This document shows positions 1-64,000 of a DNA stretch of 64,000 nt, piece after piece. The stretch's first letter is position 1. Each line of letters opens with the position of its first letter. The position numbers and the translations under genes are program-made. The stretch comes from Styela clava (Eukaryota; Chordata; Ascidiacea; Stolidobranchia; Styelidae). Location of the stretch: the NCBI RefSeq assembly GCF_964204865.1, contig NC_135262.1:6820001-6884000 (forward strand), read 5' to 3'. The notes under the pieces are model-generated. The model searched no databases and had not been told where the DNA came from. It worked only from the letters and a program-made list of their open reading frames with translations.

Positions 1-479
1 CACGAATCAAAATCCTTAATTTTTCATAAAAATGTTCCTCCATAAGAAGAATTTACTATATCGAATATAATGGATTTCAAATGAATTCAAATCTTCGATT
101 CATTTTCGACATCATTCACTAAAATGGGAAAACATGAGCAAAAAAAGTTATCCTCACAAGAAGGTTAAAAAGTGACGAAATGTATTTTTGAAAAGATTAT
201 AATCAATAGCATTCATGTATATAAATAAATTTACAATCATTCATCATCACAAAAGCTTTTGTGGCATGAACTCAACACGTGTGATGCGACCTATGACTAC
301 AGATCGATTTTTGTTGACTCAAGTTACGTGTTCTCTACATGGATGACCTATTAACCTATTGGTCAAGGCAGCCGGTCTGTATTATTTATAAGTTTTAGAA
401 ACATGAATCCCAAATGATACCATATTAGAACAATGTAATCGATTGGAATTTGTAGATATAAAAACATTATAATTAATAA

Positions 480-640
480 GGCGCTCTAGAAGTGTGTGTA
501 CCAATATGGAGGTAACTAATTTTGTTTTCCTACTTTACATCAAGTTGCATAAAGCGACTGAAGCCTATGCGCAGGGGGTAGGTATATTCACTTGGCTAAC
601 ACAGATAGTCCCCGAACTCGTAATAGAACTAAAATAAGGA
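480..640. repeat. Truncated copy of hAT-type MITE (family B)
   Basis: It starts GGCGCTCTAGAAGTGTGTG and runs through the shared internal block ending in CCCCGAACTCGTAATAGAAC, which also occurs near 1910, 23050, 42930, 54975 and 61795. The far terminus is not recognisable. Complete copies of the family with 8-bp target duplications are at 22949, 42848 and 54856. Confidence 0.6.
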
Positions 641-798
641 AATTATAATAATGGATAAACGATGCCCATTGTAAGAATTTTTTAATTCAATGTGTACATG
701 GAGAAACTAAATATTTTATGTAGCCCAGCTAGATGGATGAAGTCGATTATAAGGCCCACCGCAAAAAAATACACCCCTGCTTTAGCTCTTTCAAAATG

Positions 799-957
799 TC
801 AGGGCTTCACGGCTCTGTCACAAGCTTCCCTGCCCTGATAATGACAAAGAAAAAGGTACTCACTGCAAGATTTCTTCACAGGATTCATATACTGAACAGA
901 ATTGAGTAGGTATTCTAAATCTGGTATGAAAGGATCAGTAGATCTTGCCAATTCCAT
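799..957 (-). CDS. Possible coding exon, unknown family (weak)
   Basis: An open frame of 53 codons on the minus strand, beginning at an ATG at 957 and ending in TGA at 799-801, has coding-like composition, with motifs such as DPFIPDLEYLLNS and four cysteines toward the end (KKSC, LFLCHY, EACD). A good splice donor (GTGAGT) lies inside it after KKSC, so the real exon may stop there. Two more open stretches with possible exon borders lie upstream on the same strand at about 915-1240. I do not recognise the family. It may be the end of a host gene or chance open frame in AT-rich DNA. Confidence 0.2.
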   Translation of the reverse strand: MELARSTDPFIPDLEYLLNSVQYMNPVKKSCSEYLFLCHYQGREACDRAVKP

Positions 958-1879
958 TTCGCAGTTTCTTCAGCCAAATGGCCAGTCAGATAAGATATAT
1001 AGTCTTCTCTAATTATACTGGTATTTTGGTATCTGACAAATAAAATTTTATAGATTTTAATTCTCTGAAATATACTGTATGATAAACAACAAGAGAGCAA
1101 TGCACAATGGACACAAAGGCCAAAATGAAGTAGTACAGGTATACAATATTTCACAGTACCGATACAGTCTTCCAGACTGCCAATCATCGCCAGAACGCAA
1201 CAATTTTAAGCACTGAAAATGATTGGTCAGAGAAAGAGAAGCAATTATTTTGCAAAACTGTCCTCGCATAAACAATTTGTATCGACTATCGAACATTCTT
1301 TGCTTGATTTATATATTATTTATTTTCTCTTGACTATAATAATGGAAGTTGACAATCTGAACCCAAAACGACAAATTCACTTTTTCCCATTCATCTCAAG
1401 TCTTAGAGATCAATCTCCTTTAATTCTGACTCTGAGTGAGTCCACAATTAACCTTGCTTTGAGTAAATATCCATAAATTTAAAAAAATCAAAATAAAATT
1501 TGCCATCGGGTATTACATAATAACACTGAAAACCTGATTAAAAACACGAGACCACCGAATATATCCGATTAATGTCCTACAATAATAAATTCTGTATAAA
1601 CAAGAAAAAATAAACCAAACCACCAATATTAACATTTCCATCAAAACGCTTGCAATAACCTGAGGCTATTTTTATCGATAACGTACTGAATGTTTATGCT
1701 TTGTCAAAATCAAGGCATTTACTTCTTAAGCGTAATTTATATCATATAAATTACACATACCCCTATATATGAAAATAATTTACCTACACAATATGTATAT
1801 TTTCAACTAAAATAATTTTACCTATTGGATTGTTTCCAAGCAAAACTTAATTCACTCACTCCAATAGATAATTTCAGGT

Positions 1880-2032
1880 GAAAATGCTTCGAGTGTCACT
1901 TGGCTAGACCCTGAACTCGTAATAGAACTAAAATAAGGAAAATTGCAATAAAATTATGGCCTAACCTGGTACACATACTATGTTCCAGTGTCCGCCATCT
2001 GGTACGCATACTTCAGGAGCGCCGCTAAAAGA
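1880..2032. repeat. Truncated copy of hAT-type MITE (family B)
   Basis: This half-element contains the shared block CTCGTAATAGAACTAAAAT and the terminal part GTCCGCCATCTGGTACGCAT followed by CTTCAGGAGCGCC. Its left end is missing or diverged. Confidence 0.6.
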
Positions 2033-2919
2033 CTACTACCCTTATTTGATGCTGCATCACCTTATTGTGCCACAAAAAAATTTACATAATAATAATTTAT
2101 AAGCCCAATTTGGATCTTTCTTAACGATGAGAATTTGTTGGATAGTACTAATGGGCTACAAAAATATGACACAAAAACAAGTTACGTAACCTTTTTCTAT
2201 TTTATTTTCCCTCTATATGCTTTTAATAAATAACATCACAAGATTTCAAACATGATCTTTGTTCACACTAGTTGAAAAGTCTTGCCTGTAGAATACGTTT
2301 ACAGAGATCAGGAAATATTTGAATGATGTATAACATAGCTTTTCTTATCTTCTTATTTGATAACAATAATAATTTTTATTGATTTTAAAGGCATGATAAA
2401 ACTGAAATTATACGGATTCAAAAATCCAAATACCTAGTTTTAAAACAGCCACAAATATGTGCATCGAGTGTACTCAGTAAATTCACGTTTTTATGATTTA
2501 TTAACACCACTAAGAATATGGATAAGAAATTTTACGAAAGAATTATAGCAACTGTGACAAATAAGAAGTGTCTAAAATTACTTAAATATTCGAATATATT
2601 TGAACTTGGTTATATTTGATTTGATAAGAATTTGGAATATTTTCATTTGAAATTTTGTCATTTCAAGCAATTGACATCCAACTGTCAGACTGAAAATGAA
2701 TTTATTCAACTTCCTAAAACTTCTTTTGAAATAAGAACATGGTTAGTTATCCCAATGAATTATGAGATTTAATTTCTATTTAATCTTAATAGTTTGTATG
2801 AAGATGCTCTTTTGAACATGATTAGATTTAGATTACGGTACATTTGATATTCCATAAAAAATGTATTTATTTAGAAAAGTAGATTATTTAACTTAGGCCA
2901 TTCCTGATAACGACCATAC

Positions 2920-3300
2920 TACCGTGTTTCCCTGAAAATAAGACTGGGTCTTATTTCAATTTTCTTTTGGGGCTCTAGGGCTTATTTTTGGAGATGTTTT
3001 TATTTTCATTTATGAAAAACAAAATTACAAATTACGAGATTTTCAAATATACAAAACCCGATATCCATTTACTTAAAAATAACATGTTTTTATTGAAAAA
3101 AACCTGCTAAACATAGATTATTCAAAACTGACCATATCATCATCATCCTCTGGAATGTCTTGCAAGCACTAGATTCATAAATTTTCAAATTAAAAAATTT
3201 CGCACCATCGACTAGGTTTTATTTTGAGGAGAGGGCTTACAGGTGTATAGTCAAATCATTTTTCAATCAGGCTAGGTATTATTTTCGGGGAAACACAGTA
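2920..3300. mobile_element. Short non-autonomous DNA transposon with inverted ends
   Basis: The left end reads TACCGTGTTTCCCTGAAAAT and the right end reads ATTTTCGGGGAAACACAGTA, an imperfect inverted pair of about 25 bp. The element has no coding capacity. The ends resemble a DNA-transposon terminus common in animal genomes. The target duplication cannot be assigned safely. Confidence 0.65.
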
Positions 3301-6122
3301 TAACATAGCTGGTAGTATTGCCCGTTTTATAGGCCGCCTTTAATTCTGCAATATAAATATTTCGGTAATATTCATACAATATTCAACCTCTCTAGCCTGT
3401 AAAAACGAATAAATTACTATCCTGATTTAATTCTGAATTACTATTATATTCTCGAATAAGAAATATTGAATATTATAACTATACCTAATTACTTATTATA
3501 ACTGCTTAATAATAGGGTAAATTATCATAAATCCATAAATAGGGTTGCCACTTTTGGATACATTGAGCTTTTTTTTTTTTATTGCATGCATATGTTTGCT
3601 CAAAGTCACAAAAAAGCTCAAATATAGAGAAAAACCTACAAATGGAATATGCTATATAGCAAGGATGACAAGATTTTTTAGTAAATAAGCCACACTTATT
3701 TCAATCATGATAAAAAAATATGTAGGTCATAGATATCACCAATAAATGCATTGATGAAAAACTTGCTGACTGCTGTCACAAGTCTTACAATACTGAGTTA
3801 TTATTGTGTAGCTTTACACATGCAGTACTTGTATCAGGACTGAGGCAATTTGATGGAATTCATATGAGAAAATAAGCAGGGAACAGTTGTACTGTTATGT
3901 CATAAACACAGTAACAGCACTGCTTTCCCCAGTCGCACACCAGTATATGTGACTGTGGTATTTCACTTCTTGTTATATTGAATTAGGGCCGGCCTTATTA
4001 CCGATTTTTCATCTTCAAAATTTAAGTACAAAATTTTATATTTATGCTAGCAGCATACAGTAACACGACAAAAAAATTCTAATTGCATCTGAATTACTAT
4101 AAATGGGAAATGCTTGAAGACGATAAAAATAAATTAAATTAATTTCGAGAAAAACAATCGTTCCACCGACTACGATTGCGAACAAAAATTTCCAATAATA
4201 TTAGAGACAATATTATTTGTGGCTAACAGCGTTATTGGCTAACACGATCTTCATCATTATCGTGGACTTCGTTTAATTTCATAATTCAGAAAGTCCAAAT
4301 GTGCATAATGGACGCCGCGCTGACGAGCGATAATTGGTCGACACTGTATATCAATCAAACATGGTCATGTCAAGTATGGGATTAGTGAGCCAGATAGGGT
4401 GACTTTCCCACTTTGCGGCTAGACCTATTAGCGACCATCATAAACAAAAAAGTTACGACCGGAAACCCGACCCGAAGAAAAAAAACGGACCATTTTTCCA
4501 TGTCGCCAACTACCCATTTTTAAAAAAGCTTGAAAATCCATACAAATATAAGAGATGAAAAGATGAAACTTGGCAGGTGGGTAGAGTTGTGTTTTTTTAA
4601 CCATCTTTAAAGTTTCGCGTTTCTACAATTAAAGGAGTGGGAAAAGGGGGGTGCACATTTCCAATACGTCGATAATATCTTTGTCGATCAATTTGCAACC
4701 ACCGTGTTTTGGTCTGTTTGATTGCTGTGATGCGGTGCTTTGTTTAAAAATAGAAGAGTTTTGTTCGAAATAACCGTGTTCTTAAAATGTATGACGGTCA
4801 GAAATGCAATTAGAAGCCCATTTTTTCATGCATGGCTGCGTATGCCCTAGTCTCGACGCAGCAGAAACGATGTTCAAGGCTTAAAATCCGTGGTCGCACA
4901 CTGGTCGTTCGGTCACAAATACGTCTTCAGAGTGTCATACTTTGGTTTTTGTTTTATAGCTATTTGAATGAAATCGTCGGCAGTCTGGCTACACCACCCT
5001 ATTTGTTTCTTTTGCATGAACTTGAGGGTGGAGGAATCCCCCCGACGGTAACCACATGCAAACCCACCAAGGGAACGGTTATCACACTGTCATAGATGTG
5101 CTGACAGAACTAAGAGATATTGGTCATCATTCACGGTACCGTACTAATTCCTGAATTCAGCATTTTATCAACGTTCGGCTTCCTTCCTGCCTTATTTTTT
5201 TTGCCAAATCAATTCATTGCCAATTCGGATTTATAATATGATATTTTAGGTATATCGGTGCCCAAATAATTTATTTCAGTTTTGTTACAAATAAAAGAAA
5301 CTTCCTACCTTGTGTTGTTCTTATTACACTGTAGCAGTGAGGCAAACCCTCTTCCTTCCAATTCTGCAATTTTTTTTTTTTTTTTTTTGCCAAATTTAAA
5401 TCCATTGCCAAATCGGATTTATACATATGATAGTTTTGGTAATATATATTTCAAATTATTCCAAATATATATTTCAATATTATTGCAAGAGGTCCAAATT
5501 TTATTTTATTTTTGTAATGTAATTTAGGTGATTTCATACAATGAAAAGGTATACAATGAAAAGATAAGACAAATATTGAATAATAAAGACCAGATACATT
5601 TACCATTTAATTCCATATGTCAGTATCTCCATGAAGTATGTCCATTTGTGCATGAAGTTGAAACATAATTTTCCCATTATCATCAGTTATAATATATAAT
5701 ATAAATAATCATTAACCCATCATTAGCATTTTTTTTTAAAAAAACGAAATTTTTGAAGAATTAGATAAATAATCAGAAAAACACCTTTCATGCCATAGGT
5801 GATTTCTACATTTTCCATCTATGTAATCTTCTTGAAAAACTAGACATTTTACACAAATTAGTAAATACGGTAATCTGTTACATATTGTCATGAGATGGCC
5901 AGTGCTGCAGTGGTTGCATTGGAAACTTGATATTATAGCATGATGGATTTATTTAAAACCTCATCAATGTGTTGACCTTGCAAAATACCATTTCTGCATC
6001 CACTGTCCATCAAACCCATGCACCCCAATACCTTACATTTAAAAAGTGCTCTCAAATTGCATTGCATCCCATAAATACCATCATATTTTATAGAGTTTCT
6101 ATATTGCCAGATTGCTGACTTG
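3301..6122. other. No gene recognised
   Basis: This is AT-rich DNA with short homopolymer tracts, notably runs of T near 3570 and 5370. A small open frame at 4832-5095 has no recognisable domain. I see no exon borders or RNA genes that I can support. Confidence 0.4.
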
Positions 6123-6131
6123 CCACAAATC
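6123..6131. other. 9-bp target-site duplication, left copy
   Basis: CCACAAATC lies immediately outside the left terminus (ACCTAGGTAAAG) of the foldback element. It is repeated perfectly at 19976-19984, immediately outside the right terminus. Confidence 0.9.
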
Positions 6132-6392
6132 ACCTAGGTAAAGCTAGCGGCCACTTCCAGCGGACAGTTACCAATTTTTCCAAATTTGAACCCGCCATGT
6201 TCCACGACAGTTGTCGCGAATTCACTTAATTGCGGCTACATGGATGCAAAAAATTAGGCGATTCTCCCTTTTAGAAACTGACGACAGACCTGAAACATAA
6301 TAAAAAACAAAAATGATTGAAACAACACATTTTTTCCTCGATAAAATGAATTATTGCTCAGAAACTCATTTATCGACAAAATCTAAAATTTA
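6132..6392 (+). repeat. Left terminal inverted repeat, unique part
   Basis: This stretch is a near-perfect reverse complement of 19715-19975. The few visible differences include CGACAGTTGTCG on the left against CGACAATTGTCG on the right. It ends in ATAAATGAG-type sequence just before the first satellite unit. Confidence 0.9.
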
Positions 6393-9300
6393 ACTGAGTT
6401 GCAACGTAATATATGCAAGAAATAATTTTTTCTCATCCAATTCATTAATGCAATGTGTTTGGTGGACAAATATCAAAATTTAAAAAAAATCCACCGTGCG
6501 GAAAGTAGGGAAATTCCTCTCAATTCAATGAAAATATTTAAGAAATCGTCTATCCAACTCAGTTAAAGCATAATTTATGCAAGAAAGAATATTTTCTCAT
6601 CCAATTCAATAATACAATGTATTTGGTGGACAGATATAAAATACATATTAAAATTTGAAAAAAAAAACACCGTGCGGAAAGTAGGGAAATTCCCCCCAAT
6701 TTGATGAAAATATTTGAGAAATCGTCTATTTAACTCAGTTAAAGCGTAATTTATCCAAGAAAGAATATTTTCTCATCCAATTCATCCATACGGTGTATTT
6801 GGTGGACAAATATAAAATACATATTAAAATTTGAAAAAAATCCACCGTGCGGAAAGTAGGAAAATTCCCCTCAATTGAAGAAAAAAATATAAAAAATTGT
6901 CAATTTGACTCAGTTAAAGCGTAATTTAGGTGAGAAGGAATTTTTTCTCATCCAATTCATTAATGCAGTGTGTTTGGTGGACAAATATAAAATAGATATC
7001 AAAATTTAAAAAAAATCCACCGTGCGGAAAGTAGGGAAATTCCCCTCAATTTAATGAAAATATTTAGGAAATCGTCTATCCAACTCAGTTAAAGCATAAT
7101 TTATGCAAGAAAGAATATTTTCTCATGCAATTCATTGATACAATGTATTTGGTGGACAGATATAAAATACATATTAAAATTTGAAAAAATCCACCGTGCG
7201 GAAAGTAGGGAAATTCCCCCCAATTTAATGGAAATATTTAGGAAATGGTCTATCCAACTCAGTTAAAAAATGATTTATGCAAGAAAGAATATTTTCTCAT
7301 CCAATTCATTAATACAGTGTATTTGGTGGACGAATATAAAATTGAAAAAAATCCACCGTGCGGAAAGTAGGGAAATTCCCCCCAATTTGATGAAAATATT
7401 TGAGAAATCGTCTATCCAACTCAGTTAAAAAATAATTTATTCAAGAAAGAATATTTTCTCATCCAATTCATTAATACAGTGTATTTGGTGGACAAATATA
7501 AAATACATATTGAAATTTTAAAAAAATCCACCCTGCGGAAAGTAGGGAAATTCCCCCCAATTTGATGAAAATATTTGAGAAATCGTCTAATTAACTCAGT
7601 TAAAGCGTAATTTATCCAAGAAAGAATATTTTCTCATCCAATTCATTAATACGCTGTATTTGGTGGACAAATATAAAATAAATATTAAAATTTAAAAAAA
7701 ATCCACCTTGCGGAAAGTAGGGAATTCCCCCTCAATTAAAAAATATATATAAGAAATCGTCAATTTGACTCAGTTAAAGCGTAATTTAGGTAAGAAGGAA
7801 TTTTTTCTCATCCAATTCATTAATGCAGTGTGTTTGGTGGACAAATATAAAATACATATTAAAAGTTAAAAAAAATCCACCATGCGGAAAGTAGGGAAAT
7901 TCGGTACTCTCGAAATATGGACACAAAGATGACGCACAACCTGAATATAAACGGTGTACCAGGATAGGTTCAGATTTAGAATCTAGATTGTACGCTTTTG
8001 GGAGCGCAGGGAATAATCCATTTATGCAAAAAATAATTTTTTCTCATCCAATTTATTAATACAGTGTATTTGATGGATATATATAAAAAATATATTAAAA
8101 TTTAAAAAAAATCCACCGTGCGGAAAGTAGGGAAATTCCCCTCAATTGAAGAAAAAAATATAAGAAATCGTCGATTTGACTCAGTTAAAGCGTAATTTAG
8201 GTAAGAAGGAGTTTTTTCTCATCCAATTCATTAATGCAGTGTTATTGTTGGACAAATATAAAATACATATTAAAATTTTAAAAAATCCACCGTGCGGAAA
8301 GTAGGGAAATTCCCCCCAATTGAAGAAAAAAATATAAGAAATCGTCTATCCAACTCAAAGCATAATTTATGCAAGAAAGAATATTTTTTCATCCAATTCA
8401 TTGATAGAATGTATTTGGTGGACAGATATAAAATACATATTAAAATTTGAAAAAAAATCCACCGTGCGGAAAGTAGGGAAATTCCCCCCAATTTAATGGA
8501 AATATTTAGGAAATCGTCTATCCAACTCAGTTAAAAAATGATTTATGCAAGAAAGAATATTTTCTCATCTAATTCATTAATACAGTGTATTTGGTGGACG
8601 AATATAAAATACTTAATTTGAAAAAAATCCACCGTGCGGAAAGTAGGGAAATTCCCCCCAATTTGATGAAAATATTTGAGAAATCGTCTATTCAACTCAG
8701 TAAAAAAATAATTTATGCAAGAAAGAATATTTTCTCATCCAATTCATTAATACGGTGTATTTGGTGGACAAATATAAAATACATATTGAAATTTTAAAAA
8801 AATCCACCGTGCGGAAAGTAGGGAAATTTCCCTCAATTTAATGAAAATATTTAAGGAATCGTCTATCCAACTCAGTTAAAAAATAATTTATGCAAGAAAG
8901 GAAATTTTCTCATCCAATTCATTAATACAATGTATTTGGTGGACAAATATAAAATACATATTAAAATTTGAAAAAAATCCACCCTGCGGAAAGTAGGGAA
9001 ATTCCCCCCAATTGAAGAAAAAAATATAAGAAATCGTCAATTTAACTCAATTAAAGCGTAATTTAGGTAAGAAGGAATTTTTTCTCATCCAATTCATTAA
9101 TGCAGTGTGTTTGGTGGACAAATATAAAATACATATTAAAATTAAAAAAAAATCCACCATGCAGAAAGTAGGGAAATTCCCCTCAATTGAAGAAAAAAAT
9201 ATAAGAAATTGTCAATTTGACTCAGTTAAAGCGTAATTTAGGTAAGAAGGAATTTTTTCTCATTCAATTCATTAATGCAGTGTGTTTGGTGGACGAATAT

Positions 9301-9755
9301 AAAATACATATTAAAATTTAAAAAAATCCACCATGCGGAAAGTAGGGAAATTCCCCCCAATTTGATGAAAATATTTGAGAAATAGTCTATTTAACTCAGA
9401 GCGTAATTTATCCAAGAAAGAATATTTTCTCATCCAATTCATTAATACGGTGTATTTGGTGGAAAAATATGAAATACATATTGAAATTAAAAAAAAATCC
9501 ACCGTGCGGAAAGTAGGGAAATTCCCCTCAATTTAAAGAAAATATTTAAGAAATCGTCTATCCAACTCAGTTAAAAAATAATTTATGCAAGAAAGAATAT
9601 TTTCTCATCCAGTTCATTAATACAGTGTATTTGATGGTGATATATAAAACGAATATTAAATTTTAAAAATATTCCACTGTGCGGAAAGTTGGGAAATTCC
9701 CCTAACTTATGTTAAAATCAACGGAATCGTAAATTTATATAAATTAAAGCGAAAT
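6393..9755 (+). repeat. Left satellite array, about 19 units of about 175 bp
   Basis: The core CCACCGTGCGGAAAGTAGG recurs at about 6491, 6668, 6843, 7019, 7191, 7348, 7528, 7703, 7877, 8113, 8288, 8459, 8628, 8802, 8980, 9153, 9328, 9499 and 9673. Units vary from about 157 to 180 bp. Each also carries blocks such as AACTCAGTTAAAGCGTAAT, TCTCATCCAATTCATTAAT and TGTTTGGTGGACAAATATAA. Subtypes alternate, for example AGAAGGAATTTTTT against AGAAAGAATATTTT. One spacer interrupts the array at about 7902-8020. Open frames inside the array are by-products of the repeat. Confidence 0.95.
7902..8020 (+). repeat. Higher-order spacer inside left array
   Basis: This block runs from GGTACTCTCGAAATATGG to GGGAGCGCAGGGAATAA and is not part of the 175-bp unit. 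It is found inverted at about 13514, 14451, 16085 and 17720 in the right arm. Confidence 0.85.
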
Positions 9756-11470
9756 CTTGTCATATTTATTGATCATTCCCATTCGCCTCCATAACTAAAT
9801 ATTATTTTTGAAGTTTTATCATGTTCTTATTTCATTTTATTGGTTTACACTACAACCTCGTAACACCCCCTCTCACTCCATATAGCACTACCTTCCGTAA
9901 AACCTCAGTAGTAACTTATGCTGGTATCTTTGGGTCACCTTCGGTGAACGTGCAGCCTTAACCCAGTATATCAGCAGCCTAAATCAGAATAGTATTGTCA
10001 ACCTTAACAGATGAGGTGGCGTCATCAAGATTAGTAACGATTCGACACTTATGGCGCTTCATTTGTTATGTCGAATATGTATGTCGCCGAACCGTTTAAT
10101 GCTGTTGTTAAAAAATATCTCAGAATTTGAAAGACTGTGAAACTGTATTAAAGAGCTAAAGGAAGTATGGCACACCGTACTAAGACGTTGGAAGAAACGA
10201 CGATACGATCGATAGCAGCCGCTATGATCACTGTAAACGTATGAAGAAACTTTCAATTCCCAAATGAAGTTTTCACATGAATCAATCAACAAATCGTTTT
10301 TTATTCGCCAATCACAAAAAAATGGAAGCAAAAAATATCACGAAAAACTTGTATACAGTAGAAACTCTACGTACGAAAGGCTCTGGATACGAAAAATCCA
10401 TTAATTCTTTTCCGAAAACTTGCATAGTGATATTTGTTCATTTTAGATTAATTTGATGCAGGGATGTTCAATACAAACCTAATATTTGAATATTGCGACC
10501 TTCGAATATCGTTTTTTGGTGTTTTTGAGAATACCGAATATGACGCACATTTCCTAGCGCCGTCAAACTTTCGATTTAAAAAAAAATATTCACAGCCATT
10601 CTATTTTTTATCGCAATTGAAATCAGCCGTGCGCGTCGTGGCACTAAATTATGGCCAGCATGAAAGAAATTCAAAAAGCGCAATTACAATTATTACACAA
10701 TATTCACAATTAATAACGTCTATTCCAATAAATCTGAAAGCAAATTGTGTCGCAATTAATTGTTTTCACCCTCAATTTCGATAGTGACCGAACATACCGG
10801 GAATTTTTTTCATTTCTTGCAATTAAGAGTTTATAAAATGACCTTTAAATGTTATTTAATATCTAACGCGGATTTTATCATTATCCCGACGTCGTTGATG
10901 ACAATATCGTTCACTTTAAGTTGGCGATATCAATAAGCAAAATTAAAATAATAACACCAGACATGAAAGATTAGCGCCGACTCAAATCAAGTGAAAACCG
11001 ACTTAAAAAATAAAACAAGTTTTCTGGTCTTAATTCTCCATCAGTGGCGGACGGTAATTTGGGAATCAATCATTTGATTATGACGATGGTAAACAAAGGT
11101 ACATAAGCATACCGTTCTTAGTTTTTATTCGTTATTACTATGTTCTTCCTTCTTTCCGTATGTTCTTTGTTTATTTATTATGCTGTAATCTAATTCTAAC
11201 ATGTAGTTGTTGGATTTTAAGCATTAATATAATTTATACGAAAATGATGTCCGAGTTTTACGTGGACTTAAAACGGATTAGGGCATTTACAGGTAAAACG
11301 CCTTATGTAATACGACGGGTCTTCGGAACGAATTAATTTCGTGGGTAGCGCTTCTACTGTATATTCATGGCTCTGTACTCAATGGACAGGTTAACGGGAA
11401 ATGGCCATTTGATCTACTTGTTAGTGTCAAGTGGCAACCCTTTGAAACTTATTTTTACATCAAATGCGTT
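9756..11470. other. Inner region of foldback element without recognised gene
   Basis: This is unique DNA between the left array and the 3' end of the Ulp1-PHD gene. Open frames at 10059-10331 (minus) and 10464-10784 (plus) match no domain I know. The phrase GGGATGTTCAATAC near 10460 resembles a hAT terminus, but no partner end was found. Confidence 0.4.
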
Positions 11471-13511
11471 TTAATGCCAACCGGCCTCGTATGCTGGACA
11501 TTTCCAAAGTACGTCCAATATCTCCGCAATATCTCCGTTGTAGCATCCAGCATGAAACCAGCGTGGACACACATCACAGCCAATCTTTAAAAAAAGTCAA
11601 AATAACATGAATATAAAATTATATATTGCATGTTTATTGAACACCTATTAGGTTACTTACCCATTCTCCTTCTCCCGTCTCCCCACAAAAACTGCAGTAC
11701 GTCTCCACGCAGTCTGTCAAAAATGTATTTTTTAACTGCGTAATGTTTAGATAATTATCTAAATATCAAATATTCATTTCGTCATACCGGAATTCTGAAT
11801 CACCCAACTGGCAATTTTCGCCCTTTCATCGATTGGTGAAACAACATGGATGCTTTTAGTTTCCAGCATCATCCAAGCGAACTGCAATCGAATATATGCC
11901 AAAGAACCAATAGACAAAATAAGTTGTTTCAAAATAACGCAAAATAGTGTGAAGAAAATCATGAGAATGTTGTTTGGTATATGAAAATGAATTAATCAAT
12001 TCTTATGGAATATTTTCTTGTGAATAAATTGACAAAGAACATATACTGATGTATGGATAATTAAATTTGTATGACTTCCTATATACCTTTATCACGTAAA
12101 TTCCACAACTGGATCCATCCCTCTGAATGGGATGTTCAGTAACCGTTGGTGTCCAGTTTTCGCATTCTTTTCGTAAATTCATCCAGTTTCTGTGTGTTGT
12201 AACGTGTGTAAATTCAGTTTTACTAATATACTTTTCATGTAACTTCATTTTTAAAAATCAATACTTTTCATTCAATTTCAATGTCTTTCACAATTGTCAA
12301 TGTCATTCCAATTGTAAATACAGTTTGTTACTGGTACAATGTGATTATGTAGTTCATATATTATTTGTAAGAACAGGACACGTTTTTACGAAAACAGCCG
12401 AATACTTTCAACAAGAGAAATAGAATATTAAAAATAAAGGACTGGATAACTGTAAAGAAGATAATTTTAAAAAATCCACTCCAGGATTTGAAAGCGATCT
12501 GGCAACAGTGAAGTAAAGGTTTATTGAGTTTCTACTTTAGCTTGTAGTTGAAATGGCTAACGATAAGGTGTATTTCAGGAATTGAACTCACTTATAATTT
12601 TTACATGCGTGAGTGGTCTCTTCAATTGAACTTCCATACGAATTCAGAAAGTAGTAATTATTTCTCGTTGTGTCAATGAATTGCAAAGATATTTTGTTCG
12701 AATCAAAATGAAGAATCAAATACAAAAAAGCAATATGTAATTTTGCCACAACAATTTTTTATTTATTGAATATTATTAAAATTTCAAAACAAAACTTCAT
12801 CCTCACCAAAAGAACCCAGTGATTTCCATTTATCCTGCACGCAGAAACAATCACACTATAGTTTCCTAAATTTAACTGTAAAACAAATGAGATGATATAA
12901 GTATGATATTAAAGTGTTGTAGGAAAGATGAATATGGATTTTTTAGATAAAAAAACAATGTCGATTTTTCCAACCCTAATTTTGTTTATACCAATGGTTT
13001 TCGATCATAGTTCCGCAAGTATATTCCAGCAGTTTTATATTCAAATCCGAGGTGTTCGGCGTCAAATTGTTTTTTTCATATTTTTGTAACAAAAGTAATC
13101 ATGAAATCAACTTATACATATCAATTACACCGGGGTTCTCGAGCCTCGGATATATTTATTGGTTGTTTCCTATCCGCCTGAAAAATTAAAAACATCAAAG
13201 ATTGAAAGATTGACTTACATCAGTCATTAGATGGTGATGCATGCTGGTATGTTGGTGAAAAATACAACCAGCAATATAACTATCCATAACGTAAACATCA
13301 CGGCGATTCTTTGTCATCGGTTGAAAGGAGTAAATAATAGTCTGAAAGTATGTGCCGATCAAAAAATTTGAGAACAGTTACAAACGAATTATAAAAATTA
13401 TTTAATTGCTTGAGATTGAATAAATTATACTTTTATATCCCATTTGGAATCATGTAGAGGTAGAATTGTTATTGAGTTGTCTGTCGGGAACAGTAGCAGT
13501 GAGACGTTCAT
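11471..13511 (-). pseudogene. Decayed Ulp1/SENP-like (C48) protease plus PHD-finger gene carried by the foldback element
   Basis: Exons read on the minus strand: 13511-13431 (27 codons from ATG), 13341-13219 (includes DVYVMDSYIAG), 13177-13131, an uncertain exon near 13085-12992, 12875-12807 (INGNHWVLL, the catalytic His), about 12680-12590 (YFLNSYGSS, where Asp is expected), 12189-12087 (HPIQRDGSSCGIYV, with oxyanion Gln and catalytic Cys), 11881-11788, 11713-11661 and 11584-11471. The last two form a PHD finger (YCSFC, GCDVCPRWFHAGC, WKCPAY). Phases agree from 12680 to the stop. Damage includes a lost AG acceptor before the exon at 12680 (GCAA), no AG acceptor near 13085, active-site Asp to Asn, and the last zinc Cys to Tyr. 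Ulp1 proteases cleave SUMO-like modifiers and PHD fingers read histone tails. This copy is probably non-functional. Whether it is the element's own gene or a captured host gene is open. Confidence 0.75.
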
Positions 13512-13513
13512 TT

Positions 13514-13626
13514 ATTCCCTGCGCTCCCAAAAGCGTACAATCTAGATTCTAAATCTGAACCTATCCAGGTACACCTTTTATATTCAGGTTGTGCGTCATC
13601 TTTGTGTCCATATTTCGAGAATACCG
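13514..13626 (-). repeat. Higher-order spacer at inner edge of right array
   Basis: This is an inverted copy of the 7902-8020 spacer. Its GCGCAGGGAATAA end stops right at the first ATG of the Ulp1-PHD gene, so the spacer occupies the place where that gene's promoter or 5' leader would be. Confidence 0.8.
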
Positions 13627-16600
13627 AATTTCCCTACTTTCCGCATGGTGGATTTTTTTTAACTTTTAATATGTATTTTATATTTGTCCACCAAACACAC
13701 TGCATTAATGAATTGGATGAGAAAAAAATTCCTTCTTAACTAAATTACGCTTTAACTGAGTCAAATTGACGATTTCTTATATATATTTTTTAATTGAGGG
13801 GGAATTCCCTACTTTCCGCACGGTGGATTTTTTTTAAATTTTAATATGTATTTTATATTTGTCCACCAAATACACTGTATTAATGAATTGGATGAGAACA
13901 TATTCTTTCTTGCATAAATCATTTTTTAACTGAGTTGGATAGACGATTTCTTAAATATTTTCATTAAATTGAGGGGAATTTCCCTACTTTCCGCACGGTG
14001 GATTTTTTTTAAATTTTGATATCTACTTTATATTTGTCCACCAAACACACTGCATTAATGAATTGGATGAGAAAAAATTCCTTCTCACCTAAATTACGCT
14101 TTAACTGAGTCAAATTGACAATTTCTTATATTTTTTTCTTTAATTGAGGGGTATTTCCCTACTTTCCGCAAGGTGGATTTTTTTTAAATTTTAATATGTA
14201 TTTTATATTTGTCCACCAAATACAACGTATTAATGAATTGGATGAGAAAATATTCTTTCTTGGATAAATTACGCTTTAACTGAGTTAAATAGTCGATTTC
14301 TCAAATATTTTCATCAAATTGGGGGGAATTTCCCTACTTTCCGCACGGTGGATTTTTTTGGAATTTTATTATGTATTTTATATTCGTCCACCAAATACAC
14401 TGTATTAATAAATTGGATGAGAAAAAATTATTTTTTGCATAAATGGGTTATTCCCTGCGCTCCCAAAAGCGTACAATCTAGATTCTAAATCTGAACCTAT
14501 CCTGGTACACCTTTTATATTCAGGATGTGCGTCATCTTTGTGTCCATATTTCGAGAGTACCGAATTTCCCTACTTTCCGCATGATGGATTTTTTTTAACT
14601 TTTAATATGTATTTTATATTTGTCCACCAAACACACTGCATTAATGAATTGGATGAGAAAAAATTCCTTCTTACCTAAATTACGCTTTAACTGAGTCAAA
14701 TTGACGATTTCTTATATATATTTTTTAATTGAGGGGGAATTCCCTACTTTCCGCACAGTGGATTTTTTTTAAATTTTAATATTTATTTTATATTAGTCCA
14801 CCAAACACACTGCATTAATGAATTGGATGAGAAAAAATTCCTTCTTACCTAAATTACGCTTTAATTGAGTTAAATTGACTATTTCTTATATATTTTTCTT
14901 CAATTGGGTGGAATTTCCCTACTTTCCGCATGGTGGATTTTTTTTAAATTTTAATATGTATTTTATATTTGTCCACCAAAAACACTGCATTAATGAATTG
15001 GATGAGAAAAAACTCCTTCTTACCTAAATTACGCTTTAACTGGGTCAAATTGACGATTTCTTATATTTTTTTCTTCAATTGAGGGGAATTTTCCTACTTT
15101 CCGCACGGTGGATTTTTTTTTAATTTTAATATGTATTTTATATTTGTCCACCAAATACACTGTATTAATCAATTGGATGAGAAAATATTCTTTCTTGCAT
15201 AAATCATTTTTTAACTGAGTTGGATAGACGATATCTTAAATATTTTCATTAAATTGAGGGGAATTTCCCTACTTTCCGCACGGTGGATTTTTTTTAAATT
15301 TTAATATGTATTTTATATCTGTCCACCAAACACACTGCATTAATGAATTGGATGAGAAAAAATTCCTTCTTACCTAAATTACGCTTTAACTGAGTCAAAT
15401 TGACGATTTCTTATATTTTTTTCTTCAATTGAGGGGAATTTCCCTACTTTCCGCACGGTGGATTTTTTTTAATTTTATTATGTATTTTATATTTGTCCAC
15501 CAAATACACTGTATTAATGAATTGGATGAGAACATATTCTTTCTTGCATAAATCATTTTTTAACTGAGTTGGATAGACGATTTCTTAAATATTTTCATTA
15601 AATTGAGGGGAATTTCCCTACTTTCCGCACGGTGGATTTTTTTTAAATTTTGATATCTACTTTATATTTGTCCACCAAACACACTGCATTAATGAATTGG
15701 ATGAGAAAAAATTCCTTCTCACCTAAATTACGCTTTAACTGAGTCAAATTGACAATTTCTTATATTTTTTTCTTTAATTGAGGGGTATTTCCCTACTTTC
15801 CGCAAGGTGGATTTTTTTTTAAATTTTAATATGTATTTTATATTTGTCCACCAAATACAACGTATTAATGAATTGGATGAGAAAATATTCTTTCTTGGAT
15901 AAATTACGCTTTAACTGAGTTAAATAGTCGATTTCTCAAATATTTTCATCAAATTGGGGGGAATTTCCCTACTTTCCGCACGGTGGATTTTTTTGGAATT
16001 TTAATATGTATTTTATATTCGTCCACCAAATACACTGTATTAATAAATTGGATGAGAAAAAATTATTTTTTGCATAAATGGGTTATTCCCTGCGCTCCCA
16101 AAAGCGTACAATCTAGATTCTAAATCTGAACCTATCCTGGTACACCTTTTATATTCAGGATGTGCGTCATCTTTGTGTCCATATTTCGAGAGTACCGAAT
16201 TTCCCTACTTTCCGCATGATGGATTTTTTTTAACTTTTAATATGTATTTTATATTTGTCCACCAAACACACTGCATTAATGAATTGGATGAGAAAAAATT
16301 CCTTCTTACCTAAATTACGCTTTAACTGAGTCAAATTGACGATTTCTTATATATATTTTTTAATTGAGGGGGAATTCCCTACTTTCCGCACAGTGGATTT
16401 TTTTTAAATTTTAATATTTATTTTATATTAGTCCACCAAACACACTGCATTAATGAATTGGATGAGAAAAAATTCCTTCTTACCTAAATTACGCTTTAAT
16501 TGAGTTAAATTGACTATTTCTTATATATTTTTCTTCAATTGGGGGGAATTTCCCTACTTTCCGCATGGTGGATTTTTTTTAAATTTTAATATGTATTTTA

Positions 16601-19600
16601 TATTTGTCCACCAAAAACACTGCATTAATGAATTGGATGAGAAAAAACTCCTTCTTACCTAAATTACGCTTTAACTGGGTCAAATTGACGATTTCTTATA
16701 TTTTTTTCTTCAATTGAGGGGAATTTTCCTACTTTCCGCACGGTGGATTTTTTTTTAATTTTAATATGTATTTTATATTTGTCCACCAAATACACTGTAT
16801 TAATCAATTGGATGAGAAAATATTCTTTCTTGCATAAATCATTTTTTAACTGAGTTGGATAGACGATATCTTAAATATTTTCATTAAATTGAGGGGAATT
16901 TCCCTACTTTCCGCACGGTGGATTTTTTTTAAATTTTAATATGTATTTTATATTTGTCCACCAAACACACTGCATTAATGAATTGGATGAGAAAATATCC
17001 TTTCTTGAATAAATTACGCTTTAACTGAGTTAAATAGACGATTTCTCAAATATTTTCATCAAATTGGGGGGAATATCCCTACTTTCCGCGCGGTGGATTT
17101 TTTTTAAATTTTAATATGTATTTTATATTTGTCCACCAAATACACTGTATTAATGAATTGGTGCAGAAAATATTCTTTCTTGCATAAATTATTTTTTAAC
17201 TGAGTTGGATAGACGATTTCTTAAATATTTCCATTAAATTGAGGGGAATTTCCCTACTTTCCGCACGGAGGATTTTTTTTAAATTTTGATATCTATTTTA
17301 TATTTGTCCACCAAACACACTGCATTAATGAATTGGATGAGAAAAAATTCCTTCTTATCCAAATTACGCTTTAACTGAGTCAAATTGACAATTTCTTATA
17401 ATTTTTTCTTCAATTGAGGGGAATTTCCCTACTTTCCGCACGGTGGATTTTTTTTTAATTTTAATATGTATTTTATATTTGTCCACCAAATACAACGTAT
17501 TAATGAATTGGATGAGAAAATATTCTTTCTTGGATAAATTACGCTTTAACTGAGTTAAATAGTCGATTTCTCAAATATTTTCATCAAATTGGGGGGAATT
17601 TCCCTATTTCCGCACGGTGGATTTTTTTGAAATTTTAAGATGTATTTTATATTCGTCCACCAAATACACTGTATTAATAAATTGGATGAGAAAAAATTAT
17701 TTTTTGCATAAATGGGTTATTCCCTGCGCTCCCAAAAGCGTACAATCTAGATTCTAAATCTGAACCTATCCTGGTACACCTTTTATATGCAGGTTGTGCG
17801 TCATCTTTGTGTCCATATTTCGAGAGTACCGAATTTCCCTACTTTCCGCATGGTGGATTTTTTTTAACTTTTAATATGTATTTTATATTTGTCCACCAAA
17901 CACACTGCATTAATGAATTGGATGAGAAAAAATTCCTTCTTACCTAAATTACGCTTTAACTGAGTCAAATTGACGATTTCTTATATATATTTTTTAATTG
18001 AGGGGGAATTCCCTACTTTCCGCAAGGTGGATTTTTTTTAAATTTTAATATTTATTTTATATTTGTCCACCAAACACACTGCATTAATGAATTGTATGAG
18101 AAAAAATTCCTTCTTACCTAAATTACGCTTTAATTGAGTTAAATTGACGATTTCTTATATTTTTTTCTTCAGTTGGGGGGAATTTCCCTACTTTCCGCAC
18201 GGTGGATTTTTTTTAAATTATAATATGTATTTTATATTTGTCCACCAAAAACACTGCATTAATGAATTGGATGAGAAAAAACTCCTTCTTACCTAAATTA
18301 CGCTTTAACTGAGTCAAATTGACGATTTCTTATATTTTTTTCTTCAATTGAGGGGAATTTTCCTACTTTCCGCACGGTGGATTTTTTTTTAATTTTAATA
18401 TGTATTTTATATTTGTCCACCAAATACACTGTATTAATGAATTGGATGAGAAAATATTCTTTCTTGCATAAATCATTTTTTAACTGAGTTGGATAGACGA
18501 TTTCTTAAATATTTCCATTAAATTGAGGGGAATTTCCCTACTTTCCGCACGGTGGATTTTTTTTAAATTTTAATATCTATTTTATATTTGTCCACCAAAC
18601 ACACTGCATTAATGAATTGGATGAGAAAAAATTCCTTCTTATCTAAATTACGCTTTAACTGAGTCAAATTGACAATTTCTTATATTTTTTTCTTCAATTG
18701 AGGGGAATTTTCCTACTTTCCGCACGGTGGATTTTTTTTAAATTTTAATATGTATTTTATATTTGTCTACCAAATACACTGTATTAATGAATTGGATGAG
18801 AAAATATTTTTTCTTGGATAAATTACGCTTTAACTGAGTTAAATAGACGATTTTTCAAATATTTTCATCAATTGGGGGGAATTTCCCTACTTTCCGCACG
18901 GTGGATTTTTTTAAAATTTTAATATGTATTTTATATTCGTCCACCAAATACACTGTATTAATGAATTGGATGAGAAAATATTCTTTCCTGCCTAAATTAT
19001 TTTTTAACTGAGTTCGATAGACGATTTCTTAAATATTTCCATTAAATTGGGGGGAATTTCCCTACTTTCTGCACGGTGGATTTTTTTTAAATTTTAATAT
19101 GTATTTCATATCTGTCCACCAAATACATTGTATTGATGAATTGGATGAGAAGATATTCTTTCTTGCATAAATTATGCTTTAACTGAGTTGGATAGACGAT
19201 TTCTTAAATATTTCCATTAAATTGGGGGGAATTTCCGTACTTTCCGCACGGTGGATTTTTTTTAAATTTTAATATGTATTTTATATTTGTCCACCAAACA
19301 CATTGCATTAATGAATTGGATGAGAAAAAATTCCTTCTTACCTAAATTACGCTTTAACTGAGTTAAATTGGAGATTTCCTATATTTTTTTCTTAAACCGG
19401 GGGGAATTTTTCTACTTTCCGCACGGTGGATTTTTTTTAAATTTTAATATGTATTTTATATTTGTCTACTTAATACACTGTATTAATGAATTGGATGAGA
19501 AAAGATTATTTCCTGCATAAATTACGCTTTAACTGAGTTATATTGACAATTTCTTAAAAATTTTCCTTTAATTTGGGGGTATTTCCCAACTTTCCGCATA

Positions 19601-19714
19601 GTGGAATTGTTTTAAAATTTAATATATGTTTTATATATCTTCATCAAATTCACTGTATTAATGAATTGGATGAGTAAAAATTATTTCTTGCATAAATTAC
19701 GCTTCAACTCAGTT
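13622..19714 (-). repeat. Right satellite array, about 34 units of about 175 bp with 1,634-bp higher-order repeat
   Basis: The inverted core CCGCACGGTGG recurs about every 175 bp from 13641 to 19594. Spacer copies beginning TTCCCTGCGCTCC lie at 13514, 14451, 16085 and 17720. The last three are 1,634 and 1,635 bp apart, which fits nine units plus one spacer. Blocks at 14449-16080 and 16081-17715 share private variants, such as AGTCCACCAAACACAC following ATTTATTTTATATT, showing recent block duplication. Outermost units near 19380-19690 are more diverged. Confidence 0.95.
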
Positions 19715-19975
19715 AAATTTTAGATTTTGTCGATAAATGAGCTTCTGAGCAATAATTCATTTTATCGAGGAGAAAAATGTGTTGTTTCAATCATTTTTGT
19801 TTTTTATTATGTTTCATGTCTGTCGTCAGTTTCTAAAAGGGAGAATCGCCTAATTTTTTGCATCCATGTAGCCGCAATTAAGTGAATTCGCGACAATTGT
19901 CGTGGAACATGGCGGGTTCAAATTTGGAAAAATTGGTAACTGTCCGCTGGAAGTGGCCGCTAGCTTTACCTAGGT
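19715..19975 (-). repeat. Right terminal inverted repeat, unique part
   Basis: This is the reverse complement of 6132-6392, ending in GCTAGCTTTACCTAGGT. Confidence 0.9.
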
Positions 19976-19984
19976 CCACAAATC
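19976..19984. other. 9-bp target-site duplication, right copy
   Basis: CCACAAATC is identical to the left copy at 6123-6131. Confidence 0.9.
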
Positions 19985-20079
19985 ACAGCCAACAACACAG
20001 ATTTGTTTTCAATGTTGTTGGCTATGATTTGGTCCGGATTAAGATGCCCTACATTGCACCAATCCCAAAAATTCTGTGC

Positions 20080-20262
20080 TCAATCACAATTAAAAAACAG
20101 ATGAAAACACGTTTCCTCTACATTATCGCATAATGAACATATGCCTGATTCGTCTCTGAACCAATATTTTAGTTTATCTGCGGGAGGCAGTCCATTATGT
20201 ATTCTACTGCAGCAGCGACGCAAGACCACAGAGCTATGGAGCTTTCCCGACCTTTGACCCAC
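20080..20262 (-). pseudogene. LINE reverse-transcriptase C-terminal zinc-knuckle fragment
   Basis: The minus-strand frame contains RIHNGLPPADKLKYWF followed by CSLCDNVEETCFHLFFNCD. This matches the C-terminal zf-RVT segment of non-LTR retrotransposon proteins (C-x2-C ... ET ... H-x4-C, with C-D at the end). Only this short piece is left; no upstream reverse-transcriptase core is readable. It is a dead fragment 100 bp outside the foldback element. Confidence 0.6.
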
Positions 20263-21497
20263 GAAATATTCTTTCTATTCTTTACCATTGCAAAATTGTC
20301 GGGGCTTATTTTTTTGGGTGGTTTCGCGAGTTGGTGACTGTAAAATGGGGTATGTGTTTAAAACCATCATTGTGATTCATCGCATACAACAATCTGTTTT
20401 TTAAAAGTACCGGTTAGGAATTTTAGTCTAGTCTACCACAGCTATTTCTTGGTATTTACCAGGTCGCTATGACGTATCTATGGACCTTTCCCCGAGCATC
20501 GACTTCCTGGTTTATTTCGTGACATTGGCCAATCAGCAAGATGCAAAAAGTGACGTAACAATGCCCCCTTTTCGCATCCGCTCAGACACTTTTCTCACTC
20601 AGACAGATTTTCAAGCGTGGTTGTGAACATTATCTCGTTTACGCGTTTTTGAACTCTATTCGTTAGTTTTCAGTTGTGTTTCGGAAACTTAAATAAAAAT
20701 CAGATAACTCAATGATCACTCTGTCTTCCTGTGAGTTTTAGTTTAAATGCAGTGATGAAAATTAGTGTAGAAATACCTGTGATAGACTAGCCTGAAATTC
20801 GTTACCGGTACTCTTAAAAAACAGATTGTTGTGTGCGATGAATCATAATGATGGTTTGAAACACATACCCCATTTTACAGGCGCCAACTCGCAGAAGCAC
20901 TCCTAAAATAGCCCTGGAAATTTTGCAATGGTAAAGTATAGAAAGAATTTCCCGGGGGTCAAAGGTCGGGGAAAGGTCCATTGCGTTTTCTTATGTATTT
21001 ATTTATTAAGTAATATATTTTACTCGATTTAATTATATTTATCACGTTTTTGTTAGACTTCCCCGAGGGGGCGCCGCACGATAAGCAGAATTGGTTTTCG
21101 GCGTCTCCTTTCACCCTGGAATGCGATTTTTTAGATTTCTTTCAATTTATGTATGTATAGTTCGTACTTTCAGCTTGGTGAAGAAATAAATTACTGATTA
21201 CTATTTCTACACTGATTTCTTATTACTGCAATTAAATTAAAACGCCTAGGAAGACAGAGTGATCACTGAATTATCTGATTTATATTTTAATTTCCGAAAC
21301 ACAACTTAAAACTAACGAATAGAGTTCAAAAACGCGAAGACGAGGTAATGTTTACGACCACACCAGAAAATCTGTCTGAGTGAGAATTGTCTGAGCGGAT
21401 GCTTGAAGGGAGCATTGTTACGTCACTTTTTGCATCTTGCTGATTGGCCAATGTCACGAAGTAAACAGGGAAGTCGATGCTCGGGGAAAGGTTCATT
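20243..21497. mobile_element. MITE family A: one copy inserted into another
   Basis: A full copy spans about 20481-20985, with ends TGGACCTTTCCCCGA and TCGGGGAAAGGTCCA. On both sides lie parts of a second copy. The 20243-20470 part carries CCGACCTTTGACCC and the block CTTTACCATTGCAAAATT. The 21180-21497 part ends CGATGCTCGGGGAAAGGTTC. About 200 bp of other sequence (20990-21180) sits in the outer copy. Related copies are at 35690-36093, 49735-50065 and 50199-51265. There is no coding capacity. Confidence 0.7.
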
Positions 21498-22948
21498 GTC
21501 GCGGTCCGTAGCGTCCGCGTTTATATTGTGTGTTGTGTATCTATATTTTTATGTTTATAAACTGTTATGTTGCCCCTTATTTGATGCTGTTTTGTCGGAT
21601 TTAACTCCGACCACTCACTACATGTAAGGCAAAAACTGCGCCTTTCGCTGTCTCTTCTCCGGCTGCTGCGCTGGCGACTGGTCGAGTTTTAATTTCTTTA
21701 GTGATGTTTTGCTTGACTGTTATATGTTTTAAGTGTGAAGTTGCCGTACGATCGTAAATATATAGTACTACTAAATCTCCAACTCTGCTCGCCGTATAAT
21801 AAACAAACAAAGGCGATGTTGCACTTCCAAGTGGCGGGCGTTACGGTTGGTTTTGTTCAGACAAGATGCTTAGCGATGACGACGCTCCTGCATCACAGCT
21901 CGAAAACTAGCCCTGTTCATTGATGACTGATCGAAAGATTTGCTGAAGGACGTGGAGAATTTGATGAATATGAACAAATAATTGTGAAAATGAAGACACA
22001 TTCTGTCCTGCAAATGACCAGGATGATGTGACAACATCTTTTTCGAAAGACAGCAAGGCATCAAAAATGCGTTGCATTGCAAAAAATGTCAGATGTACGT
22101 AAAGTGGTGGAACGAAAATGAATACTTTGCACTTTATATAAAAAAAAAAACGCTTAGTAGCACAGTATTTTGGTCTCACTCCATCTTAAGTATTGTAGCT
22201 TTCACAGAAGTTTTTTCTCCACTTGGCCTATAATCAGGACTGCCATAACGTCCTTATTTTGAATGTTTTTGTTTTAGAAAATATTTGTCCTTATTTCTAA
22301 GAAACATCTTTATTTTGGCGTGTGTCACTATTTTTAACCTTATAAATGAATATACCAGTAGATTAAACTTTGAATCTAGTTTAGATCTAGAACTTCACAA
22401 GAGATAAAATGAGTAAACTTAAAAAACTTGCCGTGATAATTATGAGAAAGAACTCAACGGCGTCAAACGAAACGAAGGGCCAGTGATTTGCGCTCTGCAG
22501 CTTTTGTGAATGTGACAACAATCTGGAATGCATAGGTAGAGCAGCAATTTCTGTTAATAATGCAACCCAGACACACAAGGCTCTGCTCAAGAAACCAATC
22601 AAACCAATCTATGAATAACATTTTTAGGAGTCAATGATGATACAAAGGCTATCTTAACACATGCAAGCAGCTGAAATTTATTTCCATCATCACATTATTG
22701 AACATCCGACACTTGATATAAAAGAAAAATATTTTCAAATCAATCATGAGCAAATACCTATTAAACAATGTAACTGAATGTCAAGATGTAACAACACCAC
22801 TTGAGAAAGTATTCAATTTGAGCAAATGTATATGCAAAGTACTTAATAGCAACGAGATGGACAATGAACTCATGGAATACGAAAACAATTGAAGAAACAC
22901 AGCAGCTAGAACGAAGATTAAGATATATGTGCTAACAGTCAAGTTTTT

Positions 22949-23181
22949 GTCCTCCTAAAGTATGCGTACCAAGAAATGAGGACACTGGAACGGAGTATGT
23001 GTACCACGTTAGGGTTAGGCCAATATTTTATTCCCTTTTCCTTATTTTAGTTCTATTACGAGTTCAGGGACTAACCAAGTGAGTTTTGTAGTATTTGTAC
23101 CTAAAAGTATGGCCTAACCTGGTACACATACTATGTTCCGTTGTCCGTCATCTTGGTACACGGTACATTTCTGGAGTACCC
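22949..23181. mobile_element. hAT-type MITE (family B), complete
   Basis: This 233-bp element is flanked by AAGTTTTT at 22941-22948 and 23182-23189. The ends GTCCTCCTAAAGTATGCG and its inverted partner GGTACATTTCTGGAGTACCC mark a palindromic MITE with the shared block TATTACGAGTTCAGGGAC inside. An 8-bp duplication is typical of hAT elements. Confidence 0.8.
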
Positions 23182-25540
23182 AAGTTTTTTTCTCAATAAT
23201 CCATAGAAATACAAATTATTATTTTAATTACTAATGTGAATAAACACTGAATATCGAGTTATATTAATAGTGGCATTGATGTTTTTTAAGGCTTTGGGAG
23301 TGGTTCTTAGCTGGAGTAAAAAGGCAATTTAGGTTCTATCACGTGGACATTGCTACATATTTCTTTTTCTTTGGTGCTTTTCAATCAACTGGAGCATCGA
23401 TGGACCAAAATATACATCTTTTAAACTGAAAATCTTTTGGCGATTCATTCAATATTTAGGGTGAGGCCCTACGGGCATAGCTGAGGATTTTGAAGGGGGG
23501 GATTTTGAATTGGGGGGGTCTGAAATCTTTAATTGACAAGTTAGACCAAAACACCTAGCAGGTCTGATCGCAAAGGTTAGTTTATAATAGTCCCGATAGT
23601 CTAACTCTAAAGAGTGTTTCAAGCCACGAAAAATTTATATGTATGATATAGTAAAACAATTTAGAAGACTTTTATCTTACACTTAAAGGAGGTCTGACAG
23701 ATGTTTGGTCTAATATGGTATATCACATGTTGAAGGTACCAGTATTTGGAGCCCTTAATACGCTGGAAAAGCAATGAAATGAACTACAGAATGTGTTGCA
23801 TGTAGCTGTATAGCATTTATTTTGTTAAAAAATCCTTGAGCTAATCACCTGTTGTAGACTTCCAGTGTGTTAAATAATTTATGAAACTTTAGCTGATCTA
23901 CTGCAGTTTTTTGTCTCCAAATGTTTCAGAGAGTAGTAGTAGATTTCTGTTTTTGAAGGAAGCCACATCAGTAGTGCTGTTGCATATGTCAAAAAAGGTA
24001 TTTTGCAGTTTGCAAAACATGGCATTGCTTCAAATTCAGACATCTCCGAAATCCGAGCAACAGAAGAACCAGCAGGAAGTACCTACAAAGAAAAATTTCC
24101 CCGGTTCATTTGTTATTGAAGACCTGAATAAATTTTAGAAATATTAATCATGATCCAAGTATCTAAATGCTCAATAGGAGATAGATCTAATAGAAAAATA
24201 CAAATGAATTAATACCCAAAACAATTCTTTGTGCTATACCTGTGCTTAATATTTAACAGACATTTTTATCAAGCTATTGAGTTAAACATGTTGGTCTGTT
24301 AGTTTACATGGCTGTTTCAAATGTTTTTCTAGACATATCTTCATAAATTCCCTCTAGATGTGTTTCCATGCCAAAACCCCATCTGGTGACAGCAAATCAT
24401 TATTCAAAGGTGAGTTTCGAGACGTCTGCAAAAATTTATATTTTAGTTACAATATTTTGAAATAAATTGCCCACAACGATTGAACCTCGTCTACCATCTA
24501 AGCATGTATGTGTTTATATATAAGTATAACAGCCACTTTGACAAAGTATTATTTGAAACAAAAATGTGAATACCCCACAAAACAAATTGGAATAAATAAA
24601 ATATAACGGTTCCAGGAGAAATATTATTGCATTCAATAAATGTGGTGGATTTTGAGTAGCAAAAAAGTTATTGCTATTGATCACAAATCAATAATTTAAA
24701 ATCACTCAACAAAATAATTCAAAACTTTTTGGCAAATCTAAAATTAGAAATATATTTATATGTTGAAGCCATGTTTAGATAATAGCAATAATTGATATTC
24801 AATTTATGTGAAAAAAGTTATTAGTACCGGCCTGAAATCAAGCAAAATGGATTATCATGGCAAACGTAAAACACCTCTTATGTTGTAATATGCAGCTGGT
24901 GACTTCGTATACAATGACAGAATAAGTCTGGGAAAAAATTATCAAGATCAGTAGAACTGTCCCACTCAATTGATTGTTCCTCTATTTGCTCTATAGTCAA
25001 GTATATTGTGTAATATTCCACGTGCACAACGAACTTGGATATTTATAAGTCACTCACTTAATCTTGACGCGAGACAGCGCCGTCAGAACACAGAAAGACG
25101 CAGGAAGTCGCACGATGATTTTCGAAGCAATAATAATCTGTCCGCATCAAGTCAAGCGTGTCGGCGAATTCAACACCGGGATCACATTTCCGGTGTTACA
25201 CGGAGTTGGTACAATAAACAACCAATCCGGAACCCTTAAGTCTTCTGATTCATCTTCAACCACAGTAGCAACATTTTTATACCGTGACAATGGCGATAAC
25301 GCCAGGATTATATGTTTCTACTGTGGCAATGGCGAGCGCGAAGAATTATAAATTCGTCTGTGACAATGGCGAGGACGCAGCGGATTTGTTGACGGCGATT
25401 TCAAAGAACAGAAAAGCAAGCGAATATCAGCATAGAAAAATCGTGTACCGGGGGCGTCGCATAACACAAACAAAATTGCTCTGGTATTGACGGGAGGGAC
25501 CGATTCGACTGTGCGGTCATCGAGGTCAACTCCCACTCTA
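23182..25540. other. No gene recognised
   Basis: The sequence is AT-rich up to about 24950 and then has a less AT-rich stretch (25000-25540). Several overlapping open frames in the latter stretch have no domain match and no exon-like borders. Confidence 0.4.
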
Positions 25541-25543
25541 TTT

Positions 25544-26742
25544 CGTCACACTAATAACCGAATTGCGTGAGTGATTTTTGGCGATTTTGAGTTTTTTATA
25601 AAATTGATATTTATGTAATGCTGCGCACCTGTCTGTTAACTCTGATTTTATTTTAAGAATTCCGAAACACATAAAAATGGATATTCAGTATGACATGCAC
25701 ATTTGTGCAATTGTTTCGTCATAATGAATTATCATTGTTACCGCATGACTATTGCGACGTCACAAAGGCGAAATAACCTCTGCAAAGTATTTTTGAGTTT
25801 TTGCATTCAGCTCAGCGCGTATAAATTTGAATTTATACTACAGTATAGGAAGACGTGCACTTGTGATATTCACTGCCCGAGTCCAATTCACCTTGGTTGG
25901 CTTTTATATTGGGTGCATTGCTGTTTTATTAAACACGTAGTGGACATAACGATCGTTTCAATATTATGTTGTTCTTGTTATTTGACACAGAATAACACAC
26001 CTAGTGGGAATATTAAAAAACCGCTTTTCTCTTCGAAGACTGGACCAATTGCTTTGAAATTTTCAGTGGCTGAAGATAAAATTTTTCCCCAGAAGGCTAT
26101 TACTTTTATTCATTTTAAATATTTCTGTTAGCTCTGTGAGATTTGTATTTGCTTGCTATGGCGTCATTAAACGTTCTGCGGACATCGGACGTCATTTTGT
26201 GTCCTACTGTACTGCTTCGCTTGGTGTGAATATATTTGGAGACTGTGATCTGACGGTACGGTAAACCGTACTGTACTGCGAACAGACGTGTTCATATATT
26301 TGGGCGTAGCTCTCTTGTTCTTTATATTTAATCTTAGTATTATTTCGGTGGGTGTGCGTGTTATATTGATGAAATATATATTTTTAAACATAAAAAATAA
26401 TGTAATCGAAACTGATTAGCTATTTTGTGGATTAGACATTGTATATACTGAGAATTACAGTCGTTTTTGTAATGTTTAGTTTTCAGGACTGGTGCATATA
26501 GTAAAGTTGCAAAATTGCGTATGTCCGCAAGTCATAAACACATTTCTGCCTAAGTCACAGTGCGCCATTATGACGTCACTCAACTGCGTCATACAAATTA
26601 ACTTAAGTCCGGCTACGATTAAAAAATTGAACCATGGCAAATTCTTGACTCTCAATGAAATAACAGTATCATTAAGAAGTTTTTTACGTTTTTCTCAAAA
26701 CTGCTAAAAATGACTTACGCAATTCGGTTATTAGCGTGACGA
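25544..26742. mobile_element. 1.2-kb DNA transposon with about 50-bp inverted ends, holding a MITE
   Basis: The left end has CACACTAATAACCGAATTGC and the right end, inverted, has CACGCTAATAACCGAATTGC, with similarity continuing through ATTTTT-GC and TTTTGAG. Inside (about 25900-26320) lies material of the family C MITE, including GACCAATTGCTTTGAAATT and a GGACATAACGATCGTTTC block. No transposase frame is recognisable. Confidence 0.6.
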
Positions 26743-27295
26743 TTTGTTGATGTGATTAAGGTTCACATTGAAGATCACTATTAGAAAAGTTGGTCTGTCA
26801 AGTAATAGCCTACTTTTAACAAATTCGATGCAGTTGCATAAAACTATTGGGGAAAGGGGTCGTTTATTGAGAACTCAAATACGCATTAAAAGTTCTATAG
26901 GCTTTAGCTCAATGGTCAGAAATCTTTATGTACTCGCGGGCCGCATATCAACATTTCCGGTAGCGTGCGGGCCGCGTTAATTGTGCCTGCGAACAATCGC
27001 AACATTGAACCGTAAATAGGATAAAACCTAAAATTATGGCGCAACTTCTATTGATGTGCTACAATGAGACGTTTATGTTGCCCTTCTTAATATGTATATT
27101 ATCAAACCGTACATTGTTTTTATTTACTTGATTTTTTTTCTGCGCCACGGCGAAAGCGTTGTAATCAAATGACAACTTTGTTTCCCCGCAGTACGTAGTC
27201 CAAATGACAATTTGACAAGCGAATACGAAATTTATTGTAAGTGTAATATATTTCATATAATGCTGCTCATAGCAATATCTACCCTATATGATTTG

Positions 27296-28261
27296 CAAAG
27301 GCGTAGCCAGCCCAAAATTTTGGTGGGGGCCAAATATTGTAATTTCAAGAAATGATATTGGGTTTGAGACATCACTTCTTTAAGCAGAAAAAGACCACAT
27401 TTGATCAATAAGGAAAATAATATTGAACAAATTAGCTGGCTTTTTGTGAATACAAAATTTATTTCTCGAGCAACTTTTTCTTTGATACAACAAATATTCA
27501 TAACGCAATCTGAATCAGTAAAAGACATCGCCACCATTAAAAGTCCATCCTTCGCTTTCCGCCAATTACGCTCGCCGGAACCCGATTGATCTTCTCCTCA
27601 GTGACCATTTCACGATGACAATGAAGGACACACAAATCAGAAATGCGATTGGACGTCATTGATGAGCGCAGCCATGTCTTCACCCGCTTCATACAGAAAA
27701 AAGAACGCTCAGCCTCAACAGTTGTTGCTTGTAGCGTCATAACGATTTGTATTGCTGTGTGCACGCTTGTATATTCGCGACTGCTCAGAAGAAGCTCCTT
27801 CAAACATTCGTCGTTGACGTCAAATCCACAGTCTCACTTCATTCTGGAGGAGGTTATTCAACAAATACAAACGCTCAATCTATTCCACTCGGGCTGGTTC
27901 GTCCGAAGAAAGAATTGAATGTTGGTGGCTTTTCAGGCTTAGAAGTAGTGCTAGGTAAAACCCGTGCATCCACAGTCCGAGTAGGGCTTTTTGATGTCTG
28001 TAAGGTAAGCGAGTCTTGTCGCGAGTAAGGTAAGCGAGTCTTGTCCGAAAATGAACTCAGCCGCCTGTGCCAAAAACTGCCATGAGTTACGAATGACGAG
28101 ACGATTGTGACGCAACAATGCATTGTAATGACTAATCAGCAATCGTGACGAGCAGGACTGCGACCGAATAGTAAATGTCACAACAACTGGTTGATTAAGA
28201 AAGAAAGTATTGGAAATTTGGGAGGGGTCATTGCCCCTCTCGCCCCATGGCTACGCGTATG
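27296..28261 (-). mobile_element. Nested hAT element with transposase C-terminal remnant
   Basis: The ends CAAAGGCGTAGCCAG and (inverted) CATACGCGTAGCCATGG form the terminal repeats. The 8-bp flanks ATGATTTG and GTGACTTG agree at six positions. The element contains a hAT dimerisation-domain remnant on the minus strand. Confidence 0.65.
27537..27803 (-). pseudogene. hAT transposase dimerisation-domain (hATC) fragment
   Basis: The minus-strand frame reads VMTLQATTVEAERSFFCMKR, then VKTWLRSSM and ISDLCVLHCHRE. This is the signature of the hAT C-terminal dimerisation region, as in ZMYM-like transposases: AERSF, lysine or arginine turn, TWLRSSM, L-L-H-x-H-R. The upstream catalytic region is absent, so it is an internal-deletion relic inside the nested element at 27296-28261. 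Confidence 0.75.
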
Positions 28262-28428
28262 GTGACTTGTAAATTACACGTTTGCACTGTCGCGCAGAGC
28301 AGTGGCGCAACTCGAGGTCGAATTTCGTATTTGCCGTGATACGTTCTGTAATGACGTTTAACATTGAATCCTTTACTACCTGTGATGCTGCTTTGAAATG
28401 CGCAATAAAAATATTTCCGTGGAGACAA
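28262..28428 (-). pseudogene. N-terminal zinc-finger fragment of a hAT transposase
   Basis: The minus-strand frame includes SKGFNVKRHYRTYHGKYE, which matches the histidine-rich half of the N-terminal zinc finger in GTF2IRD2/ZBED-type hAT transposases (N-x-KRHY-x3-H). It belongs to the outer element at 26910-28523 and is cut off by the nested insertion at 28261. Confidence 0.5.
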
Positions 28429-28539
28429 CGATATATAATCATTTTTGTATTACGCACTTAAAGTTCGCGGGACATTTGCGGGCCGCAAAAAATAGTTCGC
28501 GGGCCGCAGTTTGCCGACCCCTGCTTTAGATGATGATAA

Positions 28540-28945
28540 ATAACAAGATAGCTGTGCTCAAATATATGGACACGTTAACCAGAGCGAAGCAGTATTTACC
28601 TTTGACGCCACCGGTACCCACAAAAATTCCGAGTTTCGCGTATAAATAATTTACAGGATCAAATCGGACAGCCAGTGTTCCCATGGATAAAATAATACAT
28701 CGAAATTTTAGACGAAATATCAGATTTCATGCGAAATTTAGAAATAAATAAAAGTAATAGCCTTCTGGCAAAAAAATCAATCTTTACTCACTGAAAATTT
28801 CAAAGCAATTGGTCCAGTAGTCAAAGAGAAAAGCGATTTAAAAAAAAAATGATGGAGACAAATAACAATAACAACAAATTTTGAAACGATCGTTATGTCC
28901 ACTACGTGTCCAATAATATATATAAACATTTAATATAAAGAGAGA
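28540..28945 (-). repeat. MITE family C, partial copy
   Basis: This copy carries CTCAAATATATGGACACG near 28558, GCAATTGGTCCAGTAGTC near 28805 and ATGTCCACTACGTGTCCAAT near 28893, all shared with 36290-36710. Confidence 0.6.
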
Positions 28946-28958
28946 CAAATGTTTAGAT

Positions 28959-30410
28959 CAGGCCTGCCCAACCTTTTTCGTTTCGCGGGTCACTTTCACG
29001 TGACGAAATCGGTCGCGGGCCGCAAACGTTTGTACTAAACAATATGACCAGATAAGTCCTGATTTTGGTGTAGGTAATTACATAATACATGAAAGGCGAG
29101 TTTATTAACATGAAATCAATCAAATTAATAATTGTTTTCTGGTTACTGGGTAGGGCTGGCAAATTATTCTGGTAAACGGGGCGTGGACATTCTCGGGCGA
29201 TCGAATCAATGAATCAGTCATTACACACTTGCGGTTTTTTGGCGACCACGCAAGTAACACACATATCACGTCAAAGTTGAGTGTTATATTTGCGTTATAG
29301 TGTTTTTATTCATTCATTTTCAGTAGCTACGATACTGCTTTAATGTTTAAAGGAGCATAATATGCGTCAATGTCGGGCAATATCAAGTTTTAGTGGGCCG
29401 TTTCGTGAAATTTGAAACACCAATACAAGTATTTAATGAAGTAACATAACAAAGATTTCTGAACGAATAGTCGATATATACTGATTTGTGACTAATCAGT
29501 AATCAGTAGCAATGCCATTACGTCAATTTCATCAGAATTATTGACGAATACGCAGTGACGACATTTCCAAAATCTCATTTAACGCGAACATAACATGAAC
29601 AAAAGTACAAACATAAAAAGACAACGAGTCCGGGGACCAGTACCCAAGATATTGTTGACTTTTTATTTTACGTTGGCGATGAAGACGAATGAAGACGATC
29701 AAAGCCGACACGAAAGAAAGCAATCAGAATGAAATTAATTTGCTAACCTAGGCTCCAAGTTCATTCCTATATTTGCGCTCATCGTTTGTTCCCAATGATC
29801 GCACAATATCTTTATAGTTCGTCGAACAGAGTGCACAGTTTTGCGAGAAATAAAATAAAAATGACATTCATGTCCACTAGGGCAGGGCTACTCAACTATT
29901 TTTGCCGAAGATCCGCATACAAAACTTCAAAAATATTTGGGTCCGGTCTTTCCAGAAATTATATTTCGCATCCCTAAACACGCACTTCCTCGGCCGACTA
30001 ATGATTATTAGCTAATCAAGATTGTTTATTATGGCGTTATAGTTCTTTTCATATATATTTAAATCTATAAAAGTGATTTTATAAAAGGAAACTTCAAAAG
30101 TGGGGCTAATGATTCAAAATTAAGAATTAGGCGCGGTCCGAATCGAATACCCGAAAGATCCGGATTTGGACCGCCATCCGCCAGTTGAGTAGCCCTGCAC
30201 TAGGGTACAAGACTTAACACATACGTAATAATAAAAACCGGCATTTGAACGTAGATAGATGGCAGGAATATTTACACCAAAATCACGAACGATACTTATG
30301 TATACTAAAATGTATGTAAAAATTTAAAAAGTCTGCTTACAAACTTTAGAGGGCGGGCCGCATAAAACACTCCGGAGAGCCGCATGCGGCCCGCGGGTTG
30401 GGCAGCCTTG
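28959..30410. mobile_element. hAT-type element, 1.45 kb, with perfect 8-bp duplication
   Basis: It begins CAGGCCTGCCCAACC and ends GGTTGGGCAGCCTTG. It is flanked by GTTTAGAT at 28951-28958 and 30411-30418. GC-rich ends (GCGGGTCAC, GCGGCCCGCGG) face each other. No transposase is readable. A second element is nested at 29883-30197. Confidence 0.85.
29883..30197. mobile_element. hAT-type MITE nested in the 28959-30410 element
   Basis: This 315-bp element begins CAGGGCTACTCAACT and ends AGTTGAGTAGCCCTG, a perfect 15-bp inverted pair. It is flanked by CACTAGGG at 29875-29882 and 30198-30205. A relative is at 47618-47917. Confidence 0.9.
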
Positions 30411-33400
30411 GTTTAGATATATATAGTGAACGATGGGCTCGAAAAATGTATCACCGGCATCACAAAAGATTAAATGTGGCTTAGTAGAATTACTAACATA
30501 TTTAAGCCAATAATAGAAAAGTACAGTCAACAACTTAAAAATATAAATCTGAAAGATGGACCACTACAATACTGTTTGTGCACACTTTTTTACTAAACTA
30601 TATTGTGAAAGCACTTTCAGGTGTTTGTGAATAGACCAATCATTTCATTAAATGCAGAAATTTGCATAGCCGAGTTTTCAATAGTGCCTCAGCGTTTTTC
30701 TTTTGCTTAATGGTTGAATCAGCCCTGATTGCAGCATACTCGCATTATTATACGCCTACAAATCCGTCGCCATAATAGAGCAAGACTGAATAGAGTTAGT
30801 CTCGCGTTGTAACCCAAGCTAATACCTTCGGTAAAATCGGATATCAACAGTATTGAAGTTACGGTGAAATGCAATATAAACGTGGTCAGTAAATCCGATA
30901 TTTGTTGTTACTTACATACCAGTATTCAGAACAGTAGTAGTGTACCGTTACCTCTTGCTATCAACTTTGCTAATGGCTAAATGCTGAAATACCGATACCA
31001 GTAGGGTAGCCACTCAGCACCTCTAAGCAGAACGGTGTTAATTAAGCTTTATTCTAACACACCGACTGTACTTAGTTCTCTTCTATGTTCTCACTTTATT
31101 GTTATGAACCCACTTGTATGATTTACGCTGCGGTAATGAATGTTCCTATATTTCAAAAGTTCAGTGTATCCTGTTGAGCGTCAGTTCATGCATTTCACAG
31201 TTTTAGAGGCCCTAAGCACTTGAGACCTTGGTGTCCCATGTATAAGAAGTAATAATATACAGTATAATATTGAAACCAATATTCTATGTTATATGAAATT
31301 AATATGCAGTTTCAGGATTCATGACTGATTGAAGGCCAAATTATGATTAATTTGCATGATATTTTTTGGAAATGCTTCTCATGCCTACAAACATTTATGG
31401 ATTTTTAAGATGATACTGCTTAAAAAAAAGCAAAATTTATTTCAACGGGGGTCAATATTGAAGTTTGAATAGTCAGACCAATTCTATTTATTTTATTAAA
31501 CACTGAGCAATTGAAAATTCGACTTCAAAAATGTCTGTGATGGCCTCCCTTTCTTTGGTTCCCCAAATACGTGCTTATTTTGCTTAATAGTTACTTCAGC
31601 CCTGGGTATGCGGTTTATCTTTGCGATAGTAATGTGACTGACTGAAGCAAATATTCTTAGTTAAATGTCTAGTGAATATACTCAATCAAAACTGACCCAT
31701 TGATCATGAAATATAACAAGCTGCTCGAAACGCTGCTGGTGTAACGAGTTCTTTGTTACAGAATATGGATATTGAGTAAGTTTGGCATTTCTCGATTGTA
31801 GCATTCGGGTTTTTTCTGAACTGATGAGTCTAAAAAGCTAAGCTAAAAATTAAAAAGTACACACATTTATATTTTATAATATATGTGAATAAACCGAAGC
31901 ACTTATAGACTGAATAGCATTGGCATCTGTGGGATTTTGTCGGGGCGGTAAAAGGTACAAAACGCCTTTCGGCGGGTCTTGCCGTTGGTATCACCATAAA
32001 AAAACATAACCTACTGCCATAAAACCATTTAGATAAATTTTCAGAAATTCAAGCTTTGGTTTGGGTCATTGATAAACCCAACACTGGTTAGTGAACTCAT
32101 TTAGTGTTACCATATTTTAGGTGACCTCAAAGTGCGACGGACCCAAAGATCATATCTGTGATTTTTTCAACTTTAAATTGACCGATTTTACATTACGGGG
32201 GTACATTTAAAACCATCACGGCTGTCTTCATTGACCATATTGTCACCGAGAGTTCATGCGCTGTCTGTCTAAATATCGGTTACAGTTCGAAAAATAGAAA
32301 GGAATTTAGCTAACGTTAAACACCTTTTGGGCGTACGGGGCTCCTTACACGTAACAACTTGTAGCAATTATCCGCCAATGGTAGCGGAATACAACGAAAC
32401 AAACAAAACCACGCGTGCTGACTGGCTGTCGTGGCTGAACGCCAAAGCGGGACATTTGGCTGACCGGGTGGGACGCCGGGTCAAGACGTTGAATAGTGGG
32501 ACTGTCCTGCCTAAAACGGGACTTATGGTGAGCCTACTGAATTCTTTTCCATGTTCTTGTTGTTATGAAAAAAAAACGCTTTTCTCTTCAATTACTGGAC
32601 CAATTGCTTTGGAATTTTCAGTGTTTAAAGATTGTATTTTTCGCTAGAAGGCTATTATTTCGTTTATTTCAAAACTTCCTGGAGATTCTGTGGGATTTGT
32701 TTTTCTATCTGAAGTTTTTTGTTATGAAGTCAACAAAATTAAATAATGAAAATTATTTCTAGCGGTTCCGCGATCGCATATCAGCGTACTCTTGTTCAGC
32801 GAAATTTAGCGGATCTCGGCGGATCTCGCGCAGTCGTACTTAACGAAAGTGTGAATTTTTTTCTGGGGAACGGTAGACTGCGTTACAGGATCTGATAATG
32901 CAATAGTGAGTTGCTCGGATCATTTGGTATTTCAATTCACGTTGAAACTGAATCGTGAAGCATGGATCATCGTCATGGGACCTGGAAAAGCTAGGACAGT
33001 CCGGTACCGGTACTGTAATTTACCGTATATATATGATTTTCGGGAAATTGATGATAAAATATTTCGTTTTGGCCTTCATGTCCGTATGTTTGTGCATAGC
33101 GTTTGTCACGTATTGATACATTTAGTCGGTTCCAGATGAATTCTTTTTAATTTTTATCACATAATCGGTACGAATGTCCAGTAAACGAAAGTACGGGTTG
33201 ATACTGTATTCGATGTTGGAGTGTGAGTAGCAGTGCCAGCAGAACGTGTCGTCACTACGAGATGGCGTCGAAGTCGTATGCTGATCTAGGAATGGCTGTG
33301 GGGACAAATGGCCAACAAAAATTAGGATTGTTTATTCCACAAATTCGTAATCTGAAACTGTGGCCAGGCATCGACGGGGAGTGTGCGGCGGAATAATGAG

Positions 33401-34408
33401 ATTCGCTGTGTCTGGTATTCAATTTTTTATTTCATTTTTCTTGGCTTGTTAGGGAATATTAAGATGACTAAATAAATTTGCGATTATGTCAATTTTTAAA
33501 TTTAACCAATCCACAGACCAAAACATATATATACTACAAAGACTCCTTGACAAAATTTTTTTTAAATTCGTTTCAAATAAATAGTGCCAATACGACCAGA
33601 TCACTAATCAGTGACTAACCATATAGTGTAGCGAATGTGCATTGTGTAACTATGAATTATAATGTATTTAACCCTTTCATTTTAATAGTGTGTTTCATTT
33701 CACACAATAGGTCATTTTATTGTAGCAACACTGATTACTGATTACATGTACTGCCTTTCTCGTATCGATCAATTTGATGACGTATCGTTCCGGCTTGCCG
33801 AGAGGGCTGCACAATATTGTGTTTTGATTCACTTCTGTTTTACTGCGTTAAGTGTAATGTGTTTTGATTCACTTCTGTTTTACTGCGTTAGGTGTGATGT
33901 GTTTTGGTTCACTCCTGATTTACTGTGTTAAGAGTTAAGTGTGTTTCAATTTTATCTGTTTTCGGAATTTTGGATTGTGCATCTTCCTATAATATACAAC
34001 AACCATTAGCATCAACACTGTGGGCTTATTATCGTCTGAAGGAATTCAGATTGGAGTCACATTCCATAACGCGTGTCAAAACAATAACGCGGGAATCGAA
34101 CTTAAATATATAGGGTGATAGTCTTTATCCCTAAGACCCATCTTTCATCTCTCTATCCCTATAATAGAACCAGCTGTCACAATAATGCTTGAATGGAATC
34201 AGTGGTGATTTTTTTCATCACTTCCAATAAGCTCACGCATCTTCTTTCATTTCACATTGCATTATTTTTTACAGGTGAACCCTGCTATAGATATCGAAAG
34301 TGTCGTTGATGAAACCGCGTTGAACAATTCATTAAATAGGAATAACATAATCTTTTTCCACGAAATAGTAAATTTATTCATGAGCTTTCGTTATATCATA
34401 GTCTAACT
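30411..34408. other. No gene recognised; MITE fragments
   Basis: The stretch holds a family C MITE piece at about 32545-33110, a likely hAT end at about 32440-32540 (GGGACTGTCCTGCC, then AAACGGGACTTATGG) and a three-copy 40-bp tandem repeat at 33817-33936. No exon structure was found. Confidence 0.5.
33817..33936 (+). repeat. Three-copy 40-bp tandem repeat
   Basis: Units beginning GTTTTGATTCACTTCTG start at 33821, 33861 and (diverged, GTTTTGGTTCACTCCTG) 33901, an exact 40-bp period. Confidence 0.85.
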
Positions 34409-36250
34409 CAGTGGTTCCCAAACTTTTTGTACCATCGCTCCCCTACAAAAGTTTATACAACTTCATCGCCCCCCGGCACTGCAAAAAAAGGAAAGTCTGA
34501 AACGAATATATTACAGACCAAATAATGAGACAAATCATAGTTTATAGTGTTTTTCAATGAGATGGATGAGCTTGATGTTCTTCAGCGAGTTTTTTTATTT
34601 TATCTAAAATTACCCCGTTTACTGATGAAAAGGCGATTTAGTTGTTTTGATAGGAATAGCAGCACGGCTAAAAACCCCTCTTTCACCATATCAGAGATCG
34701 GAAATGAAAGAATCCAGAGTTCTACCTCCTCAAAAACCGCCATGTACTCTTGCATTCAACTCCTTAAATTCACCCCATTCCACATTAAAATATTGAAAAC
34801 AAAATTAATTTTCCAAAACTTCTAATAATGACTTTCGTACCCTACAGCCTGATGACCTTCACCAAATTACATGATAGATACCGATCCTCGGTAAAATTCA
34901 TTCCAGATTCCTTATCCTACCACGTCCTCCAGTCCGATCACCAGTCCATAGTATTAATCAGCCATTTGTTTTGAATTCGGATGGCCCAGGGGTCGGCAAA
35001 TTTTACGTCGCTCGCGGGACAAAATTTAGGCTTGCTATTTTTTTTGCGGATTGCATAAATTTTTTCAAAGTTAAAAACGGAACATCGTGAGAAAACTGCG
35101 ACAATTCGTGAACTCAACTCAGTCGTCTTATTAAAAAATTAATGACGATGACATGTCTTGTTGCTGCATCACGCTTGATAGCATCACGACGCCAAGATTG
35201 GAACATTTTCTAAATGGGCATCACTAATCCTAGTTTTTCGCTTGTTCTTTGTAATGTTCATTTTTTAAAATAATTGTTCGCACAATTATGTACTTCCAAA
35301 CATCAAAGTGAATATTTTCGCATGGTTTGTGAAATTTTGATAAAGATTTTATTTAAGAAGATACATTCGTAGAAAAATTAAGCAGTGATGAATCTTTCGA
35401 ATAGAATATGAATTTTATTTCCTTATTGCATTGCAATACATTCAAATATTTACTGCGCTATTGAACCCCTGCACTCAGCATCAACTTTTCTGTGTGTTTC
35501 CATTTGTCTAATTATAATTAAATTGTAGGCTCGTTAAACGAGTAGCTGTTCAATATAAATTATAGGATATACTAAAATTTAGTCTAAACGTGTCTCCGAT
35601 AAATTCTGTTACGTAAAAAAATGCAATTTATTCCTAGAGCGTAGATAATAAATAAAATTAAATCATTGTTAAAACCGCCGTTTGGATGTTTCCCCTGGCA
35701 TAGACTTGTTTACTTTGTGACATTCCTCACTCAGACAGAGCGTGGTCGTTAACATGACCTCATTTTCACGATTTTGAATTATATTCGTTAGTTTTTAGTT
35801 GTTTTTCGGAAATTTAAATAAAATAAGGCAATGGACATCTTGTCCTCCTAGGAGTTTCAGTTTAATCACAGTAATCAAAAATTAGTGTAGAAATAGACTA
35901 GGCTAAAATTCTTTACCGGTACTTTTAAAATACAGATTTTTGAATGGTATGAATTAGAATGATAGTTTGAAACAAATACCGCAATTTATAGGCAACAACT
36001 CGCGAAACCACTCTTAAAATAAGCACCGAAAATTTTAGAATGGTGAAGTATGGGAAGAATTTTCGGGGTCAAAGATCAAGGAAAGGTCCAATCAGTGAAG
36101 CGTCCCGGGCCAGATTACTATACAGATGTCCTGGCCACTGGGATACGCAAACTACCGTACTTTATTGCAAAGACGAGTCCAGCAAGCCTTTCGCCCCCTC
36201 CACTTTTTCGCCCCCTTCTGTAACCTTTTCGCCCACTTTGGGAATCACTG
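34409..36250. mobile_element. hAT-type element, 1.84 kb, with perfect 8-bp duplication
   Basis: It begins CAGTGGTTCCCAAACTTTTT and ends CTTTGGGAATCACTG, with GC-rich CGCCCCC / TTTCGCCCCCTCC subterminal parts. It is flanked by GTCTAACT at 34401-34408 and 36251-36258. Inside are another hAT terminus (CAGGGGTCGGCAAATTT at 34987) and a diverged family A MITE (35690-36093). No transposase is recognisable. Confidence 0.85.
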
Positions 36251-36289
36251 GTCTAACTTATTGAGATAAAACAACACATGGCTGTAAAT

Positions 36290-36710
36290 AACAAGAGAGC
36301 TATGCTCAAATATATGGACACGTAGCACCCAATGGCAATAATTTTGATGACGTCATAGCGAAAAAAAAGTAATAGCCTTCTGGAGAAAAATTTTATCTCC
36401 AACCACTGAAAATTTCAAAGCAATTGGTCCAGTATTCGAAGAGAAAAGCGACTTTTTAAAAACGTGTCAAAGAACAAAAGCAACAACAACAACATAATAT
36501 TGAAACGATCGTTATGTCCACTACGTGTCCAATAAAGATCAATAGTCAGAAATAATATACTAAGGAATATTAGAGATGTATGGGTCTCTATTGTGCTGCA
36601 TAGAGAAATGATATTTAATCGTTCCAGGTGTTTTTTGTGTGTCAGAAATCAGAATAAAGAAGAGCGACACATTGTGGTGTGTGCATATATTTGAGCATAG
36701 TTCTCTTGTT
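36290..36710 (-). mobile_element. MITE family C, complete copy
   Basis: The ends AACAAGAGAGCTATGCTC and GAGCATAGTTCTCTTGTT are inverted. The block GACCAATTGCTTTGAAATT (inverted here) and GGACACGTAGTGGACATAAC are diagnostic. Other copies are at about 25900-26320, 28540-28945, 32545-33110, 40275-40992 and 41035-41230. Confidence 0.75.
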
Positions 36711-37007
36711 GGTTTATTTAATTGTTATTAATTTTTTTTTATCATAATGTTTCGTCAAACATGGTGCTAGGGTTACGTCCAGATTTATATGAAAAGACTC
36801 TGTTGCAGAGCTGTCAACAATGCGCTGCAAAAGTCAGACATCAATGCAATTCCTTCTGATGATAAGTAAATTTTTTTCTAAGATGTTTTATGAGATGCCT
36901 CCAAATAATTATTGATAGATAAGACGACGTAGCATCATTTAAATCGTCGCCATGACACGGTAACAAGTTATAATAAATAAATAAAAAATGAAATATAATA
37001 GATTTTT

Positions 37008-40000
37008 TCAAGGACGAGTATAGAGTCCTCCGCTGATCACGAAATTTTCTCCAGTAACATAACTTGAATCATCAGAAGCCAAGTAGGCAGCAAGGCCAGC
37101 ACATTCTTCAGGCTGTGCAAACCTTCCCATCGCAACTGCACTCATAAACTTGTCTCGGGCTTCTTTGTTACTCGCAGGTGCTTGCAAAAACGCTGTGTCA
37201 ACAAGGCCAAGGGTAAGGCAGTTGATACGAATGTTACATTTTAAAAGATCTGGCATAAATGCACGTACCATTGCGTTTATACTCGCTTTTGTTATCGCGT
37301 ACGCCCCGGCATAAGCATGTGTGACGTATGCTCCTACTGTGGAAGATAAAATAATGGAGCCTGGTGCCTTGCTTTTCGCCATGTGCGGGTATATTTCCTG
37401 AATCATTTGAAAATTCGATTTTATATGCACATCATATACTTTATCTAGCACGCTTTCCGGAGTTGACAAAATGTCGAATGGGTGAGGATTGACGCCCGCG
37501 TTTTGAACGAGGATGTTTATCTCTCCCCACTCTTCCAACGTCTTTTCGATCAAGTTTTTCCGATCACTTTTATTTGCAACATGTCCTTGAATTCCCATGA
37601 CCTGTATTACAAAAATTGAAAGTTGCCTATCAGTAACTGCACCCAAATTGCTGAAAAGGTCGGCGGACAAGCGTGTCGCAATGAACTATACTCATACGTC
37701 ATAAAAAATGGTTTTGAAGAATTAGAATGAAACAGCAAAATTTTGGATGCAATGTCGGATTCCATAACGAGCTCGGATAAAATTTGAAATATGAAAGTAA
37801 TACGGTAACATTCTGGGTGGATTTATCTAATTTTTTTCTAAAATGAATTTGGGAACAATTGGTTCAATATTTGCGGAAAAGGCGATTTTTTTATAAACAA
37901 CTACAACAATTTAACAAAACGACACATGTCGTGACAAATAACTAGTCCATTCCAGTTTTAGAGCAATGATCACAAATTTCATATAAACAATCATTTTCAA
38001 AATTGAAAGCAAAAATGCAATGTTCTGCCAAATGAAGAGTACGCTGATACAGGCCTGCAGCTCGTGAAGTAGTTTACATTAAAAATAAAAATATTATGGA
38101 CTTCATGTGAAACAAGTTTCCACAGATACACAGAGCAGAAACGTGGCGTTATTTCTTGAATTATTTACTATTTATCTTCTATTTTCCAGAGTTGAGAGGA
38201 ACGTCAGATCGTAATTTAAAATTCCCAAAATCGTTTGGTCGAGATCGAAAACCTACTTCAGAGTAGAAATTTTGGCTAACTCTGGGCGGGAATCGGATCT
38301 TAAATCGAAGTCTAAAAGATGAAATTCTACAGTCTTGATAACAAGTTGTATTTCTAAAATATGCTGGATTTTATGACTTAAATGGTAGTAATGAACCCCA
38401 TTGTCACAAGATTAGTATACAGGGTGATTGAAAAGTAACTCCCTATTTTAAAATAAATACAATTTATTCAAATGCTATATCATGTTTCATGTTTCTAAAT
38501 TTATGTGTATATATTACTTAATATATGGCAATTTAATTTATGTTCTTGTTTTCCTTTCAGATTTGTTTAAATATTGTTCAATTTCAATCTTTTCAAATTT
38601 ATTTTATTTCAAAACCCTACAAAAATGGCTGGACGTCTTACTCTACAGGAACGTGCCCAGATAGCCGCGCATTATGAAGTTTGGGGATGCATTGTTCAAG
38701 TGCAAAGATGGTGGAGAACTATTAAGGGAAAACATGCCCAAATTGACCCGAAGACGATCAAGAATTGTCATAAAAAACTTATGACCACAGGATCTGTGGC
38801 TGATACTCAAAGAAGCGGTCGTCCTTCCAAATCCAGAGATCCTAAGGTAGTGCAAGTTGTTAAAGAAATGTTTACCCGTAGCCCACATAAGTCAATTCGT
38901 CAAGCAACAAGAGAAAGTGGGCTCTCCTTTCATTGTGTACGTAATGTGCTAAAAAACGAGCTTAAATGGCGTGCTTGGAAGCCGCATTACTGTCAAGCAC
39001 TCTCTGCAGAAGACTTTGACATTCGTATGGAGTTTGGTGAAATAATGTTGGCTTGGTTTAGAGATTGGCCCAACCTTTTTAAAAATATTCTATGGAGTGA
39101 TGAAGCTGTATTCCACATAGGTGGATTTGTGAACCGTCATAACTGCCACTACTGGGCGGAAGAAGATCCTCGTGTTACCTGTGAAAAAATGCAAAATCGA
39201 TCCAAAGTAACGGTATGGTGTGGAATTACTTTTGATAGGATTGTGGGTCCCTTCATTCTTCGCGATACCATGAATGCCGAAAGGTACCTCGCTATGTTGA
39301 AAGATGAAATTTGGCCAATTATCAGTGCTTGGGAAAATATTGAAGATTTGATTTTCATGCAAGATGGAGCTCCTCCACACTTTGCTATTGTTGTTCGTGA
39401 ATGGCTAAATGCTCAATTTCCTGGAAGATGGATGGGTCGTCGCGGTTCGCACGAATGGCCTGCCAGAAGTCCTGACTTAACACCCTGCGACTTTTTTCTC
39501 TGGGGTTGGCTGAAAGAGGAAGTCTACTCAACCAAACCAAGAAATTTGGAAGAACTTGAGGGGCGAATACGTGAAGTTATGACTTCCATCCCGCAAGAGT
39601 TTCTTGCGAAATCAGTTGATGCGATTCCTGGTCGACTTGAGAAGCTGGTGGCAAATAAAGGCGCCCATATTGAATTTTAAATAAAAGCCCATGCATTATA
39701 CTTCCTTCTCATATTCATTAATTGTAGAAATTATATTTTAAAAATAAACTATAGTTTTTTTAAAATAGGGAGTTACTTTTCAATAAGCCCATGCATTATA
39801 CTTCCTTCTCATATTCATTAATTGTAGAAATTATATTTTAAAAATAAACTATAGTTTTTTTAAAATAGGGAGTTACGTTTCAATCACCCTGATATGAATT
39901 TTTGAAATCTCAATCAACTCTAACCTACCTCTAGACCGAGATCCTTCATTTCTTTTTCAGCCCTATCCACGTTTTTCTGCTTTCGACTGCTGACAACAAC

Positions 40001-40165
40001 GCGGGCACCATTTATAGCGAGCCTTTTTGCAATTGCGAGACCTATTCCGTCCGTCCCTGCTGTTACTACTGCAACTCTTCCAACTAGGCTGCCGGGACTA
40101 TCTCGAGAAAAATTTCGACGTGCACATACTTCCACACTTCGTAAAAAATTTGTCCGGCAAAACAT
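37008..40165 (-). CDS. DHRS4-like short-chain dehydrogenase/reductase, two exons
   Basis: Exon 1 is 40165-39929 (79 codons) and exon 2 is 37601-37008 (197 codons plus TGA). The intron is 37602-39928 with a GTAGGT donor and a TACAG acceptor, in phase 0. The joined protein is 276 aa, against 278 for human DHRS4. Visible features are a cofactor loop (TAGTDGIG) and SSRKQKNVDRAEK, typical of NADP-preferring DHRS4; NAGVNP; catalytic Ser in ILSST; YAITK (Tyr-x3-Lys); and NCLTLGLVDT. DHRS4 enzymes reduce retinal and other carbonyls with NADPH. The N-terminus is Arg-rich without acids (MFCRTNFLRSVEVCARRNFS), suggesting a mitochondrial presequence. The C-terminus is TRP, not the SRL-type peroxisome signal of vertebrate DHRS4. 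An intact mariner-like transposon fills much of the intron. Confidence 0.9.
38625..39680 (+). CDS. Mariner-like transposase, intact, 351 aa
   Basis: This enzyme cuts and pastes its transposon through the terminal repeats. The N-terminus (LTLQERAQIAAHYE, TGSVADTQRSGRPS) is the helix-turn-helix region of the DUF4817 type. The catalytic core shows WSDEAVFHIGG (first Asp), FMQDGAPPH (second Asp) and ARSPDLTPCDFFLWG. Counting from QD to the Asp in PCD gives 41 intervening residues, which fits the DD41D (rosa-like) group, while SPD would give 36. The start is taken at 38625 because the family motif begins there; the frame is open upstream to 38574. AATAAA overlaps the stop codon. No stop or frameshift is present, so activity is possible. 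The assignment to the rosa group is inference. Confidence 0.9.
   Translation: MAGRLTLQERAQIAAHYEVWGCIVQVQRWWRTIKGKHAQIDPKTIKNCHKKLMTTGSVADTQRSGRPSKSRDPKVVQVVKEMFTRSPHKSIRQATRESGLSFHCVRNVLKNELKWRAWKPHYCQALSAEDFDIRMEFGEIMLAWFRDWPNLFKNILWSDEAVFHIGGFVNRHNCHYWAEEDPRVTCEKMQNRSKVTVWCGITFDRIVGPFILRDTMNAERYLAMLKDEIWPIISAWENIEDLIFMQDGAPPHFAIVVREWLNAQFPGRWMGRRGSHEWPARSPDLTPCDFFLWGWLKEEVYSTKPRNLEELEGRIREVMTSIPQEFLAKSVDAIPGRLEKLVANKGAHIEF
39685..39884 (+). repeat. Exact-period 100-bp tandem duplication of the mariner 3' end
   Basis: The block beginning AAGCCCATGCATTATAC at 39685 starts again at 39785 with nearly no change, and both copies end in GGGAGTTAC. Only the outer copy is followed by the terminal CACCCTG. 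Confidence 0.9.
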
Positions 40166-40274
40166 TTTTCGAGATATAGTTAGCAGTGGTGTTGAAAAGA
40201 GTTTTTTTTCAGATTTTGGTGCTCAAGCAAATCCCATACAACTAAAAAAATGTATTAGAAAGTATACCAACTGA

Positions 40275-40992
40275 AACAGGAGAGCTATGCTCAAATATAT
40301 GGACACGGAGATCAAAACGAAGTAGCATCGAATCTTTTACATTAGCCTACCGGTAGTCTGACCCCGACATCGCTGAAAGCAGTCACAAAACTACGGCGCA
40401 GTGCACATTTTTGGACACGTACATATGAATCATTTTGTTATTGACAACGAAATGGACATATTGAACGTTTTGTTGTTGTTGATCTCCTTGTTGGTATTTC
40501 TTCTCATCTTCATGTTGTGAAAAAATTGCTTTTCTCACAAACTACTGAACCAATTGCTTTGAAATTTTTAGTGGTTGAAGATTGTATTTTTCACTAGGCT
40601 ATTACGTTCATTTATTTTCAGTAATTTCTGTGACCTCTATGGGATTCGATTTTTGGGTGCGATGACGTCATCAAAATTGAAAAATGTATTTTTTGCTAAG
40701 AGTCCATATCACATATATATTTTTCAAAACTCCCCGTAGGCTTCATGTGATTTGTTTTTCACTTCAAAATTTAGTGTGACGATCTCTTCAAAATTAAGAA
40801 AAATTATTTGTAGCGGTTCTGCGACCTCTCTCGTGCTCCGCGAAATAAGAACTATTTCACCGTAGCGTACAGTAGACTAGGAAATAAGGCACTGTATATA
40901 GTAACGACTGCTCCGTTTTGGATTTCCTATTTATACTTGTATATATACTTTCTTGTATATAGGCTACCATATTTTTGAGCATCGCTCTCTTT
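40275..40992. mobile_element. MITE family C, diverged copy
   Basis: It begins AACAGGAGAGCTATGCTC, contains CAATTGCTTTGAAATT, and ends TTGAGCATCGCTCTCTT. It lies just upstream of the DHRS4-like gene. A further partial copy follows at about 41035-41230. Confidence 0.65.
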
Positions 40993-40995
40993 TTT

Positions 40996-42847
40996 AATTT
41001 CGATAATGCCGTCACACACACAAAAGATCACAGAGCCCACAGAAATTTTTGAAATTAATGAAAGCAATGGCCTTCTAGCGAAAAAAAAATTCAGCAACTA
41101 AAAATTTCAAAGCAAGCGGTCCAGTAGTGATTTTTTCATATCAATAAGAAAAAATACCCACAAGAATAACAACATAATAACAAAAACGATCCATACATAT
41201 GTACATTTCGTGTCCGATAAAAACAATGCGCACAGTCCATGTAACTTAGCACGATGATGACTACCATTTCACCGCGGATCCGAACCTGAAAAGTGTGATT
41301 ACTGGTAAGTCTAGACATCAAAGGGCAACCAAACTTATCAAACGCTCACTTCAACGACGGAAGACAAATAATCATGTTATAAACTTCCTCGTTTCGGTAA
41401 TCAAGCGGTTCCACTGCAGAAAAATAATAAATTAACAAATTTCTCGCTAGCGCGGACCGACTTTTGTTCGCGGCAAGGTGCCTTCTAAGGTGCGCAACTG
41501 CGCCAAACCTGCTCCACCAACCCAATTGCGCAGTAAAATCTCATTCTTGCGCACCTGTACCATCACGGTTTCAAAGCGTGGCTCGCCATACTTTCTAACG
41601 TCTTGCTAGTCTGCACGTTTCATGTTTCACAATTTCATGTTTCACAATTACGCGGTGTAATATTTACTTAGAGGGAACACTGGTCCGCGGACCCGCGATT
41701 GAGAATCACTGCTCTGTTAGTACGGTGTCACTAACCAAAAGCAATCCCGACCAAAGCTATAATATACGGAGTACAAGGTCGTTCGAAGATAGTTGTGTTT
41801 TACGTGTTGTATTTCCAGTAAATCCGTTGCTGTTTCTAGGAATTTCACTGCGATCATGACTAGAATGTTTGACAAGTAAACATTACCGACACATTGAGAG
41901 TAAGTTTTATCCGTGTTTTTCACTTACATTATTTCATTTGATAAATATGTTTAATCAATTACTATTGCCAGACTACATTTCTTGATTTAGTTCATATTAT
42001 CTATATACTTAGCAATGAATCCCAGACTAGTGTTACTCTCGATACAGGTGAATGTATTGAGACCTAAGTATCAAACAATTTAGTAGTTCATTGTATCCAG
42101 GCTTGACTTTATTTTATTACAGTGCTATTTATTATGCTTCGTACAAAAAAGAAGCAAATAAATGTACAAAATGGCTTTGTTACATCCATTCATTTGGTCT
42201 AAAGTTGAATAATATCTTATTTTAAAGAGTATATTTTTCATTTAGTACTTTATTTTAAATCTTTAAAAGTATTTTAACGATAAAAATAGATTACTGACAA
42301 CTCCACAGCAATTCGTTGCCAGTAATGCTTTGTTTGTTTGTATAACAACCAAAGCTTATATATTGGGAAGTCGTTGTTTCCATGTTGCAGACAAGAAATG
42401 TAAATTAAAAGATCAAACCCAATGAAACTCGTTAACGTATCGTCGAAAATCCCAGTGCACCTTACAATTCTGATTGGCAATTTGTATAGGTCAATGCGTT
42501 ACTATTACTGTTTGATTTTCCCCAAATCAGCGTTTTCTGCTAGGCAGTGAATTCCATAAACCTTAAATGTTAAATATGTTCATCAGTTTTGATAGCCCTA
42601 CAGGCTTCATAATGTTTGTTGGTGGTCTTACATCCTGATTGATATATATAGAAATATAGATGAATGAATGTAGCCTACATTGAACACATTTAGTAAGCGT
42701 AATGTTGATCTACTGCATATAATTATATGAAAACAATATTCTATATATTTGTAAGACAATAAATATGAGCTTTGGGTTAACTCCAACATCGCAGGAGAAA
42801 TATTTGGGCCAATTATAAATAATTATTTATTGTTATGCAATTTATAC
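40996..42847. other. No gene recognised; repeat fragments
   Basis: It includes a family C MITE fragment and the right end of a likely hAT element ending GATTGAGAATCACTG near 41713. No exon borders can be supported. Confidence 0.4.
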
Positions 42848-43072
42848 GGTACTCCCGTAGTGTGTGTACCGCGGCGTTGGGGTTAGGGCGTTAGACCATA
42901 ATTTTATACCGATTTTTCTTATTTTAGTTCTATTACGAGTTCGGGGACTGTCTGTGTTAGCCAAGTGAATATACCTACTGCCCACAGGTTTCAGTCCCTC
43001 TACACAACCTTATGTAAAGTAGGCGAACAAAATTAGCTATCTCCATATTGGTACACACACTTCTGGAACGCC
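42848..43072. mobile_element. hAT-type MITE (family B), complete
   Basis: This 225-bp element has ends GGTACTCCCGTAGTGTGTG and (inverted) GGCGTTCCAGAAGTGTGTG. Flanks are ATTTATAC and ATTCATAC, an 8-bp duplication with one mismatch. Confidence 0.8.
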
Positions 43073-44364
43073 ATTCATACTTACTAATTATATTATTAAA
43101 GTTTTAGTAGTATGTTATCTTAAATCAATCTAAACAGAGCTTAGATGATTCGTAAAAGAGTTTACGGAGACGTGTGACGTAAATGATAATTTTGCTGAGG
43201 AGGGCAGAATAAGTTGTTTTGACCTAATTGATTTTTTTAATTTAGATGAAGTCAAACGTGATTAAGCCTTCTTTTCATAAATAATATTTGTACAACATGG
43301 GATTGTCACGCACCTACAACATAGTCCATCTCCAGGTGGCGCTCTCATAGCGTTTTCGACTTTCGAGATCGAATTCATTGGGCAGAAATAAAAGGTATAA
43401 TTCTGTTAGCAGAGCCTTTCGAGTTAATACAGCACATACATAATGGAAAACATTCTAGAACAAAAGAAAACGTATTAAAAAAACTTTTGGGCATCTAACA
43501 GGCTACTTTTTGCAGTATACCCAAGGATAATTATATCTATAAGCTTCAATTGCCAATTCCACTTCATTTCTTATGTTGAAAGATAAAGAAATCTCGTGCA
43601 ACCACAAGGTCGTGAAATACCTATGATGAATGCACTGAAAATGAGTTCGGAAACCACTCATACTACATCTTAAGTCTGGCAAATTACTCTGCAAATTTCA
43701 AATATCATTGTAGATTGACTATTGCAAAAAGTACTCATTTAGGAAATTAGACTGACTGAATCAAAGATTTGGAATTCAAGTTATACTCAAAAGACAGTCA
43801 CAAAAATTTCATTTCTCTTGTTACCAAACTTGCACTGACGACACATTGTGATGAATACTGAATATACTGTATATTGATAACAACAAATCACTGTCATGAA
43901 AAGCATCACAGAGAATAAAGAATTACGTAAAATATGTAAGCGTCAAATATTCACACTTCTCAGTATTATATATATCGTAAATCTGATTAATCTATTATTG
44001 AAAAAGTCTTTCTATAATATAGTTTATCAGCAATTTCAAATTTAATCGAAGGGCATTTTGTGGAAGCATATACAGTTGAATGACCCTAGTGTATTAGAGT
44101 GAATGGGTATAATATTCTTTTTAGGTGTTACAGGATTTATTATGCTCCACAGGCGCAGAAATTCCCAAGAGATTTTGTTGTGACGTGTTCTTCTATTTTC
44201 AATCTGACGAAAACAAGGAGCTGGCATCTTAGTCACGTGAGCTGCGTCGGCGCAATTTCTTTTTTCCATTTGTGCGTGGACTACCGGTACACTACGCAGA
44301 AAGTCAGAAGCAGTCCGTCGTGAAGTAGCCTCATCCACAGTTAGTGTACCCATAAAGCATTATC

Positions 44365-46921
<2,557 letters not shown>

Positions 46922-47275
46922 TCCAAGATTTAAAAAGTTTATCAGTTTTTATTTGGAACATTTTCTACAACCAACCACCAGTGTTTGGTGTGACAATGAA
47001 TCTCATGTTTTGCCAAAATGTGATACCTTTTGCTGACGTGTCATGACTGTCCGTATATTTCTCTCTATATTGCATTTGTGATTTCAATTTTATTCCCTAA
47101 TAGGCCTAGATAAACATTTCCGTCTGAAATATATTCGTATAAAGAAACTCATCGTATGTGTTTTATTAGCAGTACCCCAGATAAATATTAAGCGACAACG
47201 TATATACAAGATCAGATCAAGTCAAGTTTATATTTTCCAACCAGTAAAGAAAACTAAAAAAACATGGGTTCAAAT

Positions 47276-47454
47276 CAGTGGTGGAATTCGAATATTTTGT
47301 CAGCCGGTTCCCTCACAAAAGTTATATTTTTCAGCCGATTCTGTTACAAACAGAATATTGACAGTAACCAGTAATGCCAACCGGTTCGCTGATCTCATAA
47401 AATCCGTGAGACGGTTCTATAGAACCGTTGCGAACCGGCTGAATCCCACCAATG
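47276..47454. mobile_element. hAT-type MITE (family D), copy 1
   Basis: This 179-bp element begins CAGTGGTGGAATTCG and ends GAATCCCACCAATG. It is flanked by GTTCAAAT at 47268-47275 and 47455-47462. The inside has facing AGCCGGTTCC and GAACCGGCTG blocks. Confidence 0.9.
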
Positions 47455-47617
47455 GTTCAAATGTACGTGGGTTCAAATGTACGGTCACCTGAGGTTGGGA
47501 AAGTCAAACAGGCGACAGGGGTAAATTGGCACGTAGTAAGAAAAGCCTGTAATCCGTTAACGTCTGGCCGAGTCTGAGATAGATAAATCAGTTTTTCTTG
47601 GCTTCCATGACATAGCC

Positions 47618-47917
47618 CAGGGCTGCTCAACTGGCGGACGGCGGTCCGAATCCGGACCTTTCAAGTGTTCGATTCGGACTGTGTCTGATTTTTATTTTGG
47701 AGGATTGTCTCCATTTAACTTTGGATATAAAAGAAGTGAAATATTTTGCGGTTACTCAGTTTTCCACAACTCGCGTTTCCTTAACTTTTCAACCGAAAAG
47801 ATAGAGTCACTAAAATATAGTTAGGCGCAGAATGAAACGCATTTTCTGGTCAGAGCGGTACCAGGAATTCTCAAGTTTTGTATACGGACCTTTAGCAAAA
47901 ATAGTTAAGTAGCCCTG
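47618..47917. mobile_element. hAT-type MITE related to the 29883 element
   Basis: It begins CAGGGCTGCTCAACTGG and ends AGTTAAGTAGCCCTG. Flanks (CATAGCC, AATAGCC) are similar but not a clean 8-bp duplication. The internal block GGTCCGAATCCGGACC is shared with 29883-30197. Confidence 0.75.
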
Positions 47918-47930
47918 AATAGCCTACAGC

Positions 47931-48108
47931 CAGTGGTGGGATTCAATTTTTTGTCAAGCGGTTCCATCACAAAAGTCATATTTTTCACCCGGTTCTGTTA
48001 CAAAAAGTCATTTACAGTAACCAGTAATGCTAACCGGTTCGCTGATCTCATAGAATTTCGTGAGACGGTTCTGTAGAACCGGTGCGAACCGGCAGAATCC
48101 CACTACTG
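47931..48108. mobile_element. hAT-type MITE (family D), copy 2
   Basis: This 178-bp element begins CAGTGGTGGGATTCAA and ends GAATCCCACTACTG. It is flanked by CCTACAGC at 47923-47930 and 48109-48116. Confidence 0.9.
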
Positions 48109-48914
48109 CCTACAGCCCTACAAGGTTTCTACATGACGTGTTGCAACAGTTCCAACATATAGTGGAGCGTAACAGCTAGAGCACCTTTCAACATCTGCCA
48201 TTTTTTGCTGACTACTGCTGAAGATGTTATGATTCTTCGGAACTGCTACAAAAATGTAAATGACGCTGGACATCGACGTCCGTTCATTCGAAATGAGACA
48301 GTCAAAAAAGATATATATATATAACAAAAAGGAAATGTTTAGAGGAAGACAACAAACAACCAATAATAAGTCCAAATATATTATTACCTAAAACACTATA
48401 TGCTACAATATGCTTTCCCAGGAAAGCCAGAATGAGTTCGCTGTGATACCTGGAGTGAGAATCAAATAACCTCTAGGTCTGAGAACGAGATATATCAAAT
48501 GTCTGAAGTTACACGATGAATAGACCGGTAGCGCCATAACTGCACCAATGCCCAAAGTCTTTGTCAAACACTTCAACGAGACAATATGTGACACATACGA
48601 TACCGTGTGTCACGTCTTTATTATCAGCTTTCAACGTTACTTTTCCCCAAACAGATATATAATATACACTGTTAATATTGTTTACAGTGTATTATATCGT
48701 ATTCGCCCATACTCTGTAAAACATCATATATAAACGTCGATGAAAATTACATATTATCGGGTATCGGTAATAACATTGGCGATCTTTTTCGGCGGTGCGG
48801 AATAGGCTCCCCATGGACTTCAAATGGGAAAGTGTTGTTGAAAAAGTACAAAAAACTTCAACCTATCACTGATGAAAGGATTTGGACAAAACAAGATAAG
48901 TCGTCTTTATAAAA

Positions 48915-49200
48915 TCTATGGATCAACTGAAGAATCCCCCCCCCCCCCTCGCAGGGTACCCAACTGAAGAATCTCCACCCCAACTAAGACCATCTAACCC
49001 TACCAAATAATTAGTCCAGGTCAAACGAAGGATCAACTGGTATTATCGGCTTAGAGGAGGGGGATATTCTTCAGTTGGGGATCGGAATCAACTGACGAAT
49101 CTCCACTCCAACTAAGACCAACTGAAGAATTTTCCCCTAGGTGAGTCCAACTGAAGAATCTTCTCCCCAGGTGGGTCCGGGGGGAGATTCTTCAGTTGGT
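48915..49200. repeat. Mixed-orientation minisatellite around CAACTGAAGAATC
   Basis: The motif CAACTGAAGAATC occurs near 48917, 48960, 49118 and 49147. A variant CAACTGACGAATC is near 49089, and inverted copies GATTCTTCAGTTG or ATTCTTCAGTTGG are near 49066 and 49184. It is usually followed by TCCACCCCAACTAAGACC. A run of more than ten C follows the first copy. No known family is recognised. Confidence 0.7.
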
Positions 49201-49734
49201 CCAAATCTATGGCAAAAGTGATATCGGTACATGTCTAGTAAGAATACGAATATTTGTGTTACCCTCCGTACTTTACCCAACATGCTACAATGGTATCGCC
49301 GTGTTTCAGCGAGAATAAAAGCTTTATTTTCCAATCTTGATATTGTCTGTAACGACAAGAAAACTAAACAGGACAGCTAACTCAGCATCGATGACCTCTG
49401 CCATCTTGGTTATTGAAAAAAAAAACTATTTGCTTGAAAAACACTCACACCCTTGAAATTTTATTCAAGGTTATTGCTCGTTTACAATTTTTTTTCTAAT
49501 TTTCAACCCAAGAAAGAGGTCGCGAATGATGTATAATTGGTAAAGATTTCAAAACTCCTACTATAAGCATTGCTGGGCTCCTCGCAGTAGTAATCTGCTG
49601 TCTATGCGGGCACGATACCCCAATATCCAAGTGCTTGCGCTTGAATCGACAAACGAGCTAGACTCACCTCACCAATGGTGAGACTCACCATACGCCAACA
49701 GTAACATCGAACTAGGTTCGTGGTCCTCCATGTG

Positions 49735-50065
49735 GTCAATTTACTAGGTCGTTTTTTTCAGCTGGGTTTCCGGAAATTGGGTGTAAATGAAATAACTCAA
49801 TTGTCATTTTGTCTTCCGGGGAGCTTTATTCTAGTAGTAATATTCAAAAAAGAGACCCGAAAAAACTGCGATAGACTAGGCCGGAATTAGCCATCAGTAC
49901 CTGCGAGCATTATGTAGTTAAATATTTTTAATAAAAATTGTGGATTTGAACATGTAAACCAGTTTGTAAGCGCCAACGCTTCAAAATATGCATTACAAAT
50001 TTTGTAATAGTAAAGTATTGGGAAAATATTTCTGGGGTCAAAGGTCGGGGAAATATCCATTGTTT
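49735..50065 (+). repeat. MITE family A, truncated copy
   Basis: It holds blocks of the family (GCGATAGACTAGGCC, TTTTGTAATAGTAAAGTATTG) and ends GGGGTCAAAGGTCGGGGAAA. Confidence 0.65.
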
Positions 50066-50198
50066 GCATTATGGAACCGGAGATGAAAAAAAACAATGAT
50101 ATTTTTTCGACAATTCATGGTTTATATATATAAATGAAGTTTGAAGATTGTTGTATACGGATAAAAATTGTTTATCTCTCTCTTTCCTATCGATTATG

Positions 50199-51265
50199 GA
50201 TGTTTACCGATCGTTGAACCCCGGAATATTCTTTCTATACTTCACCATTGCAAAAATTTTGGAGCTTATTTTGAGAGTGGTTTTGCGACTTGGCGCCTAT
50301 TGTAGCGTACCGGCAGTCTATGTAATAATTATTCAAGTTCAGAATATCTTTCAATATGATCTGACATCAAGTTTCCTGTCAATATTCACTTCAATTTATG
50401 CTATTTTGTTCTATTTATTAATTATCAATCCAAGCAACGATTAATACAACCAAACACTCGAATGAAACGGAAAGCATACAATAAAGCGACAAGTACCAGG
50501 CAGCACAATGCAAGAAAATAGAATATGCACAATAAAAACATTTTGAACAGTACTGATAATAGCTAATTCCCTGACAACAACCAAAAATACAACACTAAAA
50601 TAACTGCAATGGCACTGTACTGAAACAATAATATCACAAAACCACAAACAAACATCCCTGATAACCCACCGGACACTCATGACCAGAATCCAACCGAAAA
50701 CCAACCACACTGTACCAATCACATCACACCACAGCACGCGCTAACAGGATATCAAAGGACAGATCGACAGTGTCACAGCGCCCTCAGGGTCGTCAATACC
50801 AAAATACCAAATATGGAAACAATATCACATGGCATCATTTAACAGATAAAACAAGGTTCGTCACATTATAAACCGGCGTATATGTTTCAAACTATCCAAC
50901 AACCTGTTATTCAAAAGTACCGATGAAGAAGTTTACCCTAGTCCATCACAGCTATTTCCATACTAATATTTAATAATAATTACTGCATTTAAACTAAAAC
51001 TTTTAAAAGAGACGAAATGCTTACGGATTTATTGGATTCATGCTAATATTTTCGAAACACAACTAAAAACTAACAAATAACACGCGAAATTAAGATAATG
51101 TTTACAACCATACGGTACCTAAAAATCTGTCTAAGTGCCTGTGTTACAAAAGTGTCTGAGTGGATGCTGAAACGTCTTTTTTTACGTCAATTATTGCATC
51201 TTGCTAATTGGTCAATGTTACGGAAGTGAACAAGGAAGACGGTGCTCGGGGAAACATTCATAAAC
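50199..51265 (-). repeat. MITE family A copy interrupted by other DNA
   Basis: The left part at 50199-50320 (CACCATTGCAAAAATTTTGG) and the right part at 50870-51265 (AGTCCATCACAGCTATTTCC, then GGTGCTCGGGGAAA) belong to one element. About 550 bp of unrelated sequence separates them. Confidence 0.6.
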
Positions 51266-51394
51266 ATTCATTCATTTCAGTACGATAGGATGAGATTTAC
51301 ATACCTATTTATGATATACTAACTTACTTCAGTACTCCTCAATTTGGTTAATAAGCGAACTGCAAAACCATTGAATACAAAATGCAGAAATGGT

Positions 51395-51560
51395 TCAATC
51401 CTCTCGCACCTAACCATCCCCGCATTTGATTCGAACCTGCGAACCCACGCACAGTAATCAGAGGTGCGGTGGCGAGCGTATTCCTAACGCTTAGCATGAT
51501 GCGCCACATCGCCGAGCCGATTTTATTTGACGATCCAAATTTATATGACGCCACACCGCT
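51395..51560 (-). repeat. tRNA-derived SINE-like head
   Basis: On the minus strand a B-box GGTTCGAATC (51428-51437) lies about 65 bp after an A-box-like TGTGGCGCATCATGC (51494-51508). The spacing suits a tRNA-derived RNA polymerase III promoter, as at the head of a SINE. The sequence does not fold into an obvious complete tRNA. Confidence 0.45.
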
Positions 51561-52878
51561 GCGCCTGAGGTCGCTAACCGGTAGATGTCGCGTTGGAACA
51601 ACTAGTTGCCCAATTTAGCTTCAGAGGAGTCGGTGGACTCGTCTGACTCGTTTCTGCAACTTTTGTGCGGCCATGAATGGTACTTCACTTTTTGTTGTTT
51701 ATATTTTGCATGTATAGTCTACCCTCTACTTTTTTATTTTCCCCATGCAATATAGCTCGTGATAAATGAGTTCTCTTCTATGAATCATTTTCTAATTTTT
51801 TTGTAGTCCATCTATTCGACAAAAATCGTATCAAATTTGAATGAGAGAGAGAATTTATTGCTTTTGTTAGACCAGAAAACAAACACACGTTTTACGTTAA
51901 TATTCAGATATTCCTGTATTCTTAGTTACCCTAAGGTTACCAGTACGGTACCGTGCCAATTACAGAGTTACAAACTTATTGGTACCTAGTAGACTAATCA
52001 AACAATGATGACATTGACATGGACTAACCTACGGTATCTAATTAAATCAATGTTTGCTAATTACAGAACGGTTGAAAAGTGCTTCGAATTCCATATTTTG
52101 AAATTTCACTGCGGTTTGAACAGTTTATAATGCAGTAATGATTGATTGGTGTATGTTATACCATTAGCATTAACGCTATAATTATGTAGACTATATTTCG
52201 TAAAACTGTAAAATGCTGAAATGATATACTGAATTTTATAGATTTTTAATTTGAGCTGAAGTTTGGAAGTTTATCCGAATAGACTGCAAGAAGACAGAAG
52301 ATGGTATTGACTGTACTTCTGTAGATGAAGATGGAAATTTTGTTGCTAACCTAAACAACATATGCCAGATATTTTGGATATTGCAGCTCTACTATCAGAC
52401 AAGTATTTTAATAAACAATTTCATTCAACTTTTCACTGTGTTTTTAAGTCTATTTCTGTTAACACATGCCGCATACATTTTATGGTCAGTTACCATACAC
52501 GTTTTCCATGCCTGACCAAGTGTAATCATTGTATTATCCAAATTAGAGAGTCATGATGGTGGTGCATGTTATTCTTAGCAATACTTTAGTCCGATAGTGG
52601 TAATTCTGAGTTATGCAATTACTATATGCATGACTTCTTACATCAGTAGTCCGGTAGTTAGATCATCGTTCAAAAATAGATCGCATGATTGATAAGTCTG
52701 TATAGTCACTGCACATTACATTTAGTTCACAAGGCTAAGAATTGAGAATATTGATCCATTGGAATTTGACGCACTCTTGAGACTAGACTTACTGTAATTT
52801 ATTTGAAAAAATCAATTCAAGGCATTGTAAATGCTGTGCCTCTGTGCGGTGTAATTGTGAGTTGGAATATATATTACA

Positions 52879-53056
52879 ATGGCACAATCAAATCGAACAT
52901 TTCAGTATTCGCCTTTGCTAAAAGTCGACATGGATCTTGGTGGAAGAAATAATGCAGCTCCATTTGAAGTTGTCTTCAGGGGACCAGATGACACTGCTCC
53001 CGAGACTGTACAGATGAATGAGTTTGTTGTAGCAAATTCCTCTACAGATACATCAG
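52879..53056 (+). CDS. First coding exon of an unrecognised gene
   Basis: The ATG at 52879 opens 59 codons and ends in phase 1 at a GTTTGT donor. The encoded N-terminus is polar and acidic (SPLLKVDMDLGGR, FRGPDDTAPETVQMNE, VVANSSTD) and looks coding in composition. I do not recognise the family, and there is no signal peptide or membrane segment. A less AT-rich block at 51560-51680 could be its promoter and 5' leader. No further exons were found before 55.4 kb, so the gene would have to continue through the antisense sialyltransferase locus or beyond, if real. Confidence 0.4.
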
Positions 53057-53757
53057 GTTTGTAGTATTGTTAATATGAACTATATAGCTCTATTTTTGTC
53101 ATAAACATCAACTTGTGCTTTAGTTTAATAAGCTTTTATTGTGTTAAGTTTTGGAAGTTAGAAATCTTTTGAAATATTTGAGGAAATTTTTTTTTAATTT
53201 TGTATATTCTAAATTTTTTTTATTATACTAATACAGAGGTTTTCAAAAATAAATAATTTTGAATACTGTACATTTGAAATCATCTATAGTTAATTATTTG
53301 TTTGAGGAATAATTTAGAATGCTTATATTTGTAAATTTGTTATTTTGGGTATTTGATATCTCATGGGCCTACAAAAATTCAAATTCTGACGCAATTCAAA
53401 TTCAATCAAAACAACATTCCATTTGCATTGTCAACTCATAGTTAAAAATCCTTGTGATGATATTTCTTAACACAAGTTATGATATTTGAAGAACTAATTA
53501 TGTGTAGCCTAATACTCTATTAGACTGGAAACTGACAATTGTCAGTTTTATCATAAGTTCTAAATATGAGTTGTGATGGATTATGCAGATAACATTTTTC
53601 TGGTAATATTTGTAGAGAGGCGTTTTCGATTGCTTTTTGAGCTTGTCATGAATTGAGTAACTTGATTAAATTAATTGAATTACCGCACATGGAATAAATA
53701 AAAACATTCATTGTATGGAAAATAATTTGGGTCTAGTGTAGTTTAGTACCATATGTA

Positions 53758-53886
53758 CTTCTAGTGGGCTTGTCACAATTATTTTTGCATATGTTACGTC
53801 ATAGTGATGTAATTTGCGGGTGATGTGGGGGTGGGGTTAGGAACGAATGACATATGCAAAAATTGTTACGCCGCCCCCACAAGAAG
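53758..53886. mobile_element. Short palindromic MITE
   Basis: The left end CTTCTAGTGGGCTTGTCAC and the inverted right end CTTCTTGTGGGGGCGGCG share the onward block CAATTTTTGCATATG. It is about 129 bp long with no coding capacity. Confidence 0.55.
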
Positions 53887-54855
53887 TTATTGTGTTACGA
53901 AACTACTTGAGATCCATTTAATTACCCTTATGTATCCTTAGTGCTAACAATTAAATCTCTAATGACTATTTGCATATTAATAAGAAAAAACCATCGTTTT
54001 TATTATTTGTTATGATTTTCTTTTGTAAAAAAATACAATTTATGAGCAGAATTTAAAAACCTGGTAGATCAAGAATGTTTTTGTAGTTGATAAAATTTAT
54101 TTCTAGTCAAAAAGAAACATTGTTTTAATATATTATTGTTGCAGCATATAATATGCATTTCAAAGTGGTGAAATGAGTCTTATCAATATCAGGATGTGAT
54201 TCATTATTAGATGATTCACTTTCATTTTTTATTATTAAGTCGTTAATTAAATTTTAACTGTATGAATGTGGGTACTATATTTTTTTATGTTCGTGATTAG
54301 ACGAATATACCGGTAAGTTAAAATCAGAGAGGCAACTGGTGCTATGCTACTTACAAAATTTACCGTTATTTGGGTTATCTGGCTTTGTTTTAAATTTATA
54401 CTTAGTAAAATCTAATATTTCATCTTAGATTGACTGGGTAACTTAATAAAACACCAATATTAGTTTTGTCAATGAGTTATTTTAAAAAAATTTTATATGC
54501 TGAAACTAAAATTTTTTGTATTAAGTATGTTTAATCATGTAGGTAATTATCATTTCAATAAAAAATATAAAAAAAAAGTATATTTGAAATTCTTTTCTGA
54601 TAAATTTGTCGCAACTATTTTGTAAGCCCAAATAAAAGGGTCAGTGTTTGTGCACAGACAACAGTGAAGCAAAAGTTATTAGTGGTTTTCATGCTTGCAT
54701 AGTGATGGCCATGTACCCACTGTATTTGTATTGCAGCTGTGTTTTTTAGAATACGATTTAGGCTAATTTTAGGCTATTTTCAGGCCTTTTCATTACTAAT
54801 TTTCCTATTTGTCTACAATTAAAAAAAGGCCCTGCATTCAGTGTATTGTGAATAC

Positions 54856-55091
54856 GGGGATCCGGAAGTATGCGAACCAAGATGGCGGACATCGGAATGT
54901 AATATGTGTACTAGGTTAGGGTTAGGCCATAATTTTAGGTGTAAATACTACGGGAGGCTCTTGGCTAGTCTTCGAACTGATAATAGGACTAAAATAAGGA
55001 AAATTGGAAAAAAATTATCGCCTAACCCTAACCTGTTACCCATGTTACGTTCAGATGTCCGCCATCTTGGTTCGCATACTTCGGGAGCACC
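54856..55091. mobile_element. hAT-type MITE (family B), complete, perfect 8-bp duplication
   Basis: This 236-bp element is flanked by GTGAATAC at 54848-54855 and 55092-55099. The ends GGGGATCCGGAAGTATGCG and (inverted) GGTGCTCCCGAAGTATGCG are followed by AACCAAGATGGCGGACATC on both sides. Confidence 0.9.
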
Positions 55092-55419
55092 GTGAATACC
55101 ATAGTTGGCAGAATATGCACAGATATTTTAAATGCAAACTCACATTTCCTTATACCAATTTGTTCTGTCAGCTATTTGTCATTGTCAAGGTTGGTTTTTC
55201 TATTCACACATGAATAAAAATATATAGACAATTTATTGCAGTCAGTGCAAGATCTCAGTATTATTAAAAATTGTAATAACAGACAGGAAATAATTTGAAT
55301 AGCGGCAACTTTAGATATAGCATATCATGACCTAATAGACTCATCGCACTTAGAAATGCCCAACAAATCTTGCATATTTAATATTAATAGTACAATTCTT
55401 TCAGGTGTCCGCAAGCAAA

Positions 55420-58400
55420 TTATTTCCCAATATTTATTGAAATAACACCTTCTGTTTTTAATCTTTCAAGCCATGCTCTTTCTACATCTGCATCATGAAC
55501 TCCAGTTTTTCTGTTGATAGTAAATAAACATCTTAGTGATAAGGCTGTAAAGTCTGTGAAAACTTTGACTTGAGATCCGATCTCTGAGGAAACTAAATTT
55601 CAGCTACAAGAATTTGGCCAACTCTAATTGCCTGTTAAGTCTACCGTATTCTACGAACCATAAGGCACACCAGGTTATAAGGCGCACCATTAATTAATTG
55701 CTTAGATTAGGGTTTTGTCCATATATAAATAAGGAGCATTGGGCTATAAGAAGCAGCGGTATTGGAGTTTTGGTTACCGTACAAGGCTCATTATAAAACA
55801 AAAAAGCTCATCACTTATCGATCTCAAGGTTGAATCTGCTCCGACTTTTACATGTGCATTCATCATATCTCGAGCCAGAAGCCTATTGATTTTGGATGAA
55901 TTATGTCATATAATTAGCGATGGCACACCCGGTGTCGCTATTGAGTCAGAGGGAAAGAATCGAAACCGCGAGATTGATAAGTCGGCGGTCTCCAATCGCT
56001 ATCTAGTTTTATGATTATTGTCTTTTATTAAAGAAAAAGTAAAAGGGTGCTTTGTTTATAAAACAAGAGGATCGGTTTCGAGCGTAGGCAATAAAGCATA
56101 AAGCACTTACTGATCCATACACAATAGCGCAGCCAATTTCGGAGAAAAAAACGGATTTGGAATTTGCCTTATGGTCCGTAAAATCAAACATTTAAAAAAT
56201 TTGTGCTTATGCTCATAAAGCACTTACTGATCCATACACAATAGCGCAGCCAATTTCGGAGAAAAAAACGGATTTGGAATTTGCCTTATGGTCCGTAAAA
56301 TCAAACATTTAAAAAATTTGTGCTTTTCGAGTTTCTATCAGTAATTTTGGCCTTGATTATCCCAAGTAAATATCTGGAATTCCTACTCCTGACTCTGAGG
56401 AATTCAAAATTAACTCTGGCCTTCCAACTTTCGGGAATTTAAATGCTGAACTCTAGATTTTCCAGTCCCGATTATTGTCAAATATTGGATTTTTACTCAA
56501 CATGGCTGTACTGCCATACAACAATATATGCAGTCTGGGATGACTAAATAATGTGGATAGTGTTAGTATGATAAAAATATAAATACAACTAAATCCAAGC
56601 CGATGTAAAGAGAAAAAGAGTGATACATGTGAGTCTGTATAGGAAAGACAATACATTATCATACCTGAAAGCTTGTGCGCTACCAGGTGGCAAGTTTTCC
56701 CAGTAATGATGCCAACCTCTATTATCATCCATACCAAATCCATATACATCGACAGAATCACATATTTGTAATGAGAGTGCTACTCCTATCGCTCCTGTTG
56801 ATGGATATCTCCCTTGACGATTTATCCAATTAACATGCACGTATCTGGAAATTTTACAATAATCTTGGTTTTCTTACTAGCTAGTACATATCCTAATTTG
56901 TGAATTTACATGGATGACTTTCAACTTCTGACACTGTAAAAATAGAAAAAAAAATGAATCGAAATATTAACATTCCATTTGCATAGTCGTTATTTCCTAG
57001 TTTAAGACCTTTTCTGTAAAATAAAGCCCTCTGCAAAATCACATATTCAAAGTCTTAATAATTTTATTACCTAAAAAACAGGAATATTTGAAGAATGAAA
57101 ATCTGTAAAAAAAAAAATTTTTTATGTTCTTATCATCTTCATCATTCAAGGCAGTGTTTTCCAATCTATGTGTTGCGCCCCGAAACTGGGTCGCCTGTAA
57201 ATTTTCTTGGGTCACTTTTTTTTCAACAAAAATTTGAAAGTTTAACTGATTTTATTTTTTGGTAAATTTTGTTGTTTATTTTATGTTTGGTATGAGGCCT
57301 TGCTCATTAGTATCACAGCGTAAAAATTAGCGTTTTGGTTAGTAACGCCACACCATGATTGTTTTATATTAATAATTGTAAATATGTGCCATAAAAGTAC
57401 TACATTGTGTTCAGAATTTGAGCATATATTGTTGTCACAATATTCTACAAAAGTTATTCTTTGAAAAGTTGAAAACTCATGTATGTGAATAGATAAACAT
57501 AAATAATGCCCCCTCATACTTATTTCTCTAAATTTTTATTTCCATTCAACCTGACATGAATAAAAACAACCCTTTGTCTTGCACTCTTCCATAATGCTCG
57601 TGAAAACTTCATATCAAGTAATTGCCACATCTATACACAAGGATGAAAGATTCGCCTCAGGGCATACTATTACTCATGGAAAAGATTTACCGGTAGGTAG
57701 AATTTCACTGATGCTATTCAATGCAAAGCTAGATGGTTTCCTGCTTTTGCAACTTCAATTTCTAAAACTAATGGGCTATTTATATGCGCATATACATATA
57801 TTATGTAAAGCTATGTTGTGACGTTGTTTATAAAATATTCATAGGATGCATTGAAACATAGAAAATGCGTTGAGAGGGCTGATGTTCTACATTGTAGATG
57901 TATTTATTATTGGATTATGTCCTGTAGAAATGGAACAGTAGGCTGGCTAGGATATATAATAAGCCATACAGAGTAATGTAAAGAATATAGTCTAAATATC
58001 AGTATATATTACAGAAATAGTTATTCCTTTTGTACAAAAAAGGAGATTTTTATTAAATTTAAGAATTTATTGGTGTTTTCTTCTAGAAGTAATTATTTTG
58101 AAATAATTTAGTTTTTAATTTGAACTTATTCCAAAAGGCTTTTATACAAATTCATATACTGTTTAAATGATATGTCTTATTATGCTGCAACATAAAATTT
58201 AAATTTTTTTTTGAGACCGAAACATTTAATATACTATACTATTGGTATATGCAAATCATTATACAGGTAAAACATAAAATTTGAGTTACAAATAATGAGA
58301 AAATATGAAAAATACGTAAAATTTTGATTCCTAGATATAAACTGTCCTGTTTAAATTATGACTACCTATGACTTAGAAATTGGCTTTAATTTAGTCTGTG

Positions 58401-61400
58401 ATTGAGCCATTAATTTAAGGGCAACCTAGGCAAGATAAATAGTTCTCGAGGAAAAAAGTCGTTTCCAAATCTTTAATTTCAGTCGATTCTCGCGCTTTGA
58501 GCAGGAAATAAACGTTATAATGATCTGTTTGTCTTGTATTATGCACATGTCTGTAATTTCCTGTTAGTGCAATGATGTAATATCTTCGTGCATATGGTGC
58601 ATGTATTCTCAGTCTTATCATTCAAATTCTTCTAAGGTTCTCAGCTACAGTATATCAATATCGAACTAAATTATGATGCGTTTGTATCAGGTAAGGTATG
58701 TTGTAGAGGATACATAATTTCAATGCTGATCAAGGTATATTTACCATAACAGCAAGTTAGTGTTAGGTAGACACAGTTTTCTGAACAATGTAATTTGCAT
58801 TTTGGATCTTGAAATTCTTGCTATCCAAGTTGACTGTGTGTATGTTTATGAGTGTTTTTGGTAGGAAATATACAATAGCCTATATAACTGATTGAAAACT
58901 AATATGAGGCAATTTAGAAATATATATTCAAAGTCTGTCGTAATTTTTTTTTTTCTAAAATAAAATAAAAATGATGTTCCATTTTGAAGCCAACTCTGCT
59001 TTTTAAAAATTTCTTTGATGAATCAAAGCTAAATATTAAAATTGGGTAGACAATGCAGAACAGAAAAGTTTGGATCTGCTCGAAAGTTCGAAAGCAAAAG
59101 AATAACATCGTTGTGTAAATCAGGGGTGCACAACTCGAACGAACTTCCATAAAACACGTAACAACAAATGCAATGAAACAGATATTAACGAAAAAGTATT
59201 TATTGAAAATTTTAATGTCCTGGAGAGATACAGTTTTAAAGGCATTTTTGATTTACAGAATTTGAAATGTTGGGCTTAATTAATAAAAGAAAAATATCGA
59301 TGCACATCACTAATCTAAATGTTAACCAAGTCCGTTTACGTGCCACGTTCAAGCTAATGGCGTGCCACATTGGGCACAAAATCATGCCCTGTGTTGTGCA
59401 CCCTTGGTATAGAGCTTTCAAAGTGAATGCATAAAATGTTAGTAAAAAAAAAGCTACTCACCTTATGAATTCTGGATGAATAATATTTATTTTTGGAACA
59501 TTCACATAAATACGCGGTGTTACGGGCCTATATGTCTTTTTGATAGTTCCATTTGTTATTGCACTGAGGAGCCATTCGACGTCGAGAGGTTTGAAGGGGA
59601 TTAAAGTAAAACTGGTATCTGTTAAGTGCAAAATAAATATGGTTATTCATGTTCATAAAAACTTCACTTAATGTTCGCATTGTTTTGCCGCAACATTGCA
59701 CTCATGATAGGTTGGGGTTATAGAAATTGAAATGTTATCATTAACAACATCAAGTCGATAGTCATTTAAACAATGTCAGACAATGCTTAAGATAGTTTGT
59801 ATGTTGTATTCAACTAAGAAAAAGCGTCTTGCGTCTTTCACGCTAAATTATTGATCCAATTATATGTATAATATAAGTTTCTAAATTCAGGATTTATGAA
59901 AAATTGTGCTGATAGTGATATTACAACACAAAGTGAGTCTAACGCTGGTGGAATTTCTTTACTCTGACTGGTTACAGATTTTTTCGATAAGTTCGAAGGT
60001 TAGATATTTATGCATTAATGATCTCATATCCTGTAACGCTGCCTTATTTATTGAGTAAATATGCGACGAGAAATTCTGCAGATGCAGTAATGGAGGTTTC
60101 ACAGGAAGTTAATGGTTAAGAATCATTTTGAAGTTGTATACAGGAAATCCTATTGAAACTTGAATAGGAAATACGCTATGATAACTTTAATAACTAATAA
60201 GATGTTCCGTATCTTGTAAAACACGCTTCTTATGCCTGCTCCAATTGGGAAATGCTATTATGAGAGTATACCATAAAAAAATGATAGCCTTATGAGTAGT
60301 AATGTTACATATTTCTATGATAGTGTGCTGGTAAGGAATTCTGATATGTGTTAAATGACTGAGTTAATGTCAGAATATGGTAAATAGATTTGTAGTTAAC
60401 AACATATGCAGAACTGTTCACAATTTCGTCAATTAGTTACGTCAGAATATGTAAAATGAGTTTGCAGCCAATGAAATATGTAGAAAAGTTGACAATTATT
60501 GCAATATTAGGCAACAAACGATAATTTTTCTACAAAATAGTCAGCCTTAAATTATCCTGGTAGCAGAAAATGTAACGGTGTTTCAAGCAGGGTTGGATTT
60601 AGCTTTTGCACATAACGTATAAGATACGCTATCTGTAGATAGACTTTACACCAAGGATCAATATTGACTGTATTGATATCAACCGAACGATTTTGTAATG
60701 TTGTAATGATTGCCAAAGTACACGGTAATCAAACATTGGGTTTGAGATTAGAGCATTGTTACATTCTTTATCTGTGATATGTAATCACTCATTTAAAAAA
60801 ATATCCTCACTGGCAAGCTGTGAGCTACCATGTGGCAATCAGATACCAGCTTTTATCTAGTCCAGTGGTTCTCAAACTTTTTAAGCCGCGCCCCCTTTTT
60901 AGAATTTGTCATGTTTCGCGCCCCACCTCAAAGGATAACTAGCTAAAAGGTAAGGCAAAAGTATGTTTTATTCAAAAAACGCTTTGAAAATACGTAGATG
61001 GAATGTAAATAATGAAATAAATGAAAAATTTTGAAATGTTAATATCTAGAATAAGGGGGAAAAGATCAAATCTAACATATATTTCAATTTTAATCATGCC
61101 CCTTCAAAAATTGTCTACTGCCCCCTTGTTTGAGGACCATTGATCTGGTCGTTTTCTTGACAATGTTGCCTTGAATTGTTTAAGTCATATGTCTATCATG
61201 ATATTGATGTTGCAAGGCAAATTTATGGTTATCTTTCATTTCTAGTGGAAGAGACCTTACATGAAAGCACACTTCTTAATAAATATTAGAAGACAGTTTA
61301 TTTCAATGTGACTAAAAAGTAACTGTTGAATGCATTTAGTAATTGGTATATTTTTTACAATATTAATTGTAATTCGAACCTTTTTTGATTGCCTTCATAC

Positions 61401-63959
61401 TTTCTGGATACATAAGTCGATGTGTTGTTTTTGATCCAACATCTTTTTCAAAACTGGTAGTAGGTCCTTGGTTGAATCGAATCACTATGTCATGTTTATC
61501 TATGGCCTGTCGAAAAGAAAGTACCTGTTGTTAGTCAAGTTATAAAATCAAAAATTCCAATTATTGTCAAATTTAGCATGGTTTGACTATATAGCAAGAC
61601 GTATTTTTTTTTTCAATATTTCTTTTGCACTGGATTTCTGAAAACGCTGAATTTTTGACGCTTCAGAAGTATGTTTACCAATATGGAGGTGACTAATTTT
61701 GTTCGCCTGTTTTACATCAAGTTGTGTAAAGGGACTGGAACCTATGGGCAGGGGATATTTACATGGCTATCGCAGACGACTTTACTTGGCTATCGCACGA
61801 ACTCATAATAGTACTAAAATGGGGAAGACCCATCTTTTAAACTTTTTGAATAGTCATTATCTTAATAATATAGAAAATTCATGATGGTGACAATTTTAGT
61901 ATGATGATTAGTAACGGACCTCTCCATATCCAGAATTTTTAAGATTTCCAGAGTTTCCGACAACTGCACAACTAACACATTCATTATTCCGAGTTCCGTT
62001 TCGTTTCCGATGTTTTTCAATTCCTTCTTTGAATAAACCTTTTAAAACTGGCTCCAAATTAGTTCGAGTTGATCCTTGTATGGAGAGCCACCATTGAAAC
62101 ACATCTAAAAAGTTTGTTTATCAGTTTGTTACTTGTTATTATTCGTTGGTCCGCAGGCCTAAATCCAATTGGGGGTGAATAACTGAATAGGGTGGTTGGG
62201 AACATCACTGTAACTTCTGGAGGGTGATAGGCTATGGCTCCCTACACCAGGGTTTCCCAAACTTTTTGAGCGCAGCCCCCTATTTCTGAATCTTGATTTT
62301 GACGGACTCCCATTTTATGTCGTATCAATTTCTGTGCCTAACTAACGAGAAAGGATAATGTTCCACTTACAACACAAACGACGATAATGTGATGGATGAG
62401 GTTGCTTTTCATTGCACAATTTATTGATTTTTGGAGCAATTTATGACAAGCAAACTCATAGATTCGACTCTACTGCAAGTCTCCTTGAATGGAATCAAGA
62501 CAAGAGGAGACTAAGACTTTTGCTTTACCATTAACCATCTTACTAATTTTTCTGTCCCTGGGGTCAAAATGGGAATCATTTCCAATTTTTAATAAAAATT
62601 GCAGTCTGTGTCTGAATATTTTGATCTTTCTAATATGATAATATTGAGGCAAGAGCAGTTGTTTTGTCATAACATTGACAGAATTCCACTTTAATATTCT
62701 TGATTTAAAAAGGCAATTTGTACCATCATCTCAATGAATAATGCAGACATGCAGTGTCTGAATTTTTCGTGATTTCAAATGCGCATCAATGAAAACGTGG
62801 AGAAAGTGAAATAATGGTTAGCATGTCATAAAGCAGAATGCCTTATCACAAATATTTTTAAATGTTTCCAAACTTTATAGGCGTGTAGCATCTTATGTAG
62901 TTGCTTGTACGGACACTTGTTAGCAGTAAAGTTATAAACCACAGTCTATTACCAGTAGGTCCTTCATTAGCGCTGAAACAAATGTGTTTGGAATATGAGA
63001 TTATCTTGTTTTACACTTATGTATTGAAAGAACTATAAAGATATTTAAACATTTCCCAAGCCATGTCACAATCTAAACATGATTTAGTTGTGTGAATTGA
63101 TACCACCCGATGAAAATTTATTGAAGTAAAATATTAGATATTTAAATTTACTGACCTTGGTTTATACCCAAGTTGTCAACTCCCCAAAAAGGCATTATTT
63201 TTTCATCGTAACTCTCTTTAAACCAATCTGATTTTGAATTTTTTATAGTGTTGGGACACCTTTGATCTGTAATTGAAAAAAATATTATCATATAATTGAT
63301 GTTTATGACAGGTATGCAGACATTAATTAGTGTCATCCCAATTGGGGACAAGTCCATGCATCAGAAACAAATAACTGACAAACTAATCCCATACCCGACA
63401 TGGACTGGTAACCCAGGTTCGCCATATGATTGAGCTGTTTCATAGGCTTTCTTTTCTCCTGGATAAATATATAAATTGAATCCTATTCCAAAAGGTCACG
63501 AGAGCAGTTGTTCCAAATGTTGAATTTCATTAAAAATGAAATGTTACCTACGTCTATATTCAAGCTAGCTCGAACATTTTTTGGGAGACTCCTCATTAAC
63601 AAATAATGCTCTGTTTACACAAATAGGGTAAACTTTCAACCACGCCTTTTGCCAGCAGCAGAATGCCGCAAAACATGGCATTCAATCATGATACACAAAC
63701 GTAGCATCTGCCCATCTATGGCATATACATATTATATCGTTAGTGACTACACTCCGGCAATACTAACTATACTATATAATTAATCATTCCTACCTCTTTC
63801 TGTGACTCCTCCACTTTTTATTTTATTATTGATAGTTGGATCGATATTTGGAAAAACATGAACAGTCGAACGATACATGTTCAGGTATATGATGAACATG
63901 CAAACTATTACAATAATTGCAGAGTATAAGACTAAGCCAGCTGGTCTTATTTTGAGCAT
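55420..63959 (-). CDS. ST3Gal1/2-like beta-galactoside alpha-2,3-sialyltransferase, eight exons
   Basis: Exons are 63959-63794, 63458-63395, 63266-63156, 62104-61920, 61506-61380, 59618-59462, 56844-56665 and 55510-55420. These Golgi enzymes move sialic acid from CMP-Neu5Ac onto galactose. Exon 1 gives a short cytosolic tail and a membrane anchor ([18 protein letters not shown]), as in type II glycosyltransferases. Sialylmotif L begins [16 protein letters not shown] and runs on to [12 protein letters not shown]. Motif S is GRYPSTG through [12 protein letters not shown]. Motif III is HHYWEN and motif VS is HDADVE. All junctions from exon 2 on keep frame and phase. Exon 1 to exon 2 is off by one base with the donor chosen, so a different donor or a small missed exon is likely. 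The protein is about 358 aa, close to ST3Gal2. Confidence 0.92.
55642..56330. mobile_element. MITE with inverted ends and a 117-bp tandem duplication of one end
   Basis: The left end TACCGTATTCTACGAACC then ATAAGGCACACC pairs with CCTTATGGTCCGTAAAATCA on the right. The block starting CATAAAGCACTTACTG at 56097 is repeated from 56214, so the right terminus occurs twice (ending near 56187 and 56304). It lies in the sialyltransferase intron between exons 7 and 8. Confidence 0.7.
59122..59406. mobile_element. hAT-type MITE
   Basis: The left end is CAGGGGTGCACAACTCG and the right end is TGTGTTGTGCACCCTTG. The flanks are only weakly similar (GTGTAAAT, GTATAGAG). It sits in the sialyltransferase intron, close to exon 6. 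Confidence 0.6.
60863..61142. mobile_element. hAT-type MITE with 8-bp duplication
   Basis: The 280-bp element begins CAGTGGTTCTCAAACTTTTT and ends TTGTTTGAGGACCATTG, with GCGCCCCC / GCCCCC subterminal parts. It is flanked by ATCTAGTC and ATCTGGTC, one mismatch. It lies in the sialyltransferase intron and shares its terminus type with 34409-36250. Confidence 0.8.
61660..61822. repeat. Truncated hAT-type MITE (family B)
   Basis: It starts GACGCTTCAGAAGTATG and contains CCAATATGGAGGTGACTAAT and CGAACTCATAATAGTAC. The far end is missing. It lies between sialyltransferase exons 4 and 5. Confidence 0.55.
62246..62300 (+). repeat. Single hAT-type terminus
   Basis: CAGGGTTTCCCAAACTTTTT followed by GAGCGCAGCCCCC is a hAT terminus of the same kind as at 34409 and 60863. 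No partner end was located. Confidence 0.4.
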
Positions 63960-64000
63960 TGTTGCTATTTTACATTAGATAGTTTCACAGTGAAAAAAGT

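Follow-up and report, generated by a model that had tools for sequence, protein, structure and literature searches.

A satellite-armed foldback transposon family in the genome of the ascidian Styela clava

Results

Structure of the element in the window

The window analyzed here, a 64,000-nucleotide stretch of the Styela clava genome, contains a unit of 13,844 bp at positions 6132-19975 (hereafter the window copy; Table 1), and these limits agree exactly with those given in an earlier note on the same DNA. The unit starts ACCTAGGTAAAGC and closes with the reverse complement of this sequence. The two inverted termini are identical at 246 of 249 aligned positions, with a single internal 1-bp gap, and CCACAAATC abuts the unit on both sides as a perfect 9-bp duplication; among 2,000,000 random pairs of window positions, a 9-mer match in this layout arose by chance 71 times. 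The structure proposed in the earlier note, a unit with near-identical inverted ends bounded by a perfect 9-bp duplication, is confirmed, with two adjustments of size. The unique ends, put there at about 260 bp, are indeed non-satellite inverted repeats and measure 249 and 254 bp, and the opposed satellite arrays, with 19 monomers on the plus strand and 34 on the minus strand, are built from a monomer of 174 bp and not 175 bp.

In total the window copy holds 53 monomers (28% G+C in the consensus), the number per arm being that of the assembly and uncertain in its exact value, and the arms are of unequal size (~3.6 kb on the left vs ~6.5 kb on the right). The higher-order unit of the right arm consists of nine monomers, one of them shortened, together with a spacer of ~106 bp; arm spacers in this copy are 103-106 bp long. 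Neither the spacers nor the gene remnant in the centre figure in the earlier note. Monomer identity in the right arm peaks at lag nine (0.942, vs 0.86-0.89 at the remaining lags from 1 to 11), and no lag-nine peak was found in the left arm over the same lags. The adjoining higher-order units at 14458-16092 and 16093-17726 are 98.0% identical, the outer unit is 94% identical to each of them, and monomers in one arm reach 100% identity. The terminal domain was rejected as the origin of the monomer (score 20 vs a random mean of 20.2, with 166 of 300 random sequences reaching 20), as was derivation of the spacer from the terminus (score 20, maximum 23 among 100 random sequences), from the monomer (18, maximum 27 among 100) or from the centre (25, maximum 31 among 100).

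Table 1. Features of the window copy and its flanks (window positions; exons belong to the Ulp1-PHD gene remnant)
Feature	Position	Strand	Remarks
Target-site duplication, left	6123..6131	.	CCACAAATC
Left terminal flanking domain	6132..6380	+	249 bp; non-satellite terminal inverted repeat
Left satellite arm	6381..9697	+	19 monomers
Spacer within left arm	7901..8004	+	
Centre	9740..13502	-	3.76 kb; limits approximate
Exon G	11474..11584	-	remainder of PHD finger
Exon F	11658..11717	-	start of PHD finger; ends approximate
Exon E	11789..11881	-	same 118-residue record as exon D; end approximate
Exon D	12087..12189	-	QRDGSSCG; encodes residues 1-32 of the 118-residue Styela clava record
Candidate exon C	12592..12680	-	predicted; AG absent before it in 11/11 copies carrying it
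Candidate exon B	12807..12875	-	predicted; contains NHW
Candidate exon A, Ulp1-like (C48) gene	13219..13317	-	predicted; ATG and GT donor
Spacer, inner edge of right arm	13522..13627	-	
Right satellite arm	13628..19721	-	34 monomers; repeated 1,635-bp higher-order unit
Spacer, right arm	14458..14563	-	
Spacer, right arm	16093..16198	-	106/106 identical to the 14458 copy
Spacer, right arm	17727..17832	-	
Right terminal flanking domain	19722..19975	-	254 bp
Target-site duplication, right	19976..19984	.	CCACAAATC

The window copy belongs to a family of mobile elements

A search of the assembly with 32 bp of the terminus, allowing at most three mismatches, gave 53 places, 26 forward and 27 reverse, whereas the reversed-pattern control gave 0 and 0. 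As the earlier note had predicted, the terminus thus occurs elsewhere in the genome, at 51 places outside the window in addition to the two that belong to the window copy. Pairing of facing termini by hand used 46 of the 53, gave 23 elements that range in length from 4,506 to 18,003 bp, and left 7 termini single. When duplications were scored at all 23 paired elements, leaving out the 7 unpaired termini, perfect ones were present in 21 pairs (9 bp in 16, 8 bp in 5), and no two were alike, in agreement with the further expectation that other copies would carry different duplications. At C14 the flanking copies are unequal, with a one-base difference in length, and at C3, where the left end is altered, the ends have no flanking duplication. 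Judged by eye, the duplications have no sequence in common; the ends of the elements read ACCTAGG. Perfect duplications that differ from pair to pair, at the termini themselves, are the signature of repeated transposition of the whole unit.

Thirteen copies, the window copy among them, were read over their full length, and the other 10 of the 23 pairs in parts, mostly their ends. All 13 have opposed satellite arrays, with plus monomers on the left and minus monomers on the right, and the recurrence of this layout on 9 large contigs makes an assembly error less likely. Among these copies the number of monomers per arm ranges from 7 to 34, again as assembled. The family has the properties by which foldback elements are recognized, namely long inverted arms with tandem repeats (13/13 copies), multiple insertions with target-site duplications (21/23 pairs) and a middle domain that differs among copies (C2b, C17b). 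The centre is retained, whole or in pieces and at ~96-99% identity, in 10 of the 12 other wholly read copies; one of the remaining two keeps a 655-bp piece of it and one has none at the threshold used. The copy with the 655-bp piece is C17b, and C2b has a different centre of ~1.5 kb in common with the copy at C10:22044833 (96.6% identity). In C18b, C5a, C16a and C17b the centre is reversed, as expected of a symmetric element without a fixed strand, and the centre of C6a carries a separate insertion, 2 kb long and itself bounded by inverted ends.

Arms move with the ends and draw on a common set of monomers

Further support for the satellite as the arm of a mobile unit is provided by sister copies that share their arms at different sites. 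Both arms of C6a and C9b are collinear, for 3.3 kb in one arm and 2.8 kb in the other (96-97% identity), and C16b and C9a are collinear over 3.6 kb per side at ~95%, and the members of each pair lie at sites with different duplications. The sharing of both arms, over 2.8-3.6 kb, indicates that the arms moved together with the ends. Together with the opposed arms of all 13 copies, these pairs bear out the claim of the earlier note that the satellite is part of the transposing unit. The right end of the window copy is closest to C8a, with 2,965 of 3,000 compared bases collinear at 97.8% identity, and its left end is collinear with any other end over at most 342 bases with the settings used; arms therefore also rearrange independently of one another. 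Over all ends, the collinear length from the terminus has a median of ~0.92 kb, and this is equal for same-end, opposite-end and within-copy comparisons. The two termini of one copy resemble each other (0.980) about as closely as termini of different copies do (0.976).

We compared 427 full monomers, excluding partial ones. Mean identity was 0.890 for monomers of the same arm, 0.887 for those of opposite arms in one copy and 0.888 for those of different copies, and the near equality of these values indicates that the copies draw on one common monomer set. For 114 of the 427 monomers the best match included the monomer's own arm, vs a mean of 34.3 and a maximum of 51 in 100 shuffles, an excess that fits limited local duplication.

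Location of the satellite in the assembly

A 27-bp satellite anchor matched the assembly at 910 places with at most three mismatches (controls 0 and 0), and 456 of the 910 lie within the 13 wholly read copies; these counts describe assembled sequence, and unassembled satellite would escape them. One hundred of the 910 matches were listed; each of these is exact, and all lie on contigs C1 to C6. By our own count, 97 of the 100 listed lie inside paired elements, one lies beside a lone terminus and two are in a decayed copy that retains pieces of the terminus and opposed arms. A freestanding anchor was found in none of the 100 matches listed, of 910.

A degenerate Ulp1-PHD gene in the centre

Most centres bear a degenerate Ulp1-PHD gene. 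The longest stop-free stretch entirely inside the centre of the window copy is 110 residues. Used as a query, the piece 12003-12257 had a single protein match, a 118-residue record from Styela clava. The pieces of this record map to 12182-11474 on the minus strand and, splice junctions apart, have one residue that is different in the window. A second Styela record, P0123, covers the same stretch from another start and has the same one-residue difference; both records may derive from another copy. In Pfam, the PHD finger was detected at E 1e-7 on the 118-residue record and at 3.1e-6 on a window piece. The C48 (Ulp1) domain was detected above its cut-off (E 1.1e-6) on a reading that joins candidate exons A-C to the next two, a match that depends on the predicted joining and begins at residue 48 of that reading. 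Without the joining, the best single window piece reached E 0.067, and the Styela record reached 0.0038, under its cut-off; neither the exon A piece (13198-13377) nor exon B by itself had a C48 match in Pfam. We take NHW in candidate exon B to be the catalytic-histidine motif, and QRDGSSCG in exon D is presumably the catalytic-cysteine motif. A sequence search of PDB gave 0 matches for the exon D piece and weak ones only for the joined reading, the best being SENP1 (E 0.11); in this alignment the remnant has an asparagine at the aspartate of the SENP1 DS pair, which we assume to be a catalytic residue.

Among the 11 copies that carry exon C, 4 combine a changed donor at exon B with a gapped exon A, one donor was unreadable, exon D is gapped in 1, and exon E is absent or largely so in 2. 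The absence of an AG before exon C, the altered donors and the gaps suggest that the gene was probably broken before the copies spread, or else that exon C is misplaced. Pfam detected a transposase domain in 0 of the 41 stop-free centre pieces of at least 38 residues, and NCBIfam gave 0 matches for three sequences. The joined reading also gave a weak match to a YopJ-type acetyltransferase (E 0.064), and the Pfam scan of centre pieces one to a polyphosphate kinase (E 0.0043); these and other weak matches were under the family cut-offs and were set aside. Rfam, tRNA and phage searches returned nothing useful, and 20 bp of the terminus had 0 matches in viral contigs.

Discussion

We conclude, with a probability of about 0.88, that the window copy is one non-autonomous, Mutator-like foldback DNA transposon of a Styela clava family, mobilized in trans. 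The plan of each element is a terminus of ~250 bp, an array of the 174-bp satellite, a variable centre, the opposed array and the second terminus. A transposase produced elsewhere would recognize the ends and insert the whole unit, and the size of the duplications points to a staggered cut of 8-9 bp at insertion. The arrays may change in length by unequal exchange or slipped replication, which could have given rise to the 1,635-bp unit, and the repeats near the ends may aid, or may once have aided, transposase binding, as has been suggested for Galileo and Tetris. From the length of the duplications and the Ulp1-PHD remnant we infer that the transposase would belong to the Mutator superfamily. 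Mutator duplications are 8-10 bp and commonly 9 bp, as at 16 of the 23 pairs with 9 bp and 5 with 8 bp, and Ulp1 and PHD are known from some members, although here C48 was reached through the joined reading and the two domains are not exclusive to Mutator. The available text of one study aligns Ulp1 and PHD domains for Ginger1 and Mutator transposases and describes hydra and lancelet Mutator elements with Ulp1 (PMC2836005). Duplications of 8-9 bp are what would be expected of Mutator and do not fit Ginger1.

Several known elements are built in a similar way. Drosophila FB elements have long inverted arms of tandem repeats and 9-bp duplications; as described, they share the tandem-repeat inverted arms with the Styela family, and their units are short. 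Tetris of Drosophila virilis and D. americana, in the available text of its report (PMC4079207), is a foldback element without conserved reading frames, in which a terminal flanking domain is followed by ~220-bp tandem repeats, variable in number, in inverted arms, and which has a variable middle domain without coding capacity and duplications of 8-10 bp. Its authors suggested the Mutator superfamily and proposed Tetris as a source of satellite DNA (PMC4079207; 2014). The earlier note knew of no described family with such a unit, a claim that is not supported, since the architecture and the proposed satellite link are, on that text, already known from Tetris; the Styela family adds longer arms and higher-order units. 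As described, the two families are alike in their flanking domain, tandem-repeat inverted arms and variable middle. As far as the same text goes, Tetris arms reach 1,735 bp, whereas the Styela arms extend over several kilobases, hold as many as 34 monomers and include a 1,635-bp unit with a spacer, and the Tetris flanking domain and repeat have a 37-bp stretch in common, whereas the corresponding Styela pair is no closer than random. In the portion available to us of its report (PMC3169594), the Mutator/Foldback element Tm1 of root-knot nematodes has inverted termini of composite structure in which repeats are redundant; its duplications are mostly of 9 bp, and some members have a Phantom-like Mutator transposase. 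The Tm1 repeats given there are ~14 bp vs 174 bp here, and Tm1 has a transposase-coding group, whereas no transposase domain was found in the centre pieces of the window copy. Galileo of Drosophila, in the accessible parts of two papers (PMC3573991, PMC3688188), also has long, internally repetitive inverted termini but belongs by its transposase to the P-element superfamily. The Styela family itself was not found in print in literature searches, including searches for Styela clava, ascidians and tunicates.

Other readings of the structure fare poorly. The mirrored arms might be an assembly artefact, as higher-order units are hard to assemble where the monomers of an arm reach 100% identity; we hold this to be very unlikely, because the layout is present in 13 of 13 copies with differing flanks and duplications at both ends. 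The element could also be a Ginger-type transposon, as Ulp1 and PHD form the end of some Ginger1 proteins, and Hydra Ginger1-9 is listed with both in the available text of that study (PMC2836005), so that the two domains cannot by themselves point to Mutator. The same text gives Ginger1 duplications as 4-bp CCGG or CCGT and its ends as TGTNR, whereas here the duplications are 8-9 bp and the ends ACCTAGG; we reject membership of Ginger1 and give the Ginger-type reading a slighter chance still. Finally, tandem repeats with a higher-order organization, like these arrays, might also be found at a pre-existing inverted satellite locus spread by segmental duplication and flanked by duplications by chance. 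A single such chance duplication has a probability of ~71 in 2,000,000, and 21 of 23 pairs have perfect, different duplications exactly at their termini, which rules this explanation out for practical purposes and leaves it the least credible of the three.

Within the preferred reading of a mobile foldback family, the fate of the satellite can be considered further. Expansion of short arrays inside transposons is a known route to satellite DNA, according to the available part of a 2025 review (PMC12628747). The direct route from transposon to satellite that the earlier note saw in the unit is, for this family, a proposal. The Styela family could be an active satellite factory, with arrays regularly breaking out to become ordinary satellite as proposed for Tetris. 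Consistent with this, arms vary from 7 to 34 monomers in 13 copies while shared centres are ~96-99% identical, higher-order units with identical monomers speak for local amplification, and own-arm best matches (114/427) exceed the number reached by shuffling (mean 34.3, maximum 51). We nevertheless consider a factory unlikely. Among the matches listed, 97 of 100 anchors, of 910, are in paired elements and the other 3 beside or within broken ones, and monomers that share an arm (0.890) are no closer to each other than those of different copies (0.888). Tetris is described, in the text available, with kilobase-size satellite-like arrays and some repeat-only contigs, whereas no free Styela array was seen among the matches listed. 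A tentative alternative, about which we remain more doubtful than convinced, is that the satellite is confined to the transposon family and to remnants of it, as a multi-kilobase array with higher-order units that is dispersed by transposition only and turns over in length faster than the centre mutates. If true, a transposon-bound satellite would be a stage preceding free satellite DNA, or an alternative to it.

The family is a further case of a satellite-armed transposon, in animals only distantly related to flies. Its 23 paired copies, their differing duplications and the higher-order units of the arms make the growth and shrinkage of arrays measurable inside a moving element, and it can be asked whether arrays ever escape their elements. 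There is also a consequence for annotation, as what two protein records of Styela clava match is a transposon centre and not an ordinary gene. Elsewhere in the window, positions 37011-37685 hold a short-chain dehydrogenase frame that matches a Styela clava record, residues 1-80 of which lie at 39926-40165 with 100% identity.

Variant and divergent termini

Four short copies of the foldback family, 4.5-6.1 kb in length (C2:16173399, C5:16130601, C16:12736392 and C10:22044833), carry the terminus variant GGACACTT, or a close form of it, in place of GGCCACTT. A different centre of ~1.5 kb is common to two of the four, and the short copies with this terminus perhaps represent a second subfamily. 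Two further termini, at C1:8590468 (L055) and C1:8596906 (L054), lie in like orientation and have 84% similarity to the terminus of the window copy. The satellite monomer was absent from the ~260 bases read inward of these two termini, which we read as belonging to an older or different subfamily.

Coding matches and insertions

Database records LOC120338846 and LOC144420842, both Styela clava proteins, match part of the transposon centre in the window and differ from it at one residue once splice junctions are excluded. In C6a, a further family copy read whole, the centre contains an insertion of 2 kb that has inverted ends of its own (element positions ~6638-8663; L009-L010). Elsewhere in the window, an open frame flanked by exons of a short-chain dehydrogenase gene, and running on the opposite strand to them, is probably a Tc1/mariner-like transposase. 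The window also holds two near-perfect tandem duplications and, near the right side of the foldback element, a dispersed family of repeats in which internal parts are inverted.

Features of the window
Feature	Position	Strand	Detail
Protein match in centre	11474-12182	-	
Dispersed family	20235-21496, 35739-36090, 50195-51261		three sites
Dehydrogenase exons	~37011-37631, 39926-40165		
Open frame	38571-39677	+	369 residues; DDE_3 endonuclease domain (Pfam, E 6.7e-7)
Tandem duplication	39685-39884		100 bp x2, 99%
Tandem duplication	56097-56325		117 bp x2, 100%
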